From positions 1 to 29,161 of IMG/VR virus record IMGVR_UViG_3300025769_000593: a stretch of DNA of 29,161 bases. The stretch is one strand, 5' to 3'. Positions 1 through 29,161 of the stretch are shown here, piece after piece. Position 1 is the stretch's first letter. Every line of letters begins with the position of its first letter. The DNA is from a virus. The notes under the pieces are model-generated. The model saw nothing but the letters and a program-made list of their open reading frames with translations, made no database searches and was not told the origin of the DNA. The translations under genes were made by a program, and so were the position numbers.

Positions 1-60
1 GTGTGAACTCTTTCCTCACCCAACATTTAAAATGTGGGATATTAGAAATAGTATAAGACA

Positions 61-576
61 CTATCTAGCTCGACCGCCTCTTGCCATATACTTGGAAGTC
101 TTACCTCCACCTTTCATTCTGTATTTTGAAGTCTTACCTCCACCTTTCATTCTGTATTTAGATGCTTTACCACCACCCATAAGTTTGGCCTTACCACCTT
201 TTTTCATGTATTTAGATGTTTTACCTCCACCTTTTAAAACTTTAACAACAGCTGATCTAATCTTATCACTGGATTTTTTATCTCTATTTTTAGCTTTTAA
301 CCGTTCTTTAGTTGGTGTTTGTTTTGTTCCCAGTGGTAGTTTTTTTCTAGAAATTGCCGTTGCACCAGATTGTGTGCCTTGTTTCCCTTGTCGTTTTGTA
401 CGAGACAGACCTGTGGCACCTGGTTTATTAATTTTTCCAGGCTCTACATAAGCTGTATATGTTTTGCTTTTTCCTTTTCTTTTTAATTGTTTAGCTTTTG
501 TAAATGGATTTACTTCTCTTGAAGTAATTGTCCCTTTACTCGTAGCTATGGACTTTTTAGTTTTTACTTTACTCAT
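61..576 (-). CDS. Lys/Gly-rich repeat protein, unknown function
   Basis: A 171-residue, very basic protein. The N-terminal two thirds is rich in Lys, Thr and Ser with no recognisable fold. The last ~60 residues are a low-complexity repeat in which GGGKTSKY(R)M recurs about four times, ending ARGGRAR. There is no signal peptide or membrane segment. An AAGGAG ribosome-binding site lies about nine bases upstream of the ATG at 576. It is the last visible gene of the minus-strand late operon, downstream of several other cationic small proteins. I infer a virion or nucleic-acid-associated role from charge and position only; no catalytic motif is visible. The repeat part may differ in copy number between relatives. 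Confidence 0.75.
   Translation of the reverse strand: MSKVKTKKSIATSKGTITSREVNPFTKAKQLKRKGKSKTYTAYVEPGKINKPGATGLSRTKRQGKQGTQSGATAISRKKLPLGTKQTPTKERLKAKNRDKKSSDKIRSAVVKVLKGGGKTSKYMKKGGKAKLMGGGKASKYRMKGGGKTSKYRMKGGGKTSKYMARGGRAR
95..160 (-). repeat. 33-bp tandem repeat inside the Lys/Gly-rich gene
   Basis: Two adjacent 33-bp units, 95-127 and 128-160, differ only at their last base. More degenerate copies continue to about 240. Each unit encodes one GGGKTSKYRMK repeat. The near-identity at DNA level points to recent expansion by slippage or unequal recombination. Confidence 0.8.
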
Positions 577-591
577 TTTACTTACTCCTTG

Positions 592-1059
592 TTATAGATT
601 GGTTAACACATATACTTCGAAAGCTATGGCTGCCAATCCAATCAACCCAGCTCCGATTCCTATTATAATATTCTTTCTTCGTTTTTGCATCTGTATTTTT
701 TGTTTTAATAATGTTGCCTGTCTCTTTCTTTCAAATGCAATTTCTTTTTGTAGTCTCTCCCATTGTCCCGGAGAACCATACAATGCAAACATCTCTCTCA
801 TTTGATCTCGTATTCTCTTTGCTTCTTCATTTCTAAAGTGTGCATCAATAGCATTCTGTTCTGCTCCAGTTAGTTTACCAAGAACTTTACCTAATCCACT
901 TGACTTATTACTAGCTACAACTTGTAAACCAGCTTCGGCCTTGGCCCATTTCGATACAACACTTGACATATTAGCCAAATCTTTACCAGCTTTAATAGCT
1001 TTGGTTATAGTATCGGTTGCGCCTTTTAATGCGGCGAAAGCCATGAATGGATCTATCAT
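592..1059 (-). CDS. Coiled-coil protein with C-terminal membrane anchor, probable virion protein
   Basis: 155 residues. The N-terminal half is Ala/Lys-rich and helical. A charged stretch (about 80-125, rich in Arg, Lys, Glu and Gln) is likely coiled coil. A poly-basic patch (QKRRKN) is followed by one hydrophobic segment (about 131-152, IIIGIGAGLIGLAAIAFEVYVL) that could span a membrane. The topology suggests a protein anchored by its C-terminus with a long cytoplasmic or virion-internal N-terminus. It lies seven bases from the next gene upstream. A structural, ejection or lysis-accessory role is possible, but I recognise no family with certainty. Confidence 0.7.
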   Translation of the reverse strand: MIDPFMAFAALKGATDTITKAIKAGKDLANMSSVVSKWAKAEAGLQVVASNKSSGLGKVLGKLTGAEQNAIDAHFRNEEAKRIRDQMREMFALYGSPGQWERLQKEIAFERKRQATLLKQKIQMQKRRKNIIIGIGAGLIGLAAIAFEVYVLTNL

Positions 1060-1065
1060 CGTCGT

Positions 1066-1341
1066 CTACTTTCTTCTTTTAGTTTTAACTTTCTGTTTAC
1101 GTCCACTAGCGCTAATCGGATAACGAATGGATGTAGGCTTTGGACCAGTATTAGTCTTGGCTCTTTTTCTTCTAACAGCCGCAGCTTTCTGTCCTGCTGT
1201 CATTCTATTAGCAACTGCCTTCGGACGACAGACTGGATACTTTCTTTTTGACGACTTAGCTGATTTACGTCCACACTTTTTACCAGTAGATATATCAACC
1301 CAATCTTCTTTAAACCAAGTCTTTAAACCTTTCTTAGCCAT
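1066..1341 (-). CDS. Small basic Cys-containing protein (DUF5872-like)
   Basis: 91 residues. The N-terminal block, KTWFKEDWVDISTGKKCGRK followed by a YPVCRP motif (about residues 36-41), matches from memory the conserved DUF5872 domain seen in many aquatic phages and some large viruses. The two conserved Cys (C23, C38) could bind metal or form a disulfide. The C-terminal half is Lys/Arg-rich without fold signals. Function is unknown. It sits in the run of cationic small genes after the capsid gene, one base from its upstream neighbour. Confidence 0.75.
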   Translation of the reverse strand: MAKKGLKTWFKEDWVDISTGKKCGRKSAKSSKRKYPVCRPKAVANRMTAGQKAAAVRRKRAKTNTGPKPTSIRYPISASGRKQKVKTKRRK

Positions 1342-1342
1342 A

Positions 1343-1786
1343 TTAATAATACTTAGTTACTTTTTTTCGTTTCACTACACCACAACCACGAGCTATACCA
1401 CCCTTTTTCATTTTCATTTTCATTTTTCTTCTTAGTGGTGAACGAGCTGGTCTAGCTTTTGTTTTCTTAGAATCATTCATACCAGCTATCTTTTTATAAT
1501 CAATAAAAGTTGTATCTTCTTTAACAGTTGGTTTTGGCTTAGTTGACATTTTAGGTCTTGTAGTTGTACGATAAGCCCTAGCAGTCTTACCACCACCAGC
1601 TAACTTAATCTTACCACCTCCAGCTTTCTTAGGCTTTGGTCCTCTAAAGTCTTTTCGTTTAGTTCCACGATCATCTTTTATTTTACCAGCACAGACTTTT
1701 GATGCATATGCATTTGCATAAGCTGAAGGATAGACTGCGAACTTACGTTTGGCAGCAGCTTTACCTCTAGGACATAGTTTTGTCAT
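1343..1786 (-). CDS. Lys/Arg-rich small protein, unknown function
   Basis: 147 residues, extremely basic. It opens with MTKLCPRGKAAAKRKFAVYP and a segment (AYANAYASKVCAGK) reminiscent of a short phage family with two conserved Cys. The middle contains GGGK repeats (KAGGGKIKLAGGGKTAR) like those of the gene at 61-576. The tail is KMKMKMKKGG-rich. The ATG at 1786 lies within the end of the 41-residue ORF at 1767-1892, so translation is probably coupled. Function is unknown; a cationic virion or DNA-associated role is an inference from composition. Confidence 0.7.
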   Translation of the reverse strand: MTKLCPRGKAAAKRKFAVYPSAYANAYASKVCAGKIKDDRGTKRKDFRGPKPKKAGGGKIKLAGGGKTARAYRTTTRPKMSTKPKPTVKEDTTFIDYKKIAGMNDSKKTKARPARSPLRRKMKMKMKKGGIARGCGVVKRKKVTKYY

Positions 1787-1892
1787 ATTTGTAACCCCAT
1801 CTGTTTTCTGATAAGTCCCACACCCTTTTAGTAGCTTTTGGAATCTTAACTAATAATTTATTAAACTTTATTACGTTTTTTGTTACTTGCAT
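1767..1892 (-). CDS. Small ORF, 41 residues, unknown function
   Basis: Starts MQVTKNVIKF and ends KYDKTMS. Its ATG (1892-1890) overlaps the TAA of the upstream gene as TAATG, and its stop lies 20 bases inside the next gene, so it fills what would otherwise be a ~105-base gap in a tightly packed operon. The product is basic (nine Lys) with a central RVWDLSENRWGY segment. The TAATG junction is the main argument that it is translated. No family is recognised. Confidence 0.5.
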   Translation of the reverse strand: MQVTKNVIKFNKLLVKIPKATKRVWDLSENRWGYKYDKTMS

Positions 1893-2047
1893 TATCTACC
1901 CCTTTTCTTTCTACCAGCACAATGTGCTCGTTGTGAAAAACCTTTTGGGTTTTTACAGTTAATAGACTTCTTGTACTTCCGGGTCCACTTTTTCTTTTGT
2001 GGTCCTTTCGTTACTTGTTGTCTTATATTAGCACGACTTATTGCCAT
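1892..2047 (-). CDS. Small basic protein, 51 residues, conserved Cys pair
   Basis: The 51 residues begin MAISRANIRQQVTKGPQKKK and end AHCAGRKKRGR. The segment CKNPKGFSQRAHCAGRKK contains two Cys twelve residues apart and resembles a short motif (C..PKGFSQ.AHC..RK) that I recall from small phage proteins of this neighbourhood. It is strongly cationic. Its ATG is one base from the stop of the membrane protein gene upstream (2049), and its stop overlaps the start of the next ORF. Function is unknown. Confidence 0.7.
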   Translation of the reverse strand: MAISRANIRQQVTKGPQKKKWTRKYKKSINCKNPKGFSQRAHCAGRKKRGR

Positions 2048-2048
2048 A

Positions 2049-2270
2049 TTAAATACCTATAAGTATCTTTGCTATAACTGAAGTGGCTCCAGATTGCATA
2101 AAAATCGTAGCACATACAGCACCAATAACTAACCATTTAACTTGAAAGATAGATCGTTTAACACAGCCCATATCTGTTTTAAGTTCTGATACGTCCTCAC
2201 GTAACTGAGCTTCTCTTTCAATATGACGAGTTAGCTCAAGTTTAAGATCAGTTAACTCTTTATCAGCCAT
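2049..2270 (-). CDS. Small coiled-coil and single-span membrane protein, holin-like candidate
   Basis: 73 residues. An N-terminal charged helix (about 1-40, heptad-like ELTDLKLELTRHIEREAQLR) is followed by one hydrophobic segment (about 45-71, VKWLVIGAVCATIFMQSGA onward). The size and single transmembrane span fit a holin or spanin-like accessory, but the coiled-coil-first layout also occurs in structural proteins. The 41-residue membrane protein gene lies immediately upstream (stop at 2272), so two tiny membrane proteins are encoded back to back. No endolysin gene is visible next to them, which limits the lysis assignment. Confidence 0.65.
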   Translation of the reverse strand: MADKELTDLKLELTRHIEREAQLREDVSELKTDMGCVKRSIFQVKWLVIGAVCATIFMQSGATSVIAKILIGI

Positions 2271-2271
2271 C

Positions 2272-2397
2272 TTAAAATATCCAACACCATAATAGTAAAC
2301 CTACTATTGCGGCTATGTACCATTCTTTTTTACATTCAGAACACTTGATCTTTTCTTTAATCTTCATCCAAATCATATTCATATCTAACATTTCCAT
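2272..2397 (-). CDS. 41-residue membrane microprotein with CxxC
   Basis: This short ORF begins MEMLDMNMIWMKIKEKIK, continues with a CSEC pair and ends in one hydrophobic segment (WYIAAIVGLLLWCWIF). A strong AAGGAGG ribosome-binding site lies just upstream. Its spacing favours the second ATG (2391), giving 39 residues, over the first (2397). The stop (2274-2272) is one base from the start of the next gene. It overlaps the end of the upstream gene by 7-13 bases, as is usual for this operon. The CxxC before the span could bind zinc or form a disulfide. Function is unknown; a lysis accessory is possible. Confidence 0.6.
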   Translation of the reverse strand: MEMLDMNMIWMKIKEKIKCSECKKEWYIAAIVGLLLWCWIF

Positions 2398-2684
2398 CTC
2401 CTCCTTGCTTGACAGATTCTTTTATTAGGTGTCTTTCGACAGTTAATATTATGCATCTTGGCTTGACCCGCAGATCGTGCACAAAATGACTTTCTTCTTT
2501 TAGCTCGTTTGCCAGTTGGTTTTGATTCTGTAACAGCAGTCTTTAATTTAGACCCAGGATTTGCACGACGATAAGCCGCTACACCTTTGGCCGTCATACC
2601 CGCACCTTTTTTAGTTGGCCTAAAGTTACCAGATTTAACACTGGACTTTATGCCCATACCTTTTTTCTTTTTACGAGTAGCCAT
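2385..2684 (-). CDS. Basic conserved phage protein (DUF6321-like)
   Basis: 99 residues. The ATG at 2684 is preferred to one 33 bases upstream because it lies four bases after the stop of the preceding gene and opens MATRKKKKGMG. The pattern GMTAKGVAAYRRANPG, then a KLKTAVTE and PTGKRAKRRKSFCAR stretch and an RRRWKC terminus, matches from memory a short family widespread in phages and large DNA viruses (DUF6321-like: KSFCAR...MKK...RKWNC). Strongly cationic with several Cys. Its biochemical role is not known to me. Confidence 0.75.
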   Translation of the reverse strand: MATRKKKKGMGIKSSVKSGNFRPTKKGAGMTAKGVAAYRRANPGSKLKTAVTESKPTGKRAKRRKSFCARSAGQAKMHNINCRKTPNKRICQARRRWKC

Positions 2685-2688
2685 ACGT

Positions 2689-2964
2689 CTAACCAGTAAA
2701 GACTGTGCCAGCCGCACTTGTAGGTACAGTTATATGTAAATTTGTTTCGTAACGAATACCAGCATCTTCAATATACTGATCCGTTGCTCCACCACTATTA
2801 AGTTGTACTTTTAAGACAGTATCACCAGAAGCGCCACCATCTCTCAAGATAACTTCTTTAATAGATGTAGAATTATTTACAAAACTATAGCCTCTTATAC
2901 GACCAGAACTTGAATCAATCGTACCAGTAGCTGAAACAAAACTTGCTTTAATATTTGTTGCCAT
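2689..2964 (-). CDS. Small virion-type protein, unknown
   Basis: 91 residues, rich in Ser, Thr, Gly and beta-branched residues, with no charged clusters. It looks like an all-beta structural protein: alternating hydrophobic strands such as SIKEVILRDG, TVLKVQL and NLHITVP separated by Gly/Ser turns. It is the first gene after the terminator behind the major capsid gene. A capsid-surface, connector or tail-associated role would fit, but I cannot assign one. A TTATAAGGAA stretch upstream provides an AAGGAA ribosome-binding site. Confidence 0.65.
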   Translation of the reverse strand: MATNIKASFVSATGTIDSSSGRIRGYSFVNNSTSIKEVILRDGGASGDTVLKVQLNSGGATDQYIEDAGIRYETNLHITVPTSAAGTVFTG

Positions 2965-2986
2965 AATTAATTCCTTATAAAAAATA

Positions 2987-3010
2987 AAAGGGGCCAGTTA
3001 AGACCCCTTT
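2987..3010 (-). terminator. Intrinsic terminator after the major capsid gene
   Basis: A perfect 7-bp inverted repeat, AAAGGGG (2987-2993) and CCCCTTT (3004-3010), surrounds a 10-base loop. Read on the minus strand, the stem is followed by TATTTTTTATAAGG, a T-rich run. It sits 12 bases past the capsid stop, so it would limit or end transcription after the highly expressed capsid gene. Genes beyond it would be expressed by read-through or from other promoters. Confidence 0.75.
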
Positions 3011-3021
3011 CATTGATTTGC

Positions 3022-3960
3022 CTATGATCCAGCAGAACCGTAATATGATCTCCAGTCACTAAAACCAAAGCTATATCTTTCTCTAGCTTTGAATCTCAAG
3101 TTACCAGTATCAAAATCAGGCTCCATCTTAGTAGCTAAAGGTGCTCTTACGAACATTTTAGCTCCATTTGGAACATCTGTTTTAATGAAGTATGCATTAG
3201 TATCTGTGAATCTGTGGTTCACGAAATACCCACTAGGTAGCATACTCATTGAACGGATAGCATTAACATCATTTAGATTAGTTGCACCGTTGGTAGCTGT
3301 ACCAGGGTTAACACCAATCTGTGTTGACAATGTACTGTTAAGAATTTTCTCAGCAGTAAACTGTAGGTTTGGTGGAATATGCAATGATCTTGCACGTGCA
3401 CCAATTAAGATGTCTCTGTCATCCTTCGTTTGTTGGATAGCAATCAAGGCAGTTTCTAGTGTAGCTTCAGATAAGTCTGATGCTGCTAGTAAGTTGTCTT
3501 GAGTCCCACTCATTACTGGGTGAGAGTTTGAGAAGAACGGTTGTCCATCTCCACCAGGAAACGATGTGCTGAAACCATTGTTAAACACATTAGCAGCTTT
3601 AACCTGCTTAGTAGTTGACATTGCTCTTGCAAGACCTCTTGCACGTACTTTAGCAAAAGTATCATACAAGTTATCTTCCATTGCTTCCTCAGTAACTGCG
3701 AAAGCTAAAGCAACTGTTTCATGTGAATAACGGCTTGTGAATGACTCTGTTGCAGAATCATACTGTACAGCTGCACCTTCTGATTTAGTTGGTGCTTCAC
3801 CGAAGCCAGTGAATAGAACCTCTTCTTCAAATGCTCTATCCGAGTTTTCTGTATCAAATAAAGGAACGTGTTCGTCCTCTATAGATCCGTACTCCAATCC
3901 AAAGACTGCATTTAATCCAGGAAGGAGCTGTTTTGCGATATTACCTCTATTTATAGCCAT
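3022..3960 (-). CDS. Major capsid protein (HK97 fold, Mu gpT-like)
   Basis: 312 residues. It forms the icosahedral shell. It resembles the phage Mu gpT-type major head family: an N-terminal arm (1-80), a long helical segment with many Ala, Glu and Arg (about 88-125, the likely spine helix), a DGQPFFSNSHP motif (138-148) typical of this family, a P-domain (about 160-215, DDRDILIGARARSLHIPP) and a beta-rich C-terminal part ending in ARERYSFGFSDWRSYYG. No separate protease gene is visible, so maturation cleavage is uncertain. An AGGAGG ribosome-binding site precedes the ATG at 3960. It lies downstream of the scaffold-like and decoration-like genes and is followed by a strong terminator, as expected for the most abundant virion protein. 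Confidence 0.85.
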   Translation of the reverse strand: MAINRGNIAKQLLPGLNAVFGLEYGSIEDEHVPLFDTENSDRAFEEEVLFTGFGEAPTKSEGAAVQYDSATESFTSRYSHETVALAFAVTEEAMEDNLYDTFAKVRARGLARAMSTTKQVKAANVFNNGFSTSFPGGDGQPFFSNSHPVMSGTQDNLLAASDLSEATLETALIAIQQTKDDRDILIGARARSLHIPPNLQFTAEKILNSTLSTQIGVNPGTATNGATNLNDVNAIRSMSMLPSGYFVNHRFTDTNAYFIKTDVPNGAKMFVRAPLATKMEPDFDTGNLRFKARERYSFGFSDWRSYYGSAGS

Positions 3961-3971
3961 AATATTCCCTC

Positions 3972-4562
3972 CTATAAGTCAGTTATAGAAACGACTGACC
4001 CTTTACCGTAGTCATCTCTATGTAGATTAAGTTTAACTTCAAACTTTGGAAATTGATCGGTTGCGCTTTCACCAGGTAATGTAGACCTTCTAAGCACTCT
4101 TATTGCCTTTGCAGCCTCATCTCCCGCTCCGCCTTTAATACCGAAGCCAGAAATACCTGTGATAGTTGAACCAGAACCTAAAGTCACATCAAAGTTCAGA
4201 CCGATTTGAGTGTCAGCGACAGTCGCATCTGCTTGTACTATATATGTAGCATTAGGATCATCAAGAACTAAAGCTTTTGGTTTACCAGTTGATGATGAAG
4301 TGTTTGCTGGAAAATAATTACTAAACGTAGGTTGTTTAGTAGTTGGATCTACCCAGTTAACACCCATAAAAACTCCAGCTTGTAGATTGCCAGTAGCCGA
4401 TACTTTTTGAATAGCACCGTCGACGATTTTTACTACATCGCCTTGGAAGATGTCTACGTTATTGCTGTTTGCAATATCATATTCATTCATACCACTCGTA
4501 TTATATCCACCACCACGCATTCTAGAAGGTTGAAGTCCATTCAGATTTTTAGATGTTGCCAT
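3972..4562 (-). CDS. Capsid-associated structural protein (decoration-like)
   Basis: 196 residues. The ATG at 4562 (MATSKNLNGL) is chosen because AAGGAGGTTAAG sits directly before it; an ATG 15 bases further upstream overlaps that ribosome-binding site. The protein is beta-rich with a block GVFMGVNWVDPTTKQPTFSN (about 83-102) followed by FPANTSS and a VLDDPNATYIVQADATVAD segment. I recall this from structural proteins located immediately before the capsid gene in marine phages. The position next to the capsid gene suggests a head decoration or minor head protein. No enzyme motif is seen. Confidence 0.7.
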   Translation of the reverse strand: MATSKNLNGLQPSRMRGGGYNTSGMNEYDIANSNNVDIFQGDVVKIVDGAIQKVSATGNLQAGVFMGVNWVDPTTKQPTFSNYFPANTSSSTGKPKALVLDDPNATYIVQADATVADTQIGLNFDVTLGSGSTITGISGFGIKGGAGDEAAKAIRVLRRSTLPGESATDQFPKFEVKLNLHRDDYGKGSVVSITDL

Positions 4563-4613
4563 CTTAACCTCCTTCAAAAGTTAGTGTTGTTGTTATAATT
4601 AAACCAACAAACT

Positions 4614-5108
4614 CTATTTATTAAAGTGTGTCGGTCTTCCTGTGGTAACTTTTGATTTACTGTTGTTAGAGATTGGCATACGAGGATCGTTCTTGCTCAT
4701 AAGCTGTCTGTTAATAGCATCGGTTTGAGACTGTGTGAATTCATCCACATGTTGTCTGTACCCCTCATTGTTTTCTATAGTGTTTGCCGCTAAAGCTACA
4801 TCACCACGAATAACAAGGTTACCGAGACTACTGGCAGCTTGGCTTTGAAAACCAGCACTAAGTTCAGGAACATCTTCAGGTCGAACAAAGTCCCACCCTT
4901 CGAATTGCTTTTCCTGTACGTTCTGATCATCATACTGACCCTTTAGAGAAACTCTGATCCATCTAAGGACAAGTCCTTTTTCTTTGAATCTGTTGGCTAC
5001 CTCTTCAGGAATCTTTAACCAATTCTTCTTTTCATATACACCTCTTTGTTTACGAGATGTTTGTTGTGTCGAACGAGTCACTTTTACGTCATTTGTTTTT
5101 GTAGTCAT
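4614..5108 (-). CDS. Conserved virion-module protein, unknown function
   Basis: 164 residues. The N-terminal ~30 residues are basic and Ser/Thr-rich. A compact segment follows, IPEEVANRFKEKGLVLRWIR (about 33-52), then a GWDFVRPEDVPEL block. This layout (residue conversion to KEKGL..RW.R...DD.N...K...GW..V...D.P) recurs in small proteins located between scaffold and capsid genes in aquatic podoviruses. The C-terminal part is polar and probably disordered. It may be a head-assembly accessory. No catalytic residues are apparent. Confidence 0.6.
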   Translation of the reverse strand: MTTKTNDVKVTRSTQQTSRKQRGVYEKKNWLKIPEEVANRFKEKGLVLRWIRVSLKGQYDDQNVQEKQFEGWDFVRPEDVPELSAGFQSQAASSLGNLVIRGDVALAANTIENNEGYRQHVDEFTQSQTDAINRQLMSKNDPRMPISNNSKSKVTTGRPTHFNK

Positions 5109-5135
5109 AAATCAATATTACCTTTCATATCCACG

Positions 5136-6113
5136 TTATACATTTACAGTAGTGTAGTCATCTCCAGCCTTCTCGACCTTCGCTTTTTCTTTAGCATACA
5201 CATCAAGTGGTACTCCCATCTTTTTGGCAAGACGAACATCTTCTTGAGATAATCGTATCTTACCTTTAGATGATGCTGAAGTACGTGACTTTCCAGCAAC
5301 CACTTGAGCAGGTTTGTTTGTTGGTTCTTCCTGCTGACCAAACTTGTGAGGCATTTCTTTCTTTAGCCTTTTACTTATCTCAGTATAAAACTCTTCACTC
5401 TCTGGATCAAAGCCCTCTTGTAATAAATCTTCATTAACAATATGTGCAGCTTGAGTAAGTATTCTATCTTTATTGTACCAGTCACTATTATCAGATATCC
5501 ACTCTCTAGCTAGTTTATGTAGCTTCGGTGGTTGTTGAGTTTGCTGTGATGGTTTAGCTTCTTCTTCCTTCTTAGGCTCAACTGTTTCAGTTTTCTTTGC
5601 TTGATCATCCATATAGAATCTCTTAGCATCAACCATTCTAAGTTCGGTTGTTGCATCGGCAATAGCTTTCTGGGCATCAAGAAGTTTATCCTTATCACCT
5701 GAGTCATAAGCATTCTTGTATCCTTCTTCTGCAAGTTTAAGTTTTTCTTTAAGTTGATTTTCATAACTAACTAAACTGGCAGCTTCTGTTTCTTGAACCT
5801 TTTTATTAGTATTCTGTAGTTTAGACTGAAGTTCTTCAATCTGTTTTTGTTGCGCTTCGAGTTGTTCTTCTCTCTCTTTACGTTGTTTAATAAGTTGTCT
5901 GATACGTTTTTCAGCGCCTGCCGTGTTGATACCATCTAGCTCCTCTGGATCTTTTGGTTCTTCAACTTGTGGCTTTTCTGTTTTAGCTTCGACCTTCGGT
6001 TGTTTTTCTTCTTCGTCAACAACCTCGTATTCTGGTTCTTTAGTTTCTTGTTGGGGTTTTGATATATCAATCTCTTGATATCCGTCGTCTTGAGTTTTTG
6101 TTTCTTCGTTCAT
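5136..6113 (-). CDS. Capsid scaffolding protein
   Basis: 325 residues. The first ~75 residues are acidic and disordered (many Glu, Lys, Gln). A long coiled coil follows (about 75-160, KRIRQLIKQRKEREEQLEAQ onward), then a Gln/Pro-rich linker, a helical segment and a basic C-terminal region (KGKIRLSQEDVRLAKKMGV). An acidic N-terminus, central coiled coil and basic C-terminal capsid-binding helix are the usual signs of a tailed-phage scaffold. Its place upstream of the capsid gene and downstream of the portal fits. A GGAGAA ribosome-binding site precedes the ATG. The sequence itself is not conserved enough to name a family, so the call rests on architecture and position. Confidence 0.75.
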   Translation of the reverse strand: MNEETKTQDDGYQEIDISKPQQETKEPEYEVVDEEEKQPKVEAKTEKPQVEEPKDPEELDGINTAGAEKRIRQLIKQRKEREEQLEAQQKQIEELQSKLQNTNKKVQETEAASLVSYENQLKEKLKLAEEGYKNAYDSGDKDKLLDAQKAIADATTELRMVDAKRFYMDDQAKKTETVEPKKEEEAKPSQQTQQPPKLHKLAREWISDNSDWYNKDRILTQAAHIVNEDLLQEGFDPESEEFYTEISKRLKKEMPHKFGQQEEPTNKPAQVVAGKSRTSASSKGKIRLSQEDVRLAKKMGVPLDVYAKEKAKVEKAGDDYTTVNV

Positions 6114-6166
6114 TTCTTCTCCGTAGTTACGAGTTACGATTACGTCAATAAGCTAAGTATATAGTA

Positions 6167-6589
6167 TTACTTACTAACATCCAAATAGGTAGGATCTAAA
6201 TCTCCTGGATTAGGAATAACCATTAGTATCTGATCATCAAATAATAAAATCATTTTTATTCCTTGGTAAGAAAATTTATCACCTTGATATTTACCATACA
6301 CAACATAATCGCCTGGTTTACACCACGAGCCACCTTTAAATCTATCACGATCGGCATAGGCTAGTTCACCTACTTTTAAGACACGACCGACTGTAGTTAA
6401 ATACTTTGCATCATCTTTGAATTTATCTGGAAGTAAAATACCACCCTTGGTCTTCTCTCTTATAGCCACTGGTCTAATCAATACATGATAACCTGGTATG
6501 TGAGGTAGAACCTCTGGGTCTTTTACTTCTTTATTACTAATCCATTCGTCGTTGCCTGCTGCGGCAGTAGCTACTCCAGCTGCTTTCAT
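6167..6589 (-). CDS. groES: GroES-like co-chaperonin
   Basis: 140 residues. Residues ~28-125 follow the Cpn10 pattern: PGYHVLIRPV (32-41), then KTKGGILLPD (46-55), the equivalent of the GroES mobile loop with the hydrophobic tripeptide that contacts GroEL, then VGRVLKVG (67-74), KPGDYVVYGKYQG (91-103) and a final strand ILMVI. It would cap the host GroEL ring, as T4 gp31 does, and help fold a phage protein, most plausibly the capsid protein whose operon it shares. There is an N-terminal extension of ~27 residues and a short C-terminal tail beyond the host-type length (~97). AAGGAG lies upstream of the ATG. It could serve the phage GroEL/GroES balance or another substrate, but the fold assignment is clear. 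Confidence 0.88.
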   Translation of the reverse strand: MKAAGVATAAAGNDEWISNKEVKDPEVLPHIPGYHVLIRPVAIREKTKGGILLPDKFKDDAKYLTTVGRVLKVGELAYADRDRFKGGSWCKPGDYVVYGKYQGDKFSYQGIKMILLFDDQILMVIPNPGDLDPTYLDVSK

Positions 6590-6590
6590 A

Positions 6591-6785
6591 TTACTCTTCT
6601 CCTTGGTTGTGTAAGTTTTTCTCAGCTAATTTAAGTTCTTCAAGAGCAATAGTCAACCCTTCAATTATACCGACCTGATATTTATAGTCTGAGTAATTTT
6701 CAGAAGAACCTGTTGCTATTGTTTCACTTAAATTATTTTTAGTTGTCGTCAACTTCTCTCTAAGATAATCGGCTATGGGATCCAT
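6591..6785 (-). CDS. Small conserved helical phage protein
   Basis: 64 residues, predicted all-helical. It matches from memory a short phage family with a pattern like L...G.A.DYS.Y....G...GL..A..E.K...K, here GSSENYSDYKYQVGIIEGL (about 26-44) followed by ALEELKLAEKNL. The ATG at 6785 overlaps the end of the sulfotransferase-like gene by 13 bases and the stop is one base from groES, so it is probably translationally coupled. Function is unknown; a head-assembly accessory is plausible from position. Confidence 0.65.
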   Translation of the reverse strand: MDPIADYLREKLTTTKNNLSETIATGSSENYSDYKYQVGIIEGLTIALEELKLAEKNLHNQGEE

Positions 6786-7387
6786 CTTGGGTGCCTTTCA
6801 AATAATTCTTTTTCTGATTCATACATTGCTTTTAAATATTCTTCTTTTATCATAGCCTCTTGAACTGATATAGGACCAGCTGCATCTCGTCCACCTATCA
6901 CAAGTTTACTGTGAGTTCGTATAGCTGGCTCATCAAACTCTTCACCAAGGTTATCCATAATCATTATCAAATCATCACACAATGTTTCCATGTAGCCAAA
7001 ACCAATATTGTGATAATGATCTAAAGTATAGTGATCATAATAATCTTTTACTACATTCTTATTCTCTACTATTTTAGTCAGGAATGTTTCATAGTCTTCG
7101 GCTTGGCATTCTCGTTCCAGTCTTATGTCTTCTTGCCAATTCCATTTGTTACCATACTTGTTAGCTTTCTTTCTGGCTCTGTGGTGAAACAAACTATGCA
7201 CAAACGTCATAGGATGCCGTAGGAAAGCAAAAGGCTGCTTATGGGTGAATGGTGTATTATGTGAGTCATATATCGCATCACCGATAGCTTTAGCGCCTTC
7301 TACATAGCTAAATAACATTTGTTTTACCCAACGGCCACCAGTCTTCGGTACGTGTATAAATACACTATGATTAAGTTCTACTGCCAT
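6773..7387 (-). CDS. Sulfotransferase-like protein
   Basis: 204 residues from the ATG at 7387 (MAVELNHSVF); an upstream ATG at 7408 would add seven residues. HVPKTGGRW (12-20) matches the 5'-phosphosulfate binding loop of PAPS-dependent sulfotransferases (pattern PK.G..W), and FAFLRHPMTFVHSLFHHR (53-70) matches the 3'-phosphate binding motif (R.P...R..S). The protein is shorter than typical carbohydrate sulfotransferases (~250-300). The likely reaction is transfer of sulfate from PAPS to a hydroxyl on a glycan or other acceptor. It follows the FkbM methyltransferase gene with a 17-base overlap, implying a joint modification pathway. The substrate is unknown. Confidence 0.72.
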   Translation of the reverse strand: MAVELNHSVFIHVPKTGGRWVKQMLFSYVEGAKAIGDAIYDSHNTPFTHKQPFAFLRHPMTFVHSLFHHRARKKANKYGNKWNWQEDIRLERECQAEDYETFLTKIVENKNVVKDYYDHYTLDHYHNIGFGYMETLCDDLIMIMDNLGEEFDEPAIRTHSKLVIGGRDAAGPISVQEAMIKEEYLKAMYESEKELFERHPRWIP

Positions 7388-8102
7388 GTACAAATAAAAA
7401 GTCACCATCCGTTATGTCTGGCATTGTTATAGCTACTTTGACACCGTGTTCAGTATCTTTCACTGGTTGAAGTCCTTTACCTCTGTGATTATAAAAACAT
7501 GTATAGCCATGTCTAAAACAAAATTCAAAGGTTGTTTCTACTGGATACTTATTAAACTTATCATAAACCTCAACCATTAAGTTTGGTTTATCTCTTTCTA
7601 TAACTTTCTCTCCACCTTCTAATACATCAAGTTCTGTTCCTTCTGTATCTATTTTTATGAAACCACACTTATAGCCATGTATGAGAGTCTTTGCATACAT
7701 TGAATCAATGGTTCTTGTTTCCACAGTTATAGGTATACCACTAACAAGATTTTGAAATGACGAGTTTGATAATCTTTTGTCATCTACATAAAACTTTTGG
7801 TTACCCTCCATATTACTCATAGCCACATTATGTGTGGTGACATTACTGTGCTCATCTTCTATCTTTTTTAGTTGATCGTAGACTGGAGGTACAGCTTCAA
7901 ATGCAAATACAATATCAGCATGTTTCGCAAACCATCGTGTGTATTGACCAACACCTGCACCAATATCTAATACATAACTATCTTTAGGAATGTAATCTTT
8001 GGTTTTACCTATTAAAAATTCTTTAGTGTGTAAATCATAGTAGTATGGATTAAACACTCTTCGTTGTAACACCTCGTCAGAAAGTTTATCAGTTAAGTTC
8101 AT
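7371..8102 (-). CDS. FkbM-family SAM-dependent methyltransferase
   Basis: 243 residues. A Rossmann-type methyltransferase: motif I VLDIGAGVGQY (44-54), acidic residue ending beta2 (E69 in FAFEAVPP), and the FkbM signature FIKIDTEGTELDVLEGG (148-164) with a following PNLMVEVY strand. FkbM enzymes O-methylate sugars or polyketides. The gene overlaps its upstream neighbour (2OG oxygenase) by 14 bases and the downstream sulfotransferase-like gene by 17, so the three are co-translated. Together they suggest decoration of a glycan on the virion or host surface; this is inference. The family call is firm, the substrate unknown. Confidence 0.85.
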   Translation of the reverse strand: MNLTDKLSDEVLQRRVFNPYYYDLHTKEFLIGKTKDYIPKDSYVLDIGAGVGQYTRWFAKHADIVFAFEAVPPVYDQLKKIEDEHSNVTTHNVAMSNMEGNQKFYVDDKRLSNSSFQNLVSGIPITVETRTIDSMYAKTLIHGYKCGFIKIDTEGTELDVLEGGEKVIERDKPNLMVEVYDKFNKYPVETTFEFCFRHGYTCFYNHRGKGLQPVKDTEHGVKVAITMPDITDGDFLFVHGSRT

Positions 8103-9090
8103 TTGGTTTCATTATCACTTGTAGTGCTATACGTTCACCATCTTCAACATGAGTTCCTCTATGCCAACCATGGTTCGGTTCAAATAATATAAAATTAGTT
8201 TCATCAGTTGTAAAGTGTTTTAATTTAGAATATACAGTTTCACTTGTATGTGCACCGTCAAGTAACTGTCTAGAAAAGTATGAATTCTTACGTGCCCATA
8301 TTGGTAGTGAAGCATTTGACTTTCGTTGACTTGAGTTTGATAATGTATTTACTAATTGATTACTCTTACAGAATAACATTTCAACCTCATCGAAATACCA
8401 TCTATGACTTTCTGGAACATAGGCAAAAGGTCCATTGTTATTTTTAACTTCGTTTAAATATATAATAGTTTTTATATAACTGTATTTGGGATCTATATGT
8501 AATGTATACAGTTTATTCTTTGGTTTCTTACGTTGGTCTGTTTGAAAGTATTCGTTGAATGTATCGTTAGCATCACTGATGTGTAAGTTAATATCTGTAA
8601 TCTCATACGTATTCTTAGTGATATTAAGTTTAGAATATATTGTATTTATTTTTTTATGTATCTCATGATTATGAGGTAGGTTTATTATCTTATCTTGAAC
8701 TCGTGTGTTTCTAATTGGATCTCTTTGTTTTAGATCATCAATATCTTTTTCTAAACATTTAACAAGTGGATCTATATCTATCGTGGTTGCATAATATCCT
8801 AAGTCATCAAATGTTTTAGGGCCACTATACTTTATATTTTTATATTTATCTTTAAGTGCGAAACCTTTTATTGCAGCTTCTAATTGTTTTTGAACTTGCG
8901 CATCTGATTTTAATTCTTTGTGAAGTTCAATAATTGCATTACTAAATAATTTAATATTATTATCTAATAAACTATCTTTAAGTTTATCATAAATAATAGG
9001 GTATTCGTTTGTATTGGGTTCATATTCACTGTCACCAAAACAAACGGTGGGATCAGGAATGACCACACCGTGTTGAGATATATTATGCAA
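8089..9090 (-). CDS. 2-oxoglutarate/Fe(II)-dependent oxygenase (PhyH-like)
   Basis: 333 residues. The C-terminal half has the double-stranded beta-helix signature: LHIDP with the HxD metal pair (H198, D200), IKTIIYLNEVKNNNGPFAYVPESH (206 onward, typical strand-turn of phytanoyl-CoA dioxygenase-like enzymes, NGP..VP.SH), and a distal NHGWHRGTHVEDGER (306-320) with the third iron ligand probably H310 and the 2-oxoglutarate-binding R320. The N-terminal ~160 residues are helical, Lys-rich and unassigned. The first start is TTG at 9090, inside the portal stop region; no ATG is available before the catalytic domain. The overlap with portal suggests coupling. The likely reaction is hydroxylation of an unknown small molecule, glycan or protein. 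Confidence 0.78.
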   Translation of the reverse strand: MHNISQHGVVIPDPTVCFGDSEYEPNTNEYPIIYDKLKDSLLDNNIKLFSNAIIELHKELKSDAQVQKQLEAAIKGFALKDKYKNIKYSGPKTFDDLGYYATTIDIDPLVKCLEKDIDDLKQRDPIRNTRVQDKIINLPHNHEIHKKINTIYSKLNITKNTYEITDINLHISDANDTFNEYFQTDQRKKPKNKLYTLHIDPKYSYIKTIIYLNEVKNNNGPFAYVPESHRWYFDEVEMLFCKSNQLVNTLSNSSQRKSNASLPIWARKNSYFSRQLLDGAHTSETVYSKLKHFTTDETNFILFEPNHGWHRGTHVEDGERIALQVIMKPNELN

Positions 9091-12000
9091 TATCTACGTC
9101 TTTCGTTAGATCAACAAAAGCTAATTTTTCTGTTGCTCTTTTATTTGTAGCTTCATCAGGTGCCGTATGGTGAAGTTTATTATAATAGTCCATAAGCGCA
9201 TCAACACTATCATTCTCAATTATATCTTTTAAATATTTATCTGATCCTTTCTTTTGGAACATGTCGGCTTCAAAAAGTATCTGTTGTTTTAGTGGATCGA
9301 GCTTTGTAGCATCACCGTGTTTAGCCGCATCTTCTGCCCAACTTGGTAGATTATCTTCGCCTACAGTGTTTTTAAGTCTGTTAACGGCCGTCTTTAGTGC
9401 ACCTTTGGTAAACTGGTATAGACCTGCTGCACTTGATGTTGGGTTCTTAGCCATTGGATTGTTGTCGCTTTCTACATCTTTAATATAGTTTCCAGCATTA
9501 ACAATTTTTTTTATTGCACTTGTTTTACCACCTTCAATATTATCAAGGTCAAATCTTTCTAAGTTTGTATCTCTAACTTGTTTTAATAAATTAATATCTT
9601 CTGTAGACATTTCTTTCTCCATTGGTTGTTGTTGTATGTTCTGTGCTCTTTTAGCTTGTTCTAAAAAGTTTAAAGCCCTACGTTCTTCTTCCTTCTCCTC
9701 TTCTTCCATCGGTGGTTGTATTGGCTTAACTACTGGTGGAATTGATGGGTCTGGTCGTCCGACTGATGCAGCTTGATCAACGGCCATCTTTAACATATCG
9801 GTAGCTTGTACTGGTCCTCCTGCTGCTAAATTCTGTTGATCGTTAGTTGCTACGACAACTTTATCTTTATCCATCATCTTTAACAAGTCCATAACAACTT
9901 TTGCTGTTACATTCTCTGTTTCAGATTTTTTCTTTTCATCAAGCTTTGCTGCTTCTACCATTGCATCTATCTTGATCTCTTTTTCTTTAAGCTGTAAATC
10001 TTTTAATTCCAGTTCTTTTTTATTTTCGATTGCTTGTTTTTGAATGTTTAGGTTTTGTTGCTCTATACTATCCAGTCCACCTTGCGCTGCTAACTGGTTA
10101 GCTTTCAATATCTGTTGTGCACTTTCTGCCATGATTGCAGTGAGACTAGCGCCTTGGTCTACTTGACCCTCTTGCGCTTTCATTAGTCCACCCATTTGCT
10201 CTTGGAATCTTAGAACCATATGTTCACGAATGTTTGCTAGTAATACTGGTTCTACTTGTTTCATAATAGGGTTGGCACCATTGAGCGGGTCTTGAACGTA
10301 AGCGGTCTTCACGGCGATGTGAGCATTGTGATCTTGTCCTGGAAATGCTTTGATCGGCTGTCCACGTGTAGCCGACATGATATCGGCAAGAGGATCTTGT
10401 TGGATCGCCTGTTGAGGCGCATTCATGAATCGCTCTGGATTATCGACATTAGCTGCGGCAAGAACCGCTTTGTTTACCTCTGGCATATTGAAAGTTCCCG
10501 GAGGTGACTGCGAAGCCAACTGTAACATCAGTTGTGCTTGCGCTAATCTATGTGAGTTCGATGGGATGTTTGGATCACTAACAGGAAGTACGTCGATACG
10601 GCCATCGAAATCTTGCTTGAATACTTCGGCAGACTGTCCTATAATATCATAAGGATAAGCAGTCGGTAAAAATTCATTGTTTATTCTAGCTAATATTTTA
10701 AACTCGTCTCTTTGAGACTTGTGGAGTCGTTTGTGAATTGCTGAAAAGAACTTACCTGATGCTTCTAATAATGCTAATGTCGTGCCAACCGGACCATAGT
10801 TCGTTGCATCGGACACTACTTGATCTGTCGTGTCAGCAAATTTCTGGCCAGCAGTGGCTACAAAGCCTAACATTTGATAAAGAGTCTGAGACGGTTCTTT
10901 ATACGGAAGAGGAACTATGGACTTGCCCAAATCTAAACCCGTTGACTCAACGTCACGAAACTCCCCCGGCATTATCGGAGAATTATCTCCAACAACTCTA
11001 ACACCTCTAGCTTTAAAACCACCCGGTAAATTAGAGAACTGACCTGCATCAATCAATGCTCTCATTGCAGCTGTAGCTGACATGGTTAGATTACCAAGGA
11101 AATGAATTAATCCTAATCCGTAGAATCCAAAACCTGGTACAAACTTATAACTAACAAAGTGTTCTCTTTTTACAAATCGTGGATCACCATCATTCCAGTT
11201 ACGACGAATACTAAGAACCTTCTTAGAACTTTTATCTATTGTAACAATGTATGGATAGGCTACACCAGTTGGACTGTTGAATGGTTCTGGTAAATCTAAA
11301 TATAAATGTTGTTCAATTAATACATAGCTTGGATCATATGGGTTCTCATCATATGCCGATAGTCCCATGATCTGTTCTGCTTTAGATGTAATGTTACCTC
11401 TATCTGTTTGCTCTGGATCTCCAAGATCAGTTTCTCGATACATACCTGCATCCATATCTTTTCGTAAATCATTTTCAGAACGATAGATAATATGTGAGTA
11501 ACGATCGGCACGACGAAGATCGGATACTAAATTAGATACGTGAAACTGATCGATAGGTATGAACTCTGATATAGGTCGTCCTAATGTTTCATCGTAATAA
11601 ACTTTTTTAACTGCCGTACCAATTAATGGTAGATGAAATAACATCTTCTCAAACTCATCGAAATATTCTGGCATCTCTTCGGTGAGTTGATAGTTCATGA
11701 AATCTTTTACACGTTGCGCTTGTTTTTCTTTCTCTGGTGTAGGTGAACCTACCACTTGAGTTTTAACTGGACCTTTGCTTGGAAATAATTCTTGTGATGC
11801 TTTTGATTGGAACTTAACTGCATTCTCAATAATCAATGGATGTGTTGCTGTACATGCACCATCAAACGGTTCTGTTGTTTCTTCTAGTTTAAGACCAAGT
11901 AAATCAAAGCCTCGTTCAAATGTCTGTTCCCACTCTTCTCGTGAATCTTTATCAGCCGTATAGTTATCCATAACTGTTTGAGCTATGTCTTCTAAATCTT

Positions 12001-12247
12001 CTTCTTCCATTAAATCTGCAAGGTTCATATAGAAGTCTTCACTGATGGAGGCTAATACCTTACCACTATCTTCGTTTAAATCTATTTCAACTTCACCAGT
12101 TGTTGGGTCTACATTAACTGCTAAGTCTTCTTCTTGTTCTTCATCAATGTTTACATCAATACCGAGTGCTTGAGACTGAGCATTAACCTTCTCTTTTGCT
12201 ACTTCAATTGGTGTTGATATATCGTCTGGGTTTTTCTCTATTGCCAT
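9083..12247 (-). CDS. Portal protein with C-terminal lytic-transglycosylase-like domain
   Basis: 1054 residues. About residues 80-640 match the large P22-like portal class of podoviruses: FDGACTATHPLIIENAVKFQ (about 127-146), then SKASQELFP, a central region with PIDQFHVSN and the YKFVPGFGFYGLGL block, and helices of the wing and stem. It forms the twelve-fold ring at the capsid vertex through which DNA passes. Residues ~700-800 are Lys/Glu/Gln-rich coiled coil. The last ~135 residues (about 920-1054) contain VESDNNPMAKNPTSSAAGLYQF, with E926 as a candidate catalytic Glu and the SSAAGLYQFT motif of soluble lytic transglycosylases. Portals are usually 500-750 residues, so this is an extended protein. 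The start lacks a strong ribosome-binding site and is probably coupled to terL, whose stop is three bases away. Confidence 0.85.
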   Translation of the reverse strand: MAIEKNPDDISTPIEVAKEKVNAQSQALGIDVNIDEEQEEDLAVNVDPTTGEVEIDLNEDSGKVLASISEDFYMNLADLMEEEDLEDIAQTVMDNYTADKDSREEWEQTFERGFDLLGLKLEETTEPFDGACTATHPLIIENAVKFQSKASQELFPSKGPVKTQVVGSPTPEKEKQAQRVKDFMNYQLTEEMPEYFDEFEKMLFHLPLIGTAVKKVYYDETLGRPISEFIPIDQFHVSNLVSDLRRADRYSHIIYRSENDLRKDMDAGMYRETDLGDPEQTDRGNITSKAEQIMGLSAYDENPYDPSYVLIEQHLYLDLPEPFNSPTGVAYPYIVTIDKSSKKVLSIRRNWNDGDPRFVKREHFVSYKFVPGFGFYGLGLIHFLGNLTMSATAAMRALIDAGQFSNLPGGFKARGVRVVGDNSPIMPGEFRDVESTGLDLGKSIVPLPYKEPSQTLYQMLGFVATAGQKFADTTDQVVSDATNYGPVGTTLALLEASGKFFSAIHKRLHKSQRDEFKILARINNEFLPTAYPYDIIGQSAEVFKQDFDGRIDVLPVSDPNIPSNSHRLAQAQLMLQLASQSPPGTFNMPEVNKAVLAAANVDNPERFMNAPQQAIQQDPLADIMSATRGQPIKAFPGQDHNAHIAVKTAYVQDPLNGANPIMKQVEPVLLANIREHMVLRFQEQMGGLMKAQEGQVDQGASLTAIMAESAQQILKANQLAAQGGLDSIEQQNLNIQKQAIENKKELELKDLQLKEKEIKIDAMVEAAKLDEKKKSETENVTAKVVMDLLKMMDKDKVVVATNDQQNLAAGGPVQATDMLKMAVDQAASVGRPDPSIPPVVKPIQPPMEEEEKEEERRALNFLEQAKRAQNIQQQPMEKEMSTEDINLLKQVRDTNLERFDLDNIEGGKTSAIKKIVNAGNYIKDVESDNNPMAKNPTSSAAGLYQFTKGALKTAVNRLKNTVGEDNLPSWAEDAAKHGDATKLDPLKQQILFEADMFQKKGSDKYLKDIIENDSVDALMDYYNKLHHTAPDEATNKRATEKLAFVDLTKDVDIA

Positions 12248-12249
12248 AA

Positions 12250-13791
12250 TTAATTAGATACCTTCCAATAGGTTGCCTTATTTTTTTTATAAGTATTATC
12301 ACTATCACTATAATACGGATCATGGGGATGTTGCAAGTGCCAAGAATCTTTCATATAGTGTACTGCCATGACCATAGCATCTACTTGGTCATCATGAGCC
12401 GCATTTGGGAAACTAATTGCTTCATCAAATAATGTCTGCGCCCATATTTTATTTGGTAGCCAAACTCTTCCCGCTTCTAGTAATGGTGAAGCTGCATAGG
12501 CTCTAGCTACCTTATCACGATCTGGGGTGTATTCCAAAACTGGTAGACCCGCTCTTCGTAAATCTTGTATTAAACTTTGACCACTGGCTTTCTTCTCGAT
12601 GATAACCATATCTGGTTGGTGGTCCTCATAGGCATCTTGTGCATTCTGTCGTAACTCTGGATATTCAAATCGACCACGAATGTTACCTAGTAATATTAAA
12701 TTACCAATATCTCTTTCAACTCCTTCACTATCTTTTTCTACAGTAACAAAGATACCCCATGTTTGTATAACACTAAAGTCTGCCGTTGTTCGTGTAGAGA
12801 ATGCCGTATCTAAAGTTTGTATTACAAAATCACAATGTGGTGGATCAACCTCATCCCATATTCTAAACCATGACTTTTTAAGAATACCACCTTCATCTGG
12901 CACTGGATTCTGCATGTACAATGATTCCCAGTATCGTGAACCATTATGTCTACGTATTTCTAATTCATCATTCTTTAATATTTCTTTTGGTTTCCATTCT
13001 GGAAAATAAGAATCACCTACTGGTAAGTTGAGTATCTTACTGCTTGTTTCATCTACCCATGCTGGTATACGAATAACTTCCCAGTTTAATGATTTGTCTT
13101 CATCATCGCCTTGGTTTGATAATAACCAACCACAGATATCATCTTCATGATAACGAGTGTTAATGATAACTATAGAGCCATTCGGCATAAGCCTTGTCCG
13201 TAAACCTGCTGGATACCATTCTTTAATATATCTTCTGCCTGCTTCACTGAATGCATCTTCCTCTGACATTACGTCATCAAGTAAAGCTACGTGCGCACCA
13301 CGACCAGCTATCTGTGTTCGTACACCAGCTGCTACATATACACCGTTTTTGTTTGTCTGCCATTTACCAGCAGCCCTAACATCGGATCTTAGTTTTACAT
13401 CTTCGAATATTGATTGATAGTCTGGGTCATTCACCACATCTCTTACACTTCTACCAAAGTCAGAAGCTAACTGATCACTGTGTGATACCGACAGTATCTC
13501 GTGATTAGGGTGGCGACCAAGATACCATGCAGGAAATAGTTTAGAACAGATAAGGGATTTAGAACTACGAGGTGGTAAGAATACCATTAGTCTTTTGACT
13601 TCACCTTGTTCCACTTGTTGTAGCTTTTTACTGATAACATCTATGTGTCTACCCATTTTAAAGTCAGCAACAAGTTTAGGGGCAAAGGCTTCTATGAAAC
13701 CAGAGAAATTCTCACGTACATTTTGGAAAGCTAGGTAACGAAGCTTCTCAATATCCTCGTCGCTTATAGGTTCATTACTTTTTAGGTTCAT
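12250..13791 (-). CDS. terL: Terminase large subunit
   Basis: 513 residues. The ATP-driven DNA packaging motor and nuclease. The N-terminal ATPase has a deviant Walker A LPPRSSKS (72-79) and Walker B VALLDDVMSEEDA (168-180, hydrophobic stretch plus D172, D173 and the catalytic E). The C-terminal RNase H-like nuclease shows DFVIQTLDTAFSTRTTADFS (around 315) with metal-ligand Asp, and DDQVDAMVMAVHYM near residue 470. Length is typical. The ATG overlaps the end of terS by 17 bases. The protein docks on the portal encoded next. Classification by packaging type (pac or cos) is not possible by eye. Confidence 0.93.
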   Translation of the reverse strand: MNLKSNEPISDEDIEKLRYLAFQNVRENFSGFIEAFAPKLVADFKMGRHIDVISKKLQQVEQGEVKRLMVFLPPRSSKSLICSKLFPAWYLGRHPNHEILSVSHSDQLASDFGRSVRDVVNDPDYQSIFEDVKLRSDVRAAGKWQTNKNGVYVAAGVRTQIAGRGAHVALLDDVMSEEDAFSEAGRRYIKEWYPAGLRTRLMPNGSIVIINTRYHEDDICGWLLSNQGDDEDKSLNWEVIRIPAWVDETSSKILNLPVGDSYFPEWKPKEILKNDELEIRRHNGSRYWESLYMQNPVPDEGGILKKSWFRIWDEVDPPHCDFVIQTLDTAFSTRTTADFSVIQTWGIFVTVEKDSEGVERDIGNLILLGNIRGRFEYPELRQNAQDAYEDHQPDMVIIEKKASGQSLIQDLRRAGLPVLEYTPDRDKVARAYAASPLLEAGRVWLPNKIWAQTLFDEAISFPNAAHDDQVDAMVMAVHYMKDSWHLQHPHDPYYSDSDNTYKKNKATYWKVSN

Positions 13792-14503
13792 CGTTTGACG
13801 ATACGACTTTTAGACCTGCAATCTTTACAAGTCTTTCTACGTCTTTCTTTTTATCACCACTCTCAAAGCCAGTTGTCTTTACAGTCTGCTCCACTTTATC
13901 CACAAACATACCTAAATGTTTAGCAATATGTTCCATTGACTTGTTAGCATTTGTAAAATCACTGTCTTGCATAGCTTCATTGTAAACTTTAGCTAGTCTT
14001 TCTAGAACTTTTTCTTTTGTCCACGTAATTTTAGTTACAGCTTCGTCTTGATACTCTTTGATTCGCTCCATAACCTTTTCATTCTTCATAATTACTCTAG
14101 CTTTGGCTCTAGTTCGTGCATCATTCTTGTCTGGTTGGTAACCTGCGGCTAAATATGCCTTGACTTCGTCGCCGTGGCCTGCAAATTCCATGCAAAACTT
14201 CTCTTGCATAGCTGTGAGTCCACGAAATGTAGGAACTTTTACGTTATTGTCCTCTGGTTTTTCTAACATTCTCTTTTTATACTCCTCTGGGTTCTTTTTT
14301 TCTAGCCTTCTTAGTCTACGTCTCTCTAATTCTGCCTCTATTTCTTTTAATTCTTCGCCTCCTCTATATATTCTCGCCTCTCTTTTAACTTTATGCAAGT
14401 TAATCAGCTCTTCTTCTGTCATTTTTCCGTAGAGTATGTGTACTTTTTTCTTTGTCATAGTCTTAAAAGCTTTGAAGGGAGGATAATAACCCACAACTAT
14501 CAC
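13775..14503 (-). CDS. terS: Terminase small subunit
   Basis: Up to 242 residues. The region GLTAMQEKFCMEFAGHGDEVKAYLAAGY (about 94-121) is the terminase_2-type helix-turn-helix DNA-binding domain (LT..Q..F..EY......A...AGY), followed by the VLERLAKVYNEAM oligomerisation segment. It recognises phage DNA for packaging and regulates TerL. The start is uncertain. GTG at 14503 lies only two bases behind AAGGAGG. GTG at 14494 has an 11-base spacing. An ATG at 14458 has no ribosome-binding site. The N-terminal ~85 residues are Lys/Glu-rich coiled coil and precede the known domain. It is the first gene of the late arm. Confidence 0.85.
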   Translation of the reverse strand: MIVVGYYPPFKAFKTMTKKKVHILYGKMTEEELINLHKVKREARIYRGGEELKEIEAELERRRLRRLEKKNPEEYKKRMLEKPEDNNVKVPTFRGLTAMQEKFCMEFAGHGDEVKAYLAAGYQPDKNDARTRAKARVIMKNEKVMERIKEYQDEAVTKITWTKEKVLERLAKVYNEAMQDSDFTNANKSMEHIAKHLGMFVDKVEQTVKTTGFESGDKKKDVERLVKIAGLKVVSSNDEPKK

Positions 14504-14560
14504 TCCCTCCTTCTCAAATACCAGGATTCCAAAGCTGTAGGAGACAAATGTAGCTTAAAA

Positions 14561-14585
14561 CCTAGAATACTAGGACGTTTCTAGG
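14561..14585 (-). other. Inverted repeat in the terS leader
   Basis: CCTAGAA (14561-14567) and TTCTAGG (14579-14585) form a perfect 7-bp inverted repeat around an 11-base spacer that contains a further CTAG. If the late promoter at 14606-14634 is used, this hairpin lies about 14 bases from the 5' end of the late mRNA. It could equally be an operator. A 5-bp alternative (CCTAG...CTAGG) also exists on the left half. Confidence 0.45.
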
Positions 14586-14605
14586 TGGATTCTACTGGTA
14601 CAACC

Positions 14606-14634
14606 AATATAAACAAGTAATTGACATTATGCAA
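14606..14634 (-). promoter_or_regulatory. Putative late promoter for the minus-strand arm
   Basis: On the minus strand TTGCAT (14634-14629), a 17-base spacer and TATATT (14611-14606) resemble a sigma70 promoter with a strong -10 and a weak -35. It would start transcription near 14599, ~96 bases before terS. It physically overlaps the divergent promoter at 14621-14649, so both arms may compete for polymerase. Confidence 0.4.
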
Positions 14635-14649
14635 GTGTTTGTTTACAAT
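14621..14649 (+). promoter_or_regulatory. Near-consensus sigma70-type promoter for the methyltransferase pair
   Basis: TTGACA (14621-14626), exactly 17 bases, then TACAAT (14644-14649): a perfect -35 and a 5/6 -10. The predicted start is at about 14656, immediately before the ATG at 14657, which would make the first message leaderless. It is the best-matching promoter in the window and implies use of host RNA polymerase. Confidence 0.65.
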
Positions 14650-14656
14650 GCGAAAC

Positions 14657-15256
14657 ATGAGACCAGAAGAGTTTTTATACCAACCCATGATACTCTTAGA
14701 TCACCGTATGATGGAATATAACTTCTGTATGCAGAACATACAGCACAAAGGTGGACACTATCTAGAATTTGGAGTGTATGAAGGTAAATCTATAAATTAT
14801 TTAGCTAACCTTAACAAGAAAATTACATTTCATGGGTTTGATAGTTTTAAAGGGTTACCTGAGAAATGGTTTATGGGTCACAAAGTTGTGGAGGAAGGAC
14901 ACTTCGCCATCGATGGTTTGCCAAAGGTTGTACCGAATGTTGTACTTCACGAAGGATTGTTTGATAAAACCATACCGATATGGAAGAAAGATCACAAAAG
15001 ACATATATCGTTTATTAATATTGATTGCGATTTATATAAGTCTACTCAAACAGTATTAGAATTATTAAATGATCAGATTGTTAGTGGTACACTTTTACGA
15101 TTTGATGATTTACTAACATCTCCAATATCTCCGTATCCTAATTGGGAACAAGGAGAATGGAAAGCGCTGGTCGAATGGTGTCAGAAATATAATAGAAAAG
15201 TAAGACCCCTAGCTCGTTCTTGGAAACAAGGATGCACTATGACAGTGGAGGTATAA
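14657..15256 (+). CDS. TylF-like SAM-dependent O-methyltransferase
   Basis: 199 residues from the ATG at 14657 (MRPEEFLYQP). LEFGVYEGKS (36-45) is the SAM-binding loop, FDSFKGLPE (61-69) the TylF/MycF-type second motif and ISFINIDCDLYKST (117-130) the metal-binding DxDxY region, followed by GTLLRFDDLL. Enzymes of this class O-methylate sugar or macrolide hydroxyls. The ATG at 14648 lies inside the -10 box and TTG at 14621 is the -35, so neither is likely to be on a message from that promoter. No ribosome-binding site precedes 14657. The next gene overlaps by one base (TAATG). The two form a plus-strand pair isolated between the arms. Substrate unknown. Confidence 0.8.
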   Translation: MRPEEFLYQPMILLDHRMMEYNFCMQNIQHKGGHYLEFGVYEGKSINYLANLNKKITFHGFDSFKGLPEKWFMGHKVVEEGHFAIDGLPKVVPNVVLHEGLFDKTIPIWKKDHKRHISFINIDCDLYKSTQTVLELLNDQIVSGTLLRFDDLLTSPISPYPNWEQGEWKALVEWCQKYNRKVRPLARSWKQGCTMTVEV

Positions 15257-15864
15257 TGGTTGAGCGAATTATGGACCCAAACAATATTAGGGCTGATCAT
15301 TTAGAACGATACAACTTTGCTTGTAAGAAACTTGAAAAGCTAACAGAACCTGATCATGTTCTTGATATTGGTTGTGGTATTGGTTACGGTTCTGTAATCA
15401 TGCATAACATAATGTCAAGTTGGGTGGACTCTATTGATAAGTCTGAAGAAGCATATCAAGTATTTCTTACAAACTTTTCACGTAAAGCTCCTAGAGTTAA
15501 TTATATTCTGCAAGATTTTACAAAGTTGAAAAAAGGATCACTACGAAACAACTATGATGCAGTTGTGTCTTTTGAATTTATTGAACACATACCACCAGAA
15601 CTAGCGCAAGATGTATTCGACCTTGCCGCAGAGAAGTCAAACATATTCATCGCATCGTCGCCGAATGAATGTGTACGTCCCCATAAACAACCACCAGTGA
15701 ATGAGTTTCACTACAAGCATTACACCCCAGTTGAGTTTGAGGCTATGGGTAAGAAAGCTGGATTCACAAACGTGGAGTTCCACTGCCAGACCAATGGTAG
15801 TCACTACATGGTTAGACCCGGCCTAGAGCAAGGGAAGTTTATGATCGGAGTTTTTACAAAGTAG
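15256..15864 (+). CDS. Class I SAM-dependent methyltransferase
   Basis: 202 residues. The ATG at 15256 overlaps the upstream TAA and follows GGAGGTATA, so it is preferred to TTG at 15220. Motif I VLDIGCGIGYGS (35-46), D60 in DSIDKS for the ribose hydroxyls, and YDAVVSFEFIEHIPP (100-114) are the marks of a UbiE/Methyltransf_11-type small-molecule methyltransferase. The C-terminal half carries an EFHYKHYTPVEFE block seen in sugar or lipid methyltransferases. It acts presumably with the TylF-like enzyme upstream, and possibly with the FkbM enzyme of the late arm. Substrate unknown. Confidence 0.82.
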   Translation: MVERIMDPNNIRADHLERYNFACKKLEKLTEPDHVLDIGCGIGYGSVIMHNIMSSWVDSIDKSEEAYQVFLTNFSRKAPRVNYILQDFTKLKKGSLRNNYDAVVSFEFIEHIPPELAQDVFDLAAEKSNIFIASSPNECVRPHKQPPVNEFHYKHYTPVEFEAMGKKAGFTNVEFHCQTNGSHYMVRPGLEQGKFMIGVFTK

Positions 15865-16033
15865 TATGGGTACCCTAGATTTTAAACAAAGGGGCCATAT
15901 TTGAAAAACTGCTCATTTTGTCTATGGTAGACACAATATATAGAAGCAGCAGCAAGGGTAATTTTTTAGCCCCCAGTCTAGATAGAGACTAGCCCACCCC
16001 ACTATTTAAAATGAGGTGGATAGTCCCTAGCAA
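15865..16033. terminator. Convergent intergenic region with a long imperfect hairpin
   Basis: 169 bases between two converging genes. GAGACTA (15985-15991) pairs with TAGTCCC (16021-16027) with one mismatch, and within it CCACCCCA pairs imperfectly with TGAGGTGG around an ATTTAAA loop, giving one long imperfect stem that could end transcription from either side. Also present are the palindrome GGGTACCC (15868-15875) and a 6-bp hairpin TGTCTA-TGG-TAGACA (15919-15933). No clean T-run follows the long stem, so terminator function is tentative. No ORF is supported. Confidence 0.4.
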
Positions 16034-16426
16034 TTACTTAACTGCCTTTTGAGTCTCTTTAACTAGTGGGGAATATTTCCCAGTATTCAAATCAACTCGA
16101 CATTTTACTCCATCAATTTCCTCAATAACTATATTGGATTTTGGTGAGTTCTGAGTTGGAGTTTTTAGGGGATTTGATTTTATCCACTCTTGTAAACCAC
16201 TCGTAATTTGCTTAAAACTAGCATCGTCCATAGTTCTGATATGAAATAACAACCATCCCATATTTTCAAGACTAGCAACATAAGATCTTTTCATGAAGCC
16301 TTTATACCATAGCCTAGCCATAGGACGTTTAACATTTTCAGTTACTATTGAAAAATTACCGTCAGAAATATCTTTATCTCTATCAGTAAATAATTCATAT
16401 TTTTTTGGGTTTTTTGAAACTTTCAT
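16034..16426 (-). CDS. Isolated minus-strand gene, unknown function
   Basis: 130 residues with a strong AAAGGAG ribosome-binding site before the ATG at 16426. It is mixed alpha/beta and moderately basic. Segments such as RPMARLWYKGFMKRSYVASL (34-53) and WLLFHIRTMDDASFKQITSG are unfamiliar. No helix-turn-helix, zinc or catalytic motif can be seen. It is the only minus-strand gene on the early side and is transcribed away from the operator-rich region at 16427-16979. That is where a phage regulator often sits, but the sequence does not show a DNA-binding fold. It could be an early host-takeover protein or a regulator; undecided. Confidence 0.65.
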   Translation of the reverse strand: MKVSKNPKKYELFTDRDKDISDGNFSIVTENVKRPMARLWYKGFMKRSYVASLENMGWLLFHIRTMDDASFKQITSGLQEWIKSNPLKTPTQNSPKSNIVIEEIDGVKCRVDLNTGKYSPLVKETQKAVK

Positions 16427-16462
16427 AATTATCTCCTTTAGTTATTTGAAAGTTAATTCTAA

Positions 16463-16479
16463 TTTAGAACCATTCTAAA
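16463..16479. promoter_or_regulatory. Operator-like palindrome TTTAGAA-N3-TTCTAAA, copy 1
   Basis: A perfect 7-bp inverted repeat with spacer CCA, about 37 bases upstream of the ATG of the minus-strand gene. The 17-base symmetric layout suits a dimeric repressor. An overlapping TCTAAACTAGA (16474-16484) is the inverse of the 11-mer repeated at 16656 and 16692. Confidence 0.5.
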
Positions 16480-16696
16480 CTAGAAAGCTAAAATTTCTTT
16501 TAGCATGATACCAATATATCATAGCTATCTGAATAAAGTCTGAATGAGTTGTTCATCTTATATTCATCTTAATATTTGGCTAGTAGTTTAGAATGATTAT
16601 AAGTATCAAACTAACTAAGACTAAGACTAAACTAAATCTAGTATCTGTATTTAAATCTAGTTTAGAGTATCATACGAAGAAGATTCGCTAGTCTAG

Positions 16697-16713
16697 TTTA
16701 GAACTGTTCTAAA
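16697..16713. promoter_or_regulatory. Operator-like palindrome TTTAGAA-N3-TTCTAAA, copy 2
   Basis: The same perfect 7-bp arms as at 16463, spacer CTG. A degenerate third copy (TTTAGAA-TGA-TTATAAG) is at 16587-16603. The same arms with different spacers indicate a sequence-specific site rather than chance AT-richness. Confidence 0.5.
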
Positions 16714-16870
16714 TACATACTAAATACTTAGACTAATCCAGGAATATATACTTAGATTAAGACCTAGAATAGTAATAACTAGAACTAGTTAGCTATAGCT
16801 TTAGTGCATTTTGTTGTTGCAATTGGTCGAAAGTTCGGCTACCATCGGAAAATCGAGGCTTTTTGCCGAT

Positions 16871-16898
16871 TTGTTTCGGTATTTAGTCTAGATATAAT
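16871..16898 (+). promoter_or_regulatory. Putative early promoter
   Basis: A perfect TATAAT (16893-16898) with TTGTTT (16871-16876) 16 bases upstream. The weak -35 and the overlapping TAGTCTAG octamer (16884-16891) suggest regulation. The predicted start (~16905) is three bases before the leader hairpin. Confidence 0.5.
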
Positions 16899-16907
16899 AA
16901 TAACTTA

Positions 16908-16962
16908 TACACTATTCTAGAGCATCTAGATTTCCTTCCCAATTCAGCTCTAGGATAGTGTA
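16908..16962 (+). promoter_or_regulatory. 5' leader hairpin of the early operon, anti-SD loop
   Basis: A 16-bp stem, 16908-16923 with 16947-16962, with a single G-U wobble, closes a 23-base loop. The loop holds TTTCCTT (16931-16937), which can pair over seven bases (one wobble) with AAGGAGA (16969-16975), the ribosome-binding site of the next gene. The stem begins at the predicted 5' end of the message. It may stabilise the RNA or control translation through a loop-to-RBS pseudoknot. Confidence 0.6.
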
Positions 16963-16979
16963 CTAACAAAGGAGATAAT

Positions 16980-17306
16980 ATGTCTATATTAACTAAAGAA
17001 ATACACGATGAAGCTATGGCAGAAGCTAAAAGAGTTTCACTAGAAAAGTACAATGAGTATGGAGACAGACTACCTTGTGGCTTTGCTTGGGTTTCAGTTT
17101 ATGTCAACGGAAACACTAAACTAGGTAAAAGTTTTAAGGCTTTAGGTTTTAAGAAAGACTTTAGTAAGGCTTACGAACTATGGGATCCAAGTGGTCTTCC
17201 AGTACAGAGTGTTGACATTAAGGAAGCTGGTGCTAGAGCCTATGTCAAAGTATTACATAAATACTTACCACATGTCGAAATTTTTGCTAACTCAAGACTA
17301 GATTAA
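16980..17306 (+). CDS. First early gene, conserved small phage protein
   Basis: 108 residues with AAAGGAGA before the ATG, 10 bases past the leader hairpin. The core CGFAWVSVYVNGNTKLGKSF (33-52), then KALGFKKDF, a LWDPSG motif and KEAGARAYVKVL match from memory a short family found in early regions of marine phages. It is soluble and mixed alpha/beta. No catalytic motif is seen. Being first in the operon suggests an immediate-early host-takeover role, which is inference. Confidence 0.7.
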   Translation: MSILTKEIHDEAMAEAKRVSLEKYNEYGDRLPCGFAWVSVYVNGNTKLGKSFKALGFKKDFSKAYELWDPSGLPVQSVDIKEAGARAYVKVLHKYLPHVEIFANSRLD

Positions 17307-17316
17307 GGAGATACTG

Positions 17317-18054
17317 ATGGCGTTAACAACAACAACTAAATCACAAAACAAAAAGATATCAGACTTAAAGAAAAAGATTTGGACTTCTGCTACATATCGT
17401 AGTGGAAGTTCTAATGTCTTTGGGACTTGTCCCTCAAGTTGTAAACTCAATCCATACCCTAATGAGTCTACAACAGAGTTTGATTGGGACTATGCAAACA
17501 CACTAGTCAACTATGGTTGTCCAAAGAATGGTAGTGCTTTTACCTATACACACTTTGAAGACAAGTATGTTGAAGAGTTTGCTAAGACCTGGACTAAGGG
17601 TAAAACAGTTATCAATGTGTCTAGAGATACTCTTGACGATGCTATTGAGTCGTATCGTAAAGGGATACCTACAACAGTGACTACATCGATAGGCTTCATT
17701 GATAAAGTCGGCAGTTACAAAGGTGTAACCTTGTCTAGATGTCCAGCTGAATATCAAGACGAGAGAAACTGTGCTAACTGCAAGCTATGTGCTAACCCAA
17801 ACAGAACATCGATTGTGGTGTTTACTGCACATGGTTCAACTAAGAACAAGGTTGGTAAGACTGAGCAAGGTGGGTGTTATGGTACTAATGGCCCAGTAGC
17901 TTGGGCATGGAAAAAGACCATGAGTAAAGCTAACCTTGATGAAAAACAACAACTAATAAACTGGATCGAAAACGATGTACCTACTGATGGCTTTGTAAGA
18001 CATCATGTCGTTGGAGATTTGGGAAAGGAGATAACTAATGGAACTATTAAATGA
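17317..18054 (+). CDS. Cys-rich protein, Gp88/DUF7227-like
   Basis: 245 residues. It has about nine Cys in spaced groups: FGTCPSSCKLNP (about 35-46), YGCPKNG (about 67-73), and CPAEYQDERNCANCKLCANP (142-161), followed by VVFTAHGSTKNK. The order of a CP..C group, then a central domain with INVSRDTLDDA, then a C..C..C cluster and a conserved ..FTAHG, recalls phage Gp88/DUF7227-type proteins, whose biochemical role is unclear to me. The Cys spacing suggests zinc or an iron-sulfur centre. AAGGAG precedes the ATG. The next gene overlaps by 17 bases. Confidence 0.6.
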   Translation: MALTTTTKSQNKKISDLKKKIWTSATYRSGSSNVFGTCPSSCKLNPYPNESTTEFDWDYANTLVNYGCPKNGSAFTYTHFEDKYVEEFAKTWTKGKTVINVSRDTLDDAIESYRKGIPTTVTTSIGFIDKVGSYKGVTLSRCPAEYQDERNCANCKLCANPNRTSIVVFTAHGSTKNKVGKTEQGGCYGTNGPVAWAWKKTMSKANLDEKQQLINWIENDVPTDGFVRHHVVGDLGKEITNGTIK

Positions 18055-18343
18055 AACTTTTAACGAGGTCTATGTAGACTGTGATAACGATAACGATAGC
18101 TACTATATTAGAGAATATATCCAACTTGATATGTTTAAGGACTACACAATGGCAGTCGTTTTACCTAGAGATGAAGACGATGAATTTTGGTTTAGTGATT
18201 ATTGTGCTACTGTTTTCATAGGTACTAATCGTTACAAGGTAGAAGATATGTTTACGAATGTTCTACAAAATCATCCAACCAATGTTGGTAGGTTTCTATT
18301 AATCGAACAACCTTTACATAAACTATATAACAAGGAGTGGTAA
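18038..18343 (+). CDS. Small acidic protein, unknown
   Basis: 101 residues, acidic in the N-terminal half (CDNDNDSYYI and PRDEDDEFWFSDY). No motif is recognised. AAAGGAGATAACTA precedes the ATG, and the next gene starts on its stop (TAATG). Probably an early accessory protein. DNA-mimic proteins are often acidic and small, but nothing specific supports that here. Confidence 0.6.
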   Translation: MELLNETFNEVYVDCDNDNDSYYIREYIQLDMFKDYTMAVVLPRDEDDEFWFSDYCATVFIGTNRYKVEDMFTNVLQNHPTNVGRFLLIEQPLHKLYNKEW

Positions 18344-18735
18344 TGCAACAAGTAGCAGTATATAGAAATTTACATAAAAACTGTTTGTCTATTCAATCTA
18401 GAGAACGAGAGGACTATGGGAAGATTATTGGTTATTGTAAGTCAATATTTCTTAAACGTCCTAAGTTTGTTGTCAGAGAAAAGGGTAGACTAAAAGTTAT
18501 TAAGGAGAGTAGAAAGAATGTCCATGCTTTTATAGTGGGTGAATGTCCTAACTTAAATATATGGAGTTGGCAAGATATGGATATAACAATGGGTGGTAAC
18601 CCTACGACTAAAGTATTCTACAACCCTTACAAATATTCAACCTTTGTGGATAAGGATGGCAACCCAGTCCATAAAGCAAGAGCCGTTGTGGTTAATACTA
18701 ACTATATACAAGCCGATATTACAAAGGAGAACTAA
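18343..18735 (+). CDS. Conserved phage/bacterial protein (YRNLHK family)
   Basis: 130 residues from the ATG at 18343, which overlaps the preceding TAA and lies five bases after AAGGAG. Recognised pattern: VAVYRNLHKNCLSIQS (4-19), then FVVREKGRLKVIKESRKNVHAFIVGE and YNPYKYSTFVDKDGNPVHKA. This motif set (YRNLHK, GR..V...RKNVHA..VG, YNPYKYS.F) occurs in a widespread uncharacterised family in phages and some bacteria. The conserved His, Lys and Tyr could be functional, but the activity is unknown. Confidence 0.72.
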   Translation: MQQVAVYRNLHKNCLSIQSREREDYGKIIGYCKSIFLKRPKFVVREKGRLKVIKESRKNVHAFIVGECPNLNIWSWQDMDITMGGNPTTKVFYNPYKYSTFVDKDGNPVHKARAVVVNTNYIQADITKEN

Positions 18736-18977
18736 TGGAACTAGAATCATTTAAGATAGCTCATCTATCTAACATATTAAAAATATTCTGCACTAATGAA
18801 AGTCTACCTTACATGAGTGCCGATGACTTGTTACACGACCCAACAATAGCTAAGACACCACTACAAACTAAGTGGTTGCAGTTTTATTGTGAGTGGTGGA
18901 ACGAGTGTACTACTAACCCACAAACACATTTACATCAGAAAGGACAGACATCATGGGTTTTAAACGAGAAGAACTAA
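18735..18977 (+). CDS. Small protein, unknown function
   Basis: 80 residues, start on the upstream stop (TAATG) with AAGGAG. A Leu/Ile-rich helical segment is followed by TKWLQFYCEWWNECTTN, with two Cys and a Trp cluster. The C-terminal 25 bases overlap the next gene. No family is identified with confidence. Confidence 0.6.
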   Translation: MELESFKIAHLSNILKIFCTNESLPYMSADDLLHDPTIAKTPLQTKWLQFYCEWWNECTTNPQTHLHQKGQTSWVLNEKN

Positions 18978-19324
18978 GACAAATTAGAGTCGAGCTTGAG
19001 AAAGCTATAGACAAACATCAACAAGTAAAGGATATAGACAAATATAATTTTACTGTTGGCAACTGTAGTTACAACGACTCTAAAGCTACATTCAAACTTG
19101 AAGTAACTATCAAAGGTGCTAAAAGTGAAGAAAGAGTAGCACTTGAAAAGAGTGCAGACTACTTTGGACTCGACCTTGATAAGGAACATCCAGAGTGGGT
19201 GCTTCTAGGATACAATCGTAAAGCTAGAGGATATCCAATACTAATGGAAAAGAAAAGCAATGGTAAAACTTACAAGTTTGACCTTGAGAATGCTAAGAAA
19301 TTGTTTGGAAAGGAGGTAGCATAA
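18953..19324 (+). CDS. Small mixed alpha/beta protein, unknown
   Basis: 123 residues. An N-terminal helix (EELRQIRVELEKAIDKHQQV) is followed by beta strands (NFTVGNCSYNDSKATFKLEV) and a WVLLGYNRKARGYPILMEKK segment in the C-terminal half. That block recurs in small early phage proteins I have seen, but I cannot name a function. Overlaps the previous gene by 25 bases; AAAGGAC upstream is a weak ribosome-binding site. Confidence 0.6.
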   Translation: MGFKREELRQIRVELEKAIDKHQQVKDIDKYNFTVGNCSYNDSKATFKLEVTIKGAKSEERVALEKSADYFGLDLDKEHPEWVLLGYNRKARGYPILMEKKSNGKTYKFDLENAKKLFGKEVA

Positions 19325-19536
19325 TGGACATTAAATTTGACGATCATATACCAATACCATCTAAGGAATCGTGTTATAAATACAGCTTTCTAGACAAGAT
19401 GAAAATTGGTCAATCTTTTGTAGTTCCTTATACAGTAACTGCAAGACCAACCTATAATCAACAGTTCAAATCTCGTAAGATGAAGATGACTGCTAGAAAA
19501 ATAGATAACAATCTTAGAATATGGAGGATAGCATAA
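19324..19536 (+). CDS. Small conserved phage protein (IPIPSK...M.IGQSF)
   Basis: 70 residues, TAATG junction with the upstream gene and AAAGGAGG before it. IPIPSKESCYKYSFLDKMKI followed by GQSFVVPYTV matches a recurrent small phage pattern (P.PSK...KY.F..M..GDSF.VP....) and the C-terminus R.W. The fold and role are unknown; such proteins are often near replication or modification genes. Confidence 0.62.
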   Translation: MDIKFDDHIPIPSKESCYKYSFLDKMKIGQSFVVPYTVTARPTYNQQFKSRKMKMTARKIDNNLRIWRIA

Positions 19537-19784
19537 TGGAACTACAAACATTAGGCGATAAGGTATCAGATATATTTGATGCCATCGGTCGAATAGAAAT
19601 GAAGTTACAAGACATTGATGACAGAGTAAATGAACTGTACTCTAAGGTCAACGATGGTCAGACAGAGATCAGAGATGAGATTCATGATGTCTATGTAACT
19701 TGTGATGGTATAGATTCCGAAGTGAAAAACATTGAGGGGTACTGTTCATCTATCAACTCGAACATCGACCAACTGAAAGACTGA
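19536..19784 (+). CDS. Coiled-coil small protein
   Basis: 82 residues from the ATG at 19536, which overlaps the previous TAA; GGAGGATAGCATA provides the ribosome-binding site, and the ATG at 19521 precedes that site and is not used. Almost the whole chain is heptad-like (DKVSDIFDAIGRIEMKLQDI), acidic, with two Cys. It is likely oligomeric. It ends just before a promoter (19785), so it closes the first early transcription unit. Confidence 0.65.
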   Translation: MELQTLGDKVSDIFDAIGRIEMKLQDIDDRVNELYSKVNDGQTEIRDEIHDVYVTCDGIDSEVKNIEGYCSSINSNIDQLKD

Positions 19785-19812
19785 TTGACTTTCGCTAGAT
19801 TAATTATATTAT
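19785..19812 (+). promoter_or_regulatory. Second early promoter
   Basis: TTGACT (19785-19790), 16 bases, TATTAT (19807-19812): both boxes are 5/6. It lies right after a stop codon. The predicted start is ~19819, at the inner part of the following hairpin, and the octamer TAGTCTAG (19816-19823) covers it. Confidence 0.55.
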
Positions 19813-19913
19813 AGTTAGTCTAGTGGGGTAGTGATTTTTTAATTTCCTTTGTTACACTATCCCACTAGCCTAACTATAACTCGGTGATAGTTAGGTGGTA
19901 TAACCCACACCGA
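19809..19913 (+). promoter_or_regulatory. Structured leader with alternative pairings before 19929
   Basis: Arm A is 25 bp (19809-19833 with 19855-19879, one mismatch and one wobble) with a 21-base loop that contains TTTCCTTT (19843-19850), complementary over eight bases (one wobble) to AAAGGAGA (19914-19921), the downstream ribosome-binding site. A competing stem B pairs CCTAACTAT (19869-19877) with ATAGTTAGG (19887-19895). Stem C pairs TCGGTG (19881-19886) with CACCGA (19908-19913) and ends at the ribosome-binding site. A and C can coexist; B excludes C and full-length A. Confidence 0.6.
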
Positions 19914-19928
19914 AAAGGAGACGACAAT

Positions 19929-20141
19929 ATGTCACAAGCACAAAAAGATATGTTCAGAGAACAAGAACTGAACGAGATAGGCAAAGCCATTCCTAAGACT
20001 GATGGTGAATGTCTAAGTGAGATCATGCATAATGTTCTTAAAGACAGAAGACTATCCCTCGTTACTGAGGAAGAAGTTGAAGAGATGGTTAGAGAATATC
20101 TAGACTATCAAGCCATGAAACATGGACATTGGGGGACGTAG
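19929..20141 (+). CDS. Small acidic helical protein, unknown
   Basis: 70 residues from the ATG at 19929, after AAAAGGAGACGACAAT; GTG at 19884 would start within the leader and is rejected. Contains SEIMHNVLKDRRLSLVTEEE, then a VEEMVREYLDYQAMKH helix. No motif is recognised. The leader and ribosome-binding site (AAGGAGACGACA) closely resemble those of the primase-helicase gene at 24265. Confidence 0.65.
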   Translation: MSQAQKDMFREQELNEIGKAIPKTDGECLSEIMHNVLKDRRLSLVTEEEVEEMVREYLDYQAMKHGHWGT

Positions 20142-20228
20142 ATGAGACTACTACAAGCATTTGCATTATATATCTTTGTAGTCTTAGTCATCTTTTACTT
20201 TCTACTATGGTTAAACAATTTATTATAA
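20142..20228 (+). CDS. 28-residue single-span membrane microprotein
   Basis: Starts MRLLQAFALY and is then entirely hydrophobic (IFVVLVIFYFLLWL) to NNLL. It begins directly after the preceding stop (TAGATG) with GGGGGA upstream, and is followed after nine bases by the next gene, so it fills the space between neighbours. Likely an inner-membrane protein. Role unknown. Confidence 0.55.
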   Translation: MRLLQAFALYIFVVLVIFYFLLWLNNLL

Positions 20229-20237
20229 GGAGACACT

Positions 20238-20567
20238 ATGCCAATTAGAAAATGGGATAAACTAAATGTTGTAACCCACAACGATATGCATATCATATCA
20301 ATAGGTTCTAGTTACTTGGGTAAACTAAAAGAACCATACGAGAACTTAGTTCGTATGTTGGGTACACCAAGAAATGATAATTCTAAGTGGGTTAGTTGGA
20401 GTTTACAATTCGACTCTGACCCTACATCCGTTGTGACTATTACATCACTAGACAAGAACAAGTCCGATGTATTTGATATGACCAACTGGTCTGTCAGTGG
20501 TCACGATATACTTTACTACGACAAGCTAAATGTTAAACTTCATCAGTTTAGAAAGGAGGCAGTATGA
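20238..20567 (+). CDS. Small protein, unknown function
   Basis: 109 residues with AAGGAG before the ATG. The layout SIGSSYLGKLKEPYENLVRM (about 21-40), then LGTPR, a SLQFDSDPTSVVTITSL strand pair and DMTNWSVSGHD, resembles a family of small phage proteins with a 'sY..L...lG.P' helix followed by beta strands and a W.V.GH motif. No function is known to me. ATGA overlap with the next gene. Confidence 0.6.
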   Translation: MPIRKWDKLNVVTHNDMHIISIGSSYLGKLKEPYENLVRMLGTPRNDNSKWVSWSLQFDSDPTSVVTITSLDKNKSDVFDMTNWSVSGHDILYYDKLNVKLHQFRKEAV

Positions 20568-20893
20568 CAAAAGCTACAAACTTTACACTTGAACAACTAA
20601 ACCAAAAGCAAGAGGAGATACACAATCTCCAAATGCGATTGAAGAAATGTGTCAAAGAAAGAGATGCTCTCAAAGATAAAGCACCACTTAGAATGTATCG
20701 TTACGTTGTAACTGAGACAGTGATAAGTGAACGATGGTTCGAGGCTCACTCTGATGCAGATGCTCAACAAGAGTTAGAGCGAATTAGAAATGATTGTGAG
20801 TTAAACTTAGAGGTGCATGATTCTGAGGTAGTAGATGAAACATTATACTACTGTCCAGAAAGTGGTGAGGGTCACGAGGAGGTGAAAATATGA
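20564..20893 (+). CDS. Coiled-coil N-terminus, small phage protein
   Basis: 109 residues. An N-terminal coiled coil (FTLEQLNQKQEEIHNLQMRL, about 7-45) is followed by a small alpha/beta domain with MYRYVVTETVISERWFEAHS and an acidic C-terminus. The second part looks like a compact strand-helix unit (YRY.V.E......F.A.S...A..E). AAAGGAGG precedes the ATG, and it shares ATGA junctions with both neighbours. Role unknown, possibly associated with the DNA methyltransferase it precedes. Confidence 0.6.
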   Translation: MTKATNFTLEQLNQKQEEIHNLQMRLKKCVKERDALKDKAPLRMYRYVVTETVISERWFEAHSDADAQQELERIRNDCELNLEVHDSEVVDETLYYCPESGEGHEEVKI

Positions 20894-21837
20894 AACATAA
20901 ACTACTAGATTTATTTTCTGGCATCGGTGGGTTCTCTCTTGGTGCAGAGGCTAACGGCATACCAACTGTAGCCTTTGTAGAGAAAGACCCATTCTGTCAG
21001 AAAGTATTACGAAAACATTGGAGTAACACACCAATCATATCTGATATTAGAACAGTGAAAGGAGAAGATTATGAAACAGATGGAGTTACAATTGTCAGTG
21101 GAGGATTCCCATGCCAACCATTCAGTCAAGCTGGAAAAAGAAAAGGCAAAGATGACGACAGATATCTCTGGGATGAAACTCTTAGAGTCGTTGCCGAAAC
21201 AAAACCAGAATGGTTTATTGGAGAAAATGTTGACGGACTTGTTAGCATCCAAGACGGCATGGTACTCAGACAAGTGCAAGATGACTTGGAGAAAGAGGGT
21301 TTCCAAGTCCAATGTCTTGTTATTCCAGCTTCAGGCATCGGTGCTTGGCACCAAAGAAAAAGAGTCTGGATCATTGGACACAATGTATCCAACTCCATCG
21401 GCGAGTTGTCAGATGGACGTAGTAGCACCACCAAACACAGTAAAGCAAAACAAAAGTGGGTGGTCAGTGACGAGGCTAAAAACTGGAACAAAGTTCGGAG
21501 CGAAACTGAACGATGTGGTAAACAAACTACAACACGAGGGGATGTATCCAACTCCAATGGCGAGGGACTACAAGGACATGGGGTTCAAGCCAACATGGAA
21601 GTGGAGGAGGGACAAGTCAGTTCCATCAGTAGCCCTCAAGGACAACGTACATGGTGGCAAACTGAATGCTCAGTTCGTGGAGTTCCTCATGGGATATCCT
21701 ACGAATTGGACAAAGATAGAGCCAATCGAATAAAGGCACTTGGTAATTCCATAGTGCCTCAGATTGCCTATCAATTATTTAAATCAATAGTAACCGTAAC
21801 TAAGGAGGACGACAATGAGCAAGTCTATTGGTGTTAA
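20890..21837 (+). CDS. dcm: DNA (cytosine-5) methyltransferase
   Basis: 315 residues. Motif I DLFSGIGGFSLG (7-18), motif IV GGFPCQPFSQAG with the catalytic C75, motif VI ENV (112-114), motif VIII QRKRVWIIG (155-163) and motifs IX-X RANRIKALGNSIVPQIA (about 279-295) are all in order. It transfers a methyl group from SAM to C5 of cytosine, probably to protect phage DNA from restriction. The target-recognition region between motifs VIII and IX (about 165-270) is short, polar and repeats VSNS-type segments. In the same DNA another frame encodes a protein that also looks conserved (21071-21733). ATGA overlap at the start. Confidence 0.9.
   Translation: MKHKLLDLFSGIGGFSLGAEANGIPTVAFVEKDPFCQKVLRKHWSNTPIISDIRTVKGEDYETDGVTIVSGGFPCQPFSQAGKRKGKDDDRYLWDETLRVVAETKPEWFIGENVDGLVSIQDGMVLRQVQDDLEKEGFQVQCLVIPASGIGAWHQRKRVWIIGHNVSNSIGELSDGRSSTTKHSKAKQKWVVSDEAKNWNKVRSETERCGKQTTTRGDVSNSNGEGLQGHGVQANMEVEEGQVSSISSPQGQRTWWQTECSVRGVPHGISYELDKDRANRIKALGNSIVPQIAYQLFKSIVTVTKEDDNEQVYWC
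21071..21733 (+). CDS. Nested +1-frame ORF inside dcm, conserved-looking
   Basis: 220 codons, fully inside the methyltransferase gene, one frame over, with its own AAAGGAG six bases before the ATG. The product begins MKQMELQLSVEDSHANHSVK and contains WYSDKCKMTWRKRVSKSNVL, FQLQASVLGTKEKESG, two MYPTP motifs (YPTPSA, YPTPMARDYKDMG) and GKLNAQFVEFLMGYPTNWT. From memory these match stand-alone or C-terminal segments of phage cytosine-methyltransferase-like proteins (TWK...FQL..S, PTP.A.D.K, G.LNP.FVEWLMG.P.GWT). It has no methyltransferase catalytic motif. It is either a real overprinted partner gene, or the remnant reading frame of the target-recognition domain in which the main frame shifted twice. 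Open question. Confidence 0.5.
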   Translation: MKQMELQLSVEDSHANHSVKLEKEKAKMTTDISGMKLLESLPKQNQNGLLEKMLTDLLASKTAWYSDKCKMTWRKRVSKSNVLLFQLQASVLGTKEKESGSLDTMYPTPSASCQMDVVAPPNTVKQNKSGWSVTRLKTGTKFGAKLNDVVNKLQHEGMYPTPMARDYKDMGFKPTWKWRRDKSVPSVALKDNVHGGKLNAQFVEFLMGYPTNWTKIEPIE

Positions 21838-22054
21838 AATATATGTAAAATTAGTTGAGGAGAATGAAAAAACATACCTCACATTTGGTACTGAAAAAGA
21901 TGTTTCAGAATGGAAAGAAGAGTTCAGTAAATGGGAAGAAGAAGAAGACTTCTCTGTGGAAAATGACCGCATCGAAGAAATAGGTACAACGGATGACGTT
22001 GAAAAATTACTTACTAATATTAACCAATTAATAGAGGAGCACTATGAGGAGTAA
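21815..22054 (+). CDS. Small acidic protein, unknown
   Basis: 79 residues, strongly acidic (many Glu), with strands near the N-terminus (VKIYVKLVEENEKTYLTFGT) and helices after. AAGGAGGACGACA precedes the ATG, which overlaps the dcm end by 23 bases. Small acidic proteins in this position can be anti-restriction DNA mimics. This is a possibility only. Confidence 0.6.
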   Translation: MSKSIGVKIYVKLVEENEKTYLTFGTEKDVSEWKEEFSKWEEEEDFSVENDRIEEIGTTDDVEKLLTNINQLIEEHYEE

Positions 22055-22220
22055 TGACCCACGATTCATACATTGCGAACAAGCAATGAATGATTGCCGT
22101 CACCAAGCACGAATGTCTAGAGTGAAAGGTGATGACAACAAGGCTATGTGGTATGAGACACAAGCCGACTACTACGAAGAAATGCTACTGCAAGGTAGAG
22201 AATACGAACCATTATTTTAA
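22044..22220 (+). CDS. 58-residue protein, unknown
   Basis: Starts MRSNDPRFIHCEQAMNDCRH at an ATG overlapping the upstream gene by 11 bases, with GAGGAG four bases before it. Helical, with two Cys and an Asp/Tyr-rich C-terminal half (ADYYEEMLLQGREYEPLF). The stop is 10 bases before the next start. The junctions support it. No family is known to me. Confidence 0.6.
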   Translation: MRSNDPRFIHCEQAMNDCRHQARMSRVKGDDNKAMWYETQADYYEEMLLQGREYEPLF

Positions 22221-22230
22221 AGGAGATATA

Positions 22231-22506
22231 ATGTTAAAAGATATTGACGGCTTTGACTACTCAGATGACAAGGACGATGATGATGATGACTCACGAGAGC
22301 GAGAGTATGCTCAAGAAGAAACAGTGAAGTTAATCACTAATCTAGAATCTGAGATTGTTAATAAACAAAATCTGTTTGTTGGTGCTATGACAACCCTCAT
22401 GGATGCTTGTTACTTTCATGCACCACAAGATTCAAGTGCTACACATTTAATATTAACGGCACATCAGAAAGTGCTAGAAGCAAGAAAGAGAGTGAAAGAT
22501 GACTGA
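22231..22506 (+). CDS. Small acidic protein with Asp run
   Basis: 91 residues from the ATG at 22231 (AAAGGAGATATA before it). The N-terminus has a run of Asp (DKDDDDDDSRERE), followed by a helical domain with KLITNLESEIVNKQNLFVGA and a single Cys. The acidic N-terminus is probably disordered. Role unknown. Confidence 0.6.
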   Translation: MLKDIDGFDYSDDKDDDDDDSREREYAQEETVKLITNLESEIVNKQNLFVGAMTTLMDACYFHAPQDSSATHLILTAHQKVLEARKRVKDD

Positions 22507-22657
22507 ACCAAATAACATAGATATCAATCAGTATATTGAATATGATGAGGGTAAGAATATGAGAATCTATTTTAAAAGAACTCAGTTTATTCAAGATGCT
22601 GAAGAGTACTTACGAAATGATAACCCTGATTATGAGATAGTGGGGATTGATGACTAA
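22499..22657 (+). CDS. 52-residue protein, unknown
   Basis: Begins MTEPNNIDINQYIEYDEGKN and ends DYEIVGIDD. The ATG (22499) overlaps the previous stop by eight bases. Mixed alpha/beta with KNMRIYFKRTQFIQDAEEYL. The short length and overlaps at both ends fit the coupled early gene string. No family is known to me. Confidence 0.55.
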   Translation: MTEPNNIDINQYIEYDEGKNMRIYFKRTQFIQDAEEYLRNDNPDYEIVGIDD

Positions 22658-22868
22658 AGAACTCTTTGCTTTATACCTAACTTTTTCTACACCAACTGGT
22701 GTGGAAGAAAGGTTTGTCATGGGTCGAGAGAATTGTGACAACCTAGAACCGATCGTTGAACAAGAGTTTAAACGATTGAATATTAACCGAGATGAATTAC
22801 AGCAATCTGGATACATGTGTATTGGTTGGAAGTTCCATCTTATAAGACAAAGGAATAATCATGATTGA
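22650..22868 (+). CDS. Small protein, possible paralogue of next gene
   Basis: 72 residues from the ATG at 22650 after GTGGGGATTG; TTG three bases upstream is less likely. An N-terminal strand (ELFALYLTFSTPTGVEERF) is followed by CDNLEPIVEQEFKRLNINRD. The pattern of a strand pair then C..EPIV.Q.F resembles the neighbouring 22861 gene (CEPIVSQIYEQY), suggesting an old tandem duplication. Role unknown. Confidence 0.58.
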   Translation: MTKELFALYLTFSTPTGVEERFVMGRENCDNLEPIVEQEFKRLNINRDELQQSGYMCIGWKFHLIRQRNNHD

Positions 22869-23070
22869 ACCAGTGATCATAACCTTTTGGATTGAAGTTA
22901 ACTCTCGGTTATACGAGAAGACTATACCAAAAGTATACAATGAGTGTGAACCTATCGTCTCTCAAATCTATGAGCAGTACGAAAAGTCTAACGGCAAAAT
23001 CGTTGCAGTAAAGTGTGACACATATCAACAATACAAAGAGAAAAGGAGTTACTTCAATGGCAAAAGGTAA
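22861..23070 (+). CDS. Small protein, unknown
   Basis: 69 residues with AGGAATAATC before the ATG; overlaps the previous gene by eight bases. A strand segment (PVIITFWIEVNSRLYEKTI) and a helix with YNECEPIVSQIYEQYEKS give the same plan as the gene before it. The next gene starts 14 bases inside it. Confidence 0.58.
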   Translation: MIEPVIITFWIEVNSRLYEKTIPKVYNECEPIVSQIYEQYEKSNGKIVAVKCDTYQQYKEKRSYFNGKR

Positions 23071-23263
23071 TGGAACAGCAATAAACGATGACGAGATTCT
23101 TTCTGATGTAGAGATAGTCTATGCATTAGCTAAGATAAAACACTTCAAAGATATAGTACAAACAGTATCAATTAAAAGATATTCTCAAGAAGAATATGTT
23201 GATGTTGTCGAAGCTATCTTTGAGGATATATTTAACCCACGAACTGACAAGGAGAAACAATAA
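23057..23263 (+). CDS. Small acidic protein, unknown
   Basis: 68 residues from the ATG at 23057, after AAAAGGAGTTACTTCA (an ATG at 23015 has no ribosome-binding site). Helical, with DDEILSDVEIVYALAKIKHF then EEYVDVVEAIFEDIFN. No motif. The TAATG junction with the next gene supports coupling. Confidence 0.6.
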   Translation: MAKGNGTAINDDEILSDVEIVYALAKIKHFKDIVQTVSIKRYSQEEYVDVVEAIFEDIFNPRTDKEKQ

Positions 23264-23499
23264 TGGGAGATAAACAAATTAAAGTACAAGATATTATTGA
23301 GTTATTGGAAGAGCCTATAGACTTAATTAAAACAATGACTACTGACCCAACAGAAATAGAGAGTATTATAAATGTTGCTTTATATGAGTATCTCTATCCA
23401 CCAAAGAAATCGATAAGGGATAGGATAATGACAACTGTTGACGATCGTCCGTGTGATACTGAAGCACCAGATAATGTGGTGAGGGTTAACTTCAAATGA
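23263..23499 (+). CDS. Small protein, unknown
   Basis: 78 residues starting on the previous stop (TAATG), AAGGAG before it. A helical first half (VQDIIELLEEPIDLIKTMTT) and an extended C-terminal part with VDDRPCDTEAPDNVVRVNFK. ATGA overlap with the HNH gene. Nothing diagnostic is seen. Confidence 0.6.
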   Translation: MGDKQIKVQDIIELLEEPIDLIKTMTTDPTEIESIINVALYEYLYPPKKSIRDRIMTTVDDRPCDTEAPDNVVRVNFK

Positions 23500-23990
23500 C
23501 TAGCTGCAAAAGAGTGGGGTGTGATAATGAGATCACATCCTCACGGAATGTGTATTGTTCGATATCTTGTAGTGCTATAGTTAATAACACTAAATTTCCT
23601 AAACGGATCAAGAAAGATCCAGGTGTTTTCCGTTGCAATTATTGTAACAAAGAACAACCAAGACGGAACAATACAATGAATAAGTATTGTGATAATGTCT
23701 GCCAACAGAACCATCGCAAACAGATTCGCAATGAAAAAATAGAACGAGATGAACACATGGGTAAGTCTATTGGTAAGAAGAGACTGATCATTGCTTATCT
23801 CAAGGATACTAACCAATGGTATTGTCACCAATGTAAGATAGGCGAAGAAGATGCGCCGATGGAGTTTCATCATATCGATGGGAATCGCTATCACAATCGT
23901 CTGTCAAACTCGATGGTGCTCTGCCGCAATTGTCATGGGAGGACACATAACTTCAAAGGTAGAAACAAAGGGTGTGGCCACTATATATAG
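23496..23990 (+). CDS. HNH endonuclease with zinc-finger N-terminus
   Basis: 164 residues. The N-terminal part has two Cys-rich segments (C..VGCDNE...YCSISC, about 4-25, and FRCNYCNKE...KYCDNVC, about 46-69), likely zinc fingers for DNA binding. The C-terminal HNH domain has WYCHQCKIGEEDAPMEFHH (about 117-135), with HHIDGNRYHNRLSNSMVLC and RNCHGRTH providing the His-Asn-His metal core and two CxxC structural zinc pairs. It may be a homing endonuclease or an early nuclease attacking host DNA. The repeat array and replication genes follow, so origin-linked homing is possible. ATGA overlap with upstream gene. Confidence 0.85.
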   Translation: MTSCKRVGCDNEITSSRNVYCSISCSAIVNNTKFPKRIKKDPGVFRCNYCNKEQPRRNNTMNKYCDNVCQQNHRKQIRNEKIERDEHMGKSIGKKRLIIAYLKDTNQWYCHQCKIGEEDAPMEFHHIDGNRYHNRLSNSMVLCRNCHGRTHNFKGRNKGCGHYI

Positions 23991-24110
23991 TTATATATAG
24001 TTAATTAGAGATATATATAGTTAACTAGAGATATATATAGTTAATTAGAGACATATATAGTTATAAAGAGATATATATAGCTATATACTGACATATATAG
24101 AACTAGCATT
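23981..24110. repeat. 20-bp AT-rich tandem repeat array, origin-like
   Basis: Six to seven units of about 20 bp in the form ATATATATAGTTAATTAGAG (24011-24030, 24031-24050 and so on), each with a TATATAG core; outer units diverge. The region is nearly pure A/T apart from G in TAG and GAG. It directly follows the HNH gene and precedes the primase-helicase gene, where an easily melted origin or iteron array would be expected. Confidence 0.7.
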
Positions 24111-24138
24111 AGACTAACACTAGACTACTATTAGACTA
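24109..24138. repeat. Three YTAGACTA octamers at 11-bp spacing
   Basis: TTAGACTA at 24109-24116, CTAGACTA at 24120-24127 and TTAGACTA at 24131-24138, exactly 11 bases apart, that is about one helical turn. Such phasing is typical of protein-binding iterons or operators. The same octamer or its complement occurs at 16684-16735, 16884-16891 and 19816-19823. Confidence 0.6.
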
Positions 24139-24177
24139 TATATAGTCCCCCTCTGTATATGGGGATAGGCTATCATT

Positions 24178-24189
24178 GATTTCGAAATC
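24178..24189. promoter_or_regulatory. 12-bp palindrome GATTTCGAAATC
   Basis: A perfect 12-bp palindrome 10 bases upstream of the -35 box at 24200. It could be an operator for the replication promoter. It is short enough that chance cannot be excluded. Confidence 0.35.
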
Positions 24190-24199
24190 TGACAACCCC

Positions 24200-24228
24200 T
24201 TGACAAAAATAAATAGAGGATGTATTTA
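24200..24228 (+). promoter_or_regulatory. Putative promoter of the replication operon
   Basis: A perfect TTGACA (24200-24205), 17 bases, TATTTA (24223-24228, 3/6). The predicted start is near 24235. The leader is ~30 bases with AAGGAGACGACAT before the ATG at 24265. The weak -10 suggests regulation. Confidence 0.5.
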
Positions 24229-24264
24229 TAGGGCAAGACCCGCAAAAATATAAGGAGACGACAT

Positions 24265-25956
24265 ATGACAATAAACAATGACCCAAAAAGGTTTATACGA
24301 CACACACCTTGTGAAGAGTGTGGATCATCCGATGCCAATGCTTTGTATGCTGACGGCAGTCGCTATTGTTTCTCGTGCCGAACCTACACTGAACCTCCCA
24401 AGGACAAGACCCGACTTGAGGAACTGCTCGGAGATGACACAAAAATTCAAGGCTCGGCGCCAAAGATTATACCACTCGGTATTAGTAAACCTATTACTGA
24501 AAGAAAGATAAGTCGTGAGACTTGTGAGTTCTTTGGTGTGACTACAACTAATAGTGATAAACCAGAAGTATATAAACACCACTACCCATACTATGATGAT
24601 GAGGGTAATCACGTAGCTACTAAGGTCAGAAGAGTAGTTGATAAGTCATTCAGTGTAGAGGGTAAGACTGGTAAAGCTTTATTGTTCGGTCAACAACTAT
24701 TTAGTTCTAACAATTCTAAAATTATAACTATCTGTGAGGGTGAGATAGATGCTTTGTCGGTCTATGAAATGATGCTACCTAAATCTTACCCAGTTGTTAG
24801 TGTTAGAACTGGAGCAGCTGGAGCCATTACCGATTGTAAGAAACAGTATGAATATATAAATAGTTTTGAAAAGATATACTTATGTTTTGATAATGACGAA
24901 CCAGGTCGTGAGGCTAGTAAAAAGGTAGCCGAACTATTTCCACCAAAGAAAGTACACATAGTAAATTTAGGTTTAAAAGATCCAAATGATTATCTAGTGC
25001 AGAATAAGAAGCATGATTTCATGACTAGATTCTATGCTGCGCAAACATATACACCAGAGGGTATTATACTTGGTGAGAATACTTGGGATCTTATAGCTAA
25101 TGAAAAGGTAATAGAATCAATACCTTATCCGTGGGAGGGTATGAATACTATGACTTATGGTATGAGACTTGGTGAGTTATGTACGTATACTGCGGGGTCA
25201 GGTATAGGTAAGTCTAGTGTAATGAGAGAACTAGCTTATCATATAATAAAGAACAGTAATCATTCAGTTGGTTGTTTGTTTCTAGAAGAATCTATTGAAC
25301 GAACAACCAAAGGTATTATGTCTGTACATGCCAACAAACCACTGCACCTACCATTTTGTGAATCAACTATGGAAGAGAAACGTGCAGCATGGGAGGCTAC
25401 CCTTGGTACAAACAAAGTAAGAATGTGGGACCACTTTGGTTCTACTGATATCGATAATATTATATCTAAAGTACAATACCTAGCTAGTGGATTAGATTGT
25501 AAGTTTATTATACTCGATCACTTAACTATGATTGTATCGGCAATGACTGGTGACAATGAGAGAAGAGCCATCGATAGTATAATGACAAGGCTCAGAACTC
25601 TAGTCCAAGAACAGAACATACATCTGATGTTGGTATCTCATTTAAGTAGGCGAGCTAGTTCAGATAGTGGACACGAAGAAGGTGCGATAGTTAGTCTGTC
25701 ACAGCTCAGAGGTTCACACGGTATTGCACAACTCTCTGACTTTTGTTTCTCGTTGGAAAGAAACGGACAAGCAGAAGATATGGAGAAGAGAAACCAAACT
25801 ACAGTTCGTATATTGAAGAACAGATTTAGTGGAGAGACTGGTCCATGTTGTTGGTTACAATGGCATAAAGATACTGGTCGCTTGACTGAAATACCTAATC
25901 CAAAATCTAAAGACAACGATGACTTCAAGGAGGTGAATGATGGATTCAAAGTTTGA
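24265..25956 (+). CDS. T7-type primase-helicase
   Basis: 563 residues. N-terminal zinc ribbon with C16, C19, C35 and C38 (CEECG and YCFSC) reads the primer site. A Toprim core follows: E158 (ICEGEIDALS, 157-165) and DND (209-211), which bind catalytic metal for RNA primer synthesis. The C-terminal RecA-like helicase has Walker A AGSGIGKSS (310-318), VGCLFLEES (339-347), then FIILDHLTMIVSA, LMLVSHLSRR and QLRGSHGI. It unwinds DNA as a hexamer and primes lagging strands, like T7 gp4. AAGGAGACGACAT precedes the ATG. The next gene overlaps by 20 bases, coupling helicase with polymerase. Confidence 0.93.
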   Translation: MTINNDPKRFIRHTPCEECGSSDANALYADGSRYCFSCRTYTEPPKDKTRLEELLGDDTKIQGSAPKIIPLGISKPITERKISRETCEFFGVTTTNSDKPEVYKHHYPYYDDEGNHVATKVRRVVDKSFSVEGKTGKALLFGQQLFSSNNSKIITICEGEIDALSVYEMMLPKSYPVVSVRTGAAGAITDCKKQYEYINSFEKIYLCFDNDEPGREASKKVAELFPPKKVHIVNLGLKDPNDYLVQNKKHDFMTRFYAAQTYTPEGIILGENTWDLIANEKVIESIPYPWEGMNTMTYGMRLGELCTYTAGSGIGKSSVMRELAYHIIKNSNHSVGCLFLEESIERTTKGIMSVHANKPLHLPFCESTMEEKRAAWEATLGTNKVRMWDHFGSTDIDNIISKVQYLASGLDCKFIILDHLTMIVSAMTGDNERRAIDSIMTRLRTLVQEQNIHLMLVSHLSRRASSDSGHEEGAIVSLSQLRGSHGIAQLSDFCFSLERNGQAEDMEKRNQTTVRILKNRFSGETGPCCWLQWHKDTGRLTEIPNPKSKDNDDFKEVNDGFKV

Positions 25957-27637
25957 TACAGTAGTTCTTGATATAGAGACTGATAGTTTAGAAGCAACCA
26001 AGATACACTGTATATGTATCCAGGACTATGCAACTGGAGAACAACGAGACTTTATACAAGAACAAGGATGCCAAGAGTTCAAAGAGTTTCACAATCAAGA
26101 TCGTAAGTACATCATGCATAATGGTGTAAGCTTTGATGGTCCAGTATTGGAGAGACTGTTAGATATAACAATACCTTTGGAAAATATTATTGATACACTT
26201 CTAATATCTCAGATGGTTAATGCACACATAGAGGGTGGTCACAGTTTAAAATCTTGGGGTAAGAAACTAACACGAGGTGGTAAGCTAGAGTTCAAAGACT
26301 TCGAGGAATATTCAGAAGAGATGTTGAAGTATTGTCAACAAGATGTACATGTCACACGTAAACTAATGCAACACTTAGCGCCGAAGATAACACGTTTCAG
26401 TACAGAGAGTGTACGTATGGAACATAGGGTAAGAAGAATCATAGATCAACAAGAGAAGAATGGATTCTATCTTGATGTTAATAGAGCACATGATTTATTA
26501 GAAGAGTTAAAGACTAAGTCAGAGGATCTAAAGAAAGACTTACAAACTATATTCCCAACAATATATACACCACGATTTCATAAGACGACTGGCGCACCAT
26601 TGAAAGATCATGTCGATGAGTTTAATCCTAGTTCAAGAAAGCAGATAGCAGAACGACTACAAAAGAAATACAATTGGGTACCAAAGAAAACTACACCAAC
26701 TGGACTACCAGTAATTGATGAGGCAGTTCTAAAAGAAATAGAGTATCCAGAAGCTAAGATGATTGCAGAATATCTTTTGTATGAGAAACGTGTATCACAA
26801 ATACAATCATGGTTAAAGAATGTAAGAGATGATAGTAGAGTACACGGCAGAGTTATAACACTTGGTTGTGTAACATCTCGGATGAGTCACTACGGTCCTA
26901 ATATGGCACAAGTTCCAGCAAGTTATTCACCATACGGTGAGCAATGCAGATCACTATGGACTATACAAGATCCAAGTAAGTATTGTTTAGTTGGATCAGA
27001 TGCTAGTGGTTTGGAGTTACGATGCTTCGCACATTACTTACAGAACCCAAAGTTTACAGAACAAGTAGTAGACGGGGACATACATACCTACAATCAAAAC
27101 ATAATAGGATTAAAAGATAGACCAACGGCCAAGACTTGGGTGTATGCATTCATCTATGGAGCTGGAGATGCAAAGCTAGGTCAAATAGTTGGAGGTAACT
27201 CAGAGGCTGGATTAGAAAGTCGTAAACGATTTATAAATAAAGTTAAAGGTATGAAAACTTTAACAAGTAACTTAGTTAATTTATTACAAAGACGTAAGCG
27301 CAAGTATGGTGAGTACCAATTGGTTGCGCTTGATAAAAGGATTCTACTTGCACGATCCATCCACTCTAGTTTGAATACACTTATTCAAGGAGCGGGTGCA
27401 ATTATATGTAAGCAATGGCTACTCAATATAATTGATGAGGTCGACAAGCAGAACTTGGATGCTAAGCCAGTGGCTAACGTCCATGATGAGGTGCAGTTTG
27501 AAGTCCGTAAGGAACAAGCTGTAGATTTTGGTAACATTACAAAGGAGGCAATGAAACGTGTAGAGAAACAATTTGACTTACGATGTCCACTAGATAGTGA
27601 GTATTCAATCGGCACGACTTGGAAAGAAACCCACTAA
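25937..27637 (+). CDS. polA: T7-type family A DNA polymerase
   Basis: 566 residues. The 3'-5' exonuclease has VLDIETDS (10-17, Asp and Glu metal ligands), MHNGVSFDGPVLERL and YCQQDVHVTRKL. Polymerase motif A is SDASGLELRCFAHY (D355 in the first position), motif B RPTAKTWVYAFIYGAG with K399, Y403 and Y407, and motif C VANVHDEVQFEV (512-523). At the position equivalent to E. coli Pol I Phe762 it has Tyr (Y403), as in T7 pol. There is no 5'-3' exonuclease domain. The length is shorter than T7 gp5 (704). Either of two adjacent ATGs (25937, 25940) after AAGGAGG could start it. Works with the upstream helicase. Confidence 0.94.
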   Translation: MMDSKFDTVVLDIETDSLEATKIHCICIQDYATGEQRDFIQEQGCQEFKEFHNQDRKYIMHNGVSFDGPVLERLLDITIPLENIIDTLLISQMVNAHIEGGHSLKSWGKKLTRGGKLEFKDFEEYSEEMLKYCQQDVHVTRKLMQHLAPKITRFSTESVRMEHRVRRIIDQQEKNGFYLDVNRAHDLLEELKTKSEDLKKDLQTIFPTIYTPRFHKTTGAPLKDHVDEFNPSSRKQIAERLQKKYNWVPKKTTPTGLPVIDEAVLKEIEYPEAKMIAEYLLYEKRVSQIQSWLKNVRDDSRVHGRVITLGCVTSRMSHYGPNMAQVPASYSPYGEQCRSLWTIQDPSKYCLVGSDASGLELRCFAHYLQNPKFTEQVVDGDIHTYNQNIIGLKDRPTAKTWVYAFIYGAGDAKLGQIVGGNSEAGLESRKRFINKVKGMKTLTSNLVNLLQRRKRKYGEYQLVALDKRILLARSIHSSLNTLIQGAGAIICKQWLLNIIDEVDKQNLDAKPVANVHDEVQFEVRKEQAVDFGNITKEAMKRVEKQFDLRCPLDSEYSIGTTWKETH

Positions 27638-27640
27638 CTG

Positions 27641-27693
27641 TTGACACCATTGATAGTATGGTATACTGTCGAGGTGTTTCTTTATTGAGACAC
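27641..27693 (+). promoter_or_regulatory. Promoter and 5' hairpin of the ssDNA-binding-protein gene
   Basis: TTGACA (27641-27646) and TATACT (27662-27667), 15 bases apart with a TGG extended -10. The predicted start, 27674, coincides with the first base of a 7-bp hairpin GTGTTTC-TTTATT-GAGACAC (27674-27693, one wobble). A ~45-base A/T-rich leader leads to AAGGAG and the ATG at 27739. A promoter here would boost SSB, which is needed in bulk. Confidence 0.55.
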
Positions 27694-27738
27694 TAACTTT
27701 TAATAACTTTTATAAACTTTTAATTTAAGGAGATAAAT

Positions 27739-28236
27739 ATGCCAGTAATTACAGGCACTGCTTATTGGGCGAAAGTCCACCAACCACACTTTGATCAGTA
27801 TAATGAACAAGGTATTTTTTCCATTGATGTAACAGTGGATGCAAAGACTAAGAAACAATTACAAGACTTGGGTCTTGGTCCTCGTATTAAAAACAAAGGT
27901 GACGAGAGAAATGATTTCGTTACTATTAAAAGAAAGTACACTCGTAAGGATGGTACAAAGAACTCTGCACCTCGTGTTGTAGATTCCAAGAAGACACCGA
28001 TTAGTCCTGATGTTTTAATTGGTAATGGTTCAAAAGTTAATGTGGCTTTTGATACATACGATTATAACGTCGGTGGTAATCAAGGTGTTGGCTCATCTTT
28101 AAAAGCTGTACAAGTAACTAAACTAGTTGAGTACAGTCCTTCTGAAAACTTAGATGAGTTCGGTGAAGAGTCTGGATACCAGGCTCCAACTAACGGAAAA
28201 GCAGACGGATTGGAAGACGATAAACTTCCGTTCTAA
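27739..28236 (+). CDS. Single-stranded DNA-binding protein (T7 gp2.5-like)
   Basis: 165 residues. An OB-fold type chain begins with a strand (ITGTAYWAKVHQPHFDQYNE) and contains FSIDVTVDAKTKKQLQDLGL, FVTIKRKYTRKDG and VNVAFDTYDYNVGGNQGVGS, which follow the T7 gp2.5-like layout. The C-terminal tail is acidic (SPSENLDEFGEES... then GLEDDKLPF) and ends in Phe, the usual docking tail for polymerase and helicase. It coats ssDNA at the fork. It has its own promoter and AAGGAG. The next gene follows in the same operon (TAATG junction). Confidence 0.87.
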   Translation: MPVITGTAYWAKVHQPHFDQYNEQGIFSIDVTVDAKTKKQLQDLGLGPRIKNKGDERNDFVTIKRKYTRKDGTKNSAPRVVDSKKTPISPDVLIGNGSKVNVAFDTYDYNVGGNQGVGSSLKAVQVTKLVEYSPSENLDEFGEESGYQAPTNGKADGLEDDKLPF

Positions 28237-29099
28237 TGTCAGATAAGAAGAGCATAGATACTCTTGTAAAAGATATTTACAAATTATTTGACGAGGGCAA
28301 CAAGAATATACCCACAACAGATAACCTAAATGAATTTGCAGAGAGTATTAAAGATGCTGTTCTTACTTATCTAACAGAAAAACAATCTGGTAGCCGAGGT
28401 ATTCGTATGTCGAGCCTCGGCAAACCAGATCGTCAATTATGGTATGAGCTATACAAACCAGAACTAAGAGAACATATGCCAGCTCATGCTCGAATAAAGT
28501 TTTTATATGGGCATATGTTAGAAGCACTTCTCTTATTACTAGCTAAAACGGCAGGACATTCTGTCACAGATGAACAGAAAACATTAGACCTTGATGGAGT
28601 TGTAGGTCATCAAGATGCAGTAATAGATGGAGTTGTTATTGATGTTAAGTCGGCATCACAGTTTGGATTCAGAAAGTTTAGAGAGAATGATCTTACTCCA
28701 GAGACAGATGCCTTTGGATATCTACATCAGATCGCCGCATACTCTCAAGCAAATAAGAATGATGAGGTAGGTTTTCTTGCTATCGATAAACAAAGTGGAG
28801 CACTTGCATTATGTCGCCCACACAAATCAGATATACCTAATGCACGAGAAAGAATTAAACACTTACGAAAAGTATTAAAGGATAAGAATAAACCACCACC
28901 AAGATGTTACGATGAAGAACCAGATGGGACATCAGGCAATATGAAGCTAAGTGTGGGTTGTTCTTACTGCGCATACAAAGTTGATTGTTGGTCTGATGCT
29001 AATGATGGAATAGGATTAAGAAAGTTTATCTATAGTAAAGGACCACGATGGTTAACCAAAGTGGTTAGTGAACCTAATGTTTCAGAAGATATTCCATGA
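28236..29099 (+). CDS. PD-(D/E)XK nuclease with C-terminal Cys cluster
   Basis: 287 residues. The core has GHMLEALLLL (E96), GHQDAVIDGVVIDVKSAS with D127, D136 and K138 (D..VK motif) and HQIAAYSQ (Q165...Y169, RecB-type). C224, C242, C245 and C251 form C-x17-C-x2-C-x5-C, a likely zinc or Fe-S binding cluster, as in Cas4/RecB-type nucleases. It probably digests or processes DNA ends during replication or host DNA breakdown. The ATG lies on the upstream stop (TAATG). The next gene overlaps by ATGA. Functionally the T7 equivalent slot would be exonuclease/endonuclease, but the type of substrate is not clear. Confidence 0.82.
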   Translation: MSDKKSIDTLVKDIYKLFDEGNKNIPTTDNLNEFAESIKDAVLTYLTEKQSGSRGIRMSSLGKPDRQLWYELYKPELREHMPAHARIKFLYGHMLEALLLLLAKTAGHSVTDEQKTLDLDGVVGHQDAVIDGVVIDVKSASQFGFRKFRENDLTPETDAFGYLHQIAAYSQANKNDEVGFLAIDKQSGALALCRPHKSDIPNARERIKHLRKVLKDKNKPPPRCYDEEPDGTSGNMKLSVGCSYCAYKVDCWSDANDGIGLRKFIYSKGPRWLTKVVSEPNVSEDIP

Positions 29100-29161
29100 G
29101 TGTATTAAGAAAAGAAAAAGGATTTTATAGATCCATCTTTGAAGCTACAGTCTGCGCTAAG
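29096..29161 (+). CDS. Partial gene, 5' end only, unknown
   Basis: Starts with an ATG overlapping the upstream TGA (ATGA) and runs off the window after 22 codons (MSVLRKEKGFYRSIFEATVC then AK). Too short to assign. The position in the replication operon suggests a nuclease or nucleotide enzyme, but nothing in the sequence shows it. Confidence 0.5.
   Translation, partial: MSVLRKEKGFYRSIFEATVCAK

Follow-up and report, generated by a model that had tools for sequence, protein, structure and literature searches.

A conserved hairpin with a pyrimidine-rich loop at the head of a predicted early operon in uncultured aquatic phages, a candidate 5'-end protective leader

The gene 32 leader of phage T4 contains an H-type pseudoknot, and in the early mRNA of phage T7 cutting by RNase III gives new protected 5' ends. 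In the ompA and papA leaders of E. coli, a long stable stem is found at or near the start, with an open Shine-Dalgarno (SD) sequence behind it. Stabilization by 5' structure is explained by the requirement of both RppH and RNase E for a single-stranded 5' end (PMC3997798). A different kind of leader is represented by the putRNA of phage HK022, by which RNA polymerase reads through terminators with no protein factor involved; it is about 70 nt long and composed of two stem-loops (PMC9378689), while RNAIII and RsaA of S. aureus present C-rich loops with a UCCC seed (PMC3961350).

The window analyzed here, i.e., the 29,161-base virus record IMGVR_UViG_3300025769_000593 (positions 1 to 29,161) of a marine phage, holds two elements, E1 and E2 (Table 1), that share features with several of these systems. 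As in the ompA and papA leaders, a long stable stem is predicted at or near the start of E1, with an open SD behind it; different from those leaders, E1 has a predicted start and a conserved loop motif, and the cassette stands before many genes and twice per phage genome. Like HK022 putL and putR, E1 is an early phage leader RNA just 3' of an early promoter, the early class resting on gene content, and host polymerase is probably used; however, it consists of one hairpin only, with 16 bp in the stem and 23 nt in the loop. RNAIII and RsaA likewise expose an unpaired U/C-rich hairpin-loop stretch complementary to SD sequences, but they are trans-acting regulatory RNAs, whereas E1 lies in an mRNA leader. 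The likeness of E2 to the T4 gene 32 leader, one of layout, consists in an H-type pseudoknot just upstream of the SD, to which E2 adds a 5' hairpin and an alternative partner strand in read-through RNA.

Table 1. Coordinates of the E1 and E2 features and of the first early gene in the window
Feature	Position	Strand	Description
P1 promoter, sigma70-like TTGCAA-N17-TACCAT	16817-16845	+	upstream candidate start of the early operon; consensus match only
P2, -10-like TATAAT	16893-16898	+	9 nt before the stem; no -35
E1 stem, 5' arm	16908-16923	+	TACACTATTCTAGAGC
E1 loop	16924-16946	+	23 nt, ATCTAGATTTCCTTCCCAATTCA; conserved core ATTTCCTTCCC at 16930-16940
E1 stem, 3' arm	16947-16962	+	GCTCTAGGATAGTGTA
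Shine-Dalgarno AAAGGAGAT of the first early gene	16968-16976	+	complementary to the E1 loop
First early gene in the window phage	16980-17306	+	108 aa, PHROG 22149, unknown function; other genes in its place in relatives
E2 promoter TTGACT-N16-TATTAT	19785-19812	+	conserved in relatives (TTGACT-N16/17-TATNAT)
E2 hairpin	19820-19868	+	arms 19820-19833/19855-19868, 14 pairs, one G-U
E2 loop	19834-19854	+	contains AATTTCCTTTG
E2 H-type pseudoknot	19869-19913	+	H2 19869-19877/19887-19895; H3 19881-19886/19908-19913
E2 Shine-Dalgarno and ATG of the 70-aa gene	19915-19931	+	ATG at 19929

In the window, the late genes (portal, terminase, and others) lie mostly on the minus strand and the early and replication genes on the plus strand. 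E1 is intergenic: on one side lies a minus-strand gene (16034-16426), on the other the plus-strand operon of about 12 kb that starts at 16980, which we infer from its gene content to be of the early class. The first gene of this operon has only distant relatives, in CRP-9, CRP-13, HTVC026P, and Seuss. No T7-type RNA polymerase was detected, in a search whose controls were not detected either and which is thus uninformative. The same divergent intergenic region contains two copies of the 17-base palindrome TTTAGAANNNTTCTAAA (16463-16479 and 16697-16713), which has similar copies upstream in L005, L011, L030, and L034 and looks like a repressor or activator site. It also contains AGTATCATACGAAGAAGA (16666-16683), near-identical in L003, L004, L005, L011, L030, L034, L187, and L198, in intergenic regions that have otherwise diverged among those eight contigs.

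The preliminary description had reported a 16-bp stem and a 23-base loop containing TTTCCTT, and all three were found where it placed them, with one of the 16 pairs being U-G; TTTCCTT lies at 16931-16937, its potential partner AAGGAGA at 16969-16975, and the ATG at 16980. The predicted folding energy of E1 RNA is -23.6 kcal/mol, compared with a mean of -12.5 for dinucleotide shuffles (z = -4.05), none of 200 shuffles being as good. Furthermore, a stem-scoring scan of the plus strand gave E1 (36.8) and the E2 segment 19809-19879 (49.8) as the two top hairpins of the window, and both scores exceed the best hairpin in each of 60 dinucleotide shuffles of the whole window (maximum, 32.4). The E1 hairpin is thus real, with a stem stability beyond chance. 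It was rejected as an intrinsic terminator, for which a short-loop, G+C-rich stem and a U tract are expected, since the loop has 23 nt and the stem is followed by CTAACAAAGG.

A loop-blind search, with fixed arms and 18 to 40 free nucleotides between them, retrieved 25 viral contigs with E1, whose loops are all pyrimidine-rich and usually of the form AUUUCCUUCCC, with the core ATTTCCTTCCC. The same pattern run against 257 Gb of prokaryote contigs gave one match, with an unrelated loop. The loop core is near-invariant, the variants being ATTTTCTTCCC (L003 and L021), ATTTCCTCCCC (L014), and ATTTCCTTCTTT (L030, L034, and L198), while the flanking loop bases are variable. In 20 distinct leaders, 99.7% of the stem cells are paired; eight of the stem pairs never vary, five vary on one side, and three change on both sides, and the pairing values exceed those of slid controls and of nearly all shuffles. 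Conservation of the stem is solidly supported by this alignment, which consists of close relatives. With a covariance model (R1), additional E1 copies were detected 5' of the primase gene, along with a diverged one in L198, and each of four whole records has one strong copy, at the start of the early operon. Thus, to the question raised in the preliminary description of whether relatives keep the stem and the loop, the answer is that they keep both, and the loss of the two that it named as speaking against the element did not occur. Rumen contig L253 has a different inverted repeat, which is not E1. Matches to a 14-base pattern were mostly due to chance and were considered only at loci having the hairpin, and 11 loci (L149 to L159) with a loop-like sequence and no stem were discarded.

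Among described sequences, the leader region has no nucleotide match in the cultured phage records searched, the E1 covariance model found no copy in CRP-9 or CRP-13, and in the parts of HTVC103P, HTVC115P, HTVC023P, HTVC027P, and 023Pt_psg01 scanned for equivalent hairpins none has the E1 loop. No Rfam covariance model came near its gathering score; the matches obtained were weak ones to generic hairpins, falling far short of the curators' scores. With no Rfam family matching, E1 is a conserved RNA element of uncultured aquatic phages that has apparently been undescribed so far.

Hairpins of 18 to 19 bp occur in early-region intergenic gaps of the roseophages CRP-13 (L036:3452-3508) and CRP-9 (L037:5188-5257), the former behind a TTGACA; their loops differ, and their layout is E2-like. 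In four contigs (L108:354-420, L030, L034, and L035), an extra hairpin (CTAGG-GTTGT-GATATGA...TCATATC-ACGAC-CCTAG) stands between P2 and E1. It carries a duplicated E1 5' arm, so that the single 3' arm has two possible, competing 5' partners, and the insert is near-identical across the four contigs although the flanking hairpins differ.

As for the start of the transcript, it had been predicted to lie within three bases of the stem, from P2. The P2 -10 element is conserved; in relatives it reads [TA]ATNAT and is followed by a near-invariant A(A/G)TAA(C/T)TTATACAC; however, no -35 is recognizable 15 to 19 nt from P2 in the window or in any relative lineage, and a better -35/-10 candidate, P1, is conserved upstream. 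In most lineages P1 keeps the same 17-nt spacer and a TANNNT -10, with variants such as TTGACT-N17-TAAGCT (L014) and TTGTCG-N17-TATAAT (L030). A start at P2 would make E1 5'-terminal, whereas a start at P1 would place it about 56 nt inside the RNA; both may be used.

In E2, the hairpin arms, CTAGTGGGGTAGTG and CACTATCCCACTAG, follow the promoter directly, and the stem begins 7 to 8 nt after the -10, at the position of a predicted start site. Across nine distinct sequences the 14 bp of this stem never vary, G-U pair included, which suggests sequence recognition and not structure alone. The loops, among them ATTTCCTTTG, ATATCCTTTG, TGTCCTTTG, and GTTTCCTAT, contain UCCU. In the pseudoknot downstream, H2 is paired in each of the nine, L014 having two compensatory changes, and H3 reads TCGGTG/CACCGA in the window versus GTTGGC/GCCAAC in others, five of its six pairs having changed on both sides. 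Moreover, the 5' strand of H2 can alternatively pair with an upstream copy of its partner in the -10/start region, which is transcribed only in read-through RNA, and the folding program gives two forms for the two RNAs; going by these modelled folds, the alternative pairing may be used. It is possible to hypothesize that E1 and E2 form a two-part leader-RNA system reading out the origin of transcription, in which CCTAACTAT of E2 would pair either with the upstream ATAGTTAG, present only in RNA that reads through from the first promoter, or with the downstream ATAGTTAGG, closing the pseudoknot by the SD in RNA started at E2. The 70-aa gene would then be translated differently according to the origin of the message, and the YUUCCUU shared by the loops would tie this to SD occupancy. 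We regard this system as improbable, but the alternative partners for one strand make promoter-dependent folding of the leader directly testable.

The genes that follow E1 show about a dozen different N termini (MSILTKEI, MAKPYTTQ, MGTVIKST, MHKEEYII, MTNLIMVR, MRNCTKCN, MNEINNMP, MVSTSFTF, MTKEIIFK, MTSVTGYE, and MPTVNLQK among them), as compared by eye and not by homology search. The intergenic sequence upstream diverges too, the constant parts being P1, a ATAATAACTTATACAC stretch, the hairpin, and AACAAAGGAGA. Because the following gene differs between relatives, E1 is an operon-level cassette, serving the operon and not one gene. In the L187 record, where E1 gives no strong match, the early operon starts with a promoter-like TTGTGA-N16-CATTAT and, set directly against it, a different hairpin (TAGGAGAGAGTG/CACTTTCTCTTA) whose loop, AAAAATTTTTACAAG, is without the motif. 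That L187 keeps a hairpin at the start, but neither its sequence nor its loop, favors a structural role, as far as a single case read by eye may indicate.

That an RNA structure heads the early operon is well supported. Regarding its role, we tentatively propose, with somewhat less than even confidence, that E1 (16893-16976) may be a cis-acting leader cassette, namely a 5'-end protective hairpin with a conserved loop; of the three readings first offered (translation switch, RNA stabilizer, or site bound by 16S rRNA-mimicking factors), the stabilizer fits best. A long hairpin located close to the 5' end of this mRNA, or directly at it, would bury that end in double strand, which should hinder RppH and 5'-end-dependent RNase E and could keep the long early mRNA alive irrespective of its first gene, while the A-rich linker and the SD would remain open to ribosomes. 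E2 (19785-19931) would repeat the design, with a two-hexamer promoter set directly against a hairpin. We infer the start sites and the protective effect from sequence, and a protective leader seems most likely because the start position, the stem strength, and the independence from the first gene suit such a leader and because of the single-stranded 5' end that RppH and RNase E require. Few unpaired nucleotides would separate start and stem with P2 and with the E2 promoter, but P2 is without a -35 and has P1 upstream, and a start at P1 would leave E1 internal and not 5'-terminal. It also speaks against simple protection that it needs no particular loop sequence, yet the E1 loop core is conserved, and that the E2 stem is invariant down to its sequence. 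Protective leaders working alike are known; what appears new is that a structured leader RNA of a phage has a conserved loop and occurs twice in the early operon. Should it protect or time early phage mRNA, it would provide a portable 5' stabilizer and help to locate early promoters in phage contigs.

The conserved loop leads to the alternatives. A translation switch, in which the loop of E1 (and of E2) pairs with its own SD and the resulting pseudoknot keeps translation low until opened by ribosomes or a factor, had been suggested from a seven-base pairing. The pairs are present, one of them being a U-G wobble, and an eighth, A-U, can be added (8 bp, -8.4 kcal/mol); the spacing of 31 bases given from loop to SD holds from the TTTCCTT motif, whereas from the loop end it is 22. 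A match of 5 to 8 bp persists in most relatives at both elements (-4 to -12 kcal/mol), and the two loops of the window share the 8-letter word AUUUCCUU, a length equaled in 284 of 20,000 shuffled loop pairs. However, composition-preserving shuffles of the loops pair nearly as well (p = 0.02 to 0.8; 0.06 for E1 and 0.09 for E2 in the window), the SD is nearly constant among relatives, leaving nothing to co-vary with the loop, and the loop changes UUUUCUUCCC (L003 and L021) and UUUCCUCCCC (L014) are uncompensated in it. In addition, the 6-nt linker (16963-16968) would have to span all 16 bp of the stem, and the CCC conserved in the loop stays unpaired with the SD, so that we consider a switch rather unlikely. 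Since pairing with the SD would not require all of the conserved core, as the CCC indicates, the loop probably has another or an additional partner, the likeliest for YUUCCUU being purine-rich: an SD in cis or in trans, or a host protein. Binding of UUUCCUUCCC to the SDs of other messages or to a host or phage protein would account for the CCC, which cis pairing leaves unexplained, and UUCCC, unpaired in most E1 loops, resembles the UCCC seed of RNAIII and RsaA (PMC3961350); nevertheless, the E2 loops are without CCC, the element belongs to an mRNA leader, and nothing points to a separate small RNA, so that this reading is quite improbable.

Processive antitermination, put-like or other, in which the nascent hairpin would bind RNA polymerase and allow it to read through the long operon, is unlikely. 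The element follows early promoters closely where the operon begins, its -10-like element without a -35 could be a sigma pause site, as proposed for putL (PMC9378689), and terminator-like sites at 16800-29161 number 13 versus 5.5 in shuffles (both strands); against this, E1 has one hairpin and not the two stem-loops of put, E2 has a mid-operon position, no internal terminator is convincing, and there is no Rfam match. It is doubtful, too, that the stem, up to 22 to 25 bp at E2 in read-through RNA, is a processing site where RNase III would create new protected 5' ends: the E2 inverted repeat extends through the -10 (19809-19879, 25 positions as DNA with one mismatch) and one of its outer pairs changes on both sides in L014, but the 16 bp of E1 are short for RNase III. 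Least probable is a DNA-level inverted repeat, operator or replication site. The E2 arms are indeed sequence-invariant and overlap the -10, and ACACTAT/ATAGTGT-like words are common to the arms of E1 and E2; still, the stem changes to U-G pairs suit an RNA and not a DNA palindrome, spacers of 21 to 23 nt are long for an operator, and the conserved loop stands beside the SD on one strand only.

Elsewhere in the window, an AT-rich repeat array of the GAGATATATATAGTTA type (23980-24110) lies just 5' of the primase gene and is followed by a TTGACA at 24200; a replication origin and a third early promoter, without a loop hairpin, are possible there. Finally, the C-terminal stretch (ESDNNPMAKNPTSSAAGLYQFT) of the 1054-aa portal-like protein encoded on the minus strand (9083-12247) reads like a transglycosylase domain, and the protein is possibly a portal-lysozyme fusion.
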